Assembly: GCA_016841185.1 (NCBI GenBank)
Contig: JAENZQ010000004.1
Coordinates: forward strand, 1 to 64,000
Direction of reading: 5' to 3'
Length of the DNA: 64,000 bases
Source of the DNA: Anaerovorax odorimutans
GTDB lineage: Bacteria; Bacillota; Clostridia; Peptostreptococcales; JAAYPU01
Position numbers and translations under genes: made by a program. This document shows, one piece after another, positions 1 to 64,000 of this stretch (the stretch's first letter is position 1; the number at the start of each line of letters is the position of its first letter). The notes below the pieces were generated by a model. The model did not search any database. It was given only the letters and a program-made list of their open reading frames with translations, and was not told the origin of the DNA.

Positions 1-49
1 CTTTTTGCACACATTGCAAAGCGGGTTATGTGCGAAAAGTCACCGTCCC
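1..49. repeat. REP-like dispersed palindrome, right part only (cut by window edge)
   Basis: ctttttgcacacattgcaaagcgggttatgtgcgaaaagtcaccgtccc closely matches the repeat at 2438-2497. Confidence 0.6.
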
Positions 50-166
50 TAATTAAAGGTTCTTTTTTTTTGTAAAAACTAAAATATCGCGATTGACTTT
101 GATATTGGCAAATGCCTATAATGGTACTATATATTAATTAGAAAATATATAGAAAGGAGAAAAAAT

Positions 167-1474
167 ATGGAAAAATTATCTTCAAAAGGATTGCTTGTAA
201 TGAGTGTTGCACTGATGGTGTCACATTTTGGTGTGGGCAACTTTATATTCCCGGCTCAGCTTGGACAGGTAACGGGAAAAGAATGGTTTGTAGGTGTATT
301 GGGTTTTACGACTGTAGAAGCCCTGTTGCCTATTTTGGCCTATCTATGTGTGGCAAAAGCTCAAAATGATATCCGATACATAGCAGGGAAAATTATTCAT
401 CCTAAATTTGGTCTTATATTTGGTTCTATTATGATGTTGATTATTGGACCGGTCTTTATATTTCCCAGATTGGCTACATCCGCCCATGAGATGGCAGTAA
501 TGCCTCTATTCCCAAATGTACCGGCTTTTGTTACCTATCTTGTATTTTTCGGAGTCGTATTCTACTTCAGTATAAACCCCAGCAAGGTCATTGACAAACT
601 GGGAAGCATTCTCGCACCGCTTCTCATCATATTTGTTGCGGTACTGGTATTTAAGGGAATTATTAATCCGATTTCTTCACCTATTGATTCTCAGGTAGGA
701 TCAGCTTATGGAACAGGGTTTACAACAGCATATAATACAATGGATGCCATAGGTGCAATGCTTTTCGGCGGGTTTTGGCTGACGGATCTCAAGAGACGCG
801 GCATCACACAACCCGGTGAACAAAAATCTGCAATAATAAAAATCGGACTTTTGGCTATGACATTGCTTGCTTTTCTTCATGGAAGCATTGTTTATCTTGC
901 AGCAAGCGGTGGGAATGAACTGGCAGGGTTGTCCATTGGTGAGCTTCCCGTTACCATTACAGTTAAGTTATTTGGCAGTATGGGTATTATTATTTTTGCC
1001 TTTTTGCTCCTCTTGGCGAACCTTACCACATGCGTCGGCCTTGCAGCAACATTTGGCAATTATTTCAAAAACGCGTCCAATGGCAAGGTAGGATATACGC
1101 ATTTGGTCATAGGAGGCATTATTGTAGGCTTCATATTATCCAATGTCGGGCTTGCCAGTATTGTAAACCTGACAGTACCGTGGTTGTCTCTTGTTTATCC
1201 CGCTCTGATCGTCATCATATTAGGTACTCTTGCAGGACCTTTGCATAGGACGAGAGGTGCTTTGACAGGAGGCGTTATTGCAGCATTGATAATCGGTGCT
1301 TTTGATGCACTTCAGGCAGCAGGATTCAATATTTCTGCAATTGTGAGTCTGCAAAAGATACTGCCCTTTGCATCTGCCGGATTCGGATGGCTTTTACCGA
1401 CGATAATCGGTGTAATTATCGGAACAATTGTTTACCGTAAGTCTCAGCAGGCAGAAGAGAATATGGGGTGGTAA
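167..1474 (+). CDS. brnQ: Branched-chain amino acid transport system II carrier protein
   Basis: 435-aa multi-TM protein with BrnQ/LivCS-like N-terminus (FGVGNFIFPAQLGQVTG); AGAAAGGAG RBS. Confidence 0.85.
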   Translation: MEKLSSKGLLVMSVALMVSHFGVGNFIFPAQLGQVTGKEWFVGVLGFTTVEALLPILAYLCVAKAQNDIRYIAGKIIHPKFGLIFGSIMMLIIGPVFIFPRLATSAHEMAVMPLFPNVPAFVTYLVFFGVVFYFSINPSKVIDKLGSILAPLLIIFVAVLVFKGIINPISSPIDSQVGSAYGTGFTTAYNTMDAIGAMLFGGFWLTDLKRRGITQPGEQKSAIIKIGLLAMTLLAFLHGSIVYLAASGGNELAGLSIGELPVTITVKLFGSMGIIIFAFLLLLANLTTCVGLAATFGNYFKNASNGKVGYTHLVIGGIIVGFILSNVGLASIVNLTVPWLSLVYPALIVIILGTLAGPLHRTRGALTGGVIAALIIGAFDALQAAGFNISAIVSLQKILPFASAGFGWLLPTIIGVIIGTIVYRKSQQAEENMGW

Positions 1475-1478
1475 TACG

Positions 1479-2372
1479 ATGAATAAACCTTTGATTCATA
1501 TAGGGGAAGCAGACCAACTGAAGATATATACACTTTTGGATGACTATTCAGGCTACGAGTCGGCTTTTTTGGGGCATCATGGTATTTCCCTGCTGTTGGA
1601 TGTGGCTTCAGGAAAAGAAAACAAAAGGATACTGCTGGATGTCGGGCAGTCAGCAGACCCCATTCTATATAATGCAAGGCTCCTTGGCATTGATATGAAC
1701 AGTATAGATATGATCTTTATCTCACATTGCCATTATGACCACACTGCAGGTTTGACAGGAATCCTTAAAAAAATAGATAGAGAGATACCGGTAATCGCCC
1801 ATTCTACAATTTTCAGAGAGAACTATATTGTGAATCCCTACCTGCGAAATATCGGTATAACAAAAGAAAACGGCAGAGAGGCGATTGTTGAAAACGGCGG
1901 AAATATTGTTTTAGTGGATGATCCTTTTAATTTAATGCAGGGCGTTATTTCGACAGGAGAAGTAAACAGAGTTACCGATTTTGAAATACAGGGGATCGGT
2001 ACCTATAATATCAATGACGGAAAAGTAGTTCCGGATAAAATAGCAGATGATATGTCCATTGTCCTTAATATTAAGGATAAGGGCCTTTTCATCGTATCGG
2101 GATGCAGCCATTCCGGAATCGTAAATATTATTCATCATGCTGTCAGGATTACCGGAGTAGAAAAGGTATATGGTTTGATAGGAGGGCTTCATCTGATAGA
2201 GGCGGATGATGAAAGAATTGAAAAAACAGTTGATGCCTTGAGCAATATGGATCTTGAATTAGTTGTCGCCGGGCATTGCACCGGACTTAAAGCTCTCTCA
2301 AAATTGCAGGTAGTTTTTGGAGATAAGTTTCAGCTTCTGCATTCCGGTAAGGCAATATCTATTTCCGGTTAA
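1479..2372 (+). CDS. MBL-fold metallohydrolase (RFAP-synthase-like/7,8-dihydropterin methyltransferase-adjacent family)
   Basis: SHCHYDHTAG motif, SGCSHSG, AGHCTG; start set at ATG 1479 just after brnQ. Confidence 0.75.
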   Translation: MNKPLIHIGEADQLKIYTLLDDYSGYESAFLGHHGISLLLDVASGKENKRILLDVGQSADPILYNARLLGIDMNSIDMIFISHCHYDHTAGLTGILKKIDREIPVIAHSTIFRENYIVNPYLRNIGITKENGREAIVENGGNIVLVDDPFNLMQGVISTGEVNRVTDFEIQGIGTYNINDGKVVPDKIADDMSIVLNIKDKGLFIVSGCSHSGIVNIIHHAVRITGVEKVYGLIGGLHLIEADDERIEKTVDALSNMDLELVVAGHCTGLKALSKLQVVFGDKFQLLHSGKAISISG

Positions 2373-2437
2373 GATACATAAAAAATAGGTACATTAAAAA
2401 GAAAGGGGGCAGCTCCTTTCTTTACGAATGGGGAAAT

Positions 2438-2497
2438 GGGGACGGTAACTTTTTGTATACATTGCAAAGCGGCTTGTGAGTAAAAAATCACCGTTCC
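2438..2497. repeat. REP-like palindrome (GGGGACGGTAACTTTTT...AAAAAATCACCGTTCC)
   Basis: Imperfect inverted repeat with the same internal text (acattgcaaagcgg) as positions 1-49. Confidence 0.65.
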
Positions 2498-2591
2498 TAA
2501 TTTAAACAAAGCTGAGTATTTAAATTGACACTTTTGTCTTAATTGTATATGATGAAGAAAGTTATAGAGTACTGAATAGGAAGGTTTAAAA

Positions 2592-2891
2592 ATGGAATTT
2601 GAGGAATATAAAAAACATGTTGATAACGCTTCAGAAATTCTCAAAGCACTTTGTCATCCTACCCGCTTCTGTATTGTTTGCAAGCTCTTAAAACATCCGT
2701 TGAACGTATCCCAAATGCAATCTTGCCTTGATATATCACAGGCCAATGTATCTCAGCATCTGTCTATCCTTCGTTCAAGGGGGATTATAAAAGGAGAGCG
2801 GGAAGGCAATGAGATATTCTATTCGCTTTCCAACGAATATGCTAAACAGTTGGTTAAAGTATTTTTTAACGAAAGTGATATACCCGAATAG
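2592..2891 (+). CDS. ArsR-family winged-helix transcriptional regulator
   Basis: ILKALCHPTRFCIVCKLL...ISQANVSQHLSILRSRGII is the ArsR HTH pattern. Confidence 0.85.
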   Translation: MEFEEYKKHVDNASEILKALCHPTRFCIVCKLLKHPLNVSQMQSCLDISQANVSQHLSILRSRGIIKGEREGNEIFYSLSNEYAKQLVKVFFNESDIPE

Positions 2892-2975
2892 AAGCTTAAA
2901 AAAAATAAAGGAAATGGGTTTATCCATTGATCAAAGCTACAGAAATGGCGGCAAAAAGCATGAAAGGTTAAAAAA

Positions 2976-3004
2976 AAAGGGGCATCCATAAATGCCCCTT
3001 TTAT
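2976..3004. terminator. Bidirectional intrinsic terminator
   Basis: AAAAGGGGCATCCATAAATGCCCCTTTT between convergent genes. Confidence 0.8.
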
Positions 3005-3035
3005 GATAATAAAAGTAGAGAAATTTAAGTGCTTA

Positions 3036-4475
3036 CTATTTAATTATCCCTTTTAAAACAATTGTTTTTTCCTGTGTCATTTCTTCCAGAGTATAAGAAA
3101 TGCCTTCACGACCCATGCCGCTTTTTTTATAACCTCCAAAAGGCATATCTGCCGTTCGGTATACACTGCAGCCATTGACAACAACGCCGCCGGATTCCAT
3201 TTTTGAAGCAGCCGTTAGTGATTTACTGATGTCGTCGGATATAACACCGCCCATAAGACCATATTGAGAAGCATTTGCGATATCGATTGCTTCATCCAAT
3301 GTTTCAAAACGTAAGATCGGAAAGATAGGTCCAAATACTTCTAAATTTTTTGCAATATCCATTTCAGGGGTAATGTCAATCAATACCGTTGGTTCAAAAA
3401 ATGTCTTATTAAACCTCTTCCCGCCGAATATACATTTGGCACCCTGATCAATAGTGTGAGCCAGATGTTTCTCGACGTTTTCTGCAGCCTTTTCGCTGAC
3501 CAAAGGACCCATATCTGTTGCATAATCAAATGGATCACCGATTTTTAATTGCTTTAGTCTGTTAATCAGATTATTGGTAAACCTGTCGGCGATACCTTTC
3601 TGAACTAAAAATCTCTTTGAGGCACAGCAAACTTGGCCGGAATTAAAAGTTCTTCCAAATACACATTCATCTACAGCATGATCTATATCTGCATCGTCAA
3701 ATATAATAACGGCATCATTGCCTCCTAATTCCAGAAACAACCTGTGTAAATGGTTTGAAGCATATCCGGCTAAAGCCGTACCTACTTCAGTACTGCCGGT
3801 CAGGCTTATGGCATTGATTTTTGGATTTGAACAAAGCCATTTCCCGGCGCTGGGTCCTCTTCCGGTAACAACTTGAACAACATTCTCAGGAATACCTGCA
3901 TCAAGCATTAACTCAGTCATTCTGATAGCCCCAAGGGGGGTATCAGATGCGGGCTTCGCGATTATGGCATTTCCGGCGGCAAGGGCGGGAGCTGCTTTTT
4001 GGGCATATAATTCAAGGGGAAAATTGAAGGGAACAAGACATACAATGATGCCTAAAGGTTCTCTTCTTGTAAAAAGAATATCTTTTTCAATTCCAGGCTG
4101 GGCCGAATCCGGCATTGTTTTACCGTATAAATGTTTCATTTTTTCTACATAACCCCTGAAAAGTCTTGCTACTATATCTACCTCATCTTCACTCTGGGGG
4201 AGAGGTTTTCCCATTTCTCTGGATGATAGAGTGGCCAACTCTTCTTTGTGTTTTTCCATAAGGTCGGCAAACTTGAGAAGGACTTCTGCTCTCTTGTAGA
4301 TTGGTGTACCGGCCCATATACGTTTGCCTTCTACAGCGATTTCAACTGCTCTTTCTATGTCCTTTTGGGCTGCATCTGGAACTTTATCTATAAATTGATG
4401 CGTAGATGGATTGAATACGGCGATTTTCTTTCCATCTATTGAGTCGGTTTTTTTTCCTCCGATAATCATATTCAA
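3036..4475 (-). CDS. Aldehyde dehydrogenase family protein (succinate-semialdehyde/lactaldehyde DH-like)
   Basis: LTGSTEVG, LELGGNDAVI, FNSGQVCCASKR catalytic motifs. Confidence 0.9.
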   Translation of the reverse strand: MNMIIGGKKTDSIDGKKIAVFNPSTHQFIDKVPDAAQKDIERAVEIAVEGKRIWAGTPIYKRAEVLLKFADLMEKHKEELATLSSREMGKPLPQSEDEVDIVARLFRGYVEKMKHLYGKTMPDSAQPGIEKDILFTRREPLGIIVCLVPFNFPLELYAQKAAPALAAGNAIIAKPASDTPLGAIRMTELMLDAGIPENVVQVVTGRGPSAGKWLCSNPKINAISLTGSTEVGTALAGYASNHLHRLFLELGGNDAVIIFDDADIDHAVDECVFGRTFNSGQVCCASKRFLVQKGIADRFTNNLINRLKQLKIGDPFDYATDMGPLVSEKAAENVEKHLAHTIDQGAKCIFGGKRFNKTFFEPTVLIDITPEMDIAKNLEVFGPIFPILRFETLDEAIDIANASQYGLMGGVISDDISKSLTAASKMESGGVVVNGCSVYRTADMPFGGYKKSGMGREGISYTLEEMTQEKTIVLKGIIK

Positions 4476-4783
4476 CTTTTAATAACCCCCTTGAATAAAA
4501 TTTTTTTATTGTATCTGTATTGATATTGAAAATAGCTTAAAATGCAATAGGTAAGTAATGATACTTTGAATAAATTAATTATATTCAGAATTTCACATAC
4601 TTTTAAATGGCCTATTTTTTGTTTTGGTATAAATATTTTTCTTTTTTTTTGCAAACAAAGACTTAGTTCAAAAAAAAGGGTTTAAATTAACATTTTGTTA
4701 TATTTACTTTTTCATTAGGTGCAGATTTTTTTGATTTTAATTCAAGAAGTGTTAATAGAAAAGATTATATTTTTCATTAGGTT

Positions 4784-5191
4784 TCAACGAAGAAGTTTTA
4801 AATTACCGGTCAGTTTATTTATTTTCTTTTTAGGGCCATATAAACAAAATCCTAAATAATAGATCGATTCTTTTGATATTGATTTGAGCTTTTTTTCATA
4901 TTCATTATAATTCAGACAATTTTGTGCCACATCACTAAATCCAATTATTTTTATTTCCGCATCATTCATGTCTAAAATAGTATCATATTTAGATTTTAAT
5001 TCCTCTTTTGAAAGGCATAAAACGGGAACAGGAATACTGGTGACTCCTTCATGAATTCTATTACTTTTGTCCGCTGTCTGTCTTCCGGTTAAATGGCCTG
5101 CTATGCCTGTTAGGCTAATTCCTAAAACTGCTGTTGTATTTGCAATTAATCCGACGGATAGGTTCTGATCTACGATCATTACACATTTCAT
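4784..5191 (-). CDS. DUF2000-like protein
   Basis: MKCVMIVDQNLSVGLIANTTAVLGISL...GHLTG resembles the DUF2000 family; same strand as the AraC gene. Confidence 0.65.
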   Translation of the reverse strand: MKCVMIVDQNLSVGLIANTTAVLGISLTGIAGHLTGRQTADKSNRIHEGVTSIPVPVLCLSKEELKSKYDTILDMNDAEIKIIGFSDVAQNCLNYNEYEKKLKSISKESIYYLGFCLYGPKKKINKLTGNLKLLR

Positions 5192-5266
5192 AATAATACC
5201 TCCAATTTCTATAAGCTCAGTATATATTAGAGGCTTTTGAACGGATCGTATTGTATAAAATTGATT

Positions 5267-6061
5267 TTATTTGCAAATGGATTTGTAATATTGCATGGGT
5301 GTAATCCCGTAAGATTTTTTAAATTCTTTGGTGAAATGAGCTTGGTCATAAAAACCTGATTCCAAAGCAACCTCAACAATATCGCTGCATGATTTAAGGA
5401 GTTTTTTTCCATAATTCACCTTTAACTGTAATTGGAATGCATTTGGGGTGGTATTATACATTCTTCTGAATTCTCTTATTAAAGCAAATTTATTTATCCC
5501 AAATAGTTGTTCCAGTTTAAATAGCTGAAGTTGCACCAGAAAGTTTAATTCGATATAAGCTTTTATATCATTCATTTTTTTATTGTGATCCAATTTTATG
5601 TGAATATTGACATTTTCTACCAGATCAATGATGACACTTGCTAATTCAACCTCCCTGTCAAAGGGATCGGAATCCGATTTCAATGTTTCTACGAGATTCT
5701 TTATTTTTATTAATTCTTCTTTTCGGAGCTGTTTAATTCCGATGGAATCCAATTGCTGCTCAGGGTTAAATAAACCCTTGCAGAATTCATTGTCAATGTA
5801 AATCATTGTATATGCCCAATCCTTTATATCAACCGGACGGCACATGTGACTGACAAAAGGATAAATGATAACGGCTTCACCTGCCCGGATATAATAATCT
5901 CTTCCATTCACATCCAGATTAGTTGCGCCTCTTTGAACAAATCCTATGGATAATTCCTGATGAAGATGGCTTTTATAGGCATGAAGATCATTCGAACAGG
6001 TTTTCACTTCCATCATATTACAAGCTTCAAATTGGTAATATTCAATTCCCATTTTTATCAC
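5267..6061 (-). CDS. AraC-family transcriptional regulator
   Basis: N-terminal cupin (HLHQELSIGFVQRGATNL) and C-terminal ALESGFYDQAHFTKEFKKSYGITPMQYYKS. Confidence 0.9.
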   Translation of the reverse strand: MIKMGIEYYQFEACNMMEVKTCSNDLHAYKSHLHQELSIGFVQRGATNLDVNGRDYYIRAGEAVIIYPFVSHMCRPVDIKDWAYTMIYIDNEFCKGLFNPEQQLDSIGIKQLRKEELIKIKNLVETLKSDSDPFDREVELASVIIDLVENVNIHIKLDHNKKMNDIKAYIELNFLVQLQLFKLEQLFGINKFALIREFRRMYNTTPNAFQLQLKVNYGKKLLKSCSDIVEVALESGFYDQAHFTKEFKKSYGITPMQYYKSICK

Positions 6062-6235
6062 ATCCTGACTTTAATACAGGTTTATTATATCATCAGTACT
6101 GCTGAATAAGAAATGAAAGGTGCAATTTTTTACAATACTTAAAAGATAAATACCGTTACATTGTAATTAGCTTTAATTGCTTTTCGGGGTATTCAGTAAG
6201 CCCCAATTACAATTTATAATCAAGGAGGAGACAAC

Positions 6236-7027
6236 ATGATCAGAGGGTATACATTACCACGGACACCGAAAGGGAAATCAAGCCTTATACCAAATCCCCC
6301 CTGGCATTATACAGGGAATGTTCTTGCTGTTGAATATTTAGCAGATGAAAAAAAAGCGGCAGCGTTTTTACCGGATGGATTGGAATTGATGTCCAATCAA
6401 TGTGCCGTTTATTTTATCGAATGGCAATATGCAAGCGAAACTGGAGAGGAATATCTGGACCCGGTTTGCAGCCAATATCGGGAAACCATTTTCTTGCTTT
6501 CTGGAAAATATAAAGAAGAGCCGGTTGCATATTGCCCTTTTATCTGGGTCGATCAGGATAAAGCTTTGATGCGCGGACTTATTCAGGGATGGCCGAAACA
6601 GATAGGCTATACATGGATCACAAGAGCATATGGATTGCCTTCCAAAGCTGCTCCGCTGGAGGGTAAGCCAGGCAAGTATGGTGCGGCTTTATCTGTCTAT
6701 GGCCGAAGGCTTGCAGATGCACAGGTAACAATAGAAAAAGAATCAGAGACATTGCCGTCTCCTACTTTTGCAGGAGCAGCCCTGATAAGGTTTTTTCCTG
6801 AACTGGAGAAAGAAAAACATGATCAGCCGGTAGTTCACGAACTTGTACAGCTTAAATCAAGGGATGTAAAAATATCGCCCATATGGAAAGGACCGGCAAA
6901 ATTAAATATTTTCGAAAACCCCTATACCGAGTTGACGGATTTAAAACCCGCTTCAGTATTGAACGGATATAAATTTTCATTCGCCTTAACCGTTGATGAT
7001 TTAAGGCACTTAAATAGTCTGAAATAG
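6236..7027 (+). CDS. Acetoacetate decarboxylase (ADC) family protein
   Basis: MIRGYTLPRTPKGKSSLIPNPPWHYTGNVLAVEY...GWPKQIGYTWITR; AAGGAGGAGAC RBS. Confidence 0.8.
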   Translation: MIRGYTLPRTPKGKSSLIPNPPWHYTGNVLAVEYLADEKKAAAFLPDGLELMSNQCAVYFIEWQYASETGEEYLDPVCSQYRETIFLLSGKYKEEPVAYCPFIWVDQDKALMRGLIQGWPKQIGYTWITRAYGLPSKAAPLEGKPGKYGAALSVYGRRLADAQVTIEKESETLPSPTFAGAALIRFFPELEKEKHDQPVVHELVQLKSRDVKISPIWKGPAKLNIFENPYTELTDLKPASVLNGYKFSFALTVDDLRHLNSLK

Positions 7028-7166
7028 GTAAAATGATTATAAGCATCAGAAAAGGAGAAAAAAATAGAACACTATTTTATTAGATATAATCCGAATGACT
7101 ATTAAAATTGTACAAAATATTGAATTGAATCGTCCGAAATGTTAAAATATTTTTGGAGGTGATGAT

Positions 7167-7934
7167 ATGCAAACCATTGATTATCAGGAAGGGGTTATCA
7201 TAACTGCCACAGAACTAAAACAGAATTTGGGAAAATATTTAGATTTTGTTGAAGAGCAAAATGATGTGGTCATTACAAAGAACGGCAATAAAATTGCCAG
7301 GATAACGCCCTATGTAACAGACATAGAACAGTATTTTGCGGTAAGAGAGAAAGCGCTGGATTATCAGTATGGCGGGAAAAAGGTTTCCTATGAAGAGTTC
7401 ATGGAAATTTATGAAAAAAGTACGCTAAGAATGGAGCTTATCAACGGAGAAATCTATTTGCTTTCTTCCCCAAGTATAGGGCATCAGGAGATTATTGGAA
7501 GGATGCACCTTATCTTTAATGAATTTTTTAAAGATGAAAAATGCCGAGTCTTTTTAGCGCCTTTTGATGTTCATTTCAGGAAAAAAGACATAAAAGATCC
7601 GGATGTGATGCAGCCGGATGTATTGGTAGCCTGTGACATGGAAAACAATGTGACGGAAAAAGGCAGGTATATGGGGACACCGACTTTGGTAGTAGAAATA
7701 TTGTCCGATAGTACACGCACTAAGGATATGATCGATAAGCTCAATACCTACCGACTTTCCGGAGTAAAAGAATACTGGATTATTGACATGCGGCAGGAGC
7801 AGGTAATGGTATATGATTTTGAGGATTGCGAAATAGACAGATTCAAGATCTATGAAAAGGGAGATGTTGCCGAATCCCTTGTTTTTAACGGACTATACGC
7901 AGATATTTCAGACCTGTTTTATGAACTTCTTTAA
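7167..7934 (+). CDS. Phd/YefM-type antitoxin domain fused to Uma2-family (PD-(D/E)XK) nuclease-like domain
   Basis: N-term ITATELKQNLGKYLDFVEEQNDVVITKNGNKIARITPY (Phd/YefM-like); C-term MELINGEIYLLSSPS...QPDVLVAC...LVVEILSDSTRTKDMIDKLNTYRLSGVKEYWIID (Uma2/DUF820). Confidence 0.8.
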   Translation: MQTIDYQEGVIITATELKQNLGKYLDFVEEQNDVVITKNGNKIARITPYVTDIEQYFAVREKALDYQYGGKKVSYEEFMEIYEKSTLRMELINGEIYLLSSPSIGHQEIIGRMHLIFNEFFKDEKCRVFLAPFDVHFRKKDIKDPDVMQPDVLVACDMENNVTEKGRYMGTPTLVVEILSDSTRTKDMIDKLNTYRLSGVKEYWIIDMRQEQVMVYDFEDCEIDRFKIYEKGDVAESLVFNGLYADISDLFYELL

Positions 7935-7945
7935 TTCCCTTCACC

Positions 7946-9073
7946 TCATTCCAGAGCTTCTTTGTTTAAAAGGCGGATCATTATAATAGCAGCTTCTCCA
8001 TAAGTTATTTTTTCTTTTGGTCTGAATGTATGATCCGGATATCCGTTTACCAACCCTTGGGTATATGCCTGAGATACTTTGCTGGTGTCCTTGATATCTT
8101 TAAAATCCTTAAAATGACCCTCAGCATCAGAAAGTTCTTTTGCAGTGGCATCTCTCGGGTCGGCAGGAACTAATTTCATGATACTGATTAACGCATTTTC
8201 ACGAGCTATATAGTCATCATCAGATAGATCAAATGTATAGTTTTTAATGTATTCTCTAGCCAGAGGGTTTTTTAGAGATATCAGTTCCTCCATGATTAAG
8301 TACCAGCTTTTGATATGGACAGGCTGATCAAAGCCAAGGTCTTCGCCAAAGCCTCTAAGAATTTTTATGATTTGCAATTCTCTTGAGCGACTTATTTCAA
8401 ATTCATTTATTTTTTCCAATGCCCAATCAGGCTGCTTATCTCCTGCAGCATCTATATTATAACGCTCTACGACATGATACAGTGTTGATATAGCTTCTGC
8501 ATTTGTCAAAAGTTCTTTTGGCCGGAATTCCGTATCCACTGTTGTGTCAAGGATTCCCTTTTTATAAGCGATACAAATAAGACCATTTTGTTTTTCGCTT
8601 ATATCTTTGGTGTCCTTTATGGCTGCTTTAAATTTCTGAAAGTCATTATAATCAACTTGTGCATCTAAATAATCGATGGATAGTAGTTTTACCAATCCTC
8701 CGACAGCATCTTCCCTGCGTATTTCATTGTCATTTGATAATCCAAACACATACATTTCCAATAGCTTGTCTGTATCATTTTCCGGTAATTTGAGAATGAT
8801 CTGAATCAGTTTCGCCCAATTATCTACTGTAATGGGAGTGTCCAGTTTTTCTTTATTAAATATTTCCTTTAGCAGAATATCCAGATCTTCTGCGGGAAAG
8901 GCAATGTCTTTCTGGTCTAAGATATTCGGCTTCATTTCAGTTATAAATTCTTTTAAATATATACATTCATCATTTGCCCAATGGTTTTCTTCTCCGGAAT
9001 CCGCGAATCCAATTGATGTAGAAGCGATGGCAGTGATTATTATAATTATTAGAAAACAGTATATTTTCTTCAT
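7946..9073 (-). CDS. Secreted S-layer homology (SLH) domain protein
   Basis: Signal peptide; FKDIKDTSKVSQAYTQGLVNGYPDHTFRPKEKITYGEAAIIMIRLL is an SLH repeat. Confidence 0.8.
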   Translation of the reverse strand: MKKIYCFLIIIIITAIASTSIGFADSGEENHWANDECIYLKEFITEMKPNILDQKDIAFPAEDLDILLKEIFNKEKLDTPITVDNWAKLIQIILKLPENDTDKLLEMYVFGLSNDNEIRREDAVGGLVKLLSIDYLDAQVDYNDFQKFKAAIKDTKDISEKQNGLICIAYKKGILDTTVDTEFRPKELLTNAEAISTLYHVVERYNIDAAGDKQPDWALEKINEFEISRSRELQIIKILRGFGEDLGFDQPVHIKSWYLIMEELISLKNPLAREYIKNYTFDLSDDDYIARENALISIMKLVPADPRDATAKELSDAEGHFKDFKDIKDTSKVSQAYTQGLVNGYPDHTFRPKEKITYGEAAIIMIRLLNKEALE

Positions 9074-9140
9074 GATTTACCTCTCTAATGAACTTTATTC
9101 TAAGATACCATATTTTGATCGGATTATCCATAACATAAAG

Positions 9141-9168
9141 AAATAAGAGCAGCAAACAGCTCTTATTT
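9141..9168. terminator. Terminator-like hairpin, copy 1
   Basis: AAATAAGAGC-AGCAAACA-GCTCTTATTT. Confidence 0.6.
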
Positions 9169-9195
9169 TGAAATTGTTGAAAAAGCCTACAATCT

Positions 9196-9320
9196 CCAGG
9201 CTTTTGAAAAATTCGAAGTTCAAGGCGCGCTGAGAGCGAGCAGCGGAGCTTACTTCAGGTAAGTGAGCATGTTCGTTTGAAAGCAGCAACGCAGAAATTC
9301 GGAGATTTTCAACAGCCTGG
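9196..9320. repeat. ~125-bp foldback (MITE/REP-like) element
   Basis: Imperfect TIRs: left CCAGGCTTTTGAAAAATTCGAA versus reverse complement of right CCAGGCTGTTGAAAATCTCCGAA; central GCTTACTT...AAGTGAGC. Confidence 0.6.
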
Positions 9321-9344
9321 AAATAAGAGCAACAGCTCTTATTT
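9321..9344. terminator. Terminator-like hairpin, copy 2
   Basis: AAATAAGAGC-AACA-GCTCTTATTT, same arms as 9141-9168. Confidence 0.7.
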
Positions 9345-9352
9345 TAGGGTGG

Positions 9353-9586
9353 TTATTTGAATGACGGCAGTGTATCCAAATTATCATTCTTGACATCATT
9401 AGGGTTGCTTCTCAGATATTCCCGGCCGTTTTTGGCCCTGCCGACATTGACACCTTCTATCAATCCGTCTTTGGCCATCATGATGGCATCATTGATTGAA
9501 TAAACATTACCATTGTTCAGCATTACATCTGTGATGTCACCATCAGGATTTTTCTTGATTTTTATTATTTTAGATTGGTTATTCAT
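9353..9586 (-). CDS. DUF3892-like small protein
   Basis: KIIKIKKNPDGDITDVMLNNGNVYSINDAIMMAKDGLIEGVNVGRAKNGREYLRSNPN. Confidence 0.7.
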   Translation of the reverse strand: MNNQSKIIKIKKNPDGDITDVMLNNGNVYSINDAIMMAKDGLIEGVNVGRAKNGREYLRSNPNDVKNDNLDTLPSFK

Positions 9587-9890
9587 TTGACATCCCTCCT
9601 GATTTTATTGTCACTCATTTAGAAAATATTATTCTCTTCTCAGGAATATCTATGTTTTTGTAAGAGATGAGCAGAATCATTTTCTTGAGACAAGCTGTTA
9701 GTTGCAGTAAAATGATACTGAAGAAATATATATGAGGAGGTGGTGTTTAATGGGAATTATTCGAACATGCTCGAAATGTGAAGGGAAAATGAGATAAAAG
9801 AAATCGTTGCTTATGGTTGCAAAGTTTGGATATATAGAATTTTATTTTGAAGATTGATTAGAATAATCTAAAGTATTTCTAATATATAAC

Positions 9891-9924
9891 AAGGGGTCAT
9901 GTTTAAGAAGGGGTCATGTTTAAG
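9891..9924. repeat. Perfect 17-bp tandem duplication (AAGGGGTCATGTTTAAG x2)
   Basis: Read directly. Confidence 0.95.
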
Positions 9925-9949
9925 ATAAAGTCAAAGGAGAGAAATAAAT

Positions 9950-10786
9950 ATGAAATGGATAGCCGTAATTATAGTTATTTTAGTCGCTTTTTCACTGTAC
10001 TATTATTCGCAGCACTTGCACAGGGAATATAAAGAAGAAGTATTGAAGGGTCTGGAGCGGACAAGTAAGCTGAAAAAAGAACTGATAAATGAAGAGGATA
10101 TTGCCAATCTTCCGGATCCGGTTCAAAAATATCTTAAATACGTTGGCGTACTGGGAAAAGAAAAAGTAACTCATTATAAAGTCATTATTGATGGCAGTAT
10201 GAAATCAACCCGTGATAGAGACTGGGCAGATGTGGATGTTCGGCAATACAGTTTTATGGATGAAGTGACGCGTTTATTTTTCTTGAAAATGAATATGTCA
10301 GGAATCCCTGTTATTGGGCTGCATGCTTATGCAGATGCAAATGCAGTGATGCAGATAAAAGTAGCCGGCATATTTCCTGTAGTTGACGGTAAAGGTGAAG
10401 AGATGAACCAAGGGGAAACAGTTACAGTATTTAATGATATGTGTATATTGGCGCCGGCTACTCTTATTGATAAAAGGATCCAGTGGGAACCTGTGGATGA
10501 ATATACTGCAAAAGCAACTTTCAATAATGAAGGTATCAGTATACAAACAGTTTTATATTTTAATGAAAAGGGACAATTAATCAATTTTGAATCTGATGAT
10601 AGGTTTTATTCTCCAACAGGAGAAACTTATGAAAATGTACGGTGGTCAACGCCTGTTTCAAATTATAAGAATATAAATGGTTATAATCTTGCAACTTATG
10701 GTGAAGCAATATGGCATTTTCCTGAGGAAAAATATTGTTATGCCCGATTCAATATTAAAGATATTCAATACAATCCCGAACAATAA
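9950..10786 (+). CDS. Membrane-anchored DUF6544-like protein
   Basis: N-terminal TM, LPDPVQKYLKYVGV...GKEKVTHYKVIIDGSMK. Confidence 0.6.
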   Translation: MKWIAVIIVILVAFSLYYYSQHLHREYKEEVLKGLERTSKLKKELINEEDIANLPDPVQKYLKYVGVLGKEKVTHYKVIIDGSMKSTRDRDWADVDVRQYSFMDEVTRLFFLKMNMSGIPVIGLHAYADANAVMQIKVAGIFPVVDGKGEEMNQGETVTVFNDMCILAPATLIDKRIQWEPVDEYTAKATFNNEGISIQTVLYFNEKGQLINFESDDRFYSPTGETYENVRWSTPVSNYKNINGYNLATYGEAIWHFPEEKYCYARFNIKDIQYNPEQ

Positions 10787-10834
10787 CATAAATACTGCAA
10801 AGGCATCATATCTTGATAAAAGAAATCATTAAGT

Positions 10835-11185
10835 ATGGTGATGAAAGTGCTGACTTTTTATTCCAATGTGGTACATATTTTTTTTATTGCCTTTGGAGTT
10901 GTCATAGGGGCAAGTGTTTTTGCCGGGATAGGTGCGATCATTACAGACCATCCGCCTCTCAAAACGATGATCGATATAGCAGGTTCGGTTAAAATATGGG
11001 CTTTGGTGGCTGCTCTTGGCGGGACGTTTACTTCTTTTGAAATCATAGAAAAAGGTTTATTCGAAGGAGAGTTCAAGTCCATTATAAAGCAGGCCATATA
11101 TGTGGTAAGCGGTTTAATAGGAGCTAATATCGGATATAGCGTAATAAGATTGATTCAAAAGTGCGGTGCAATATGGGGAAGTTAA
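10835..11185 (+). CDS. ytrH: Sporulation membrane protein YtrH-like
   Basis: 116-aa membrane protein (FFIAFGVVIGASVFAGIGAIITDHPPLKTMIDIAGSVKIWALVAALGGTF); followed by a YtrI-like gene. Confidence 0.75.
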   Translation: MVMKVLTFYSNVVHIFFIAFGVVIGASVFAGIGAIITDHPPLKTMIDIAGSVKIWALVAALGGTFTSFEIIEKGLFEGEFKSIIKQAIYVVSGLIGANIGYSVIRLIQKCGAIWGS

Positions 11186-11640
11186 AGAAGCACGGCTATA
11201 AATATGGTTTATGTTTTATTACGGGGTTGATCATAGGGATACTTATTGGTGCTTCGTCATTAAGTATTCTTGTCAGTTATAGAATGGATACGTGTCATCA
11301 TAGAATCGCATATCTGGAGAGCTTGATTCAGGAAAAAAATGCTCAATTGGAAAAACTGGAAAACACCATCAATACCCAAAACGTTGTTCTTAAGGAAATA
11401 GAAGTTGTATTGGTTTTCAATGGAGATGAAATCGATAAAATAAGCATCGAAAAAGCTGTAAAGGAAAAATATAGATCGTTATTAGGAAAAGAAATTGAAA
11501 AAATCGATGCAGATATTATTATGGAAGTCATAGATGATCGGATATTCAATATAGAAGAAAGGAAATACCAATTGCATGTCAACAAACTGATATTGACAGA
11601 AACACTGAAGATTTGGGTTGAAATAGAGACTATTGAATAG
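11173..11640 (+). CDS. ytrI: Sporulation membrane protein YtrI-like
   Basis: N-terminal TM plus coiled coil; overlaps ytrH-like stop. Confidence 0.55.
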   Translation: MGKLKKHGYKYGLCFITGLIIGILIGASSLSILVSYRMDTCHHRIAYLESLIQEKNAQLEKLENTINTQNVVLKEIEVVLVFNGDEIDKISIEKAVKEKYRSLLGKEIEKIDADIIMEVIDDRIFNIEERKYQLHVNKLILTETLKIWVEIETIE

Positions 11641-11641
11641 A

Positions 11642-11690
11642 AAATAAAAGCTTATAGCACTTTCTAAAAAAATGCTATAAGCTTTTATTT
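11642..11690. terminator. Bidirectional terminator, 18-bp perfect stem
   Basis: AAATAAAAGCTTATAGCA ... TGCTATAAGCTTTTATTT. Confidence 0.9.
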
Positions 11691-11693
11691 AAA

Positions 11694-12611
11694 TTAGTAT
11701 GTCTTAATTAGTTCTTTAGCGATATTTGCGGCTACCTTCGCATTGTTATAAACCAGTTCTTTGTTTGCCTGAAGGCTCTTTCCTTCAGTTACATCATGTA
11801 CCCTTGAGAGTATAAAAGGTGTTATATCTTTTCCCCTGATACCATTCTTTTCAGCTTCAAGAACAGCATCATTTATAACTTTATCGATCAAATCTTTATC
11901 CATTTCAAACTCTTCCGGAATTGGATTGGATATTACCATACCCCCTTTTAAATTTAAATCCCATTTTATTTTCAAAGCCTGTGCAATTTCTTTATATGAA
12001 TCTGCCTTATAATCAACTTTGAATCCGCTTTTTCGGGTATAAAAGGCTGGAAAGTCAGTGGTTTTATAGCCGATGACCGGAACACCCTGAGTTTCTAAAT
12101 ATTCCAGAGTCAGTCCGATATCCAATATGGATTTTGCACCTGCACAGACTACACCTACGTTGGTATTGGCCAATTCCATTAAGTCAGCAGAGATATCAAA
12201 GGTTTTCTGAGCATTTCTGTGGACACCACCGATACCGCCGGTGGCAAATATTTTTATGCCTGCTAAATTAGCAATCAGCATGGTGGTAGCTACTGTTGTT
12301 GCACCATCGATTCTCTTGGAGAGGATCATGGACATGTCTCTTCTACTTGCTTTTCTTATTGTTTTATTTTCACCCATATAATTCAACTCATCTTCCGTCA
12401 ATCCTACTTTAATTCTTCCCTTTAGAATGGCGATGGTGGCTGGGACAACATCTTCATTTCGGATGGTTTCCTCTGATTTTTTTGCACTGACGATATTTTC
12501 AGGATAAGACATGCCATGAGATATAATGGTAGATTCCAAAGCTACAATGGGTCTGTTTTTATTTAATGCTGCTTTTATTTCAGGGTGTATATCCAAATAA
12601 TTATGAACCAT
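11694..12611 (-). CDS. psuG: Pseudouridine-5'-phosphate glycosidase
   Basis: ALESTIISHGMSYPENI, GGIGGVHR, GAKSILDIGLTLEYLETQGVPVIGY. Confidence 0.95.
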   Translation of the reverse strand: MVHNYLDIHPEIKAALNKNRPIVALESTIISHGMSYPENIVSAKKSEETIRNEDVVPATIAILKGRIKVGLTEDELNYMGENKTIRKASRRDMSMILSKRIDGATTVATTMLIANLAGIKIFATGGIGGVHRNAQKTFDISADLMELANTNVGVVCAGAKSILDIGLTLEYLETQGVPVIGYKTTDFPAFYTRKSGFKVDYKADSYKEIAQALKIKWDLNLKGGMVISNPIPEEFEMDKDLIDKVINDAVLEAEKNGIRGKDITPFILSRVHDVTEGKSLQANKELVYNNAKVAANIAKELIKTY

Positions 12612-13699
12612 TAAAACATCTCCTCAATAATTTTTTTTACGCTTTCTTCGCTCATATTGGGATTGACGGTGTTCTCGTGGGAAAGAGCCAGAATAGAGGC
12701 AGATGCAGAAAATTTAGCAATATCATCAATATGGTTTTCGAACATACTGCCATAAATAATGCCGGCCATAAAAGCATCTCCCGCTCCTGTGGCATTTGTC
12801 ACATGAATCTGAGGAGGTGTTAATAGATTGCTGTAATCGCCTTCCCTATAATAGACGCCTTGTTTTCCAAGAGTAATGAATACGCGTTTAACGCCCTGCT
12901 GAATAAAATATTTCGAAACTCTATAAAGGTCATCTTCTTTTTTCCCTGACATACCTGATAAAAATTCGGCTTCCATACGGTTTAGTTTTATGGTATTAAA
13001 TTTGCCTATAATATCCTTTACTTTCCGTGATTTTTTTATTGAAACCGGGTCCAGAAATATCTTATTATCCTTAAAATTAATTAAAACGTATTCTATAACT
13101 TCACGTGATAATCCTGCATCAAGAACAATGATCTTAGAATTTTTTATAATATGAGATTTAGATTTTATAAATTCGGGTGTCATCCTGTCTAAAACACTCA
13201 TATCAGATAAGGCCAAAGCCATATCTCCATTTTCGTCAATGATAGCAAGGTATATGGAAGCATTCATATCCGGTAGTATTAAAGAATCTTCCATGTCAAT
13301 ACCCATCAAAGTACATTCTTCTATCAGCTTTTTACTGTTAGAGTCGCCGCCTGTTGCAGTAATCAATTTAGTATCAATATTTAGCTTGGTGAGATTTTCG
13401 GAGATGTTGCGGCCTACACCCCCCAAACAAATTTTAACAGTACCGGGATTAGAATCATTCAAAATAAGTTTTTCTTCCGTAAAACCATGAATATCCAGAT
13501 TAGCGGCACCAATAACGGTGACATAATCCTCTTCATTCATAACATATCCTTTTCCCTTGATATACCCCTTTTTACTGAGATTTGTAATATGTACACCAAC
13601 TGATGAGCGGGTTATATTCAGTTGATCGGCAATTTCTTTTTGAGATATCAGAGGGTTTTTACGGATTAAGTTCAATATTTGTTTTTCCCGACCGGTCAT
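12611..13699 (-). CDS. psuK: PfkB-family pseudouridine kinase with N-terminal winged HTH
   Basis: HTH (SQKEIADQLNITRSSVGVHITNLSKKGYI) then PfkB (GGVGRNISENL..., NATGAGDAFMAG); abuts psuG. Confidence 0.85.
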   Translation of the reverse strand: MTGREKQILNLIRKNPLISQKEIADQLNITRSSVGVHITNLSKKGYIKGKGYVMNEEDYVTVIGAANLDIHGFTEEKLILNDSNPGTVKICLGGVGRNISENLTKLNIDTKLITATGGDSNSKKLIEECTLMGIDMEDSLILPDMNASIYLAIIDENGDMALALSDMSVLDRMTPEFIKSKSHIIKNSKIIVLDAGLSREVIEYVLINFKDNKIFLDPVSIKKSRKVKDIIGKFNTIKLNRMEAEFLSGMSGKKEDDLYRVSKYFIQQGVKRVFITLGKQGVYYREGDYSNLLTPPQIHVTNATGAGDAFMAGIIYGSMFENHIDDIAKFSASASILALSHENTVNPNMSEESVKKIIEEMF

Positions 13700-13792
13700 C
13701 AGATAACCTCCTAAACATCTTATTATGATATAAGCTTTTATTAATATACTATCATATTTTTCATTATTTTCAAAGAAATTTGCTTTTCTGCT

Positions 13793-14572
13793 TTATATAT
13801 TTAATTGCTGTTCTTTATTGAAAAAAGTTCTATATCCCATTTGAACAAATAGGATGACAGATAATGCTACACTTCCCAATATGCCCAACATGACTGCAAT
13901 CTGATATTCTATGGCTGTAATCGGAGAGATTCCCGACAGAATTTGTCCCGTCATCATTCCGGGCAAAAATACAATACCCATTCCCACCATTGAATTAATT
14001 GTAGGAAGGATTGCCGAATCAAAGGCATTATCCATAACTTCTCTAGAAGCATCTTTGGGAGAAGCTCCTAACATCAGCGCAGATTCTATTAAATGTCTGT
14101 TATCGGTGATTCCATCAATAAGTCTTGAAACGCCTAATGAAATGCCGGTCATGGAATTCCCTACGAGCATACCTGCAATGGGAATAAAATATCGGGGATC
14201 ATACCATGGGGATATATGGATTACTACAAAAATAAAATATAAAAGACTTGATGTTGTGCCTGTCAGCATAGAAAATGCGATGATTTTTTTCATTCTTGCA
14301 GAGAGATTTATTTTAACTCGTTTATATATATTATATATCGCAAAGGCTTCCATAAGCCCTATAACAGAAATTGTAGTAATAGGATTTCTGATTTCAAAAA
14401 GATACATGAGAATATAACCAGTTAAAATTAATTGTAAAGTCATCCTTATGGACGCTATGATAATTTCTTTTTCTCGTGGAATTCCTCTCATTTTTACAAT
14501 GAATAACAGCAGGATGATAAAAACGTAAGCAGCAGCAAGCTGCCATATTTGAAGGTTAATTATTTTATCCAT
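13793..14572 (-). CDS. fetB: FetB-like (UPF0014) ABC transporter permease
   Basis: IPIAGMLVGNSMTGISLGVSRL...GASPKDASREVMDNAFDSAILPTINSMVGMGIVFLPGMMTGQILSG. Confidence 0.85.
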   Translation of the reverse strand: MDKIINLQIWQLAAAYVFIILLLFIVKMRGIPREKEIIIASIRMTLQLILTGYILMYLFEIRNPITTISVIGLMEAFAIYNIYKRVKINLSARMKKIIAFSMLTGTTSSLLYFIFVVIHISPWYDPRYFIPIAGMLVGNSMTGISLGVSRLIDGITDNRHLIESALMLGASPKDASREVMDNAFDSAILPTINSMVGMGIVFLPGMMTGQILSGISPITAIEYQIAVMLGILGSVALSVILFVQMGYRTFFNKEQQLNI

Positions 14573-14574
14573 TT

Positions 14575-15255
14575 TTATTCTCTCCTTTTATCAATCAAAT
14601 TTCCATTCTTTATTTCAACAATATAATCTGCATAAGTTTGTGCTATTTTTTTTGAATGTGTGACCATGATCAGTGTTTTATGATTCTGTTTTACATAATC
14701 GACTAATTGTTCAATAATGATTTTTTCTGTGCTCTCATCCAAAGCTGAAGAAGGTTCATCTAATAGAAAAACCGCCGGGGCCATTAAGATGACACGCCCC
14801 AGCGCCAACCTTTGCTTCTCACCGCCGGAAAGCTGACTGGCGTTTTCTTTTGGAGATTTATTCAAATGTACCATCTTTAAAATTTCTGCCAATTTATCTT
14901 GATTTACCAAAGGCTTTTCTGAAAATCTAAGTCCTACTAATAAGTTATCTTCAATAGTTCCTGGAAAAATGGCAGGGGCTTGGGGAAGCATAACCACGTC
15001 TCTTCTCAGGTCAATGGAGTCTATTTGGCTGATGGGATTATGATTATAATAAATCTCTCCTTCAGTGCAACTGATCATTTTATTGAGGAGTCTAAGTAAA
15101 GTTGTTTTCCCGCTGCCGCTTTCCCCAACGATACAAGTGATTTTGTCGGATGGAATGTGTAATTGCTTTATATCAAGGATATCCCGATATTTAATGTTTT
15201 TTAACAGGAACATATTTTCTTTCTCCTTATGGAATTTCATTCTTTTAATAATCAC
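14575..15255 (-). CDS. fetA: ABC transporter ATP-binding protein (FetA-like)
   Basis: Walker A GESGSGKTT, signature QLSGGEKQRLALGR, Walker B VFLLDEPSSALD; adjacent to fetB. Confidence 0.85.
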   Translation of the reverse strand: MIIKRMKFHKEKENMFLLKNIKYRDILDIKQLHIPSDKITCIVGESGSGKTTLLRLLNKMISCTEGEIYYNHNPISQIDSIDLRRDVVMLPQAPAIFPGTIEDNLLVGLRFSEKPLVNQDKLAEILKMVHLNKSPKENASQLSGGEKQRLALGRVILMAPAVFLLDEPSSALDESTEKIIIEQLVDYVKQNHKTLIMVTHSKKIAQTYADYIVEIKNGNLIDKRRE

Positions 15256-15580
15256 TATCTTCGATTTCTAAAAAAAGTTCAAAAGCCTTCCTTTTAGCTT
15301 CTTCAAACACTTCCATTCCTATGTCAGTTATTCTGTAATATTTTCTTATTTTACCCTCTACTGTCTGCTCCTCTTTCTTTAAAAGGCCCTTTGCCTCCAT
15401 ATTGTGAAGTATGGGATAAAGAGTCCCGGGGCTCATTTCATAGCCATGCGTACGGAGTTCCTCAATCATCCATGCACCAAAGACAGGTTCCTTTTTTGCG
15501 TGATATAGGATGTGGATCTGAATAAAACCGAGAAATAATTTTCTGATAATTTGCTTTTTCAAAGAAAAGTCACCTCGCAT
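15245..15580 (-). CDS. PadR-family transcriptional regulator
   Basis: EELRTHGYEMSPGTLYPILHNMEAKGLLKKEEQTVEGKIRKYYRIT; start placed at ATG 15580. Confidence 0.85.
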   Translation of the reverse strand: MRGDFSLKKQIIRKLFLGFIQIHILYHAKKEPVFGAWMIEELRTHGYEMSPGTLYPILHNMEAKGLLKKEEQTVEGKIRKYYRITDIGMEVFEEAKRKAFELFLEIEDSDY

Positions 15581-15588
15581 ATATCGAA

Positions 15589-15615
15589 AACTGATATCGA
15601 ATAACGATATCAGTT
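15589..15615. promoter_or_regulatory. Putative PadR operator, perfect 11-bp inverted repeat
   Basis: AACTGATATCG-AATAA-CGATATCAGTT just upstream of padR. Confidence 0.7.
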
Positions 15616-15662
15616 TAACAGACTTTATCAATATAATCAACCTATACTCAGAATAGATAGTA

Positions 15663-15693
15663 AAAAGCTTATTATACTTTATAATAAGCTTTT
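15663..15693 (-). terminator. Intrinsic terminator after C45 peptidase
   Basis: AAAAGCTTATTATA-CTT-TATAATAAGCTTTT. Confidence 0.75.
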
Positions 15694-15744
15694 GAGTTAA
15701 ATGCAGGATATAAAAATTTTTTCAATAAATAATAGATATAACGG

Positions 15745-16746
15745 TTAAAGGTGAAAAACATGCTGTTTCTTTTCAAGTCTGTTGATGAGGTTATATGTTT
15801 TATCTTCACTATTAAAAATAATCGTACAGGCTGTCATATTTCTTTCCATATCTGCTTCAGATAAAATTGAGTTATAATAGCTTTCGCCGCGATAACTCAA
15901 AATTTCTTCTATATCTGAAACCGTGAGCTTTTTATCTTTTTTTCTTCTTAATAATTCCCGAATTTTTGTCAGCCTGAAAAGCGTATTGGAATCCGGTGGA
16001 GTGTAGCCTGTATCAAAAGTTTCATTGATATAGTGATTTGTATGGATAAAAATGTCTTCAATTTCTTTAATCTCAACTTTATCAAAAAGACCTTCAATTG
16101 AATATGCTTTACCCTCTGAAAAAATATTAAGATGAAAGCCCGATGCTGTTTCAAAGTTGGATAGTTTTTCTTTTATTTCCTGAAAATTTTTACATTCTAC
16201 AATAGGCCTCATTACAAACCAGACAGGAATCGATGTACGTTTCATGTTTTCAATATACATATAATTCATGGAGTAAACAAGGCCATGACTGTTAAAACCA
16301 AAAGATGCACCCGGCAAAGCATCTGGAGTCGAATAATCAAAATAGTAACCGTTATCTACATTATACTTAATAAAAGCAGAATTTTGCTGTGTATAGGGTC
16401 CATCCTCATTATGTCCCATAATAATTTGGTTATCCTGTTTTACAATAATATCGGAGCATCGGTCGATATTTCTATCCTCCCAAAGTTCGTAGCATAGGAA
16501 AAGAAGATATAAATCTCTGTCGACTCCTGCGCCGTCAGCTCTTCCGTATATATGTTCGAGCTGTTGAGAAAAGTCTGTTTCTAATTTTTTTTTCACAATT
16601 TTAAAGTCGGCCTGGATGGATGGGTCCTGCATTTCCTGTTCTGCTTGCTTAACATTTTCGGTAATATCTGCTTTAAAGATTTTTCCAAAATTCATTCCAA
16701 GCTCATATTCATTTCCACTTATTTCAATAAACGGAAAACGCATCAT
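15745..16746 (-). CDS. C45 (acyl-CoA:6-APA acyltransferase-like) family peptidase/amidohydrolase
   Basis: CSDIIVKQDNQIIMGHNEDGP...SFGFNSHGLVYSMNYMY. Confidence 0.8.
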   Translation of the reverse strand: MMRFPFIEISGNEYELGMNFGKIFKADITENVKQAEQEMQDPSIQADFKIVKKKLETDFSQQLEHIYGRADGAGVDRDLYLLFLCYELWEDRNIDRCSDIIVKQDNQIIMGHNEDGPYTQQNSAFIKYNVDNGYYFDYSTPDALPGASFGFNSHGLVYSMNYMYIENMKRTSIPVWFVMRPIVECKNFQEIKEKLSNFETASGFHLNIFSEGKAYSIEGLFDKVEIKEIEDIFIHTNHYINETFDTGYTPPDSNTLFRLTKIRELLRRKKDKKLTVSDIEEILSYRGESYYNSILSEADMERNMTACTIIFNSEDKTYNLINRLEKKQHVFHL

Positions 16747-16772
16747 TTTTTATTTCCTTTCTATAATTTATA

Positions 16773-18179
16773 TTATATCCCAATTATTACGCCAATGGTT
16801 ATCATTATGGCCTGAGTGATAAACATCATAACAAATAGTGGTGTAATGAACTTATACCATTTATCCATGCCTATTCCCATAATACCGCATTCTACGGCAA
16901 CAGCTGTAGGCCAGAACATATTGGAGAACCCATCTCCGAATTGATATGCTGTAACAGCAATTTCACGTGAGAGTCCTACTATATCAGCAAGAGGAGCCAT
17001 AATTGGTATAACTACAGCAGCCTGGCCGGTAGCACTTGGAATAAAGAAATTGATCAGATTTTGTACCACGAGCATACCTATTGCAGAAATATTACTAGGT
17101 AGTTTATCTACCAAAGTAGAAAGATATAAAACTGCAGTATCGATAACGCTTGCAGAAGACATTATTACCTCAATCGAAAAAGACAATCCCACCAACAGGC
17201 AGCCAAACATAGCTGATTCGGCAGATTCTACAAAAGAATCGGCGATGTCACCGGGTTTCAACTTATTTATAATGCCGGTAATAAAAAACCATATAATAAA
17301 TAATGCCGCCAGTTCTTCTAAATAGAACTCATAAACAGAAACGGTATAGCCGATTGCAAATATTAATCCAAGGAGCCCAAACAAAGTGATTTTCTGTCTG
17401 TTATTAAAGGGCAATGCAATAAGCTGGTCCCGGGAAAGTATATCCTTATTTAACAATTTTTCCGGCACACCATAAAGATAACTTTTCGCAGGATCTTTTT
17501 TGACCCGGTTGGCATACCACATTACATATCCGATAGAAAGGCTCATAAATACACAAAATACAATGATTCTGAAAATCAGAATTTTTGTTCCCATTAAAGG
17601 GATACCCGCAATGGCAGATGCAATGCCAATGGTAAAAGGGTTTAGAATAGCAGCAGCAAAACCGGTTGCCATACCTACAAATATCATAGCACCACCTACA
17701 ATTCTGTCATAACCTAAGGAAATGGCTATTACAATAAAAGCGGGGATTAAGCCATAGATTTCTTCATATACACCAATGGTTGTTCCTGCAATTCCAAACA
17801 ACAGCATGAAAATAGGAATAAGCAAATAATCCTTATTTCCTAATATTCTTAGGATGCTTCCCACTAAAGCGTTCAATGCACCGGTTTTCATAAGTAAAAA
17901 GACATATGCAGTTGCAAAAATAATGAAAAAGATAATTTCTGAAGCATTTATCATTCCTGCATAAAGGGCTCTGAAAAAGCCCCACGGGCCTACAGGAGAA
18001 GAGTCTACCGGACTGTAGCTGTTTGGAACAACCAGTTCACGGTCCAATTCTGCATTATAAACCCTTTCAAAGCTTCCGGCCGGCAGAATCCAAGTCAGTA
18101 CCACACATAAAAGAATGATCAGAATAATAATTGCATAGGCATGTGGCATTTCAATTTTTTTTTTGCGCAACTGATTCAT
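16773..18179 (-). CDS. YfcC/ArcD-like C4-dicarboxylate anaerobic carrier family transporter
   Basis: 468-aa multi-TM, KKKIEMPHAYAIIILIILLCVVLTWILPAGSFERV...NFFIPSATGQAAVVIPIMAPLADIVGLSREIAVTAYQFGDGFSNMFWPT. Confidence 0.85.
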   Translation of the reverse strand: MNQLRKKKIEMPHAYAIIILIILLCVVLTWILPAGSFERVYNAELDRELVVPNSYSPVDSSPVGPWGFFRALYAGMINASEIIFFIIFATAYVFLLMKTGALNALVGSILRILGNKDYLLIPIFMLLFGIAGTTIGVYEEIYGLIPAFIVIAISLGYDRIVGGAMIFVGMATGFAAAILNPFTIGIASAIAGIPLMGTKILIFRIIVFCVFMSLSIGYVMWYANRVKKDPAKSYLYGVPEKLLNKDILSRDQLIALPFNNRQKITLFGLLGLIFAIGYTVSVYEFYLEELAALFIIWFFITGIINKLKPGDIADSFVESAESAMFGCLLVGLSFSIEVIMSSASVIDTAVLYLSTLVDKLPSNISAIGMLVVQNLINFFIPSATGQAAVVIPIMAPLADIVGLSREIAVTAYQFGDGFSNMFWPTAVAVECGIMGIGMDKWYKFITPLFVMMFITQAIMITIGVIIGI

Positions 18180-18298
18180 TTTTTTTCCTCCATTTTATTA
18201 TTAATCATTTATTAATCCAACAGTCCTCCTGTTGATTTAATAGCTAATAATGAAAAATCACAACGAAGATTTAATTAATTATTAAAGCAATATATGTA

Positions 18299-18402
18299 TG
18301 ATACGTCATAAAAAATGATGTTTTGTCATTATAAGACCTTTTTTTGTTTACATTATATTAATAATCTGATATATTGTCAATATAAATTATGATGTTATGT
18401 CA
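18299..18402. promoter_or_regulatory. Cluster of TGAT-N5-GTCA motifs (putative XRE operators)
   Basis: TGATGTTTTGTCA (18316), TGATATATTGTCA (18367), TGATGTTATGTCA (18390), plus short variant TGATACGTCA (18299). Confidence 0.6.
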
Positions 18403-18459
18403 CATTATTTGAATAAATTTTTCATTACATTTAGAATAATAGAGTAGGAGGATAAGCGG

Positions 18460-18828
18460 ATGACTTTAGGGAAGTGTTTAAGAAAAATTCGAAAAGAAAA
18501 AAAATTGACGCAGGCACAGGTGGCCGAACATTTGGATATTAGCGTATCGACTTATACAAAATATGAAACCGGAGTTAATGAACCCGATATCTCAATGTTA
18601 AAGAAGATTGCAAAATTTTTCGGTGTATCTATTGATTATCTTCTTGGAGCAAGTAATGTAACTATTTTAACGTCTGAATCATTTCCTTATACATTGACAG
18701 AAGATTTACAGGAACTATTAGATTTATATACATCCTTAAATCCTCGGAATCAAGGGAAATTGATAGAGCGTGGGAAAATAATACTTGAAGAGCAGAAAGA
18801 CCAGATATATTCTTCTAAAAAAAGGTAG
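18460..18828 (+). CDS. XRE-family transcriptional regulator
   Basis: LRKIRKEKKLTQAQVAEHLDISVSTYTKYETGVNEPDISMLKKIAKFFGVSIDYLLG. Confidence 0.9.
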   Translation: MTLGKCLRKIRKEKKLTQAQVAEHLDISVSTYTKYETGVNEPDISMLKKIAKFFGVSIDYLLGASNVTILTSESFPYTLTEDLQELLDLYTSLNPRNQGKLIERGKIILEEQKDQIYSSKKR

Positions 18829-19005
18829 CTTGGATTCTAATAAAAACATATTATTGATTGTACAAGATATAAAGTCATATGGTCAGAATGATTATCATAT
18901 GATTTTTTACTTTTTTGAAGATTAACATAATTCTAACATTAGAATCGATTTAAATTATGTATCATTAGGGTATACTGAATATAATCAGTCACAGGAGGAG
19001 ATAAG

Positions 19006-19620
19006 ATGGATCTGTTATTTTTTCAGAAGCTGTTGGAAATTGAAACATGGATAAGCATTTCCGAAAAGTTTGGTTTTTTTGGGCCTTTCTACGGTATTGC
19101 GGTGACCATGATTGAATCTTTCTTTCCTCCACTGCCATTAGCTTTGTTTGTTACACTCAATGTTATGATGTTTGGACCTGTATTGGGATATATTTACTCC
19201 TGGATCGGTACTTGCCTTGGATCGATAATGGTTTTTCTTCTGCTACGTAAATACGGCAGAAGCAAGTTTCGTATGATGGAAGAAAGATACGAATTGGTTG
19301 GAAAAGCCTCCTGTTGGGCAAAAGAGAAGGGCGGTATGGCAATATTCATTTTATTATGTTTTCCATTTACACCTTCTATTGCGGTGTCGGTATTGGCTGC
19401 TTTAACAGATTTAAGCAAAAGGACATATTTTATCGCATTGATTTTTGGCAAAATGGTTATGATTATGATCCTCAGCGTAGTAGGATATAATATATATGCG
19501 GCTTTGCAATATCCCTTGCGTTTAATTGCTGTTCTGACCATCGTAACAGCCTTTTACTTTGCAGGGAAAAAGTTACTGGAAAAACTGCAGAAAATGTTTT
19601 CAAATAGGCAAAGCTTTTAA
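19006..19620 (+). CDS. TVP38/TMEM64-DedA-like membrane protein
   Basis: Multi-TM; GPFYGIAVTMIESFFPPLPLALFVTLNVMMFG...LLCFPFTPSIAVSVLAALTDLS. Confidence 0.7.
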   Translation: MDLLFFQKLLEIETWISISEKFGFFGPFYGIAVTMIESFFPPLPLALFVTLNVMMFGPVLGYIYSWIGTCLGSIMVFLLLRKYGRSKFRMMEERYELVGKASCWAKEKGGMAIFILLCFPFTPSIAVSVLAALTDLSKRTYFIALIFGKMVMIMILSVVGYNIYAALQYPLRLIAVLTIVTAFYFAGKKLLEKLQKMFSNRQSF

Positions 19621-19628
19621 ACACAGGC

Positions 19629-19711
19629 AAACGATAGGGACGGGGGACGGTTTTTTTTTGTTTACTTCTTGAATTTGGCAAAGGTAAACAAAAAGAACCG
19701 CCCTATCGTTT
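19629..19711. repeat. REP-like palindrome
   Basis: AAACGATAGGG...GGACGGTTTTTTTTTGTTTAC...GTAAACAAAAAGAACCGCCCTATCGTTT. Confidence 0.7.
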
Positions 19712-19799
19712 ATGTATCGTTTACTTATTGTTTATGCATATTCAAGTGCCCAGAGGCAAAAGCTATTGGTAAAGAATATGTTCAAAGAAGGAGTTCTGC

Positions 19800-20936
19800 A
19801 TGAAAGCCATTGTTTACGAAGGAATAAAGGATGTTAAAGTAAAAAAAGTAAATGATCCTGTAATAATAAATCCCGACGATATTATTATCAAAGTGACTTC
19901 TGCAGCAATATGTGGTTCTGATTTACATTTTTATAATGGGAAAGTTCCCAGTATGCCCAAAGGATTTGTATTGGGGCATGAAACCATGGGCATTGTTGAA
20001 GCAGCAGGAAAAGAAGTTCATAAAGTCAAAAAAGGTGATCGTGTTATCGTCCCTTTTCCAATTTCCTGCGGCCATTGCTTTTACTGTGAAAATGGTTTAT
20101 GGAGCCAATGTGATCATTCCAATCCAAATGGAGAAATCGGCGCCATATTTGGAAGCGGAAAAATCTATGGGGATTATGATGGCGGTCAGGCAGAATATCT
20201 CAGAGTTCCTTATGCCAATGTTGGGCCGGTAAAGATCCCGGAGGCGTTATCGGATGAGCAGGCTCTTTTTTTAACGGATATTCTGCCTACGTCCTATTGG
20301 GGGGTTGTCAACGGAGGGGTTAAAAAAGGAGACACTGTAGTAGTGCTGGGCTGTGGCCCTGTAGGGCTTCTTACCATGAAATGGGCGGCTTATAATGGCG
20401 CTGACCGAATCATTGCAGTGGACCATGTGGATTATCGCCTAAAGCACGCTGAAAATTTTAACGAGGCTGAAATCATCAATCTTGATCAGCACGATAATAC
20501 CGGAGAATACATCAAGGAAATTACTTCCGGAGGTGCAGATGTGGTCATTGATTGCGTTGGCATGGACGGAAAAATGACTGCCCTTGAAAAGGTGGAGACT
20601 GTCTTAAGACTCCAGGGAGGGTCAAAATCTGCTGTTGAAATTGCAACACAAGCGGTACGGAAAGGCGGCACCGTATCCATAGTGGGTGTTTATGGTGCAA
20701 GGTATAATATGTTTCCGCTGGGAGATTTCTTTTCAAGAAACATTACTTTAAAGATGGGGCAGTGCCCGGTGCATTCATACGTAAAACCCATCCTGAGTTT
20801 GATAAAAAGGGGGCAGTTTGATGCCACGGATATCATTACCCATCGGCTGCCCTTAGATAAAGGCGAAGAAGCTTATAATATTTTTAATAAAAAGTTGGAC
20901 AATTGCATAAAGGTTGTTTTAAAACCAGATCACTAA
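19800..20936 (+). CDS. Zinc-dependent alcohol dehydrogenase (MDR superfamily)
   Basis: CGSDLHFYNG, GHETMGIVEAAG, GHCFYCENGLWSQCD, VVVLGCGPVGLL. Confidence 0.9.
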   Translation: MKAIVYEGIKDVKVKKVNDPVIINPDDIIIKVTSAAICGSDLHFYNGKVPSMPKGFVLGHETMGIVEAAGKEVHKVKKGDRVIVPFPISCGHCFYCENGLWSQCDHSNPNGEIGAIFGSGKIYGDYDGGQAEYLRVPYANVGPVKIPEALSDEQALFLTDILPTSYWGVVNGGVKKGDTVVVLGCGPVGLLTMKWAAYNGADRIIAVDHVDYRLKHAENFNEAEIINLDQHDNTGEYIKEITSGGADVVIDCVGMDGKMTALEKVETVLRLQGGSKSAVEIATQAVRKGGTVSIVGVYGARYNMFPLGDFFSRNITLKMGQCPVHSYVKPILSLIKRGQFDATDIITHRLPLDKGEEAYNIFNKKLDNCIKVVLKPDH

Positions 20937-21239
20937 GTTGCAACATTATAAAAAGGGTGTTTTAATAATGCCTTATATGTTGACAAATTTTATCCGGATA
21001 GATAACGGGAGGAATAGTTATTCATCAATATTCAATTGTCTTTAGCATGTAGCGTTTTAATACGCTTTTTTTAATGATGCTTTAGATTGTACTATCCAAT
21101 TCCATTTTTATGAAGTATAATATCTGTTAAGACCTCATTTATATAATAAGATCATTTTAAAAAAATTCACAAAAATTTTCAGATGATTTTAGGGTGGATA
21201 TAATGCCATCTTAATTTTTATTGTAAGGAAGAAATCAAG

Positions 21240-22184
21240 ATGTTTGCTATTTTCATTAAAATTTTAAGTATATTCAGTATTGTGCTGATCGGATTTGTTG
21301 CAAATAAATTAAACTGGCTCCCCTATGAGTCCGGTAAGTACATATCAAAAATTCTTTTGAACATCTCAACGCCATGTCTGATCTGGTATTCCATGAGCCA
21401 CCAGAAAATGAGCGAAGATACATTTTCCCCAATGATTGAAATTTTGATGTGGACATTCATTGTTTTAGCAGCATGCAGTATTATTTCAATACCAATCGTA
21501 AAGGCCATGCATGTTCCAAAGGGGGACAGAGGGATTTACCGCCTTTTGATTATCTGTACCAATAGCGGTTTTATTGGTTTCCCTCTGGCACAGGCAGTTT
21601 TTGGGAACGAAGGATTATTTCTGATGATTATTGCAAATGCGGCATTTGGTATTTTTGTTTTTTCAGCAGGTGTTTTCTTGCTTTTATATGAATCAGGCCG
21701 CGATACGAAGTTATTTAATGTTTTCGTAAAATCCATGATATCTGTTCCTATGATAGCAGCTGTTTCCGGTCTGATAATATTTTTATTCAATGTGACATTT
21801 CCGGAACCTGCCGAATATATGTTATCTACTGTGGGTGGTATGACGACACCTTTATCGATGCTGCTTATCGGAATACAATTACCGGGAATCAAAGTAAAGC
21901 AAATGATAATGGATATACCATTGCTGCTGAGTGCTGTTATGAGAGTTGCCATAGTTCCAGCCGCATTATTCGTCGTATTGTTAAACTTTCATCTGACGCC
22001 TTTGGTTTTGTGTATTGTTGTGTTCTTAATGGCAATGCCTTCCGCTGCCATAGTGGTGATCTTGTCTGAAGAGTATAATCTGAATACCCGGCTTGCATCA
22101 CAAGGGGTCCTGCTGACCACTTTTTTTTCTTTGGGGACGCTGCCCATTACATCCATGTTGCTGACAGCTTATCTGGTAGGATAA
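21240..22184 (+). CDS. AEC family transporter (auxin-efflux-carrier-like permease)
   Basis: IVLIGFVANKLNWLPYESGKYISKILLNISTPCLIWYSM...GFIGFPLAQAVFG. Confidence 0.85.
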   Translation: MFAIFIKILSIFSIVLIGFVANKLNWLPYESGKYISKILLNISTPCLIWYSMSHQKMSEDTFSPMIEILMWTFIVLAACSIISIPIVKAMHVPKGDRGIYRLLIICTNSGFIGFPLAQAVFGNEGLFLMIIANAAFGIFVFSAGVFLLLYESGRDTKLFNVFVKSMISVPMIAAVSGLIIFLFNVTFPEPAEYMLSTVGGMTTPLSMLLIGIQLPGIKVKQMIMDIPLLLSAVMRVAIVPAALFVVLLNFHLTPLVLCIVVFLMAMPSAAIVVILSEEYNLNTRLASQGVLLTTFFSLGTLPITSMLLTAYLVG

Positions 22185-22194
22185 AAGCATTAAG

Positions 22195-23145
22195 CTATAA
22201 GTGCGTTGCCCGTTCATAATTTACTTTTATAATGGAACAGGATTTATCAAAGGCATGTCTTTCTTCATCCGTCAAAGTAAGCTCAATGATTTCATGAACA
22301 CCGTTTTTACCTATGATTGCCGGCACGCTTGCGTATACATGGTTCTGATCGTATTGGCCTGTTAGCAGAACAGAAACAGGAAGTATCTTGTTTTCATCAT
22401 GAAGAATAGCTCTGACCAGTTCTGATAGGGCTGCACCTATTCCAAATTCAGTAAATTCTTTTCCCTTCAGGATCAACCCGCCTTCTTTTTTTGCCCGTTC
22501 GGCTATATTTGAAAGGTTCAGCTCTTTGCGCATTTCGGAGTTTTGATATATCCATTCTGATAAGGGTTTGCCTCCAATGGAGGCAGCAGACCAGCTAACC
22601 ATTTGAGAGTCACCATGTTCTCCCATGACATAAGCGCATATTGATTTCGAATCAATTCCTGTTGCCTGTGAAAGGATTTTTTTTAACCGGGCAGAATCTA
22701 ATAAAGTGCTGGTGGAAAGGACCCTTGGTGCAGGGAATCCGGTTTTAACCTGTAAATAGAAGGTCATTACATCTGCAGGGTTGGAAAGGTTGATTAGAAT
22801 GCCTTCAAATTTTATAGTTAAAAGTTGGGGTATAATAGTCTTGAATATTTCAACAGTATCGTTCATGACGTCCAGTCTGGTTTGGTTTTCCTTTCTTGGT
22901 GCACCTGCACTTATGACAATGATATCCGCATTTGCGCAATCCTCAATCTGTCCTACAGATATTTCAACACGATGTGGCAAATAAGCAACGGCGTCTTCTA
23001 AATCCGCAGCGTGACCGGAAACTTTTGCCTCATCAATATCCACCAGTATGAGTTCATCGCAGATTCCTTGTGTAATCAGGCTGTATGCGCAGTGTGAGCC
23101 TACATGACCTACACCGATAATGGCGATTTTCCTTGTTTTGATCAA
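22195..23145 (-). CDS. L-lactate/L-2-hydroxyacid dehydrogenase (LDH/MDH family)
   Basis: IAIIGVGHVGSHCAYSL, NLSNPADVMTFYLQ, MGEHGDSQMVSWS. Confidence 0.9.
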   Translation of the reverse strand: MIKTRKIAIIGVGHVGSHCAYSLITQGICDELILVDIDEAKVSGHAADLEDAVAYLPHRVEISVGQIEDCANADIIVISAGAPRKENQTRLDVMNDTVEIFKTIIPQLLTIKFEGILINLSNPADVMTFYLQVKTGFPAPRVLSTSTLLDSARLKKILSQATGIDSKSICAYVMGEHGDSQMVSWSAASIGGKPLSEWIYQNSEMRKELNLSNIAERAKKEGGLILKGKEFTEFGIGAALSELVRAILHDENKILPVSVLLTGQYDQNHVYASVPAIIGKNGVHEIIELTLTDEERHAFDKSCSIIKVNYERATHL

Positions 23146-23162
23146 ATCAATAATCCCTCCTT

Positions 23163-23963
23163 TTAATCATATTGCAGCAGCATACGATCGCTGTTCAGAT
23201 TTTTTTTTGTATTTTGGGAGAAACGCTCCAATAGATTTGAAACCGTCAGCTTTGAATGTTCCTCTCCCTTGATATCAACTGCTATTTTCCCTTCATCCAT
23301 CATCAATAGCCGGCTTCCTGTTTTTATGGCCGTAGTAAGGTTATGAGTAATCATCATAGTTGTGATATGTTCACTGCTTACGATGCTTTGGGTCAGTTCT
23401 GTAATCTTTTCTGCAGTGACAGGATCCAGCGCCGCAGTATGTTCATCTAAAAGGAGAAGCTTGGGTTTTACTAAGGTTGCCATGGTCAGGGTGACTGCCT
23501 GACGTTGCCCGCCGGATAAGAGACCGATTTTTGTATTCATCCTGTTTTCAAGCCCCATGCCCAGACAGGATATACGTTCCCGAAGAAATGCCTTGTCTTT
23601 TTTCGTTATGCCTTTCAATAGATGGCTTTTTTTACTTCTCATATAAGCAATGGCCAAATTTTCTTCTACTGTAAGGTTCGGTGCTGTTCCTTTTGAAGGA
23701 TCCTGAAAGATTCTGCCAATCCATACTGCCCGTTTATGCTCTGATAAAAAGGTAATATCCTTATTATCCAAAGTGATTTTTCCGGAATCAGGAAGGATAG
23801 ACCCGGCAATCAAATTAAAAAGGGTGGATTTTCCTGCGCCATTACTTCCAATTACGGAGATGAATTCACCTTCCTTAAGCGATAAAGAAAAATTCTTTAG
23901 AATGGTACGCCGGTCCGGGCTATTAAGATAGAAGGTTTTGTTGATATGTTTCATTGTTAACAT
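23163..23963 (-). CDS. ABC transporter ATP-binding protein (Trp-type ABC)
   Basis: GSNGAGKSTLFNLIAG, LLSGGQRQAVTLTMA, LLLLDEHTAALDP. Confidence 0.9.
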   Translation of the reverse strand: MLTMKHINKTFYLNSPDRRTILKNFSLSLKEGEFISVIGSNGAGKSTLFNLIAGSILPDSGKITLDNKDITFLSEHKRAVWIGRIFQDPSKGTAPNLTVEENLAIAYMRSKKSHLLKGITKKDKAFLRERISCLGMGLENRMNTKIGLLSGGQRQAVTLTMATLVKPKLLLLDEHTAALDPVTAEKITELTQSIVSSEHITTMMITHNLTTAIKTGSRLLMMDEGKIAVDIKGEEHSKLTVSNLLERFSQNTKKNLNSDRMLLQYD

Positions 23964-24856
23964 AATGAAGCTTCCTTTTTCTGTAGTTTTTTTAGTTCAA
24001 ATTTCTTTTTCATTGTTGGCGTTGCAATGGCTATTGCAACAACTAAAGCCGAGATCAATTTCAAATAGGAAGGTGCCAAATTAGTGGTCAGAATAAGTGC
24101 AATCAACAGGCGATAAAGAACAGCCCCGGCGATTACCGACAGAAGGCCCCGCGTGATGGTTTTGTTCTTTATAATGGCATCTCCGATAATCAGTGAAGCC
24201 AATCCAATAACGATAAGCCCAGCCCCCATGTTGATATCTGCGGATTGCTGCATTTGGGCCACCAATGCACCGGATAAGGCAATGGTCGCATTGGAGATAG
24301 CAAAAGCAACCATCTTAGTACTATCCGTATCAATAGATGAAGCACGTACCATATCCTCGTTGTCTCCGGTGGCACGAATGGAAAGGCCAAGTTGGGTCTT
24401 AAAAAACAAATAGTATAAAACAAATATTAGGGTTACGATAAACAATAACAATTCCAATTTATAAAAGATATCTCCAAATAAGGCCGCCGAAAGAGTAAAA
24501 ACAGTTTCATTGTTAAGTAGGGGCATATTTGCTCTTCCTCCCATAACCAGAAGATTGATGGTGTACAGTCCGGTCATAGTCAGAATGCCTGACAGGATAG
24601 GCGCTATGCCGCATTTTGTCTGTAAAATTGCTGTAATAAGGCCGGCAGCAGCGCCTGCTGTAATCCCTGCTGCAAGACCTGCAACAGGATGCCCTGCGGC
24701 AGTTAACACGGCAGACACCGCAGCACCCAATACAAAGCTTCCGTCTGCAGTTAAATCAGGTATATTCAGTATTCTGAATGAAATGAAGATACCAAAGGCC
24801 GGGAGGGTATAAACCAGTCCCAGCTCAATGGCACCTAAGAAAGCAATAAAACTCAT
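23957..24856 (-). CDS. ABC transporter permease
   Basis: FRILNIPDLTADGSFVLGAAVSAVL... typical of the TrpY/YtrF-like permease family. Confidence 0.85.
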   Translation of the reverse strand: MSFIAFLGAIELGLVYTLPAFGIFISFRILNIPDLTADGSFVLGAAVSAVLTAAGHPVAGLAAGITAGAAAGLITAILQTKCGIAPILSGILTMTGLYTINLLVMGGRANMPLLNNETVFTLSAALFGDIFYKLELLLFIVTLIFVLYYLFFKTQLGLSIRATGDNEDMVRASSIDTDSTKMVAFAISNATIALSGALVAQMQQSADINMGAGLIVIGLASLIIGDAIIKNKTITRGLLSVIAGAVLYRLLIALILTTNLAPSYLKLISALVVAIAIATPTMKKKFELKKLQKKEASLC

Positions 24857-24868
24857 AATAATGCTCCT

Positions 24869-25846
24869 TTATTCCAAAATGGTAAAGGTATCCAGAAGTT
24901 CCTGCGGTATTTCAGCACCTATTTGATCTGCAGTTGTTTTATTGATAATCTTTGCATATTCGCAGACGACTTCTATTGGGTTATCCGATATTGCTTCACC
25001 ATTTGCAATGATTCGTATTACCATTTGCGCGACTTGTTTCCCCAGTATGGTATAATCGATACCTACGCTGGCGAATCCACCATCTGCTACCATGGAATCA
25101 GCGCCTACATAGACAGGGAGTTTTGCCCGGATGCCTTCTCCGGCTAATACAGGCATAGCACTTGCAACCATATTGTCATTGGGAGAAAAAATTGCGTCTA
25201 CCTTGCCTGCAAGAGATTGGGCAGCCTGCTGCAGTTCGCCGGTATTGGTAATAATCGCTTCTTTATATTCAAGGCCATTTGCGTCACAATATTCTTTTGC
25301 GCGTTCTATTGAGGATACTGCATTGACTTCTCCTGTATTATAAACAAAACCAAATGTTTTCACATCAGGTGTCAGAGTTTGGGCGAGCTTAAAAGTTTCA
25401 TCGATGGCGATGGCATTTGTGATACCGGTAATATTGCCGTCCGTTTTGTCAAAGGCGGTTACCAGACCGGCTTCTACCGGGTAACTGACGGCGGCAAAAA
25501 CAATGGGAATGTCTTTAGTTGCCGCAGCTGCAGCTTGGGCAGTGGGGGTTGCGATGGGAACAATGACATCCACATCATCACCTATGAACTGAGAAATAAT
25601 GGTAGAAATATTTGAGGGATCCCCCTGCGCATTCTTAACATTGATATCCATGTCCACTCCCTGGGCCGCCAGTTCATCAATAATAGATTCCTGGATTGTG
25701 ATGAGAGAGGGATGCTCCATGGGTAAAGCAATTCCGATTTTAAGAATATCTTTAGAATTGTCTGCCGGTGAATCTGAGGGGCCGGTACAACCGGTTGCTG
25801 TAGCCAATAACAGCACAATGGTGATAAATAATAAAGTTTTTTTCAT
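24869..25846 (-). CDS. ABC transporter substrate-binding lipoprotein (TrpX-like)
   Basis: Lipobox ATATGCTG; IGIALPMEHPSLITIQESIIDELAAQGVDM...ATPTAQAAAAATKDIPIVFAAVSYPVEAGLV. Confidence 0.85.
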   Translation of the reverse strand: MKKTLLFITIVLLLATATGCTGPSDSPADNSKDILKIGIALPMEHPSLITIQESIIDELAAQGVDMDINVKNAQGDPSNISTIISQFIGDDVDVIVPIATPTAQAAAAATKDIPIVFAAVSYPVEAGLVTAFDKTDGNITGITNAIAIDETFKLAQTLTPDVKTFGFVYNTGEVNAVSSIERAKEYCDANGLEYKEAIITNTGELQQAAQSLAGKVDAIFSPNDNMVASAMPVLAGEGIRAKLPVYVGADSMVADGGFASVGIDYTILGKQVAQMVIRIIANGEAISDNPIEVVCEYAKIINKTTADQIGAEIPQELLDTFTILE

Positions 25847-25910
25847 GATCCATATCTCCTTTTATATAAATGATTTGCAGTGTTGGTCTGCATAAGCTGG
25901 TGGAAACTAA

Positions 25911-26180
25911 AAAAACCTGTCCTTGGAAAAAGGACAGGTTTTGCCTGCGGTACCACCTTAATTGATATAATAAATTATACCCGCTTTCATAAGAAGTGCC
26001 AACACACTTCTTGCTCTGTAACGTGAGCTCACGTCTAAGACTAATAAGCAATATGCCTTTCATCCAGCCCTCTGCGACCCATTTACTGTACTGCGTTCTG
26101 CAGGTTTTCAGCTGTTCCTGCTCTCTGTGAGTGCACATATCAGTTTTATTCTCGCATCATCGGTTTTAGTACATTTGTTG
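25911..26180 (-). promoter_or_regulatory. T-box leader (probably tRNA-Trp) upstream of the ABC operon
   Basis: Minus strand: CAGAGAGCAGGAACAGCTGAAAACCTG (stem I), TAAGGTGGTACCGC (T-box sequence), terminator AAAACCTGTCC-N9-GGACAGGTTTT; candidate TGG specifier at 26066-26064. Confidence 0.85.
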
Positions 26181-26361
26181 TTGGTTATTTTAGCACTGGC
26201 TTGATGTATTGTCAATCATAATTTTAATATTTGTGATTAACTTGTGATAATGTCACCTTAGTTTTGCCAAGACAAGAAGATTCCCCCCTTTTTAAAAGTA
26301 TTAAAATGGTATAATATAGAAGAAATAAGCGACATAGCAATTTATCAGGAGGCAGAAATAT

Positions 26362-27321
26362 ATGATTAAACCAGCAGCCCTTAAGAAAGGGGATAAAGTA
26401 GCAATTCTTTCTCCGACATCTTCTGCAGATGAACACATGATAAAAAAGGCAGAGCAACGGATATGGGCAATGGAACTTGAGCCGGTGATGTTTCCAACAT
26501 GTTATACAAGATATGGCTATTTGGCAGGAACAGATGAAAAAAGAGCTGAAGATATTAATAAAGCTTTTGAGGATAAAAGTATCAAAGGTATCATTTGCCT
26601 CAAAGGCGGTTATGGATCCATGCGTATTCTTGATTTATTGGATTATGACAGGATAAAGAAGAATCCCAAGATATTTCTCGGGTTCAGTGATATAACAGGA
26701 CTGCATGTTGCATTTAACAGAATATGCAGAATGGTAACTTACCATGGGCCTATGGCAATGTCATCTTTTGCAAACATTAAGGGGGCGAAGGTGAAGTTTG
26801 AACCTTATACATATGAAAGCCTGAAGAACAACCTGTTTACCCATGACCCTCCCGGTCTTGTGGAAAATCCTCCTGGTGAGGAACTGAGATGCCTTGCAGG
26901 TGGAAAAGCAGAAGGAGAGATAATCGGCGGCAATTTATCCATGCTTTCAGCAATGCTGGGATCACCTTATGAAGTGGATGTCAGGAATAAGATAATTTTC
27001 CTTGAAGAGGTCAGTGAACCGGTATTTAAAATAGATAAAATGCTTACGTCATTATCCTTAGCAGGAAAATTCAAAGATTGTGCCGGCATCATATTAGGAC
27101 CGTTTTTTCATTTGCCGGCAGAGCAGGTAAAAGATGGGGTGAAAATTGGCTTTGAATTGCAGGAAATATTCAAAGATATTCTAATGCCTTATAAAAAGCC
27201 GATTATAGCAAATTTCAGAGCTGGACATTGTTTTCCCCAGTATACCATCGCTTTTGGTACAAACGTCATGATGGATGCAGATAAAAAAGAGATCATTTTT
27301 ACAGAAAGCGGAAGCATTTAA
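26362..27321 (+). CDS. S66 LD-carboxypeptidase (MccF-like)
   Basis: MIKPAALKKGDKVAILSPTS...ICLKGGYGSMRILDLLDYDRIKKNPKIFLGFSDITGLHVAF. Confidence 0.9.
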   Translation: MIKPAALKKGDKVAILSPTSSADEHMIKKAEQRIWAMELEPVMFPTCYTRYGYLAGTDEKRAEDINKAFEDKSIKGIICLKGGYGSMRILDLLDYDRIKKNPKIFLGFSDITGLHVAFNRICRMVTYHGPMAMSSFANIKGAKVKFEPYTYESLKNNLFTHDPPGLVENPPGEELRCLAGGKAEGEIIGGNLSMLSAMLGSPYEVDVRNKIIFLEEVSEPVFKIDKMLTSLSLAGKFKDCAGIILGPFFHLPAEQVKDGVKIGFELQEIFKDILMPYKKPIIANFRAGHCFPQYTIAFGTNVMMDADKKEIIFTESGSI

Positions 27322-27360
27322 TAGATTTTATTCAATTTTTAAAAAGAGAGGGGGAATACA

Positions 27361-28077
27361 ATGGGCCGGAGAATCAGTATTTTATTAGTATTGATAATTG
27401 TCTTGGGGATGAGTTTCAATTCAGAGGGAAAAGAAGTACAGGAGGCAAAAAAGATCAATGTGGATGCCTGGCTTCATACAGTTAAAATTATATATAGGGA
27501 GGAGGATATTACAGGTCAGCTTTCTCCTGTTGTAATAAACGGAACAGCTTATTTGCCTGTCGGCAATTCCGCTAATTTCTTTAATAAAGATGTACTATGG
27601 AATCCTTTGAATAAAACGATCACACTTTCAGACAGGTCTGTTGATTATAAGTATTTAGAACAGGAAAAAAAGATCAAAAAGCTGGAGGACACGATTGCAC
27701 GATTGGAAAATAAGTTAGAGAAAGTAAATATCGATATTGACGATTTGGAAGATACGCTTAACGATAAACTGCATGATAATAATTTTGGAAGACTTGATAA
27801 TATCAGCAACAGAAGACTGGATATAGACATCAGGGGAGATGAAGATGACTTTTCTTTCTATATTGAAATAGACCTGGATGATTACAGGCGCCGCTGGAAC
27901 CGTCTTGAAGAGGATGATATTGAAGACTTTATATGTGATATATATGACTATATCAAAAATGAGTTTGTTCGTTTTAAAGATTCCGAGATAACAGGATATT
28001 TCTATGATACCGATGAAAATGAAAAGTTGGTTAAATGCTATGAATCCAATGGTAAGTTAAGGTGCAGACATTATTAA
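27361..28077 (+). CDS. Secreted stalk-domain (copper-amine-oxidase N-domain-like) protein with coiled coil
   Basis: Signal peptide; GQLSPVVINGTAYLPVGNSANFFNKDVLWNPLNKTITLSDR. Confidence 0.65.
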   Translation: MGRRISILLVLIIVLGMSFNSEGKEVQEAKKINVDAWLHTVKIIYREEDITGQLSPVVINGTAYLPVGNSANFFNKDVLWNPLNKTITLSDRSVDYKYLEQEKKIKKLEDTIARLENKLEKVNIDIDDLEDTLNDKLHDNNFGRLDNISNRRLDIDIRGDEDDFSFYIEIDLDDYRRRWNRLEEDDIEDFICDIYDYIKNEFVRFKDSEITGYFYDTDENEKLVKCYESNGKLRCRHY

Positions 28078-28090
28078 ACTTTACAATTCT

Positions 28091-28189
28091 TTAAAACCAT
28101 CCTGTAGGGATATATAAAACGACCATTGAAATGATAATGATAAAAGCAATAACTGCAAAAATCTTTCTTATAAGTTTTTGATTCATCAT
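28091..28189 (-). CDS. Small single-TM membrane protein, 32 aa
   Basis: MMNQKLIRKIFAVIAFIIIISMVVLYIPTGWF* with AGAGG RBS; below the supplied ORF length cutoff. Confidence 0.55.
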   Translation of the reverse strand: MMNQKLIRKIFAVIAFIIIISMVVLYIPTGWF

Positions 28190-28314
28190 AAATCCGTACC
28201 TCTTTCTATTTTATATAATACATTATTCTATCATAATTTGTATGAATTGAGTTAGGGTTATTCTGATTAAATTATTAAAAATAAAAAAGATATTCATTTT
28301 ATAAGTGAGGCGTT

Positions 28315-28950
28315 ATGTTTGCAATATTTTTAAAGTCTTTAATAATAGGTTATTCCGGTGCTATGATGCCGGGGCCGATGTTTACTTACACGGTGGATAA
28401 AAGTATGCGGTTTGGTGTAAAAGCTGGAATTCTTGTTTCCATGGGGCATGTTATATTTGAATCTTTTCTGGTGATGCTCATATTTTTAGGTGCAGGCAAA
28501 TTTCTTGATTTTACGGTTGTCCGGGCTGCTATTGGATTTATTGGAGGATTGGTTCTGGCATATCTGGGATTCGGGATGATAAAAGAAGTATATTTGGACA
28601 GAATTTCATTAGATCCCAAGGAATTTCACGATCGTAAACAAGGGAATATGTTAATAGCAGGAGCGGTTTTAAGTATCAGCAACCCATATTTTATCATTTG
28701 GTGGTCTGCGGTAGGGCTTACTTTAATCATGAGTTCATATGTTGCCTATGGTATAGCGGGCATTACAGTATTTTATATTGGGCATATGATTGCAGACATT
28801 TCATGGTTTACATTTGTAGCTGCTCTGATTAGTAAAACTCGTCATCTTATTAATATTAAGCTTTACAAAGGTATCATTATTGCATTGGGAGTATGTCTTA
28901 TTGGATTTGGTGTACGTTTTTTTATCAGTGCCATTGGATATTTAAGCTGA
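28315..28950 (+). CDS. LysE family amino acid exporter
   Basis: GYSGAMMPGPMFTYTVDKSMRFGVKAGILVSMGHVIFE. Confidence 0.85.
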   Translation: MFAIFLKSLIIGYSGAMMPGPMFTYTVDKSMRFGVKAGILVSMGHVIFESFLVMLIFLGAGKFLDFTVVRAAIGFIGGLVLAYLGFGMIKEVYLDRISLDPKEFHDRKQGNMLIAGAVLSISNPYFIIWWSAVGLTLIMSSYVAYGIAGITVFYIGHMIADISWFTFVAALISKTRHLINIKLYKGIIIALGVCLIGFGVRFFISAIGYLS

Positions 28951-29066
28951 TTTCTGTATTTTGTATTTTGTTTTGGGTATATTTGATATAAAGTGTTTTG
29001 GATGATCGCAGCCGATTAAGAGATATGTCACTAATATTTGTAAACCGGAAGGGAGTAATAAAAATA

Positions 29067-29567
29067 ATGAAGGAAATATTTGAAAGAAGAAGTATCAGAA
29101 AGTATAAAAAAGATACGGTATCGGAAGAAACCATTGAAAAGATTATAAGGGCAGGCATGGCTGCTCCTTCGGCAGGCAATGAACAACCTTGGCATTTTAT
29201 TGTCATCAAAGATAAGAATATCATAAACGAAATACCAAAATTTCATGCATATTCCCGTATGTTGCATGAAGTGAATTGTGCCATTGTTGTTTGTGGTGAT
29301 TTGTTTCTCCAAAAGTATGAAGGTTTCTGGGTTCAGGATTGCTCGGCAGCAACACAGAATATGCTTCTGATGGCTCAGGCCCTCGGATTGGGGTCGGTGT
29401 GGTTAGGCGTATACCCCAGGGAGGAAAGAGTTGAAGCTCTTAAAAGCTTGTTGGGATTACCGGATAATGTGATACCCTTATCTATTTTGCCCATCGGGTA
29501 TCCTGCAGAAGAAAAAATGCCCTCAGACCGATTTGATGCTTTTAGGATACATAGGGAAAAGTGGTAA
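29067..29567 (+). CDS. Nitroreductase family protein
   Basis: IFERRSIRKYKKDTVSEETIEKIIRAGMAAPSAGNEQPWHFIVI; start at ATG 29067. Confidence 0.9.
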   Translation: MKEIFERRSIRKYKKDTVSEETIEKIIRAGMAAPSAGNEQPWHFIVIKDKNIINEIPKFHAYSRMLHEVNCAIVVCGDLFLQKYEGFWVQDCSAATQNMLLMAQALGLGSVWLGVYPREERVEALKSLLGLPDNVIPLSILPIGYPAEEKMPSDRFDAFRIHREKW

Positions 29568-29766
29568 AGTTGTGATGTATAATCTAAGATCTATGATGTA
29601 AGGGCTAAGGGGGAAGATCTTTAACATTTATGGATTTGATTAGAGATTAGAAGCTACAGGTTAGTGATTAGTGATTGTCGGAAACTATACAAATCTATAG
29701 TATCTACGGAAATTTTGTTAAAACAAAATTATCCCTCAATCTGATTTCAAGATGATAGTTAAGTAA

Positions 29767-29794
29767 GGAAGATTTTGCAGAAGCAAAATCTTCC
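29767..29794. terminator. Terminator hairpin downstream of feoA-like gene
   Basis: GGAAGATTTTGC-AGAA-GCAAAATCTTCC. Confidence 0.7.
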
Positions 29795-29810
29795 CTTTTC
29801 AATGTAGTCT

Positions 29811-30050
29811 TTAAAGTTTTTCAACCATGATTTTGGAAGCTTCTTCAGATCGAAGGGCGATGACTGCCCCCCGAATTTCATATGCCGTCGGGTCGCCGGA
29901 GGGGCTTTTCGTTAAAGATTCTACTATGGTATCCAAAACTAAACCAAGATCCAGCATTCGTCTTCTTAGATTTCCTGTTGCAGTTAATCCTTTAACTTTT
30001 ACGGTTGTTCCGCAAGGAACCAAATGTAAAGGGATTATACGACTATTCAT
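29811..30050 (-). CDS. FeoA-domain protein (orphan)
   Basis: IPLHLVPCGTTVKVKGLTATGNLRRRMLDLGLVLDTIVESLTKSPSGDPTAYEIRGAVIALRSEEASKIMV. Confidence 0.85.
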   Translation of the reverse strand: MNSRIIPLHLVPCGTTVKVKGLTATGNLRRRMLDLGLVLDTIVESLTKSPSGDPTAYEIRGAVIALRSEEASKIMVEKL

Positions 30051-30167
30051 TTAAATACCTCGCAATCTATATCTAAATATAGGAAAGTTAGTTTAGTGAA
30101 AAACTATTATATATGGCTAATATATGAATATTATTTTTAATGTGTTACTGCGGAATTAAGCATAGTT

Positions 30168-30223
30168 GGGACAGCTCCGGCAGCTGTTAGGATTAAGTGA
30201 GCATAAGTGTAAGTAGCTGTCCC
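30168..30223. repeat. REP-like palindrome (GGGACAGCT...AGCTGTCCC)
   Basis: Inverted 9-bp arms; followed by a partial copy of the internal text (GTGAGCAYARGTGTAAGT). Confidence 0.6.
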
Positions 30224-30439
30224 GTGTGAGCACAGGTGTAAGTGTAAGTAGAAGCGGGCCTATGGAATTTTTTTAAAATTCACTGCTCTCTTTGAAAATG
30301 AAAAATATATCGTAAATAATGTAATATATAATTGACATTAAGTCATATATATTATATAGTTAAAATGTAATTAAGTAAAAAGTAAGTATAGCAAGTAGAT
30401 ATAAGGAATTTCTTTCTACATAAGAAGCAGGTGTATGTG

Positions 30440-30634
30440 ATGAAGAATATGAAATTTAAGCTATCAAGAATAGAAAAAGAACTTACTCAGGAACAATTGG
30501 CTGAAAAAGTTCACGTAACCAGGCAAACCATCAGTTTAATCGAGGCTGGAAAATATAATCCGTCTATTAAACTATGTATAGCAATTTGCAAAGCGTTGGA
30601 TAAAACATTAAATGATATTTTCTGGGAGGAATAG
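30440..30634 (+). CDS. XRE-family regulator (short)
   Basis: LSRIEKELTQEQLAEKVHVTRQTISLIEAGKYNPSIKLCIAICKALDKTLNDIFW. Confidence 0.9.
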   Translation: MKNMKFKLSRIEKELTQEQLAEKVHVTRQTISLIEAGKYNPSIKLCIAICKALDKTLNDIFWEE

Positions 30635-30636
30635 GA

Positions 30637-31080
30637 ATGAAAAAGATAGAAGATGAGAGAATTATAGCTGAGAAAAGGAAAATTAATTCAAATGCATTTG
30701 GGATATGTTTTATAGCTTTGTGGGGAATTCTGTTATACAGGCAATTTATGTTGGATCAGGATATAAGGCAATATATGGACATTTTCTTGCTAACCATGGG
30801 ACTTTCCATATATATAACGGTTAACAGTGTATTCAGAGGGCTGTATCTGACTTACAGAAGCAGAAAAGAAAGAAAAAAAGTGAATTTGATTAGTGCAATT
30901 ACAGGTGCAACAGCATTTATCATCGTTCAGGCTTTTACATTGAAGATCGACTTTTCAGATTTTATGGAAATCATGAAATTAGGGATATCCTTTATTGTTT
31001 TTCTTTCAGTATGGGTCATCAGTCAGAGTATATTATTCAATATCAGTGAGTCAAAAGCCAATAAGGATGCAGATGATTAG
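30637..31080 (+). CDS. DUF6773-like multi-TM protein
   Basis: Four predicted TM segments, directly after the short XRE gene. Confidence 0.55.
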   Translation: MKKIEDERIIAEKRKINSNAFGICFIALWGILLYRQFMLDQDIRQYMDIFLLTMGLSIYITVNSVFRGLYLTYRSRKERKKVNLISAITGATAFIIVQAFTLKIDFSDFMEIMKLGISFIVFLSVWVISQSILFNISESKANKDADD

Positions 31081-31090
31081 TATATTTTAA

Positions 31091-31112
31091 GGGCTTGACA
31101 TGTGTCAAGCCC
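31091..31112. terminator. Perfect 22-bp palindrome terminator between convergent genes
   Basis: GGGCTTGACATGTGTCAAGCCC. Confidence 0.75.
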
Positions 31113-31117
31113 CATGG

Positions 31118-32521
31118 TTATTTATATTTATTCATGGTTTCTGCATTTAACCCCAGAGGGGGAGCTATGTCTTCAGGGACCAGGCATTCATACCCCCGGC
31201 CGTTTAATCTTTCTTTTAATTCGTTGCTGGCTTTTTGTATGATTTCCGGTTGAGTAATAATATCGATAGCAGATGAAGCAATTATCTTTGAAGCACAATC
31301 CATCGCCTTTTTACCCATACTTCCTTTTGCGCAGGCAGTCACCATCCAGTTATGCCACCCCCCGTCTGGTGCCATTGTCAGCCAGAATGTCGCATAAGGG
31401 GCATTCCAACTGAATTCAGATGTATCACAAAGAGCAGTACCACTTGGTCCGAATTCTTTTAGTTTTTCATCTAAACCTGTAGATTCAAGCCCCATTGATT
31501 TTTGCATTTCTTTAGCAAATTCCTGTTCTTCCTGAGAAAATTCAGGTGGACCAATTTCTTTAAAATTGTTGTGAACAATTTCAGCAAGTGTTTTATTGGG
31601 TATTTTTTCATGTGTGGCTGTAATAAGCTGTTTTTCTACAGTTGTATCTGTGGCTAAAGCGCCTGCCTGAGCACATTTATCAATTCTTGATATAATATCC
31701 ATCATCTGCTCTGATGTTGTGAATCTACCAATAACCCACATGGTTGTTTTGTCCGGAACGACACTTGGAAATTCAGGGCCAACATCCGGAAAGCTATAAT
31801 TTATGGTTTGTGCTGCATCTGCTGCAGCAGGTGCATAGTGTTCCCTGAGCATCTCAATAGCATGTGCGCTCAATATAGCAGCATCCAAAGCACTTCGGCC
31901 ATGCCAAGGTGCGTTTCCATGTGCAGTTTTTCCTTTATAATGATATTTAACGTTGAAATAGGCATTACAACTATCATAATCGGCTCTGTTATAATTCCAG
32001 GGATGCCAATCAAGAAAGAAATCTACATCTTTATACAGTCCTGCACGCCCCATAAAGGCCTTGCCCAGGCACTGCTCTTCTGCCGGGGAGCCAAACATTT
32101 TAATAACCGCATCAATTTTGTATTCTTTCAGGGCATATTTTAAGGCAATTCCAGCAAGAACTGCAGCAGAACCTAAAATATTGTGGCCACAGCCATGTCC
32201 TGGCGCGCCTTCAATGATAGGCGTTTTTACGTTACAACCTGTTTTTTGAGATAAGCCAGGAAGGCAATCATATTCTACATTTATTCCCACTACAGGACCT
32301 TCCTTGCCGGATGTTGCAATAAAGGAAGTTGGCATTCCTGCAAGCCCTTTTTCTATGGAGAATCCGTGTTTTGAAAGAACTTCTGTCAGTTTTTCACATG
32401 CTTTATATTCCTCCAGGCCTAATTCAGGATTATCCCAAATAAAATCTGCAACATCATATAATTCCTGTTTATTGCTTTCAATCCAATTAACAATATATTT
32501 CTTAATCACTTTCCTATCCAT
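31118..32521 (-). CDS. M20-family amidohydrolase, AbgB-like
   Basis: VGINVEYDCLPGLSQKTGC...GAPGHGCGHNILGSAAVLA; FDCLPG/CGHN motifs. Confidence 0.85.
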   Translation of the reverse strand: MDRKVIKKYIVNWIESNKQELYDVADFIWDNPELGLEEYKACEKLTEVLSKHGFSIEKGLAGMPTSFIATSGKEGPVVGINVEYDCLPGLSQKTGCNVKTPIIEGAPGHGCGHNILGSAAVLAGIALKYALKEYKIDAVIKMFGSPAEEQCLGKAFMGRAGLYKDVDFFLDWHPWNYNRADYDSCNAYFNVKYHYKGKTAHGNAPWHGRSALDAAILSAHAIEMLREHYAPAAADAAQTINYSFPDVGPEFPSVVPDKTTMWVIGRFTTSEQMMDIISRIDKCAQAGALATDTTVEKQLITATHEKIPNKTLAEIVHNNFKEIGPPEFSQEEQEFAKEMQKSMGLESTGLDEKLKEFGPSGTALCDTSEFSWNAPYATFWLTMAPDGGWHNWMVTACAKGSMGKKAMDCASKIIASSAIDIITQPEIIQKASNELKERLNGRGYECLVPEDIAPPLGLNAETMNKYK

Positions 32522-32534
32522 AAAGCGCCTCCTT

Positions 32535-34313
32535 TTACTGCTTTTCTGACGATGCTCCGGTCGTTTTCTGTAATTTAGCCATATTGATAACATCTCTGAG
32601 GCCTAAAAGAAGCAATACAAAAATCATAACGATGCCTGCTGCGAATGAGATCCAGGTCATAGCTAATGCAGCACCTTTGATGTGGAAGAAGAATGATAAA
32701 ATGAAGTGAAGTACAAATAGTATTCCTACTAAAATCCAGAGCAGTTTTATCAAACCACTATGTGCACCTAACCAGCCCATGATGCCTTTTCCGGTTTCAT
32801 TTGCGATTTCGGGTGTATTGGCTTTCATTTCATTACCTAATGTATGATAGTTTGTAATTTTCGCTTTTTCATATTCCGGTTTTGTGGCCAAGGATATAAC
32901 GATCATAAGAATCAAAGAGACTACTAGGCCAACATGCCCTGCATGAAGTCCATATACCAAAGAACCCGGGCTTCCTGTGGTGCTCCAGACCCACATTGCC
33001 CATGCCAAGCCTGCGATGCCGCCGCCCCATGAAGCCGCTAAAGCGCCTGCTGTTGTTGACCGCTTCCAGAACCACGCAGAGATAGTTGGCGCAAATAACC
33101 CGGAAATACCGATGGCCTGTGCTAACACCCATAAAGGTATTAAAATGGGCAGCCATAAAGCACTTGCAATGGCAATCATCATAACAATGATCAATGAGAT
33201 CCTGCTGGCCAGCAAAGATTGCTTGTCGGTTGCATTTTTATTAATGAGTTTTTGGTAAATATCTCTTGTTAAAATGGTAACACCATTCATTGCAAAAGAA
33301 GATCCGCATGAAATAATCGTCATCAATAAACCTACCACAACAATTGTTCCGATTAAAACAGGCATATTGTTCATGCAAAACCATGCATAAAGACCATCAT
33401 TGCTTAAACCTTCCGGAACAGCAACCAAGCCAAGTACACCTGCTACAGCAAGTGCAAGTCCTGCTATAAAAGGAAGTACGTTATAATAGGAACCGCCTAA
33501 TACAGCCAATTGTGCATTAGATGCTGTTCTTGGTGTAGTTCCGATATAGGCCCACATATAAATCCAGGGGTCTACCAGGTAGAATAAGCCCAATGTCAGG
33601 AACCACATGGACCAGACAGGCAAAGTCACATTCCATAGACTGACAGAGCCTTGCGGCATAATTTCGAATATTGCATCTACCGCCGCTGTTGGGGATTGAA
33701 ATAATTTGAAAACCATTATGGAAAACAACACAATACCAACAGACTGTAATACGCTTTGGAACCATTGAGTAATTAATGCGGAATATTGCCCTGCTGTAAT
33801 CATATACATTAAAATAATAATTGCAGATAGCCAAACGCCATATTTAATATCCCATCCAAAATTAATATTTAATACAATGGAAATGGATAATACTTGCATG
33901 CCTGTCAAGAATGCCGGTCTGGGTATTGAAAACAATGCCATTGGCAATCGCATGCTTTCGCCATAACGTGTACAGACAAAGTCTGCTAATGTAACAGCAC
34001 CTGTTTTTCGACCAAAATAATTAAGCCTTCTGGAAAATAGTATGATAAATACAGTAATGCCTGCTACTACAAACATGGATGCCCACATTTGTGAAATACC
34101 GCCATTATAGCCATAGCCTACATATCCTGATACACTGGCACCGCCAACATATCCACCTAAGTATGCTGCTGCCATAAGCCAGAAAGGTGCTTTTCTCCCG
34201 GCTAACAAAAAGTCTTCTGATGTAGAGACAAGCCTTTTGAACCAAAGGCCCATGCCAATGAAAGCTATTACTAAAATGATAAGGATAATAGTGCTTAAAG
34301 TTAGAATTGTCAT
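32535..34313 (-). CDS. Sodium:solute symporter family (SSS) transporter
   Basis: 592 aa, SEDFLLAGRKAPFWLMAAAYLGGYVGGASVSGYVGYGYNGG. Confidence 0.85.
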   Translation of the reverse strand: MTILTLSTIILIILVIAFIGMGLWFKRLVSTSEDFLLAGRKAPFWLMAAAYLGGYVGGASVSGYVGYGYNGGISQMWASMFVVAGITVFIILFSRRLNYFGRKTGAVTLADFVCTRYGESMRLPMALFSIPRPAFLTGMQVLSISIVLNINFGWDIKYGVWLSAIIILMYMITAGQYSALITQWFQSVLQSVGIVLFSIMVFKLFQSPTAAVDAIFEIMPQGSVSLWNVTLPVWSMWFLTLGLFYLVDPWIYMWAYIGTTPRTASNAQLAVLGGSYYNVLPFIAGLALAVAGVLGLVAVPEGLSNDGLYAWFCMNNMPVLIGTIVVVGLLMTIISCGSSFAMNGVTILTRDIYQKLINKNATDKQSLLASRISLIIVMMIAIASALWLPILIPLWVLAQAIGISGLFAPTISAWFWKRSTTAGALAASWGGGIAGLAWAMWVWSTTGSPGSLVYGLHAGHVGLVVSLILMIVISLATKPEYEKAKITNYHTLGNEMKANTPEIANETGKGIMGWLGAHSGLIKLLWILVGILFVLHFILSFFFHIKGAALAMTWISFAAGIVMIFVLLLLGLRDVINMAKLQKTTGASSEKQ

Positions 34314-34363
34314 ATTGTTTACCTCCTTTAATTAAACTGGTATACTGGATATATAATAGAATT

Positions 34364-34379
34364 AGCAATCATTGTGCCA
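34364..34379 (-). promoter_or_regulatory. Sigma-54 (-24/-12) promoter
   Basis: Minus strand TGGCAC-AATGA-TTGCT upstream of the symporter gene. Confidence 0.85.
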
Positions 34380-34527
34380 AAATCAGGTTAATTACTACGG
34401 CTGAATGTTAAATCCAATTTAAACGATTTTTCAGAGCGGAGTACACCCACACGGAATAGTGGTAAATAAGCTATTCTGAAAGCCCTATAAAAAGAAGCTG
34501 AATATAAAGGACTTATAAGCTATATTA

Positions 34528-34581
34528 AAAAACAGACTTAATTTTCAAACTAAAATAATGAATGAAATAAAGTCTGTTTTT
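34528..34581. terminator. Inverted repeat AAAAACAGACTT...AAGTCTGTTTTT
   Basis: 12-bp perfect arms, ~30-nt loop. Confidence 0.5.
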
Positions 34582-34604
34582 ATACATACTGCAGCAACTT
34601 AAGT

Positions 34605-34632
34605 CATAAATGAATTAGTCAATTCATTTATG
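34605..34632 (-). terminator. Perfect 12-bp inverted repeat downstream of sigma-54 regulator
   Basis: CATAAATGAATT-AGTC-AATTCATTTATG. Confidence 0.6.
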
Positions 34633-34636
34633 AATG

Positions 34637-36484
34637 CTACCATTTGTATTTTTTTATTTTTCTGTAAGCACTGGCCTGGCTTATTTCTAAGAGTTCAGCC
34701 ACATCATAACTGTTCTGGCTGATTTCTGTTGCCATGTTTATCAATTGGCGCTCAGTTTCATCGATGGCTTTTTTTAATGGCAATAATTTATTTACAATTA
34801 ATGTTTCTTCTTTAGGACTTATATTATAATCCATATCCAGATCCATATCCAGATCATCTATATCCACAAGGCCATCTTTTATTAATACCAATCTTTCAAC
34901 AAAATGATCCAGTTCTCTTACATTGCCCGGCCAATTGTAATTAGAAAGTATCTCCTGTGCCTGATGGGTCAATGTCACATTACCATTGTGTTTTTTGTTG
35001 TAATAAGTAAGATAATGCTGCAATAATGTATATATATCTTCTTTTCTTTCCCGTAAGGGAGACAGATGTACTGGAAATACATTGAGTCTGTAATATAAAT
35101 CTGCCCTGAAAAGTTCTTTTGATACAAGTTGTTTTAAATCTTTGTTGGTGGCAGCGATGATTCGTATATCTATATCAATAGGACTGACGGCACCAACACG
35201 TGTTACTTGGCGGTCCTGAAGCACCTTAAGCAGTTTTACTTGCATATGCATTGGCATATCACCGATTTCATCCAAAAACAAGGTCCCTTTATTCGCCATT
35301 TCTATCATACCGGGTTTTCCACCTTTTTTTGCACCTGTAAATGCTCCGGATTCATAACCGAATAGCTCAGATTCAAATAAAGCTTCAGGAATGGCGCTAC
35401 AGTTTATTTCTATCAACTTTTCACCGGAGCGTTTGCTGTTATCATGGATGTATCGGGCTATCAGACCTTTACCCGTTCCGGATTCACCGGTAATAAGTAC
35501 AGTTGAATCTACATGAGTTACTTTACTAATCATCGTCATCAGATTAATCATATTTTCGCTTGTGTATATTATTGTGGATAAATGGTTACTTTCATTAGAC
35601 ATTTTTACGGAAGTCGATTTAATATCTAAAAGATAGTTCTTAAGGATGCTGAGTTCATCGATATCCTTGGTGTTGCATATTACCATATAAATATTCCCAT
35701 CTACATCAAAGACAGGAACGCCTGTGACGATCAGGTCTTTGCCATTGTAACCTTTTTGTATAAGTGTTACAGGTCTTTTTTCTTTCAATACAATAGCGCT
35801 TATTGATGGTTTGTATATGCCCTGGGATTCTATTTCAAAAACACTTAATCCTAATACGGAGCTTACAGGGGCTCCGGTCATTCTTTCAAAAGAATCGTTG
35901 GCATATACGGTAATACCATTTCCATCTGTTACATAGATGCTGTCGGAGGAATATTCTATGATGTCCCATAATTCTCTGTTAACATAAATGAGTTTATTGA
36001 TCCTGTTATAGAAATCTATAAAATAGTTATTATTAACCTTCGGCATTTCCAGATCTGATTCCTCATCCTGATGCAATAATTTTTTTGTAGCTGTTTTCTT
36101 TATCTGATCCAATGATAATTTTAATAGTTTTCTTGACAATATTGTTTCAGATACGATTCCTGTAATATTATTATGATGATCTGTTACAATAACAAAAGGT
36201 TTTTCCAGGATAAATGCATCTACTTTTGTATCCATATTTACCTGTACATAGTTGGTATTGATAATACGATATACGGGTTCGTAGGGAGAGATACAGCCGC
36301 CATAGGCATTAATAAGTTCTTCTTTAGAAATAATGCCTAGAATTTTTTTCTTATCGTTGTTTTTAACGATTGCTGCATTTAAGGAGCTGTTTTGTATGAG
36401 AGAAAGAGCTTCTTTTATTGGAGTGGTATCGTCTATAAAATTTTCTTTAAGACATATTTCCATTATATCTTTGTAATACATCAT
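34637..36484 (-). CDS. Sigma-54-dependent transcriptional regulator with N-terminal CBS pair and PAS domain
   Basis: GESGTGKGLIARYIHDNSKRSG, ESELFGYESGAFTGAKKGG, FLDEIGDMP, C-term Fis-type HTH. Confidence 0.95.
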   Translation of the reverse strand: MMYYKDIMEICLKENFIDDTTPIKEALSLIQNSSLNAAIVKNNDKKKILGIISKEELINAYGGCISPYEPVYRIINTNYVQVNMDTKVDAFILEKPFVIVTDHHNNITGIVSETILSRKLLKLSLDQIKKTATKKLLHQDEESDLEMPKVNNNYFIDFYNRINKLIYVNRELWDIIEYSSDSIYVTDGNGITVYANDSFERMTGAPVSSVLGLSVFEIESQGIYKPSISAIVLKEKRPVTLIQKGYNGKDLIVTGVPVFDVDGNIYMVICNTKDIDELSILKNYLLDIKSTSVKMSNESNHLSTIIYTSENMINLMTMISKVTHVDSTVLITGESGTGKGLIARYIHDNSKRSGEKLIEINCSAIPEALFESELFGYESGAFTGAKKGGKPGMIEMANKGTLFLDEIGDMPMHMQVKLLKVLQDRQVTRVGAVSPIDIDIRIIAATNKDLKQLVSKELFRADLYYRLNVFPVHLSPLRERKEDIYTLLQHYLTYYNKKHNGNVTLTHQAQEILSNYNWPGNVRELDHFVERLVLIKDGLVDIDDLDMDLDMDYNISPKEETLIVNKLLPLKKAIDETERQLINMATEISQNSYDVAELLEISQASAYRKIKKYKW

Positions 36485-36723
36485 TGCCTCCGGATTAATC
36501 CATAATGTAAGGAAAATACAGTATTGTATTTTGCCTTGCCATAATCATTGTATCACTTTTTTCAGAATAGTTTAACTAAAGTTTATTAACCCAATAATCA
36601 AAATCAGATATTTTGGGGTGGGCTATCAAAGATAAAAAAATAATAAGACATTGATTTTAATATATTGACAATTGAAAACATAAGGTATATTATAATCATA
36701 TAATATTTCGATATACGAAATAT

Positions 36724-37218
36724 TTGGAGGATGAACCAATGTTGAATAGTGATGCTTTGATAGGAATTTTAATGGATAATGTAAAGAGATTCTTCTTTCA
36801 GGATTGGGTCAATCTTGATTTGAAATTTTCTAAGTCGGAGATATTTGCTATACTTTTGATCGATAGAAGGAAAGAAATCACCATGTCGGAACTGGCGGAA
36901 TATATAAGCGTACCCATGAGTACGGCAACAGGGATTGCCGACAGGTTGGTTAAAAATCATTATCTTAAACGCGAAAGAAGCGAAAAAGACAGAAGAATCG
37001 TTGTATTAAAGCTTACAGATAAAGGCAGTCGGATGGTGTCTGATTTGAAGGGTATGATAACCAAATACCTGAATATAATCATAGATGATCTGACAGAAGA
37101 AGAAAAAGAATTTTTAGGCAGGATTGCCTTTAAAATAATGGATATACTACAATCTAACAGGTCAAAGGCAACCGAGGGCCAAAAGAAAAAGGAAATAAAG
37201 AGTATAGAAATAGAATAA
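36724..37218 (+). CDS. MarR-family transcriptional regulator
   Basis: ITMSELAEYISVPMSTATGIADRLVKNHYLKRERSEKDRRIVVLKLTDKG. Confidence 0.9.
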   Translation: MEDEPMLNSDALIGILMDNVKRFFFQDWVNLDLKFSKSEIFAILLIDRRKEITMSELAEYISVPMSTATGIADRLVKNHYLKRERSEKDRRIVVLKLTDKGSRMVSDLKGMITKYLNIIIDDLTEEEKEFLGRIAFKIMDILQSNRSKATEGQKKKEIKSIEIE

Positions 37219-37242
37219 AAGCCCCCAAAAGGGCTTTTACAA
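37217..37242 (+). terminator. Intrinsic terminator after marR
   Basis: AAAAGCCCCCAAAAGGGCTTTT. Confidence 0.75.
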
Positions 37243-37428
37243 AGAACTAATATTTCGGGATTCGAATTATTCGAAACAAAAAATAATTAAAAAAGATCAG
37301 AGAAAGGCGATCGATGTAGGGGATAGCCATAGATACAAAAGCTTTTATATTCGTTGATAGAAATATAATGGGTTGGAATTATATTTAACCCACAAAGCTA
37401 AAATCTTAAATTATGGAGGATTTATATT

Positions 37429-38604
37429 ATGAGAATTATATTGTATACCGGAAAAGGCGGAGTTGGAAAAACAAGTGTTGCTGCTGCTACAGCTGTAAGC
37501 AGTGCAAAACAGGGCTTGAAAACTCTTGTGGTGAGCACAGATCCGGCTCATAGTTTGGGAGATTCGTTTGACAGGAAGCTTTCATATGAACCGGAAGAGA
37601 TCATGGTAAATCTTTGGGCACAGGAAATCGATACGGTACATGAGATCGAAGAAGGCTGGGGGAAAGTTCAAAAGTATTTGACGGATCTTTTTACATCAAA
37701 AGCTGTTAAGAATATTACTACTCAGGAGTTAACGATTTTCCCGGGTATGGAAGACTTATTGAGTCTGCTGAAAATATTAAAATACTATAAAGAAGGGTTC
37801 TTTGATGTCATTATCATTGATTGTGCACCAACAGGAGAGACTCTGGCTTTATTAAGTTTTCCGGAAATGCTCAGATGGTGGATGGAAAAACTATTCCCCA
37901 TTAAGAAGAAAGCCATTAAGGTTGTGGGGCCTGTTGTGGAACCCATTTTAGGTATCCCCATGCCATCCGGTGAGGTCATGAATGAGATCGACAATATGTA
38001 TTATGAACTCGATGAAATGAAAAAAGTGTTTTCAGACAGAGATATTACCAGTATACGAATTGTGGTCAATCCGGAGAAAATGGTGATAAAAGAAGCACAA
38101 AGAAGTTTCACTTATCTGAACATATATGACTTCAATGTGGATGCTGTTGTTGTAAACAAAGTCATTCCGGACAATGTCACAGATGATTATTTTAGGGCTT
38201 GGAAGGACATTCAAAAGAAATATAAATCGGATATCAATGAAAGTTTTGCGCCAATACCTATTTATTATGCGCCTCTTTTTGAGACGGAAGTAGTAGGAAC
38301 CGGTATGTTAAATAGAATGTCAGAGGAAATATTTAAAAAGGAAAATCCCGTGAATATCAAATACAGAGGCAGAGCCCAAAGAATAGATAATGAGGATGGC
38401 GGTTATATTTTGACCATGGAAATGCCATTTCTACAAAAGAAGGATTTGTCTCTCAATCAAAAGGGGGATGAATTGATTATAAAGGCAGGTGGTATCAAGA
38501 GAAACATCACTTTGCCACGGACATTGTTGAACTATTCCATAAAGAAAGCAAAATTTGATGATCAACATCTTAAAATCTGGTTTGGAGGCGAGAAAAATGA
38601 ATGA
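37429..38604 (+). CDS. ArsA/Get3-family ATPase with C-terminal ArsA_HSP20-like domain
   Basis: P-loop GKGGVGKTSVAAATAV, DPAHSLGDSF, DCAPTGETLALLSFPE; C-term EMPFLQKKDLSLNQKGDELIIKAGGIKRNITLP. Confidence 0.9.
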   Translation: MRIILYTGKGGVGKTSVAAATAVSSAKQGLKTLVVSTDPAHSLGDSFDRKLSYEPEEIMVNLWAQEIDTVHEIEEGWGKVQKYLTDLFTSKAVKNITTQELTIFPGMEDLLSLLKILKYYKEGFFDVIIIDCAPTGETLALLSFPEMLRWWMEKLFPIKKKAIKVVGPVVEPILGIPMPSGEVMNEIDNMYYELDEMKKVFSDRDITSIRIVVNPEKMVIKEAQRSFTYLNIYDFNVDAVVVNKVIPDNVTDDYFRAWKDIQKKYKSDINESFAPIPIYYAPLFETEVVGTGMLNRMSEEIFKKENPVNIKYRGRAQRIDNEDGGYILTMEMPFLQKKDLSLNQKGDELIIKAGGIKRNITLPRTLLNYSIKKAKFDDQHLKIWFGGEKNE

Positions 38605-38812
38605 AGACTTAATAAGAAAGCTGATTCAGGTAAAATTGGATATCGGGCAGGAGCTTCTCGAACATCTACCGCCCGGAAAAGCCGATGAAATCAGAGATTT
38701 GGGCAGAATCGCCCTGAAATGCCTTAATGAATATTCGGAAACAAATAAGAAAGAATATAATAAAAGATCTAAAAGTGCATCAGAAAAAGTTAAAAATATT
38801 GATATTGAATAG
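38597..38812 (+). CDS. Conserved small hypothetical protein, overlaps ArsA stop
   Basis: MNEDLIRKLIQVKLDIGQELLEHLPPGKADEIRDLGRIALKCLNEY...; likely translationally coupled. Confidence 0.7.
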   Translation: MNEDLIRKLIQVKLDIGQELLEHLPPGKADEIRDLGRIALKCLNEYSETNKKEYNKRSKSASEKVKNIDIE

Positions 38813-38826
38813 TGTATTATGAAATT

Positions 38827-38852
38827 CTGAGGCTTCAAAATTGAAGCCTCAG
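38827..38852 (+). terminator. Terminator hairpin, copy 1
   Basis: CTGAGGCTTCAA-AA-TTGAAGCCTCAG. Confidence 0.7.
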
Positions 38853-38867
38853 TTCAGATTTTTAGAC

Positions 38868-39085
38868 AATTGAATACTGTAGTATAAATATTCTTTTCCG
38901 TTATCTATTTGGATAAAATTTGGCAACATATAAGCCATAAAAGCCTAACCGCAAACAATCGCCGTCCATGGCTTAGGTTTGCTTACAGGCGTTCTGCTTG
39001 TTCACGGCTTTTCTATCTTATCTATAACCTCAATTTTTAAACCAAATAGCTAAAGTCATTGATATTTATACAACAGTATTCAATT
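38868..39085. mobile_element. ~218-bp MITE/foldback-like element with 24-bp terminal inverted repeats
   Basis: Left AATTGAATACTGTAGTATAAATAT versus reverse complement of right AATTGAATACTGTTGTATAAATAT (23/24); internal CTATTTGG...CCAAATAG pair. Confidence 0.6.
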
Positions 39086-39113
39086 TTTTAAGTTGCTTTG
39101 TCTTTAGCCTGTA

Positions 39114-39143
39114 CTGAGGCTTCAAGAATTCTTGAAGCCTCAG
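39114..39143 (-). terminator. Terminator hairpin, copy 2 (perfect 30-bp palindrome)
   Basis: CTGAGGCTTCAAGAATTCTTGAAGCCTCAG. Confidence 0.7.
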
Positions 39144-39155
39144 AATATGTGGCTA

Positions 39156-39542
39156 TTAGTAGTAATAAGGTCTTCTCCATATTGCGGCAAGAACAAGGAA
39201 CCATAATAATAAGCCTGAGCCGCAGCAGAAGAATTGACCTTCAGCATCAGGCTTGCCTCTGCCCGAAGGGCTGCTCAGGATTTTTTTGATCATATCAATT
39301 CTTTGTTTTTGTGCTCGGTTGATGAACCCGTCCATATGATACAGATGATCTAAATTATTTATATGCTGATTAATTACATTTTGTGGAACAGTAGGCTTGA
39401 TTCGTTGAATTTCCCTCAAAAGAAATTGATCTGATTTATTGGCATATTTTTTTGAATAGCCTTCCAATTCTTTTATCTGTTCTTCATTAAGAAATGTTTT
39501 ATTTAAAGCTTGGATAAATTCAATATCATACTCATTAGACAT
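39156..39542 (-). CDS. Hypothetical protein with C-terminal hydrophobic tail
   Basis: 128-aa ORF, RBS GGAGGTGAC; ...FFCCGSGLLLWFLVLAAIWRRPYYY. Confidence 0.6.
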   Translation of the reverse strand: MSNEYDIEFIQALNKTFLNEEQIKELEGYSKKYANKSDQFLLREIQRIKPTVPQNVINQHINNLDHLYHMDGFINRAQKQRIDMIKKILSSPSGRGKPDAEGQFFCCGSGLLLWFLVLAAIWRRPYYY

Positions 39543-39660
39543 AAGCGTGTCACCTCCAATTTATCTTTGCAATAGTATAATATGCAATAAAATTTGAAGG
39601 GTGATTTTGCTGTTTTTAAGGTTCGTATCATATCTATTCAGGTAAAAAGTTGATTAGGAT

Positions 39661-40080
39661 TTAATGAAAGTTCCGATAATCTCCCTTTAATATCTTTAGA
39701 GCCAGTTTTTCATTATAGATTTCTTCCGGAGTCCTGATGCCAAGACGTCTGAGGATCGGCAGAGGAGGACACCAACCCTGGAGTGCATGCTGCAGTAAGA
39801 AAGCACCTGCGGCTCCGCCTAATAGGAACCATTTTTTATCCCGGATATATCCTAAAAAGGTACTGATCATCATAATGACAGCAGCGTTTGCTTCCAAGAA
39901 TCTTTCGGTATCAGATTCATGATTCAGGTCTTCAATCCTTTTTGCTATTTCAGTTTCATTTTTTTTGGAGTACTTTCTTATATTTGTAAGCATTTTATCC
40001 GTAATCTTTTCATTTACTTTACGATCCGTATGTATTTTAACTCGTTTTGAAGCAGGCGGCAGAATACAATTGATATTCAT
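39661..40080 (-). CDS. Hypothetical protein with DUF2892/YgaP-like TM region
   Basis: RFLEANAAVIMMISTFLGYIRDKKWFLLGGAAGAFLLQHALQGWCPPLPILRRLGIRTPEEI. Confidence 0.7.
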   Translation of the reverse strand: MNINCILPPASKRVKIHTDRKVNEKITDKMLTNIRKYSKKNETEIAKRIEDLNHESDTERFLEANAAVIMMISTFLGYIRDKKWFLLGGAAGAFLLQHALQGWCPPLPILRRLGIRTPEEIYNEKLALKILKGDYRNFH

Positions 40081-40225
40081 TTGATCACTCCTTTACTGTT
40101 TTCTTAACTAACTCTATTATTAACATTTATTGAAATATTATGAGAAAACCAGAAAACCCGGTATGTTGCAAGGGGTACTCTTTATGATATAATTTTATTA
40201 AATTTATTTTCAGTGGAGGGAGCTT

Positions 40226-40513
40226 ATGATAAAAGTAGTAGCAAAACAAACTATTAAAGAAGATATGATAGAGTCCTGCAAAAAAGTGATTTCAGGATTA
40301 GTAGAGGAAACAAGAAAGGAAGAAGGGTGTATTTCATATGAACTTTATCAGGATATAAAGAAGAAAAATATTTTAACATTCATCGAAGAATGGGAAAGCA
40401 CAGATGCGCTAAAAAGGCATATGAATACCAAACATTTTCTTGAAGCAACGCCTAAGATCAGCGCTATGCAAGAAAAAGAAGAAGAAATAAATGTTTATTC
40501 TGTAGTATTCTGA
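40226..40513 (+). CDS. Putative quinol monooxygenase/antibiotic biosynthesis monooxygenase (ABM) family
   Basis: VVAKQTIKEDMIESCKKVISGLVEETRKEEGCISYELYQDIKKKNILTFIEEWESTDALKRHMNTKHF. Confidence 0.9.
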   Translation: MIKVVAKQTIKEDMIESCKKVISGLVEETRKEEGCISYELYQDIKKKNILTFIEEWESTDALKRHMNTKHFLEATPKISAMQEKEEEINVYSVVF

Positions 40514-40618
40514 TATCCGGGATATAATTTAATTCCTATACCTATATATGAGTTTTCAAGGACCGTAAATTATGATACAATAATATCAAAAGTTCGGAAA
40601 ATATATTGAAAATGCCCA

Positions 40619-40673
40619 GAGATAATAGTTGATAGGGGGCAAAACTCAATTTTGTTGAGTTTTGCCCTTTTTT
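40619..40673 (+). promoter_or_regulatory. hut leader: HutP-type NAG tract plus intrinsic terminator
   Basis: GAG-ATAA-TAG-TTGA-TAG followed by GGGCAAAACTCAA-TTTTG-TTGAGTTTTGCCC-TTTTTT, ending ~30 nt before hutH ATG. Confidence 0.85.
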
Positions 40674-40702
40674 AATTTTCAGTTCTGGGGGGAGGAAAGA
40701 GT

Positions 40703-42238
40703 ATGAATACCACAGATGTGAAAGACAGAATTCAAATCACAGGACATGATCTCTGCATAGAAGATGTTATCGAGATCGCCAGGTTTGGAAAAAAAGTTCA
40801 ATTATCGGATCGGGCGCGGTCCGGGATTATTAAAGCATATGAGACTGTGAAGCATAAAGTGGATAATAAAAAACCTGTATACGGAATTACTACGGGTTTC
40901 GGTCAGTTAAGTACCGTTGTTATTGATGAAAAGCAGTCAAGCCAGCTTCAAAAAAACCTGATTATGAGCCATGCGTGCGGTGTCGGAAAGCCTTTCGACC
41001 AAGAAGTAACTCGTGCCATTATGCTACTCAGAGCCAATACTTTAGCGAATGGGTATTCGGGGGTTCAACCCAAGGTGGTTGAGACGCTGCTAAAAATGTT
41101 GAACAAAGGTGTTCATCCCGTTATCCCTCAAAAAGGCTCTCTTGGAGCCAGCGGAGATTTAGCAAATCTTGCTCACATTGCGCTAGTCATGATCGGATTG
41201 GGAGAGGCTATATACAATGGTGTGAAAATGGATGGGAAAACCGCAATGATGAAAGCAGGCATACCACCGGTAGAATTGGAGGGAAAAGACGGATTAGGTC
41301 TGATCAATGGGACTCAGGTCATGACGGCGCTGGGTGCATTATATGTCTATGAGGCAGGTTTGCTGATAGAAACTGCTAATATAGCAGGCGCCCTGACCCT
41401 GGAAGCTTTACAGGGATTAACAAATGCTATGGATTCCAGAATCCATAGAGTAAGGCCTCATCGAGGACAGCAAAAATGTGCGGAAGATGTTTTGAAGCTC
41501 ATAGAAGGAAGTGCCTGTGTCAACCAATCAGGCCGTGTCCAGGACGCTTATTCATTAAGATGTATGCCGCAAGTCCATGGGGCTTCCCTGGATGCCGTTA
41601 ATTATGTTAAAAATGTTATCTGTACAGAAATGAATTCTGTTACAGATAACCCCATTGTTTTCTCTGAAGAAGGTGAAATAATTTCCGGAGGCAATTTTCA
41701 TGGGCAGCCTTTGGCCCTATCGTTGGATTTTCTTGCTATTGCTCTTTCAGAATTGGCAAATATCAGCGAAAGAAGAATAGAAAGACTTGTAAATCCACAT
41801 CTAAGCGGGCTTTCGCCATTTTTAACAAGGAACAGCGGTATTAATTCAGGCTATATGATCGCTCAGTATACGGCGGCTTCTCTTGTGTCGGAAAACAAGG
41901 TCATGGCATCTCCTGCAAGTGTTGATTCTATCCCGTCTTCTGCAAATCAGGAAGATCATGTCAGTATGGGTACGATTTCAGCCAGAAAAGCGGGAGAAGT
42001 TGTAGAAAATTTAAGAAATGTGTTGGCAATAGAATTAATGTGTGCAGTGCAAGCCATTGATCTTCAGGATTTAGGAACATTAGGGTCAGGTACGGGAAAA
42101 GCCTATAAAGCCATAAGAGAAATCGTTCCTTTTCTGGATTCGGACAGAGTATTATATTATGATATCGATAAGGTGGCGGATATGATTAAAAAACCTCAAT
42201 TTATTGAAAATATCATAGGTAAACTTGAATGGAATTAA
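40703..42238 (+). CDS. hutH: Histidine ammonia-lyase
   Basis: GTVGASGDLAPLAH-like (GSLGASGDLANLAHIAL), YGITTGFGQLS, QDAYSLRCMPQVHGA. Confidence 0.97.
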   Translation: MNTTDVKDRIQITGHDLCIEDVIEIARFGKKVQLSDRARSGIIKAYETVKHKVDNKKPVYGITTGFGQLSTVVIDEKQSSQLQKNLIMSHACGVGKPFDQEVTRAIMLLRANTLANGYSGVQPKVVETLLKMLNKGVHPVIPQKGSLGASGDLANLAHIALVMIGLGEAIYNGVKMDGKTAMMKAGIPPVELEGKDGLGLINGTQVMTALGALYVYEAGLLIETANIAGALTLEALQGLTNAMDSRIHRVRPHRGQQKCAEDVLKLIEGSACVNQSGRVQDAYSLRCMPQVHGASLDAVNYVKNVICTEMNSVTDNPIVFSEEGEIISGGNFHGQPLALSLDFLAIALSELANISERRIERLVNPHLSGLSPFLTRNSGINSGYMIAQYTAASLVSENKVMASPASVDSIPSSANQEDHVSMGTISARKAGEVVENLRNVLAIELMCAVQAIDLQDLGTLGSGTGKAYKAIREIVPFLDSDRVLYYDIDKVADMIKKPQFIENIIGKLEWN

Positions 42239-42263
42239 AAAGTCGGGAGGAAGGAGAAGATAA

Positions 42264-44303
42264 ATGAATTATTATAATGTATCGAATTTCATGAAAATCA
42301 AACTGGATGATGAGTTGCCGGCAATGCCTGAATTTCAGCCGGGAATCAGAAGAGCTCCAAACAGAGGCTTCAGATTAAGTCGGTCACAGACGGAAATTGC
42401 CCTTAAAAATGCGCTTCGCTATGTCCCCGAATCGCTGCATAAAAAATTAGCGCCGGAATTCTTAGAGGAACTCATAAGGTATGGCCGTATATATGCTTAC
42501 CGTTATCGGCCTTCCGGCAGAATATATGGGAAAAGTATACATGAGTATAAAGGAAATTGTATAGAAGGAAAAGCATTTCAGGTGATGATGGATAACAATC
42601 TGGATTTTGAAATCGCTTTGTATCCTTATGAACTGGTAACGTATGGTGAGACGGGCCAGGTCTGTCAGAATTGGCTTCAATACAGGCTGATCAAGAAATA
42701 CCTTGAAGTGATGACAAGGGACCAGACCCTTGTTGTGGAATCCGGGCACCCATTGGGACTTTTTCCGTCAAAACCGGATGCACCCAGAGTGATTATTACC
42801 AATTCACTGATGGTTGGAATGTTTGATAATCAACGGGATTGGGAAATTGCCGAACAAATGGGTGTGGCTAATTATGGGCAAATGACTGCGGGAGGATGGA
42901 TGTATATCGGACCTCAGGGAATCGTCCATGGGACTTTCAATACCATACTGACAGCCGGTCGGATCAAGCTTGGCGTTCCGGATGATGGAGATCTGAGAGG
43001 AAAGCTTTTTGTTACTTCAGGATTAGGCGGAATGAGCGGCGCTCAGGCAAAAGCCGTAGAAATTGCAAATGGTATAGGGATAATTGCTGAAGTAGATCCT
43101 TCAAGAATAGAGACCCGGTTCAAACAAGGTTGGGTAAGTAAAACAAGCAAAGATCTTGAAGAAGTATTTCAGATAGCAGAAGAGCATGTAAGAAATGGAA
43201 AGACCATATCTATTGGTTATAATGGCAATATTGTGGATCTATTGCAATATGCGGTTGACCATAATAAAAAAATCGATTTATTATCTGACCAGACATCCTG
43301 TCATGCTGTTTATGAAGGCGGGTACTGTCCTCAGGGTATAAGTTTTGAAGAAAGAACCAAACTCTTAAATTCTGACAGGGACCGATTCAAAGCTTTAGTT
43401 GATCAATCTCTCAGAAAACATTTTGAGCTGATCAAGATATTGGTGGAAAAGGGCTCCTATTTCTTTGACTATGGTAATTCATTCATGAAAGCAGTATATG
43501 ATGCAGGTGTCAGAGAAATATCAAAAAATGGTATTGATGAAAAGGATGGATTTATTTTTCCTTCCTATGTTGAGGATATAATGGGTCCAAATTTATTTGA
43601 TTATGGCTACGGACCTTTCAGATGGGTTTGCCTCAGCGGTAAAGAAGAAGATTTGATAAAGACTGATAAAGCGGCGATGTCCTGTATAGATCCGGACAGA
43701 CGCGGACAGGATCGGGATAACTGGACATGGATAAGAGATGCTCATGATAATAAATTAGTAGTTGGGACAAAAGCAAGGATCCTCTATCAGGATGCGGAAG
43801 GAAGAACAAGAATTGCTCTCAAATTTAATGATATGGTCCGGAGTGGAGAGGTTGGCCCCATCATGCTTGGAAGAGATCACCATGATGTAAGCGGAACTGA
43901 TTCGCCTTTTAGAGAGACATCTAATATCAAAGACGGCAGTAATGTCATGGCAGATATGGCAACCCAATGTTTTGCAGGAAATGCAGCAAGAGGTATGAGC
44001 TTGGTGGCACTGCATAATGGAGGCGGTGTTGGCATCGGCAAGGCTATAAACGGAGGATTCGGCCTGGTCTTAGACGGTTCTGAAAGAGTAGACGGAATTA
44101 TAAAATCAGCTATGATGTGGGACGTTATAGGTGGTGTTGCAAGAAGATCATGGGCAAGAAATTGCAATGCTGTAGAAACTTCTATAGAATACAACAAAAA
44201 TTATGAAGGTAAAGGTCATATTACTATTCCGTATATATCAGAAGATAACTTAATAAAAGAAACCGTTGCAAAAGCTTTTAAGAAACATGGATATAACAAA
44301 TAA
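42264..44303 (+). CDS. hutU: Urocanate hydratase
   Basis: YGQMTAGGWMYIGPQGIVHGTF, SGLGGMSGAQAKA. Confidence 0.97.
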   Translation: MNYYNVSNFMKIKLDDELPAMPEFQPGIRRAPNRGFRLSRSQTEIALKNALRYVPESLHKKLAPEFLEELIRYGRIYAYRYRPSGRIYGKSIHEYKGNCIEGKAFQVMMDNNLDFEIALYPYELVTYGETGQVCQNWLQYRLIKKYLEVMTRDQTLVVESGHPLGLFPSKPDAPRVIITNSLMVGMFDNQRDWEIAEQMGVANYGQMTAGGWMYIGPQGIVHGTFNTILTAGRIKLGVPDDGDLRGKLFVTSGLGGMSGAQAKAVEIANGIGIIAEVDPSRIETRFKQGWVSKTSKDLEEVFQIAEEHVRNGKTISIGYNGNIVDLLQYAVDHNKKIDLLSDQTSCHAVYEGGYCPQGISFEERTKLLNSDRDRFKALVDQSLRKHFELIKILVEKGSYFFDYGNSFMKAVYDAGVREISKNGIDEKDGFIFPSYVEDIMGPNLFDYGYGPFRWVCLSGKEEDLIKTDKAAMSCIDPDRRGQDRDNWTWIRDAHDNKLVVGTKARILYQDAEGRTRIALKFNDMVRSGEVGPIMLGRDHHDVSGTDSPFRETSNIKDGSNVMADMATQCFAGNAARGMSLVALHNGGGVGIGKAINGGFGLVLDGSERVDGIIKSAMMWDVIGGVARRSWARNCNAVETSIEYNKNYEGKGHITIPYISEDNLIKETVAKAFKKHGYNK

Positions 44304-44316
44304 GGAGGAGAGAAAA

Positions 44317-45213
44317 TTGGGAAAAATTGTTGAATGTGTGCCGAATTTCAGCGAAGGCAGAGATATGAAAAAAGTTGAAAGAATCATTGCACCGTTCATT
44401 ATTACAGATGGATGTAAGCTTTTAGATTATAGTACGGATAAAGATCATAACAGAGCGGTGGTTACCGTTATAGGGAATCCGGATTGTGTGAGAAGAGCAG
44501 TTGTGGAAGCTGTAGGGATCGCAATAGAAGAAATTGATATGAACAAACATACCGGTGGGCATCCCAGAATGGGGGCAGCAGATGTAATTCCTTTTATTCC
44601 CATTAAAGATATGGACATGGAAGAAGCTATTACCCTTGCAAATGAAACAGCCAAAGAAATTGCAGATAAATATGGCCTACCCATTTATCTTTATGAAAAA
44701 GCGGCAACACTGAAAGAAAGAGAGAATCTTGCAAATGTAAGAAAAGGTCAGTATGAGGGCATTAAAGAAAAAATTCTGAAGCCTGAATGGAAACCGGATT
44801 ACGGTCCGTCTGAGGTCCATCCTACAGCCGGTGCTTCAATTATTGGAGCAAGGATGCCTTTGATTGCATTCAATATCAATCTTGGCACCAACCAACGATG
44901 GATTGCAGATAAGATTGCTCGATGTATCCGCCATATTTCCGGAGGTTTCAGGTATACAAAAGCCATGGGTGTTGATTTGGAGGAAAGAGGTATCGTACAG
45001 GTTTCTATTAACATGACGGATTTTACCAACACGGCATTATACAGAGTATTTGAAACCGTAAAATTTGAAGCCAAAAGATATGGTGTACCTGTTGTAGGCA
45101 GTGAAATTATCGGCTTGACACCAATGGAAGCCCTTGTTGATTCGGCAGTTTATTATATGCAGATCGAAGATTTTAATATGAATCAGGTGCTGGAAAGCCG
45201 ACTGCTGGAATGA
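44317..45213 (+). CDS. ftcD: Glutamate formimidoyltransferase (TTG start)
   Basis: IVECVPNFSEGRD; AAGGAGGAGAG RBS precedes TTG at 44317. Confidence 0.95.
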   Translation: MGKIVECVPNFSEGRDMKKVERIIAPFIITDGCKLLDYSTDKDHNRAVVTVIGNPDCVRRAVVEAVGIAIEEIDMNKHTGGHPRMGAADVIPFIPIKDMDMEEAITLANETAKEIADKYGLPIYLYEKAATLKERENLANVRKGQYEGIKEKILKPEWKPDYGPSEVHPTAGASIIGARMPLIAFNINLGTNQRWIADKIARCIRHISGGFRYTKAMGVDLEERGIVQVSINMTDFTNTALYRVFETVKFEAKRYGVPVVGSEIIGLTPMEALVDSAVYYMQIEDFNMNQVLESRLLE

Positions 45214-45471
45214 TCTAAGGTCAAAAAAACAGAAGGTTAGACGGATAGAAGGCTGGAGGGTTAGAAAAAGATAAAAGAAAACAGATAAAAAAACAATAGT
45301 TAGTGACAATTTTTTTCGTAAAAATTCCATACTATAAGAACGAGCTACGAACCTAAGCCTATGAGCTATAATCCATAATCTATACTCCTTTTATACTTAC
45401 ACTTACACTACCCCAAAGGAGTTACTTATACTTATCCGGCCACAGTTATTTAAATTTATTAGATTAGGAGT

Positions 45472-46716
45472 GTGTATATGAAGAATGTGATCGTCAGGTC
45501 CAATTGTATTGTAACATGTAATGAAGGGGCAGAAATATTGGATGGGTATATTCATGTTATTGACGGCAGAATAGAGGAACTTGGAAAAGGAGATGCACCT
45601 GTCAGATGTTTCAATAAGGAAACGAGATATGTTGATGCCAGGGGTAAAACAGTTACACCGGGACTCATTGATGCTCATACCCATTTGGTTCATGGCGGTT
45701 CCAGAGAAAACGAACTGGCCTTAAAGCTGAAAGGAACACCTTATCTGGAAATTCTTAAAAAAGGCGGAGGCATTCTCAGTACGGTTGAAAGTACAAGAAA
45801 GTCCACGAAAGAAGAACTTAAAACGAAGGCAAGAAAAAGCCTGGATCAGATGCTGATTCACGGGACAACAACCATTGAAGCCAAAAGCGGGTATGGGCTT
45901 GACTTTGAGACGGAAGTCAAATGTTTAAAAACCGCTTTGGAATTAAACGAAGAGCATCCGGTAGATATTATCAATACTTATTTAGGTGCCCATGCAATAC
46001 CAAAAGAGTATAAAGATAACATTGAAAATTATATGATCTTTATGACAGATGAAGTAATGCCCTATGTTTCAGAAAACCACTTGGCAGAATTCATGGATGT
46101 TTTTTGCGAAGAAGGTGTTTTTTCTCCGCAGCAGTCCCGAGTGCTAATGGAAGCAGGAAAAAGTCTTGGGTTTAAGCTTAAAATACATGCGGATGAGATT
46201 GTACCTTTAAATGGAGCGGAGCTGGCATCAGAGATGCAGGCCGTATCTGCGGATCATTTGCTGGCTGCTTCTGAGGAGGGGATGGAGGCAATGCGTAAAG
46301 CGGATGTTACTGCCGTACTTCTTCCCGGTACTTCATTTTACCTTATGCTTGGAAAGTATGCCGATGCCCGTAAGATGATGGATAAAGGCGTCAGAGTAGC
46401 TATTGCAACGGATTATAACCCAGGGAGCTGTCCGACGGAAAACTTGCAGGAAATAATGACTTATGCTTGTTTCGGCATGAGATTATTGCCTGAAGAGATC
46501 ATACGGTGTATGACCATAAATGCCGCTTATGCCATTGACCGTTCTCAGGAAATAGGAAGTATTGAGCATGGAAAAAAGGCAGATTTAGTGGTTTTTGATG
46601 CACCTAATCTGGAGTATATTTTTTATCATTTTGGAATTAATCAAGTAGACAAAGTAATAAAAGACGGAAAATTAGTTGTTGAGAACGGAAAATTGACTGA
46701 AGGAGTAAGAGTATGA
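45472..46716 (+). CDS. hutI: Imidazolonepropionase
   Basis: TPGLIDAHTHLVHGGSRENE, EAKSGYGLDFETE, IHADEI, ATDYNPGSCP. Confidence 0.97.
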   Translation: MYMKNVIVRSNCIVTCNEGAEILDGYIHVIDGRIEELGKGDAPVRCFNKETRYVDARGKTVTPGLIDAHTHLVHGGSRENELALKLKGTPYLEILKKGGGILSTVESTRKSTKEELKTKARKSLDQMLIHGTTTIEAKSGYGLDFETEVKCLKTALELNEEHPVDIINTYLGAHAIPKEYKDNIENYMIFMTDEVMPYVSENHLAEFMDVFCEEGVFSPQQSRVLMEAGKSLGFKLKIHADEIVPLNGAELASEMQAVSADHLLAASEEGMEAMRKADVTAVLLPGTSFYLMLGKYADARKMMDKGVRVAIATDYNPGSCPTENLQEIMTYACFGMRLLPEEIIRCMTINAAYAIDRSQEIGSIEHGKKADLVVFDAPNLEYIFYHFGINQVDKVIKDGKLVVENGKLTEGVRV

Positions 46717-47360
46717 GTTTAATGAACAAAACAATAAAAGATTTCAGCGATATTCTTGCCAGTAACCAGCCTGCTCCAGGCGGAGGGAGTACTTCGGCCT
46801 TGGCCGGGCTTCTGGCCGCTTCTCTGACTATGATGGTAGCGGATCTTTCGATAGGTAAGAAATCGTATGAAATACTGAATGACGATATAAAGATAAAAAT
46901 AACGAGGGATCACGAAATCATCAAAAAACTTAAAAAAGAGTTGGAAGTATTGGTAGATGAAGATACTAAAGCATTTTTGCTTTTTATGGAAGCGCTTAAA
47001 TTACCTAAGAAAACGGAAGAAGAAAAATCCAAAAGAAAAGAAGCCATACATAATGCCGGTAAATATGCTTTAAAGGTTCCTTTGACGGCTGCAGAAAAAT
47101 GCCTTGCTGTTTTAAAACACCAGCCTGTTATTGCAGAATACGGCAATAAAAATGCGGTGTCGGATATAGGCGTAGGTGCATTAATGGCACTTTCCGGGCT
47201 TGAGGGCGCAGTCCTTAATGTAAAAATCAATTTACCCGGTATTGCAGATGAGGAATTAAAAAGAGAAGCTCTGTCTAAAATTGAAAGGTTCTGTGCTGAA
47301 GGCCGCCAGCTTAAGACAGAGATTATGGAAATTGTCAACAAAAGAATAGAGATATTATGA
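46713..47360 (+). CDS. fchA: Methenyltetrahydrofolate/formimidotetrahydrofolate cyclodeaminase
   Basis: FSDILASNQPAPGGGSTSALAGLLAASLTMMVADLSIGKK. Confidence 0.95.
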   Translation: MSLMNKTIKDFSDILASNQPAPGGGSTSALAGLLAASLTMMVADLSIGKKSYEILNDDIKIKITRDHEIIKKLKKELEVLVDEDTKAFLLFMEALKLPKKTEEEKSKRKEAIHNAGKYALKVPLTAAEKCLAVLKHQPVIAEYGNKNAVSDIGVGALMALSGLEGAVLNVKINLPGIADEELKREALSKIERFCAEGRQLKTEIMEIVNKRIEIL

Positions 47361-47440
47361 AATTAAAAAAATGGGCTTAATAGACTTCCCCCATAAATTC
47401 ATGTAAAATATTATCAGAATGAATTTTTGGGGGGAGATGT

Positions 47441-47884
47441 ATGTTAGAAACTTTAAGCATTGGGAAAATAGCTACATTGATGGCCCTTGGATCGGAAAGC
47501 GATATAAGAAACATCAGGAAAAAGGCTGAGAATGGAGGATATAAAGTATATAAAGGATGTGTAGGATCCATGGATTCTGCAAAAATATTTGCGGCTATCG
47601 AAACAGCAGCAAAAAAAGAAGAACTCATAAAGCCTCTTTACAGAGAAGAGCATTCGATATATCATTCTATTCTTGATGCATACTCTGCTATTTGCAGAGG
47701 GCAGGAGGGATTAGGCGCGGTATTAAGGACAGCCGGGCTTGTATACAGTATTGTTAGAGGACCTAGGATACCGGAGGAAATAAACGACGGTGAATGGGTG
47801 GCAGTGGTGTTGTATGGAAATATGGGTGCACCTACAAAAGGTTATGAGCATGAGGTCATCGGGCTGGGAGTTAATCCCATATAA
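47441..47884 (+). CDS. hutP: HutP family antiterminator/regulator
   Basis: SIGKIATLMAL...GCVGSMDSAKIFAAIETAAKKE...HSIYHSILDAYSAI...VRGPRIPEEINDGEWVAVVLYGNMGAPTKGYEHEVIGLGVNPI. Confidence 0.9.
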   Translation: MLETLSIGKIATLMALGSESDIRNIRKKAENGGYKVYKGCVGSMDSAKIFAAIETAAKKEELIKPLYREEHSIYHSILDAYSAICRGQEGLGAVLRTAGLVYSIVRGPRIPEEINDGEWVAVVLYGNMGAPTKGYEHEVIGLGVNPI

Positions 47885-48018
47885 AGGCAGGTTATAGATG
47901 ACAGGTAACAGGTGGCCGAAAGATAGATAAAAGATAAGAAATCAGGGATAATGTGGATTTTTCCAAAATCTTCAATGATGAAAACTGAAATTGGGATAAG
48001 CCATTTTGGGTTTTTTGG

Positions 48019-48047
48019 TTGACATTTTTGGGGAATCATTGGATAAT
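48019..48047 (+). promoter_or_regulatory. Sigma-A promoter for TRAP operon
   Basis: TTGACA-N17-GATAAT. Confidence 0.7.
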
Positions 48048-48054
48048 AAAATAA

Positions 48055-48240
48055 GTAGAAGAAGTTTTTACTTCTTGAAGTTTAGCAGGAATTATATAAA
48101 AACGGTTTTTACCCGAAAACAATTAAATGTAGGAATGTGGTTATGTAGATAATAAGTAGCTATAAGATACACTGTCCTTATGTCTTAAGGATGCGTGCTT
48201 ATTTTGTATGACGAACTCCTATATTGGAGTTTTTTTTATT
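48055..48240 (+). promoter_or_regulatory. Structured leader with terminator upstream of dctP
   Basis: Hairpins AAGAAGT-TTTT-ACTTCTT, TCCTTA-TGTCT-TAAGGA, and AACTCC-TATATT-GGAGTT followed by Ts (48214-48237). Confidence 0.55.
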
Positions 48241-48264
48241 ATAAAAACGAAAAGGGAGAGAGAA

Positions 48265-49356
48265 ATGAAAAAAAGAAATTATAAGAAGCATTTGAAAAAA
48301 ACATGCAAGACGTTATTTTTACTGATGTTATCCATGATGTTTGTTTTCAGCGGCTGTTCCGGCAACACTCCATCATCTGGAGAAGCCGATGATACTGCGG
48401 AGCCTGTTGAACTTAAATTGGCTCATTTTTTCCCGAGTACCCATCCCGCTGAAACCCACCTGATCCTGCCATGGGCAAAAGCAATAGAAGAAGCTACGGA
48501 GGGCCGGGTTATAATAACAAGTTACCCCAATCAGACTTTACTGCAGGCGGATTCTATTTATGACGGCGTTGTGAACGGTGTTGCAGATATGGGGCTTTCA
48601 TGTTTTGCCTATACCAGGGGAAGATTTCCGGTTCTTGAAGTGTTTGAGCTTCCCGGCATTACTTATTTAAATTCCAAAGTTGCAAGCAGAGTAGCCTGGG
48701 AAGGCATTCAACAGATTAACCCCGAAGAAGTGCAGGATACGAAACTGATGATGGTTATTGCAACAGGACCGGGAGATCTGTATACAAAAGTACCTGTTAA
48801 TAGTCTTGATGATCTTCAGGGGCTTGAACTAAGAGCAACAGGTCTCAGTGCAAAGACTTTGGAAGCGTTAGGCGCTACGCCGGTTGCCATGGCTCAGTCC
48901 GAAGCTTATGAAGCACTCTCAAAAGGAGTCGTTCAGGGAAACCTTGGGCCTATAGAAGTTTTGAAAGGATGGCGCCAGGCTGAAGTTACCGAGAGTTTAA
49001 CGCTTACACCTTTCCTTTACAATACACTGTTTTTTGTAACCATGAATCTCGATACATGGAATTCTATAAGCCCGGAAGATCAGGAAACCATTCTATCTGT
49101 TAATCAGGAATTTTTCGAGGAGATTGGTGCCGGTTTATGGGATATGCAAAATGAAGATGCACTGGCTTGGGCTGAAGAGGATCAAGGAATGCAGATTATA
49201 AAGCTTTCTCAGGAAGAACAAGACAAGTGGAAGAGTTTTCTTAAACCCATACAGGACGAATATGTTAATAAAATAAATGAAAGCGGCCTTCAGGGGCAGG
49301 ATATATTGGATTTAGTAAATCAACTGGCTGAAACATATAATGAGGAATATGAATAG
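48265..49356 (+). CDS. dctP: TRAP transporter substrate-binding lipoprotein
   Basis: Lipobox FVFSGCSG; LKLAHFFPSTHPAETHLILPWAKAIEEATEGRV. Confidence 0.9.
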   Translation: MKKRNYKKHLKKTCKTLFLLMLSMMFVFSGCSGNTPSSGEADDTAEPVELKLAHFFPSTHPAETHLILPWAKAIEEATEGRVIITSYPNQTLLQADSIYDGVVNGVADMGLSCFAYTRGRFPVLEVFELPGITYLNSKVASRVAWEGIQQINPEEVQDTKLMMVIATGPGDLYTKVPVNSLDDLQGLELRATGLSAKTLEALGATPVAMAQSEAYEALSKGVVQGNLGPIEVLKGWRQAEVTESLTLTPFLYNTLFFVTMNLDTWNSISPEDQETILSVNQEFFEEIGAGLWDMQNEDALAWAEEDQGMQIIKLSQEEQDKWKSFLKPIQDEYVNKINESGLQGQDILDLVNQLAETYNEEYE

Positions 49357-49452
49357 AGAACGGAAGGTTAGAGGACAGATAAGAAATAAGTGATAAAAGA
49401 AAATATTAAGAATTCCAACTTGTTGGAATAGCCTATAAGGGAGGAGAATAGA

Positions 49453-50001
49453 ATGAAATGCCTATTTGGCGTGACTAAAAAGATAAGTATCACATTGGAT
49501 AAAATAGCCGGTATTTTTATTGTACTGGTGATGCTATTGGTTGTTTCAAATATTTTGTTACGTGCGGTTTTCAACAGCCCTTTAAAGGGGACCTATGAAG
49601 TTGTCGGACTTTTGACTGCGGTTTCAGTAGGGTTGGGTCTTTCTTACTGTGCTTTTCAAAACGGACATATTGCCATTAGTTTTATTATTCAGCGCCTTCC
49701 TGAAAAAGTACAGAGCACCATTGATACTTTAACGGATTTTATTGCTTTTGCTTTTTGGGGATCAGCCGCCTGGCAACTGGTTAAATATGCAGGCACAATG
49801 CAAGAAAATGGTTTGGTAACGGCAACATCAGAGATTCCAATTTATCCATTTGTGTATATAATTGCTTTAGGATTCTTCGCTCTTTGTCTGGTGATTATCA
49901 CTAAACGGATTCAAGCAATAGGAGAAATCGTAACAAAAATATTAAAATCAGGATTTTTAGAAATGCTTAATTCTAAGTCGGCGGGGAAGGAAACCATATG
50001 A
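49453..50001 (+). CDS. dctQ: TRAP transporter small permease
   Basis: 4-TM, NSPLKGTYEVVGLLTAVSVGLGLSYCAFQNGHIAI. Confidence 0.9.
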   Translation: MKCLFGVTKKISITLDKIAGIFIVLVMLLVVSNILLRAVFNSPLKGTYEVVGLLTAVSVGLGLSYCAFQNGHIAISFIIQRLPEKVQSTIDTLTDFIAFAFWGSAAWQLVKYAGTMQENGLVTATSEIPIYPFVYIIALGFFALCLVIITKRIQAIGEIVTKILKSGFLEMLNSKSAGKETI

Positions 50002-51305
50002 ATTTATTACTGATTGGCTTTATTGGAATCATTATATTTTTCATTTTAATTGCGTTAAGGATGCCCATTGCATTTGCTATGGCGCTTGTAGGCTTTATTG
50101 GTTTCAGTATTTTGACATCTTTTTCAGCAGGAATAGATATGGTGGCAAAGGATCTGTTCAGCAACTTATCCTCTTATTCATTAAGTGTTATTGCAATGTT
50201 TGTATGGATGGGGTTTTTAGCCTATTATTCCGGCATAGGCTCCCATTTATATATTTTTGCTTATAAAATGATTGGTCATTTGCCGGGAGGGCTCGCTATT
50301 GCTACTCAGGGAGCTTGTGCAGTTTTCGGAGCAATCTGCGGATCCAATACCGCAACGGCAGCTACCATGGGTGCCATTGCTTTGCCTGAAATGAGAAAGT
50401 ACAAATATGATCGGTCTCTGGCAACTGCCAGTATTGCTGCAGGAGGAGTCTTAGGTGTTATGATTCCTCCCAGTGTAATATTTATTGTCTATGGGATGGC
50501 TACCGAGCAATCGGTAGGAAAGCTTTTTATGGCAGGAATATTCCCCGGAATCCTTATGATGTTTTTATACATGGTCACCATATTTATAATGACCAGCAGA
50601 AATCCTGAGCTGGGCCCGGCGGGGCCTAAATCCAACTGGAAGGAAAGGATAGATGCTCTTCGAGGGGGGCTGGGGGAAGCTCTGATTGTTTTTCTTCTCT
50701 CAATAGGAGGACTTTTTGCAGGATGGTTTACACCTACAGAGGCAGGAGCGGTAGGAGCAGGAGGCGTCCTAATAATTTCCCTGTTAGAAAGACGTTTAAG
50801 TTGGGAAGACCTGAAGAAGTCATTATCCGATACAACAAGAACCACAGCAATGATTATGTTGATGATTGCAGGCGCTATTATATTCGGGAGATTTATGGCC
50901 ATCAGCAGAATTCCCTTTGAGGTTGCAAATTGGGCAGGATCACTGCCTTTTCCGCCTTTTGTTGTTTTGGGAATTATTTTATTCATATATCTGGTCCTTG
51001 GGTGTTTTCTGGATGCATTGGCTTTGGTTTTGCTGACAACACCTATTTTTTTCCCTGTTGTTGTAGATACTTTAGGGTATGATCCCATATGGTTTGGCGT
51101 CATTATGGTGTTGGTGGTTGCCATGGGAGTGATTACACCACCGGTAGGCATGAACGTATATATTATCAAAGGCGTTGCGCCGGACATCCCCCTTGAAGAT
51201 ATTTTTAAAGGCATCTGGCCGTTTTTGTTTGCTTTGATCGTATGTATCGTTTTACTGATTATTTTTCCTCAGATTGCAATTTTTTTACCAAATTGGCTTG
51301 CTTGA
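49998..51305 (+). CDS. dctM: TRAP transporter large permease
   Basis: LRMPIAFAMALVGFIGF...GAICGSNTATAATMGAIALPEM...GVMIPPSVIFIVYG. Confidence 0.95.
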   Translation: MNLLLIGFIGIIIFFILIALRMPIAFAMALVGFIGFSILTSFSAGIDMVAKDLFSNLSSYSLSVIAMFVWMGFLAYYSGIGSHLYIFAYKMIGHLPGGLAIATQGACAVFGAICGSNTATAATMGAIALPEMRKYKYDRSLATASIAAGGVLGVMIPPSVIFIVYGMATEQSVGKLFMAGIFPGILMMFLYMVTIFIMTSRNPELGPAGPKSNWKERIDALRGGLGEALIVFLLSIGGLFAGWFTPTEAGAVGAGGVLIISLLERRLSWEDLKKSLSDTTRTTAMIMLMIAGAIIFGRFMAISRIPFEVANWAGSLPFPPFVVLGIILFIYLVLGCFLDALALVLLTTPIFFPVVVDTLGYDPIWFGVIMVLVVAMGVITPPVGMNVYIIKGVAPDIPLEDIFKGIWPFLFALIVCIVLLIIFPQIAIFLPNWLA

Positions 51306-51337
51306 TATGTCCATTATCTGGACTTCCTCATCTTAAA

Positions 51338-51376
51338 AACTCTATTTGCCGAACTATCGGTGGAATAGAGTTTTTT
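51338..51376. terminator. Intrinsic terminator after dctM
   Basis: AAACTCTATT...AATAGAGTTTTTT. Confidence 0.8.
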
Positions 51377-51385
51377 ATTTCCTTT

Positions 51386-52471
51386 TCAGCCGCAGTCATT
51401 GAATATTTTGGCCATTAATTCGGCTCTGCTGCATAAATCTAATTTTTTAAAAATACTTTTAATATGATTTTTGACGGTATAGGTGCTGATATGCAGCATT
51501 TCAGCTATTTGGCTGTTGTTAAATCCTTTATAAATCATTAAGACCAGTTGCTTTTCTCTCTCGGTCAGTGTATATTTTTCAATAACTTTTTCCGCACTGA
51601 GCCGCAGCATTGAACCAAACCAGTATTTATCATATAGGTAACCAATGTAATATTTTGATATATTACCTGATTCGTCTATATCCTGATTGATTATGATCTC
51701 AACGATGTAAGATTCGGTAATTAAGTAGAAAGTTGAGTCCGTCTTTTTACTATCCGGATCGGACATAGCATTTTTAATCATTTCGATAAAACTGTTAATC
51801 ATATCTTCCAATATGTATTTTTGAGTAATTTTATAGATCCGTTCATATGCCAGCTTGTTGGAAAAAATAAGGGAGAAGTTCTGATCGAAAATGATAAAGC
51901 CGAACAGCATGTTATTTTTAGTAATATTAAAAAGTTTTGAACCCATATAATACTCTTTGTTTACTTTGCATAACGAATATAGGGTGCCGAGTATTGAACT
52001 CAAATATCTGGCTTTTTCTTCATCTTTAAGAGAAAATTGCGGCATGGTGTTTTTTCGAAAAAGACGAAATCCGTCACCATTATCGTTGAATGTAATGAAA
52101 AGGCAGTGAGATATCTGACGTGTTGAGAGGTATTGAATAAATTCAGGAGAAATATTAGAAGGTTCGTTAACTGAGAAGCTGATGATACGTTGTGCGTTTA
52201 AATTTTCACTCATTCGATTTGAATAATTTAAAATGGGATCATATCTGTAAAATTTAGAAGTGTAATCCTCCGCCATATTCATTTCAATATTGTATTGTTC
52301 TATATTGAGGGGCAATGCATTCTTAGTCAGTGTGATAAACATGCCGCTATTGAAGTCGATAACATTCTTGAGTAAAACCATAACATCCTTTTCAAAGTCA
52401 TGACTTCCACTGAGCATAAGAGTCAATTGAAGAAGCTGCTGAAATTGCGGGACGTCTAATGATGGTACCAT
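51386..52471 (-). CDS. LuxR-family transcriptional regulator
   Basis: C-term YTLTEREKQLVLMIYKGFNNSQIAEMLHISTYTVKNHIKSIFKKLDLCSRAEL. Confidence 0.9.
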   Translation of the reverse strand: MVPSLDVPQFQQLLQLTLMLSGSHDFEKDVMVLLKNVIDFNSGMFITLTKNALPLNIEQYNIEMNMAEDYTSKFYRYDPILNYSNRMSENLNAQRIISFSVNEPSNISPEFIQYLSTRQISHCLFITFNDNGDGFRLFRKNTMPQFSLKDEEKARYLSSILGTLYSLCKVNKEYYMGSKLFNITKNNMLFGFIIFDQNFSLIFSNKLAYERIYKITQKYILEDMINSFIEMIKNAMSDPDSKKTDSTFYLITESYIVEIIINQDIDESGNISKYYIGYLYDKYWFGSMLRLSAEKVIEKYTLTEREKQLVLMIYKGFNNSQIAEMLHISTYTVKNHIKSIFKKLDLCSRAELMAKIFNDCG

Positions 52472-52582
52472 GGGGCCTCACCTCATTTTGAATATTTTTT
52501 TTAATTATATGTCCAATTACTCGAAATTTCAACAAGATAAGCATTATCATAAAAAAAATAACAAATCAGAGGGGTATAAATG

Positions 52583-52594
52583 ACACCATGGTGT
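52583..52594. promoter_or_regulatory. Candidate operator palindrome in divergent LuxR/M24 intergenic region
   Basis: ACACCATGGTGT. Confidence 0.4.
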
Positions 52595-52669
52595 TATATT
52601 CAAAACAGATTCGTAGTGATATATTTTAAATAATATAGAATATTCTATAAATTCCGGGAGGAAATCAAA

Positions 52670-53842
52670 ATGCATTTTGAAAAAACCGAATATTTGCAGA
52701 GGATGCAAAAAACACAAGAGGCAATGGCCGCTAAGGGGATGGATGTCTTATTGGTATCCGATCCGGCGAATATCTGCTATTTATCAGGTCATGACGCATG
52801 GTCATTTTATGTACCGCAAGGGTTGATTATTACTTTAGAAGATAAAATGCCGGTATTCATAGGACGATATATGGATGTTTACGGCGGTGTCATCAAAAGC
52901 ACATGGCTTGACGAGCAGCATGTCAGAGCTTACAGCGATACGCTTGTCCATAATCCCGAGCATCACCCCATGGAAAGGTTTGCGGAAGTAATAAAGGAAT
53001 TGGGTGCCCGCAAAAAAACAATTGCAGTGGAAATGGATAATTACTGGTTTACGGCCAGAGGATATGAATGTTTAAAAGCGAATTTGACTGATGCGGAATT
53101 TATGGATGGAAATTTGCTTATAAACTGGATAAGGATCATAAAATCAGACAAGGAGATAGAATACCAGCGGAAAGCAGGGCATTTGGCCAGTCTGGCTATT
53201 CAAGCCGGCATCGATGCAATAGAAGCCGGAAAGCGTCAATGTGATGTGGTGGCAGCCATTTGTCATGCACAGATCCACGGTACAGAAGAATTTGGAGGCG
53301 ACTATCCAAGCATTGTTCCTTTATTGCCTACAGGGGAGATGGCAGGAGCACCGCACCTTACCTGGTCAGATGAAAGATACTCTGATAATACGGTTGTTGC
53401 AATAGAAATTGCCGGATGTTACCGAAGATATCATTCTCCTCTTGCAAGGACCGTCTGTATCGGAAATCCTGATCCAAAGGTGAAAGATGTGGCTGAAATT
53501 GCAATAGAGGGTTTAGAAGCGGCTTTGGGAGCCGTAAAGCCCGGAGTTTATCTGGAGGAAATGGAGTTGGCATTCAGAAATGTACTAAAAAAGAATAGAA
53601 TGCAAAAAGAATCACGGATCGGGTATTCTATAGGGCTGAATTATCCTCCTGACTGGGGTGAACATACAGCCAGTATCAGATGCGGCGACAGGACAATCCT
53701 AAAGCCCAATATGACATTTCATTGTATTCCGGGTATGTATTACGGTGACTTTGGAGTTTCAATCAGTGAAGCGTTTAGAGTAACAGAAAACGGATATGAG
53801 ACTTTTGCCCATTACCCGAGGAAACTTATTATAAAACAGTAA
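52670..53842 (+). CDS. M24-family hydrolase, ectoine-hydrolase (DoeA)-like
   Basis: LVSDPANICYLSGHDAWSFYVPQGLII, EEFGGDYPSIVPLLPTGEMAGAPHLTWSD, ESRIGYSIGLNYPPDWGEHTASIRCGDRTILKPNMTFH. Confidence 0.8.
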   Translation: MHFEKTEYLQRMQKTQEAMAAKGMDVLLVSDPANICYLSGHDAWSFYVPQGLIITLEDKMPVFIGRYMDVYGGVIKSTWLDEQHVRAYSDTLVHNPEHHPMERFAEVIKELGARKKTIAVEMDNYWFTARGYECLKANLTDAEFMDGNLLINWIRIIKSDKEIEYQRKAGHLASLAIQAGIDAIEAGKRQCDVVAAICHAQIHGTEEFGGDYPSIVPLLPTGEMAGAPHLTWSDERYSDNTVVAIEIAGCYRRYHSPLARTVCIGNPDPKVKDVAEIAIEGLEAALGAVKPGVYLEEMELAFRNVLKKNRMQKESRIGYSIGLNYPPDWGEHTASIRCGDRTILKPNMTFHCIPGMYYGDFGVSISEAFRVTENGYETFAHYPRKLIIKQ

Positions 53843-53904
53843 TTTTGATTTTAGATATTTGTGTATTAAAGACAATGTCTGAAAACATAAAGGGGAATAA
53901 AATC

Positions 53905-55355
53905 ATGGACCATAACAGGACACCATTATTTGATGCAATTAAACAATATATTGATACCAAGCCTGCCTATTTCAGGATACCGGGACACAGATTTGAAAAA
54001 GGCATCAATAAGAAATGGACAGATGTGGTTGGGGAGGCTATTTTTAAATTTGATTTAACTGAGACCCCTTTTTTAGATGATCTTCATAATCCTAAAGGGG
54101 TTATAAAAGAGGCTCAGGATTTGGCCAAAGAGGTTTTTAAAGCAGACAGGACCTATTTTCTAATCAATGGAACAACGTGCGGAAATGAAGCTATGGTCAC
54201 CTCCACAGCTTTTGAAGGAGAAGAGATTCTGATTCCAAGAAATGCCCATAAATCAGTATTGATGGGATTGGTAATCAGCGGGGCAACACCGAAGTATATT
54301 ATGCGCAAATATTAGAAGAATGGGGGATACATGGATGCATTGAAGCAAGTCAGGTAAAAAATTTTATTGAGGCAAACCCGGATTGTAAATCCGTATTTAT
54401 GGTAAGCCCTTCTTATTATGGATTGTGCAGTGATATACAAGGGATTGCTGAAGTCTGCCATGATCATAATATTCCATTGCTGGTAGATGAAGCCCATGGG
54501 GCACATTGTTATTTTTCATCTTTGCTTCCCGCCGGTGCTATGATAGCAGGAGCGGATATGTGTGCTCAGAGTATCCACAAGGTGATGGGTTCATTGACTC
54601 AAAGTTCCATGCTTCATGTTAAGTCAAATCATATCGATATTCCTATGCTGGAGTCCAACCTTCATGTTGTTCAAAGCACTAGTCCTTCATATCTTCTGAT
54701 GACATCTCTTGATATGGCCCGTAACGAACTTGCAACAAGAGGAGAAGAACTCATTGGTCAAGCGGCATTATTGGCGGAATATGCCAGAAATGAGATTAAT
54801 AACATCAAAGGTATTTGCAGTATGACAAAAGAAGTCGTTGGCAAGTGCGGTGTTAATGATATGGATTGCACAAGATTAACGTTTTCTGCCAGGAATATAG
54901 GACTTACAGGTTTTGAATTAAAGACCATCTTATTTGAGGATTTTAATATTGATGTTGAACTTTCGGATCATACCAATGTGCTTGCAATCATTTCATATGC
55001 CAATACCAGTAGTGATATCGACCTGCTGGTCAGTGCATTGCAGAAAATCTCCCGCACTGTTGCAAAAGGGAGAATTGTTTTAAGTGAAATTCACCTTCCT
55101 TCTGTGCCACCCTATGTATTTTCTCCAAGAAAAGCGCATTACAGTAAAAAGAAACGTATATTATGGAAGGATGCCAAAAATCATGTAGCAGGAGAGATGA
55201 TAGCACCTTATCCGCCCGGAATTCCTATTATATACCCGGGAGAACTCATAACAGATGAAATATGGGCATTTATAGAATATTACCGGAAGCTGAACGGGCA
55301 TTTGCATGGTCCTGCAGATTCAAAGTTAATAAACTACAATATCATCGATGCATAA
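53905..55355 (+). pseudogene. Orn/Lys/Arg (group III PLP) decarboxylase, interrupted by a -1 frameshift near 54304
   Basis: N-part RTPLFDAIKQYIDTKPAYFRIPGHRFEKG ends at TAG 54313; frame +1 continues QILEEWGIHGCIEASQV...LLVDEAHGAH...CAQSIHKVMGSLTQSSMLH. Confidence 0.85.
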
Positions 55356-55437
55356 AATAATGATCCTTTGGAATTTAAAAGTGAGAGCATTTAACCTTTA
55401 ATCTCTTAAACAGAATAAAAAGATGGGAGTGATCGGC

Positions 55438-56628
55438 ATGAATATTAATAATGAAGTAGAGGCGCTGAAGGAAGAATTAATCAATTTGAGAAGAGATTTT
55501 CATCAATATCCGGAGCTGGGATTTGAGTTGTACAGAACGTCAGAAATCGTTGCCAATTATCTTGAAGAATGCGGATTAGATGTTCAGAGAAATATTGCAA
55601 AAACAGGAGTCGTCGGTTTGCTTAAGGGAAACCGACCGGGGCGCACAGTTATACTTCGGTCCGATATGGATGCACTGCCAATCCAGGAAGAAAACACTTT
55701 ACCTTACCGGTCTGTCAATAAAGGCATTATGCATGCCTGCGGCCATGATGGACATATGGCCATGCTTTTGGTAGCGGCAAAAATACTGGCTAAATATAAA
55801 GAAAAAATAAAGGGAAATGTTAAATTTGTATTTCAACCAAATGAAGAGGATGCCGGAGCGGAGATCATGATAAATGAGGGAATACTGGAAAACCCTCATG
55901 CAGATGCTGCTTTTGGTATTCATCTGTGGTCGTCCATTGAAACAAAAAAAATCGGTATCGTTCCCGGACCCATTATGGCTTCAAGTCATTATTTCAAAAT
56001 AATCATTCATGGAAAAGGAGGACATGGAGGTGCGCCACATATGTCCGTGGATCCTATCAGTTGTGGTGTAAATATCATTCAGGCGATACAAACCATGCAA
56101 ACCAGAGAACTGAATGCATTAAAACCAACTGTCATAACTTTCTGCAAAATCAATTGCGGGACTTCTCCAACCATCATTCCTGAAAAAATGGAAATGGAAG
56201 GATCTATAAGATGCTTGCATAACGAGGCAGAATATATACAAAAACGCTTTGGAGAGATTGTAAAAAGCATTTGTCAAGCACATCGAACTACTTGTGATTT
56301 ATCTTTTAAATGCGGAAATATTTTACTGAATAATGATTTCCATATGACGGAACTTGTTATTAAAGCTGGAAAAAAAATAGTGAGCCGGGAAAATATTTTA
56401 GATTCGAATATCAGTGTATTATTAGGAGAAGATTTTGCAGAATTTTCAGCCAGAATTCCCAGTGCTTTCTATTTTGTTGGTATTGCAAACAGAGAAAAAG
56501 GAACGGATTACCCCCATCATCATCCTTGTTTTAATATCGATGAAGATGCCTTGCCGATAGGTGCCGAGATGCACATAAGATGCGCCCTTGAATATTTGGG
56601 CAGCTCAGATAATAGGTGTTACCTATAA
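55438..56628 (+). CDS. M20-family amidohydrolase/deacylase
   Basis: LRSDMDALPIQEE, HACGHDGHMAMLL, GHGGAPH. Confidence 0.95.
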   Translation: MNINNEVEALKEELINLRRDFHQYPELGFELYRTSEIVANYLEECGLDVQRNIAKTGVVGLLKGNRPGRTVILRSDMDALPIQEENTLPYRSVNKGIMHACGHDGHMAMLLVAAKILAKYKEKIKGNVKFVFQPNEEDAGAEIMINEGILENPHADAAFGIHLWSSIETKKIGIVPGPIMASSHYFKIIIHGKGGHGGAPHMSVDPISCGVNIIQAIQTMQTRELNALKPTVITFCKINCGTSPTIIPEKMEMEGSIRCLHNEAEYIQKRFGEIVKSICQAHRTTCDLSFKCGNILLNNDFHMTELVIKAGKKIVSRENILDSNISVLLGEDFAEFSARIPSAFYFVGIANREKGTDYPHHHPCFNIDEDALPIGAEMHIRCALEYLGSSDNRCYL

Positions 56629-56730
56629 AATTTAATGATCAGGGAGGTTGTTAGAATTTAAAAAAGTTGATTTTGTAACTTAAAGTGAACGGCATAATAA
56701 AATCATGGTTGATAAAAAGGAGGACTATGT

Positions 56731-58119
56731 ATGAATCTTTTTTTAGAGATGATCGGAAAAGTATCTAACTGGCTTTGGGGTCCGCCATTATTGGGACTTT
56801 TGGTTTGTGGCGGTGTGTTTTTAACCATTCGCTTAAGATTCTTTCATATTAGACATGCCGGATACATTTTTAAGCAGACCTTTGGCAGAATCTTTGACAA
56901 AAATACTCAAGGAGAGGGAACTGTCACTGCATTTCAGGCACTGACTTCTGCAGTTGCATGTACCGTTGGAGCAGGAAATATTGTTGGCGTTCCGGCAGCT
57001 ATTATGTTTGGCGGGCCCGGTGCTGTATTTTGGATGTGGCTGATCGCTTTGGTAGGTATGAGCCTAAAGTATTCCGAAGTAGTACTTGCCATTAAATACA
57101 GGCAGAAGAATGAAGAAGGAGAATATGTGGGTGGGCCAATGTATTATATGACAAAAGGTCTTAAAATGAAATGGCTGGCTGTTATATTTGCTTTAGGCTT
57201 GATGATTGAAGTTTTGCCGAGCACAATGGTTCAAGCAAATTCATTGGCGGGATCGGCATCAGCAGTATTCAATATCAATCCTATGATTACCGGAATTATT
57301 ACACTTATTATTGTAGGGATTGTTGTTATTGGCGGGATCAAAAGAATAGGAAGTTTTACCGAAAAGTTTGTACCGCTTATGGCTCTTCTTTATGTAGGTA
57401 CTGCAATTATTATCGTTATTATCAACATCACAGAGATACCGGGTGTTATTGCGATGATATTCAGTTATGCGTTCCAGCCCATAGCCGCCGTAGGAGGATT
57501 CGCCGGTGCTGGTATTGCAGCTACCATCCGCTGGGGCTTCGCACGTGGGTTGTATTCCAATGAGGCAGGACTGGGAACAGCACCCATTGCCCATGCAACG
57601 GCCACTACAGATCATCCCGTACGACAAGGGTTTTGGGGAATTACAGAGATTTTTATAGATACTATCGTTATTTGTTCTGCTACGGCTTTTGCCATACTTT
57701 CCACGGGAATATGGACTGTTGAAGGGGCGCTGGATAATCCCTCAGCATTGACGGCAATGGCATTCAGTGATGCCATAGGAAGCGTAGGCGGAATGATTGT
57801 AACCGTTTCTTTGCTGTTATTTGTTATTTCAACTTTAATCGTATTGATTTACTATGGAGAAAAACAGGCAGAATTCTTATTTGGATTAAAATTTTCTAAA
57901 TTGATGAAATACGTTTATGTACTTTCTATTCCGATAGGGGCAATAGGCGGGGCGAAAGTAATATGGCAGTTTCTTGATATCAGTTTGGCCATTATACTTA
58001 TTCCAAATATGATTGCCGTATTGTTACTGAGTAAAGAAGTCGTGGTATTAACTAAAGAGTTCTTTTCGTCTGAAAAATTTTTCCTGAAGGATATTGAGAG
58101 AAAAAGCTCAACAAATTAG
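56731..58119 (+). CDS. AGCS sodium:alanine/glycine symporter
   Basis: FQALTSAVACTVGAGNIVGVPAAIMFGGPGAVFWMW...RGLYSNEAGLGTAPIAHA. Confidence 0.95.
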   Translation: MNLFLEMIGKVSNWLWGPPLLGLLVCGGVFLTIRLRFFHIRHAGYIFKQTFGRIFDKNTQGEGTVTAFQALTSAVACTVGAGNIVGVPAAIMFGGPGAVFWMWLIALVGMSLKYSEVVLAIKYRQKNEEGEYVGGPMYYMTKGLKMKWLAVIFALGLMIEVLPSTMVQANSLAGSASAVFNINPMITGIITLIIVGIVVIGGIKRIGSFTEKFVPLMALLYVGTAIIIVIINITEIPGVIAMIFSYAFQPIAAVGGFAGAGIAATIRWGFARGLYSNEAGLGTAPIAHATATTDHPVRQGFWGITEIFIDTIVICSATAFAILSTGIWTVEGALDNPSALTAMAFSDAIGSVGGMIVTVSLLLFVISTLIVLIYYGEKQAEFLFGLKFSKLMKYVYVLSIPIGAIGGAKVIWQFLDISLAIILIPNMIAVLLLSKEVVVLTKEFFSSEKFFLKDIERKSSTN

Positions 58120-58199
58120 GGTTTGCTGAGCCACTTATTAAAAAACTTAACGATAGGGGGAGTTTAAAGCGACTCTCCCTTACTATTCAAAATTATTTT

Positions 58200-59468
58200 T
58201 TATAAGCTACAGTATTCTTTTACGGCATGGATGGTTTTATGAATTTCATCCATGGTATTGTATGGTGCCAGGCCTAACCGGATAAGACCGCCCTGATCTT
58301 CTAATTTAAGGACATTGTTTATTATTTCTATAGCGTAGAAATCTCCGTCCCAGACGAATATGCCTTTATCTGCCAGAAATTTAGCAACGTCATTGGCATT
58401 TTTCCCCTTAACAGTAAAAGATACGGTAGAGGTTTTAGGTTCATCTGACGGAGGACAATATAAAGTGACTTCGGGGATTTCCTCCAAACCATTTTTTAAT
58501 ACCAGTGACATTTCTTCTTCGTATTCATCAATGGCCAGCATACCTGCAACGATATTCTTACGTCTTCCTGCAAGGCCTTTTAATTGATCCTTAAAGTAAT
58601 CTGCATGATTTTTTCCTATGTCTGCAATAAACTCAACTGCTTCGGCAGTTCCTGAAATTAATTCGAAATTTGGAGTTCCGGTTTCAAATTTTTCGGGTGG
58701 CTCCGTATTATCATAGGCGTCAACACGAATGGTTCTTATTTTACTTATGGTTTCTTTTTTAGTATAGATGACACCGAGATGAGGGCCAAAAAATTTGTAG
58801 GCAGAACATACAAGAAAATCTGTACCTATGGCTTTAACATCTATTGGTTTATGGGGTGCATAATGCACGGCATCTACAATGGTGATGGCGCCGACTTCAT
58901 GGGCCAGGTCTATATATTTTTTTACATCTGTTATGGTACCTGTAGCATTTGATGCCCAGTTGATGGCAACTACTTTTGTTTTAGATGAAAGTTTTTCTTT
59001 ATAATCATCAAAAGATAATGTAAATGTCTTCTTATCAACTTTAACACTTTTTATAACTGCACCGAAGTCAGCAAGCAGTTTCCATGGAGAACGATTTCCT
59101 TCATGGTCGATATCCGTAATAATAACTTCATCACCCGGTTTTAAGTCTCGTGCTAACGCAAAGGCAAGTTTGAAATTGTTACCGGTAGTACTTTCGCCAA
59201 AAGCAACTTCATCTTTTTCACAACCCAAAAAGTCTGCTACGGCTTCACGGCCGTTTTCCATGATATGTTCTGTTTCAATGGATGTCACATAACAACCATG
59301 AGCATTTGCATTGTGATGTAACAGGTATTCTGAAATTTTATCAACAACTCTTTGCGGTACCTGGGTTCCTCCCGGCCCATCCAGATATATGCAGGGATTT
59401 CCGTTTACTTTCCTGTTAACTGCTGGGAATTGTGCTTTGACAGAATTATAATCGAAATTTAATTTCAT
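58200..59468 (-). CDS. Cysteine desulfurase-like PLP aminotransferase class V protein
   Basis: YLDGPGGTQVPQRVVDKI...DFLVCSAYKFFGPHLGVIY. Confidence 0.9.
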   Translation of the reverse strand: MKLNFDYNSVKAQFPAVNRKVNGNPCIYLDGPGGTQVPQRVVDKISEYLLHHNANAHGCYVTSIETEHIMENGREAVADFLGCEKDEVAFGESTTGNNFKLAFALARDLKPGDEVIITDIDHEGNRSPWKLLADFGAVIKSVKVDKKTFTLSFDDYKEKLSSKTKVVAINWASNATGTITDVKKYIDLAHEVGAITIVDAVHYAPHKPIDVKAIGTDFLVCSAYKFFGPHLGVIYTKKETISKIRTIRVDAYDNTEPPEKFETGTPNFELISGTAEAVEFIADIGKNHADYFKDQLKGLAGRRKNIVAGMLAIDEYEEEMSLVLKNGLEEIPEVTLYCPPSDEPKTSTVSFTVKGKNANDVAKFLADKGIFVWDGDFYAIEIINNVLKLEDQGGLIRLGLAPYNTMDEIHKTIHAVKEYCSL

Positions 59469-59590
59469 ATAAAGCTCCTCCTTTATTTCTTTAAAAGTAT
59501 GATAACATGTATCAATTTATGCTTCAATTATATATGTTACAAAAATACGAATGGGTTTTTATATATTTGCACAAAATGAACGAGTAATAA

Positions 59591-59656
59591 GTGGAAGTGT
59601 AGGTGAAAGTAAAAGTGTAAGTGTAAGTGAAAGTATAAGTGGAAGTGTGAGTGAAA
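59591..59656. repeat. Hexamer tandem array, 11 units of GTRNRR type
   Basis: gtggaa gtgtag gtgaaa gtaaaa gtgtaa gtgtaa gtgaaa gtataa gtggaa gtgtga gtgaaa. Confidence 0.85.
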
Positions 59657-59774
59657 TAGGGGGGCTTTTATTGAAAAGCCGGAGAGTGGTGTGATATGAT
59701 TTATAATAATAAATAAAGTTCATTAAGCGCTGAAAGCAGAAAGCTTTAGAACTTAAAAAAGGAGTTCGCAGGCT

Positions 59775-60956
59775 ATGGTTACTGTTGGAGAACTTATGTC
59801 TCTGAAGCCTATATCTGATTTTAAGCTGATTACTTCCGAAAAAGGGCTGGGAAAACCTGTTTTGGATACCGGTATATTAGAATATGAATCAAATGAAAAA
59901 ATTGCTGAAACATTTAAAAATGGTGATTTTGTAATTACAACTCTTTTTCTTGCAAAAGATAATCCTAATCAGGCGGAAGAATGTCTTAAAATGCTAATTA
60001 ATCAGGGTGTTAGTGCTATCGCAGTGAAAAATGTTTATTTTAACGATTTTTCAGTTGCGTTAAAGGATTATGCAGAAGAGCATAATTGTCCCGTTTTTAT
60101 TTTTTCTGATATTTTTTTTGATGATATCATTGTGACTGTCAAAAATGCCATAGATTATTTTAATTCAAAGGAATACTATGAAAAAAAAATTGAGAGCATC
60201 ATTTCGTGTGATACTGAAAGAAATTTGGTTCTCAGAACTGCTTATGAAATAAATGCATCATTTTATAATAATGTAGTGAGCGCTTACTGTGTAAGAAAAA
60301 AGAAAGATTCTGAAGAAATGAATAAACCTGAGGAAAGTACTGCAAATAGTTTTGCCGAAGCACATACTGCGACAACCGTTTTGCAATATAAAAAGGGGCT
60401 GTTAGTTTTACATACCATGGATCATCTAAAGCCATTGGCTTTAGACAGTCTTTATGATTATTTAACACATAATGAGATTTCAAGAAGCCAATACAATATT
60501 GGTGTCAGCAATATCCATACTGACCTTTGCGATTTAGACTTTTGTATTAAGGAAAGCATTTGCGCTTATATAACCTGCAGGAAGGAAAGCATCCCGATTA
60601 AAACATTTAATGATACAGGAGTCGATCAGGTACTCCTGCCTTTGATAGACAGTTATTGGATGAGGAAATACTATAGCCTGTACATAAAACAAATTTTAGA
60701 CTACGACAAAACCCACGGTACAAATCTAATGGATACGCTGATTCATTATGTTGAAAGTAATGGAGAAATTGTTCAGACCGCTAAAAAAACTTTTCAACAT
60801 GCCAATACAGTGCGGTACAAACTTGAAAAGGTAAAAAAACTCCTTAAGCTTGAAAACAGTGATTCTTTCTATGTACAGCTATATATTGCAGTCAGACTTT
60901 ATTTGCTGAAGGAATTCTCAGAAGAAACACTTGACATGCCTGACAAGGATTATTAG
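59775..60956 (+). CDS. PucR-family transcriptional regulator
   Basis: N-term MVTVGELMSLKPISDFKLITSEKGLGKPVLDTGILEYESNE; C-term VESNGEIVQTAKKTFQHANTVRYKLEKVKKLL. Confidence 0.9.
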   Translation: MVTVGELMSLKPISDFKLITSEKGLGKPVLDTGILEYESNEKIAETFKNGDFVITTLFLAKDNPNQAEECLKMLINQGVSAIAVKNVYFNDFSVALKDYAEEHNCPVFIFSDIFFDDIIVTVKNAIDYFNSKEYYEKKIESIISCDTERNLVLRTAYEINASFYNNVVSAYCVRKKKDSEEMNKPEESTANSFAEAHTATTVLQYKKGLLVLHTMDHLKPLALDSLYDYLTHNEISRSQYNIGVSNIHTDLCDLDFCIKESICAYITCRKESIPIKTFNDTGVDQVLLPLIDSYWMRKYYSLYIKQILDYDKTHGTNLMDTLIHYVESNGEIVQTAKKTFQHANTVRYKLEKVKKLLKLENSDSFYVQLYIAVRLYLLKEFSEETLDMPDKDY

Positions 60957-61004
60957 GATTTATATAAAGATATAATACTATAATGATGAAAGAAGGCAAG
61001 TACT

Positions 61005-61583
61005 ATGGATAACAAACCAAACAGAGAACAGGCTTATTCTCTTTTAAAAGAGTATAATAAAAACGAAAGCTTGATCAAGCATGCGCTTACTGTTGAAGCT
61101 GTAATGAATCATTTCGCTGAACTTTTTAAAGAAAAAGAAAAGGAAAAATGGGGAATTATAGGACTTATTCATGATCTGGATTATGAAATGTTTCCGGATG
61201 AGCATTGTAAAAAAACAAGAGAGATATTAGCAGAAAGAGGATGGCCGGAAGATTATATAAGAGCAGTTGAATGTCACGGATGGAAAATTTGTACGGATGT
61301 TGAGCCTGTTGAGAAGATGGAGAAGGTATTATTTACTACAGATGAACTGACCGGTTTGATTGCAGCAACAGCTTTGATGCGTCCAACAAAAAGTATTTTG
61401 GATTTAAGTGTTAAATCGGTGAAGAAAAAATGGAAGCAAAAAAGCTTTGCTGCCGGTGTGAACAGAGAGATCATTCTAGAAGGCGCAGAGTTATTAGGAA
61501 TGGAAATAGAAGAAGTTATCGGGGAAACCATAAAAGGGATGCAGAAAGTAGCGGAAGAAATCGGACTTAAAGGGGAACTTTAG
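61005..61583 (+). CDS. HD/HDIG-domain hydrolase
   Basis: LIKHALTVEAVMNHFAELF...WGIIGLIHDLDYEMFPDEHCKKTREIL. Confidence 0.85.
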   Translation: MDNKPNREQAYSLLKEYNKNESLIKHALTVEAVMNHFAELFKEKEKEKWGIIGLIHDLDYEMFPDEHCKKTREILAERGWPEDYIRAVECHGWKICTDVEPVEKMEKVLFTTDELTGLIAATALMRPTKSILDLSVKSVKKKWKQKSFAAGVNREIILEGAELLGMEIEEVIGETIKGMQKVAEEIGLKGEL

Positions 61584-61673
61584 TGAGGTCTTGGTTTCAG
61601 GCGGAGTTTTCACCCTTTCGGGACAGGTAATTCTTAGTCATCGGATAAAAGTGTATTAGAAGAGGAGATTGAT

Positions 61674-62186
61674 ATGAAAACAAAATTACTTTCAATTCTT
61701 GTGAATAATCACCCCGGTGTAACAGCACGAATTTCGGGATTATTTCTGAGAAGGGGGTATAATATTACAAGTTTTACCGGAGAAGAAACATCATCTCCGG
61801 AGATATCCCGGATTACTGTTTCAGTAGAGTCAACAGAAGAAAATTTCGAACACATTCGGCATCAGGTATTAAAATTATATGATGTTAAAAAGGCAGTTGA
61901 ACTGAAAAGAGAAGAGGCCATTGTTAAAGAATTTGCAATGGCAAAAATTATGCTGACACCTGAATCTACAAGAAAAATTAAAGAGTGGTACGATAATTAT
62001 GATGCGGTGATTATTGATGCGGATACGGAAGTACTTATTTTTCAAATCTGTAATACAAAAGAAAAAATAGACTCTTTCTATGAAGAAATAAGACCTTACG
62101 GTATTGTGGAAACCATTAGAAGCGGTGTGATCGCATTGTCCAGAGGGAAAAGAAATATTTACGGAGAAGATACACTGCATTACTAA
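61674..62186 (+). CDS. ilvN: Acetolactate synthase small (regulatory) subunit-like
   Basis: ACT domain: LLSILVNNHPGVTARISGLFLRRGYNITSFTGEETSSPEISRITVSVE. Confidence 0.85.
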   Translation: MKTKLLSILVNNHPGVTARISGLFLRRGYNITSFTGEETSSPEISRITVSVESTEENFEHIRHQVLKLYDVKKAVELKREEAIVKEFAMAKIMLTPESTRKIKEWYDNYDAVIIDADTEVLIFQICNTKEKIDSFYEEIRPYGIVETIRSGVIALSRGKRNIYGEDTLHY

Positions 62187-62213
62187 TTTAAAAATAAGAA
62201 TTATGATAAAAAG

Positions 62214-62246
62214 AAAGGTTTTACATGAAAATGTAAAACCTTTTTT
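62214..62246 (+). terminator. Intrinsic terminator after ilvN
   Basis: AAAGGTTTTACAT-GAAA-ATGTAAAACCTTTTTT. Confidence 0.85.
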
Positions 62247-62361
62247 CGTAGAAAAATTTATATCTATAAATACTAAACCGAAATATTACTGGTGCAAATT
62301 TCTAAACCTTGGAATAACTTTTTCGAATACTATCAATACTAATGACAAGAGAGGTGTTGAT

Positions 62362-63474
62362 ATGAAAAACAAGAAATATATATATATATTTATTTTACTG
62401 CTTTTTTTATATTTTATAATAGGATGTAAAGGCAAGGAGGAAGAGGAAAAAGAATCCGGAAGTGAAAGCCAGAAACCTCCCAATGCTCTGGAACAGGTTC
62501 AGCAATTATCGGATGAGATCGTGACTTCAACCATGGGGCAGGATTGGCCCGGAAGCCTGGACAAAGTAAGAGAACTTCAGACCAAGTGGAATGAGTTGTA
62601 CCCAGACCTACAGAAAAAAGGCGTAGGCAAAGAAGAAGTAGATGCATTTGTGTCGGATATGAATACTCTAATGGATGCCTTGATCTCTAAAACTCTGAAT
62701 CTACCTCAAAAGCCGCCTGAGGGTCAGGTTCAGCAGAACCAAAGCAAGGAAGAAGAACCACAAAAACAGGAGCAAGGCCAGGAAGGACAGCAGGAACAAG
62801 GGCAGCAGAGTCAGGATGGCGAACAGGAACAACAGGATCAGGGCAGCGAACAGGAACAACAGGATCAGGGCAGCGAACAGGAACAACAGGATCAGGGTGG
62901 CGAACAGGAACAACAGGATCAGGGTGGCGAACAGGAACAACAGGATCAGGGTGGCGAACAGGAACAACAGGATCAGGCCACCCAGGAAGAACAGGGTGAT
63001 AGTGATACGGAGGAAAAAGATAAAGATCCTAAAACGGTTCTGGAAAAAATGAATCCTATCATATCCGTAGCAGAAGCCGATCTTCAGATCATTAATGCAT
63101 CTGTGGAGGTTACAAAGCATATTCCGGAATTCATGGATTTGTTTAAGAGTGAAGTACCGTCTGAATTATATAAATTAAAATATTTAATCCGACATTTAAA
63201 TGTGTTTGCAAAATTAAAGGATTGGGAAGTGGTATCGGCGGGTCTTGAAAGTGTCGAAGAAACGTGGAATTCTGTAAAATCCACAGTTATGGAGACGGAT
63301 GAAGATATGAAAATAAAGTTGGAACAAAACATTACGGAATTAAAAGATGTGATAGACTCTAAAAATGCTAATCTGACCGGTGTAAAAAGTAAACTGACCA
63401 TTGAAAATATAGAGAGTGTCATTAAAAGTATAAAAGAAAAAGAAAAAAGCAAAGAGAAAGAAAAAGAAGAATAA
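62362..63474 (+). CDS. Lipoprotein with Gln/Glu-rich tandem repeat linker
   Basis: MKNKKYIYIFILLLFLYFIIGCKGKEEEE (lipobox IIGC); start at ATG 62362. Confidence 0.8.
   Translation: MKNKKYIYIFILLLFLYFIIGCKGKEEEEKESGSESQKPPNALEQVQQLSDEIVTSTMGQDWPGSLDKVRELQTKWNELYPDLQKKGVGKEEVDAFVSDMNTLMDALISKTLNLPQKPPEGQVQQNQSKEEEPQKQEQGQEGQQEQGQQSQDGEQEQQDQGSEQEQQDQGSEQEQQDQGGEQEQQDQGGEQEQQDQGGEQEQQDQATQEEQGDSDTEEKDKDPKTVLEKMNPIISVAEADLQIINASVEVTKHIPEFMDLFKSEVPSELYKLKYLIRHLNVFAKLKDWEVVSAGLESVEETWNSVKSTVMETDEDMKIKLEQNITELKDVIDSKNANLTGVKSKLTIENIESVIKSIKEKEKSKEKEKEE
62821..62982 (+). repeat. Six 27-bp coding tandem repeats (EQEQQDQG[S/G])
   Basis: gaacaggaacaacaggatcagggNrgc x6, near identical. Confidence 0.95.
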
Positions 63475-63550
63475 GGTAATCTAAAAATATTGAAATCAAA
63501 CCATGTATGTACATGGTTTATTTTATAAATTAATAATGCCTAATATCCAA

Positions 63551-64000
63551 TTAATTCCTTTTTGAGATGTTGAAATGTAAATGATCCATACACTTTTCCA
63601 TGAATATTTTAACATTGTTTTCTTCGTCGGATATTGTGTCATTGTTCATATTACCCCGTCCCAATCTGTCGCACAACGATAAAAGAGCTATATCTTCCAG
63701 ATCAACTTCTGATAACATGGTCTCAATATCAGCAAATGGGAGTTCTTTTACAACGAACAAAATCTGCATGTGCCATCTTACCATTTTGGACACTTTGTGA
63801 ATCAATTTTTTGTCTGCATTTAAAGCCGACAAAAATTCAACTGACATCTTTTCACCAAATTTGTCATGATCATAAGCTGTTATTCTGCCTTTTCGAACTT
63901 TAGTTGCTGATGTTTTCCCTATATCATGCAATAAAGAAGCCCACATAAGTGCTTTAGGATTATGGCTTTGTTTTTTTCTGGCGGATGCATTATCAATAAC
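63551..64000 (-). CDS. HD-domain protein, tRNA-nucleotidyltransferase-associated type (5' end outside window)
   Basis: Frame stays open to the window edge: VIDNASARKKQSHNPKALMWASLLHDIGKTSATKVRKGRITAYDHDKFG. Confidence 0.75.
   Translation of the reverse strand, partial: VIDNASARKKQSHNPKALMWASLLHDIGKTSATKVRKGRITAYDHDKFGEKMSVEFLSALNADKKLIHKVSKMVRWHMQILFVVKELPFADIETMLSEVDLEDIALLSLCDRLGRGNMNNDTISDEENNVKIFMEKCMDHLHFNISKRN

Follow-up and report, generated by a model that had tools for sequence, protein, structure and literature searches.

The core of this locus, which belongs to an anaerobic clostridium, is a well supported pair consisting of a DoeA-like enzyme and its dedicated regulator. The enzyme, encoded at positions 52670–53842 of the window (the whole stretch of 64,000 nucleotides analysed), is a putative metal-independent M24-fold hydrolase of the DoeA/EutD type, and the LuxR-type regulator gene is divergent from it. 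Within this two-gene unit the enzyme likely ring-opens the salt-stress compound ectoine, or 5-hydroxyectoine. The initial annotation had proposed a larger catabolic island, with a TRAP importer, the M24 enzyme, an M20 deacetylase and a PLP decarboxylase. The DoeA-like M24 protein, with its relatives in ectoine-type clusters, stands. The TRAP importer, the decarboxylase step and a conserved M24, decarboxylase and M20 neighbourhood do not, and a new decarboxylating pathway is not supported.

Gene content of the locus

48208–49356, + strand: DctP binding protein (P gene) of a TRAP operon spanning 48208–51305
49453–50001, + strand: small TRAP permease (Q)
49998–51305, + strand: large TRAP permease (M)
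51386–52471, − strand: LuxR-type regulator, 361 aa, GerE HTH (Pfam PF00196), divergent from the M24 gene
52670–53842, + strand: M24-fold DoeA/EutD-like hydrolase, 390 aa (TIGR02993, PDB 6twk/6twj, tree, lost metal ligands)
53845–55355, + strand: Orn/Lys/Arg-type (OKR) PLP decarboxylase, broken (Pfam OKR_DC_1 on both halves)
55423–56628, + strand: M20D amidohydrolase/deacylase, 401 aa (TIGR01891)
56731–58119, + strand: AGCS sodium:amino-acid symporter (TIGR00835, 463 bits, passing the cut-off)

The TRAP, LuxR, M24, M20 and AGCS genes all lie where they had been annotated; the decarboxylase gene is the exception in that it is not intact. A promoter scan showed no excess over shuffled sequences.

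The M24 protein

The motif block quoted in the initial annotation as DoeA-like is present in the 52670–53842 product, identical to the last letter. The closest solved structures are those of Halomonas DoeA (PDB 6twk, E-value = 6e-105; 6twk and 6twj together at about 1e-105), and the next best structure is at 1e-29. The match to TIGR02993, the DoeA/EutD equivalog model, is 423 bits (E-value = 1e-126), well past any chance level but below the curated cut-off of 613 bits. It is also lower than the scores of the clostridial and Priestia relatives tested (471–531 bits) and of the canonical S. meliloti sequence (839 bits).

The five metal ligands of true M24 peptidases (D, D, H, E, E) align with E246, P257, Y319, I353 and S366, and DoeA shows E255, P266, Y329, M363 and T376 at the same columns. 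Thus all five ligands are gone and the replacements are of the DoeA type, the catalytic residues being assigned from the alignment. Residues at the 80 columns invariant across 12 DoeA-type proteins are kept. Position 49, His in canonical DoeA, is Pro, a residue that the paralogues L177 and L186, which come from other contexts, carry as well. The gene is intact, with a good ribosome binding site (GGGAGG).

In the M24 tree the protein falls in a subgroup of six rows with support of 100/100, within the group that holds canonical EutD/DoeA, and the peptidases lie outside. The node joining the subgroup to canonical EutD has moderate support (80/92), and the subgroup is sister to the canonical clade, not inside it. 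It is a clostridial sister subgroup of DoeA/EutD. Fold family, active-site substitutions and tree position, which were observed directly, bear out the earlier DoeA-like assignment, for which phylogeny and active-site mapping had been proposed as a check. The protein is a predicted DoeA-type hydrolase and not a peptidase. Pfam Peptidase_M24 and Creatinase_N domains are present, as an ordinary Xaa-Pro peptidase would have, but that identity was rejected and has almost no probability left, since all five ligands are lost and the peptidases, including the other M24 paralogue of the same genome (23% identical), fall outside the DoeA group.

The substrate is deduced from gene context. Ectoine or 5-hydroxyectoine is the likely one because related Clostridia have this enzyme in conserved cassettes, together with an M20 hydrolase, a TRAP transporter of the TeaA/UehA type and, in many cases, proteins resembling EutA and EutB. 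Some clusters that pair a DoeA-like M24 protein with an M20 partner contain no ectoine genes, so the M24 and M20 pair alone does not fix the substrate. The enzyme probably acts on ectoine or 5-hydroxyectoine as DoeA does, and would open the cyclic amidine ring hydrolytically to give an N-acetyl-2,4-diaminobutyrate.

The LuxR-type regulator

Among 343 genomes, homologues of the LuxR sensor domain are found in only 2 others. Both carry an M24 protein of the same subgroup, and in one the homologue lies approximately 2 kb from its M24 gene. UBA1426 has a third, which adjoins M20, TRAP and EutA-like genes. The sensor homologues are confined to genomes with the M24 subgroup of the window, and among the window neighbours only this regulator tracks the subgroup. 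The linkage is observed and apparently new; from it, the LuxR-type protein is a probable dedicated regulator of the M24 gene.

The decarboxylase and the TRAP operon

In place of the intact gene annotated earlier, a single OKR decarboxylase is split over two open reading frames in different frames, 53845–54315 (N-terminal part) and 54399–55355 (C-terminal part). Alignment with intact homologues places the break at a single-base loss near 54305, and the likely start is the ATG at 53905. The frameshift either marks a genuine pseudogene or stems from an error in the assembly. Homologues with 54–60% identity are intact in other genomes, but none of 12 neighbourhoods contains an M24 gene, and the M24 cassettes examined hold no OKR gene. 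Linkage of the decarboxylase to M24 was rejected on these neighbourhoods. The suggested conservation of M24, decarboxylase and M20 as neighbours was likewise not found, as the M20 goes with M20 and AGCS modules and not with the cassette M20s. That the decarboxylase is a live pathway step is highly improbable.

The window DctP finds its best PDB matches in 4n6d, 4pgn and 4nap (E-values 1e-52 to 1e-48). Its matches to TeaA (2vpn, 3gyy) and UehA (3fxb) reach only 1e-11 to 1e-10. The cassette TRAP binding proteins of relatives, in contrast, are closest to TeaA/UehA. The genome carries at least 16 TRAP binding proteins, of which that of the window ranks eighth against a cassette binding protein. 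The genome's two better-matching TRAP binding proteins are at loci without M24 or EutA/EutB-like genes. The proposed role of this operon in substrate import was rejected on the PDB comparison; it is probably not an ectoine transporter, with only a slight chance left that it is the importer. The operon is probably a bystander, as is the frameshifted decarboxylase.

The M20 and AGCS genes

The M20 protein scores 358 bits against TIGR01891, above the cut-off of 154. Against the DoeB2 N-acetyl-DABA deacetylase model (NF038260) it gives 259 bits (E-value = 6e-77), below the cut-off of 550. It groups with AGCS-linked M20 proteins, in a clade neighbouring that of the cassette M20s. The same pair is found in G087, with 66% (M20) and 69% (AGCS) identity, and M20 and AGCS modules are also present in G334 and, with a TRZ/ATZ-type amidohydrolase added, in G038, G006, G064 and G055. 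Outside the window M24 is not adjacent to these modules. The AGCS symporter is a conserved partner of the window M20 and forms a module with it. The closest M20 homologues (55–66%) are almost all in M24-positive genomes, and the M20–AGCS pair co-occurs with M24 genomes above expectation, though mostly in one family.

The earlier proposal that this M20 is the deacetylase survives in part: the family includes DoeB2-like enzymes, but the protein misses the DoeB2 cut-off and is of the AGCS-linked clade. In relatives the cassette M20 hydrolase would replace the DoeB/EutE deacetylase, and the window M20 may take the same role, which is conceivable but somewhat doubtful.

Ectoine-type cassettes in relatives

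An M20 gene of the same family is close by in at least 20 of 24 other M24-positive genomes. Within the window M24 subgroup, G132 shows the order M20–IclR–M24–EutA-like and MD294 shows GluDH–M20–M24–TRAP. G316 has EutB (416 bits, cut-off 413) and EutA-like genes near LuxR, M20, M24 and a TeaA/UehA-type TRAP. A Priestia plasmid carries annotated EutB, cyclodeaminase and M20 genes around an M24 gene whose product is 54% identical to that of the window.

The window locus is not an ectoine-type cassette: the TRAP it carries is of a different type, the M20 and AGCS genes come from a separate module, and the decarboxylase is unlinked to M24 elsewhere. Beside the M24 gene no EutE/DoeB or other ectoine genes are found, the neighbours being the other-type TRAP, LuxR, OKR, M20 and AGCS genes. 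A search of the genome gave no match for EutA (an empty answer, which is weak evidence) and for EutB a best match of 36%, far below orthologues. The cassette partners (EutA-like, EutB-grade and TeaA/UehA-type TRAP) are thus absent at the locus and were not found genome-wide at comparable similarity.

Another cassette, type A, with the order GntR–M24–TRAP–M20–TRAP–AOR–SHMT-like, is seen in four families of relatives. The SHMT-like gene is present in 11 of 397 genomes, and all 11 are among the 25 M24-positive ones, non-adjacent cases included (hypergeometric 5e-15, shared descent ignored). The combination of an SHMT-like enzyme with aldehyde:ferredoxin oxidoreductase is apparently new, and a literature search for ectoine fermentation by anaerobes, or for a route through a hydroxymethyltransferase, returned nothing relevant. 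In these relatives, M24 and M20 could yield 3-hydroxy-2,4-diaminobutyrate, which the SHMT-like enzyme could cleave to glycine and aminoacetaldehyde; the oxidoreductase could then give a second glycine, feeding fermentation without oxygen. That the window M24 belongs to an uncharacterised clostridial anaerobic catabolism of ectoine/5-hydroxyectoine, with such a glycine-yielding cassette in relatives and not in the window genome, is a speculative and rather unlikely reading in which the reaction order is itself inferred.

Alternative explanations

The island as first proposed would have TRAP import ectoine, M24 open it, M20 free diaminobutyrate and the OKR decarboxylase form 1,3-diaminopropane, as a decarboxylating anaerobic route. 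All genes from M24 through AGCS run in one direction and are separated by short gaps, M24 is DoeA-like and the M20 family includes enzymes of the DoeB2 type. Against these stand the frameshift, the intact decarboxylase homologues that lie away from M24 in the 12 neighbourhoods, the non-ectoine likeness of the TRAP binding protein and the position of the M20 outside the cassette clade, and this route is very improbable.

Two further readings are each unlikely, the second marginally more so. M24 may be a DoeA-like paralogue of changed specificity, with M24–M20–AGCS a small catabolic operon for another cyclic amidine or acyl-amino compound. The score under the DoeA cut-off, the His-to-Pro change at position 49, the lack of an ectoine-type TRAP at this locus and of a EutA or EutB-grade match, the DoeA-like paralogues known in other contexts and the distribution of the closest M20 homologues would all fit. 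Yet every DoeA-type substitution is retained, and the nearest M24 relatives adjoin EutA-like, EutB and TeaA/UehA-type TRAP genes. Alternatively, M24 and LuxR may remain from a decaying ectoine cassette, its partners lost, the decarboxylase dying and M20–AGCS an unrelated neighbour. The frameshift, the missing cassette partners and the self-standing M20–AGCS module agree with decay, but the M24 gene is intact with conserved invariant residues and a good ribosome binding site, and M20–AGCS follows M24 genomes more often than expected, if largely within one family.

Comparison with known systems

The M24 protein shares with DoeA/EutD (TIGR02993; PDB 6twk, 6twj, 6yo9) the M24 fold, a full-length alignment, the same ligand loss and common invariant motif blocks. 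It differs in its score below the equivalog cut-off, its separate clostridial subgroup, Pro49 in place of His and the lack of an EutE/DoeB partner. To our knowledge, only a few Proteobacteria have been shown to break ectoine down. Ectoine consumers were thought to be restricted to that group in 2018 (PMC5924519), and putative Gram-positive clusters, including clostridial ones, have since been reported (PMC13188858, 2026). The Priestia example there, PucR–EutB–M24–cyclodeaminase–M20–homoserine dehydrogenase, resembles the window in having M24 (54% identical) and M20 (named AbgB) instead of EutE. In contrast, the window M24 has no EutB, EutC, homoserine dehydrogenase or aldehyde dehydrogenase neighbours and its regulator is LuxR-type, not PucR.

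With the clostridial M24–M20–TRAP cassettes (types A and B) the window shares an orthologous M24 (44–65%), and its LuxR is also present in G316 and in UBA1426, in the latter at a separate locus. The TRAP and M20 of the window differ from those of the cassettes, and no EutA/EutB-like, PanB or GluDH-like genes are nearby. With the M20 and AGCS modules (G087 and others) it shares the gene pair and clade, and differs in the M24 neighbour found only here. For a search for a decarboxylating route, the window locus offers poor prospects. The anaerobic cassettes offer testable parts, namely M20 in place of EutE, the TeaA/UehA-type TRAP and the EutA/EutB-like proteins, together with the LuxR-type regulator in one subgroup and the SHMT-like/AOR variant in another.

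A PucR gene at 59775–60956 of the window was considered as an ectoine regulator and set aside, since its product aligns with Priestia PucR across 119 aa at only 25% identity.

Gene content of the locus

The segment 48208–58119 carries the following genes.

48208–51305 (+), TRAP transporter operon
51386–52471 (−), LuxR-type regulator
52670–53842 (+), M24 protein, 390 aa
53845–55355 (+), Orn/Lys/Arg-type decarboxylase
55423–56628 (+), M20 hydrolase
56731–58119 (+), AGCS symporter

All genes named in the initial annotation are present, but the decarboxylase is split into two open reading frames in different frames. Upstream, 40703–47884 is a histidine-utilisation operon (hutH, hutU, ftcD-like, hutI, fchA-like by sequence reading), whose last gene, the antiterminator HutP, reaches the NF002838 cut-off. 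At 31118–36484, another possible catabolic unit comprises an M20-type amidohydrolase, a sodium/solute symporter and a sigma-54 regulator resembling PrdR. Downstream, at 59775–60956, lies a PucR-family regulator. PucR proteins go with ectoine clusters in Bacilli (PMC13188858), but this one matches the Priestia PucR at no more than 25% across 119 aa.

The M24 protein

The M24 motif block quoted in the initial annotation as DoeA-like is found exactly in the sequence. TIGR02993 (DoeA/EutD) matches end to end (E = 1e-126), with a score of 423 bits that is below the cut-off of 613. The closest solved structures are Halomonas DoeA 6twk and 6twj (about 1e-105), the next best being a prolidase (1e-29). 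In alignment, the five metal ligands of true M24 peptidases are replaced as in DoeA: E246, P257, Y319, I353 and S366 correspond to DoeA E255, P266, Y329, M363 and T376. There are 80 invariant columns among 12 DoeA-type proteins. Position 49 is Pro, whereas canonical proteins have His; Pro49 recurs in paralogues that sit in other contexts. In a maximum-likelihood tree built from 49 M24 proteins, the protein falls in a six-member clostridial subgroup (support 100/100), which joins canonical EutD/DoeA in one set (80/92), with the peptidases apart. Because of the TIGR02993 score, structures, ligands and tree, the protein is predicted to work like DoeA and belongs to a sister subgroup rather than being a filed member of the equivalog, and the DoeA-like assignment is borne out.

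M24 relatives and their cassettes

Of 397 genomes in the order, 25 have a strong M24 match, including the one that holds the window. Two M24-M20-TRAP layouts recur.

Gene content of the two cassette types
Type A: GntR, M24, TRAP Q and M, M20, TRAP P, AOR-family protein, SHMT-like PLP enzyme
Type B, part 1: PanB, unnamed 312-aa protein, glutamate-dehydrogenase-like protein, IclR, M20
Type B, part 2: TRAP P/Q/M, PRK07475 racemase-like protein, M24, EutB, RidA

Setting aside the window's own genome, M24-positive genomes number 24, and no fewer than 20 of them have M20 within about 10 kb of M24; in three of the remaining four M24 is at, or close to, the edge of a contig, and the fourth was left out of the reading. 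TeaA and UehA are within the top four PDB matches of cassette TRAP binding proteins in all four tests. The EutB cut-off (413) is passed by homologues in genomes G316 (416) and G122 (417), and EutA-like proteins in G316, G132, G216 and G097 all score below the EutA cut-off. On a Priestia plasmid, annotated EutB, cyclodeaminase and M20 surround an M24 54% identical to that of the window. Given these neighbourhoods, ectoine or 5-hydroxyectoine is the likely substrate of the M24 group, in line with putative clostridial ectoine clusters already reported (PMC13188858).

The 312-aa protein (locus L100, 908–1846, and orthologues, c8) is conserved beside PanB and the glutamate-dehydrogenase-like gene and has no match in Pfam or NCBIfam. 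In G316 (L131, 4774–5928) an aldo/keto reductase with a C-terminal 4Fe-4S domain lies between EutA-like and LuxR genes.

The window locus compared with the cassettes

The initial annotation proposed a decarboxylating ectoine island, with TRAP import, M24 opening, M20 deacetylation and a decarboxylase step. Cassette TRAPs are of the TeaA/UehA type, whereas the window binding protein is of another kind, matching 4n6d, 4pgn and 4nap (1e-52 to 1e-48) far better than TeaA/UehA (1e-11 to 1e-10), which speaks against ectoine supply. The decarboxylase (53845–54315 and 54399–55355) shows a single-base loss at about 54305 when aligned with intact 58–60% homologues. Homologues are common (121/397 genomes), and the 12 neighbourhoods read all lack M24. 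A second, intact decarboxylase of this type, 39% identical, is on another contig (G000:C27) in a different kind of cluster.

The window M20 is nearest to M20s adjoining AGCS symporters without M24 (the G087 pair shows 66% for M20 and 69% for AGCS) and falls in an AGCS-linked clade (99/100) apart from cassette M20s, so conservation of an M24, decarboxylase and M20 grouping is not supported. Most close M20 homologues occur in M24-positive genomes, but as these are largely of one family the co-occurrence is only suggestive. At L196, L197, L198 and L199 an AGCS symporter, a TRZ/ATZ-type amidohydrolase and M20 form a recurring module, its substrate possibly another cyclic or acylated amine. A search of the window's own genome found no EutA and, for EutB, only a 36% threonine-dehydratase-like protein. 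Thus, from TRAP type, M20 clade, unlinked decarboxylase and the EutA/EutB searches, the locus is not an M24-M20-TRAP cassette. The claim for the enzyme holds up, but that for the pathway does not.

Across 343 genomes, homologues of the LuxR sensor domain occur in just two besides the window's own: G316 and G334, each of which carries an M24 of the window protein's subgroup. In G316 the homologue lies some 2 kb away from M20-M24. UBA1426 has one more homologue (35%), whose neighbours are M20, a TRAP of the cassette type and a PRK07475 protein. Since these homologues track M24-subgroup genomes and cassette genes, no other gene in the window is as well supported as LuxR as a partner of M24. What remains is a DoeA-like enzyme with a predicted dedicated regulator in an anaerobe.

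The UBA1426 M24 is the closest known (73%). Behind it in the same locus (L003, 395–4117) come genes for aspartate-semialdehyde dehydrogenase and aspartokinase, which are probably housekeeping but could in principle take up the DABA-derived semialdehyde.

The SHMT-like and AOR pair

The AOR-family and SHMT-like genes are conserved at the end of type A cassettes (L133, 1340–4794; also L096, L097, L132, L136, L137 and L138). The SHMT-like gene has no strong match in the window's own genome. It is present in 11 of 397 genomes spanning six families, all 11 M24-positive, including genomes where the two are not adjacent (chance 5e-15, a figure that ignores shared descent). The pairing of SHMT-like and AOR-family proteins suggests a retro-aldol route in which the SHMT-like enzyme would cleave 3-hydroxy-DABA to glycine and aminoacetaldehyde, with subsequent oxidation to glycine involving the AOR-family protein.
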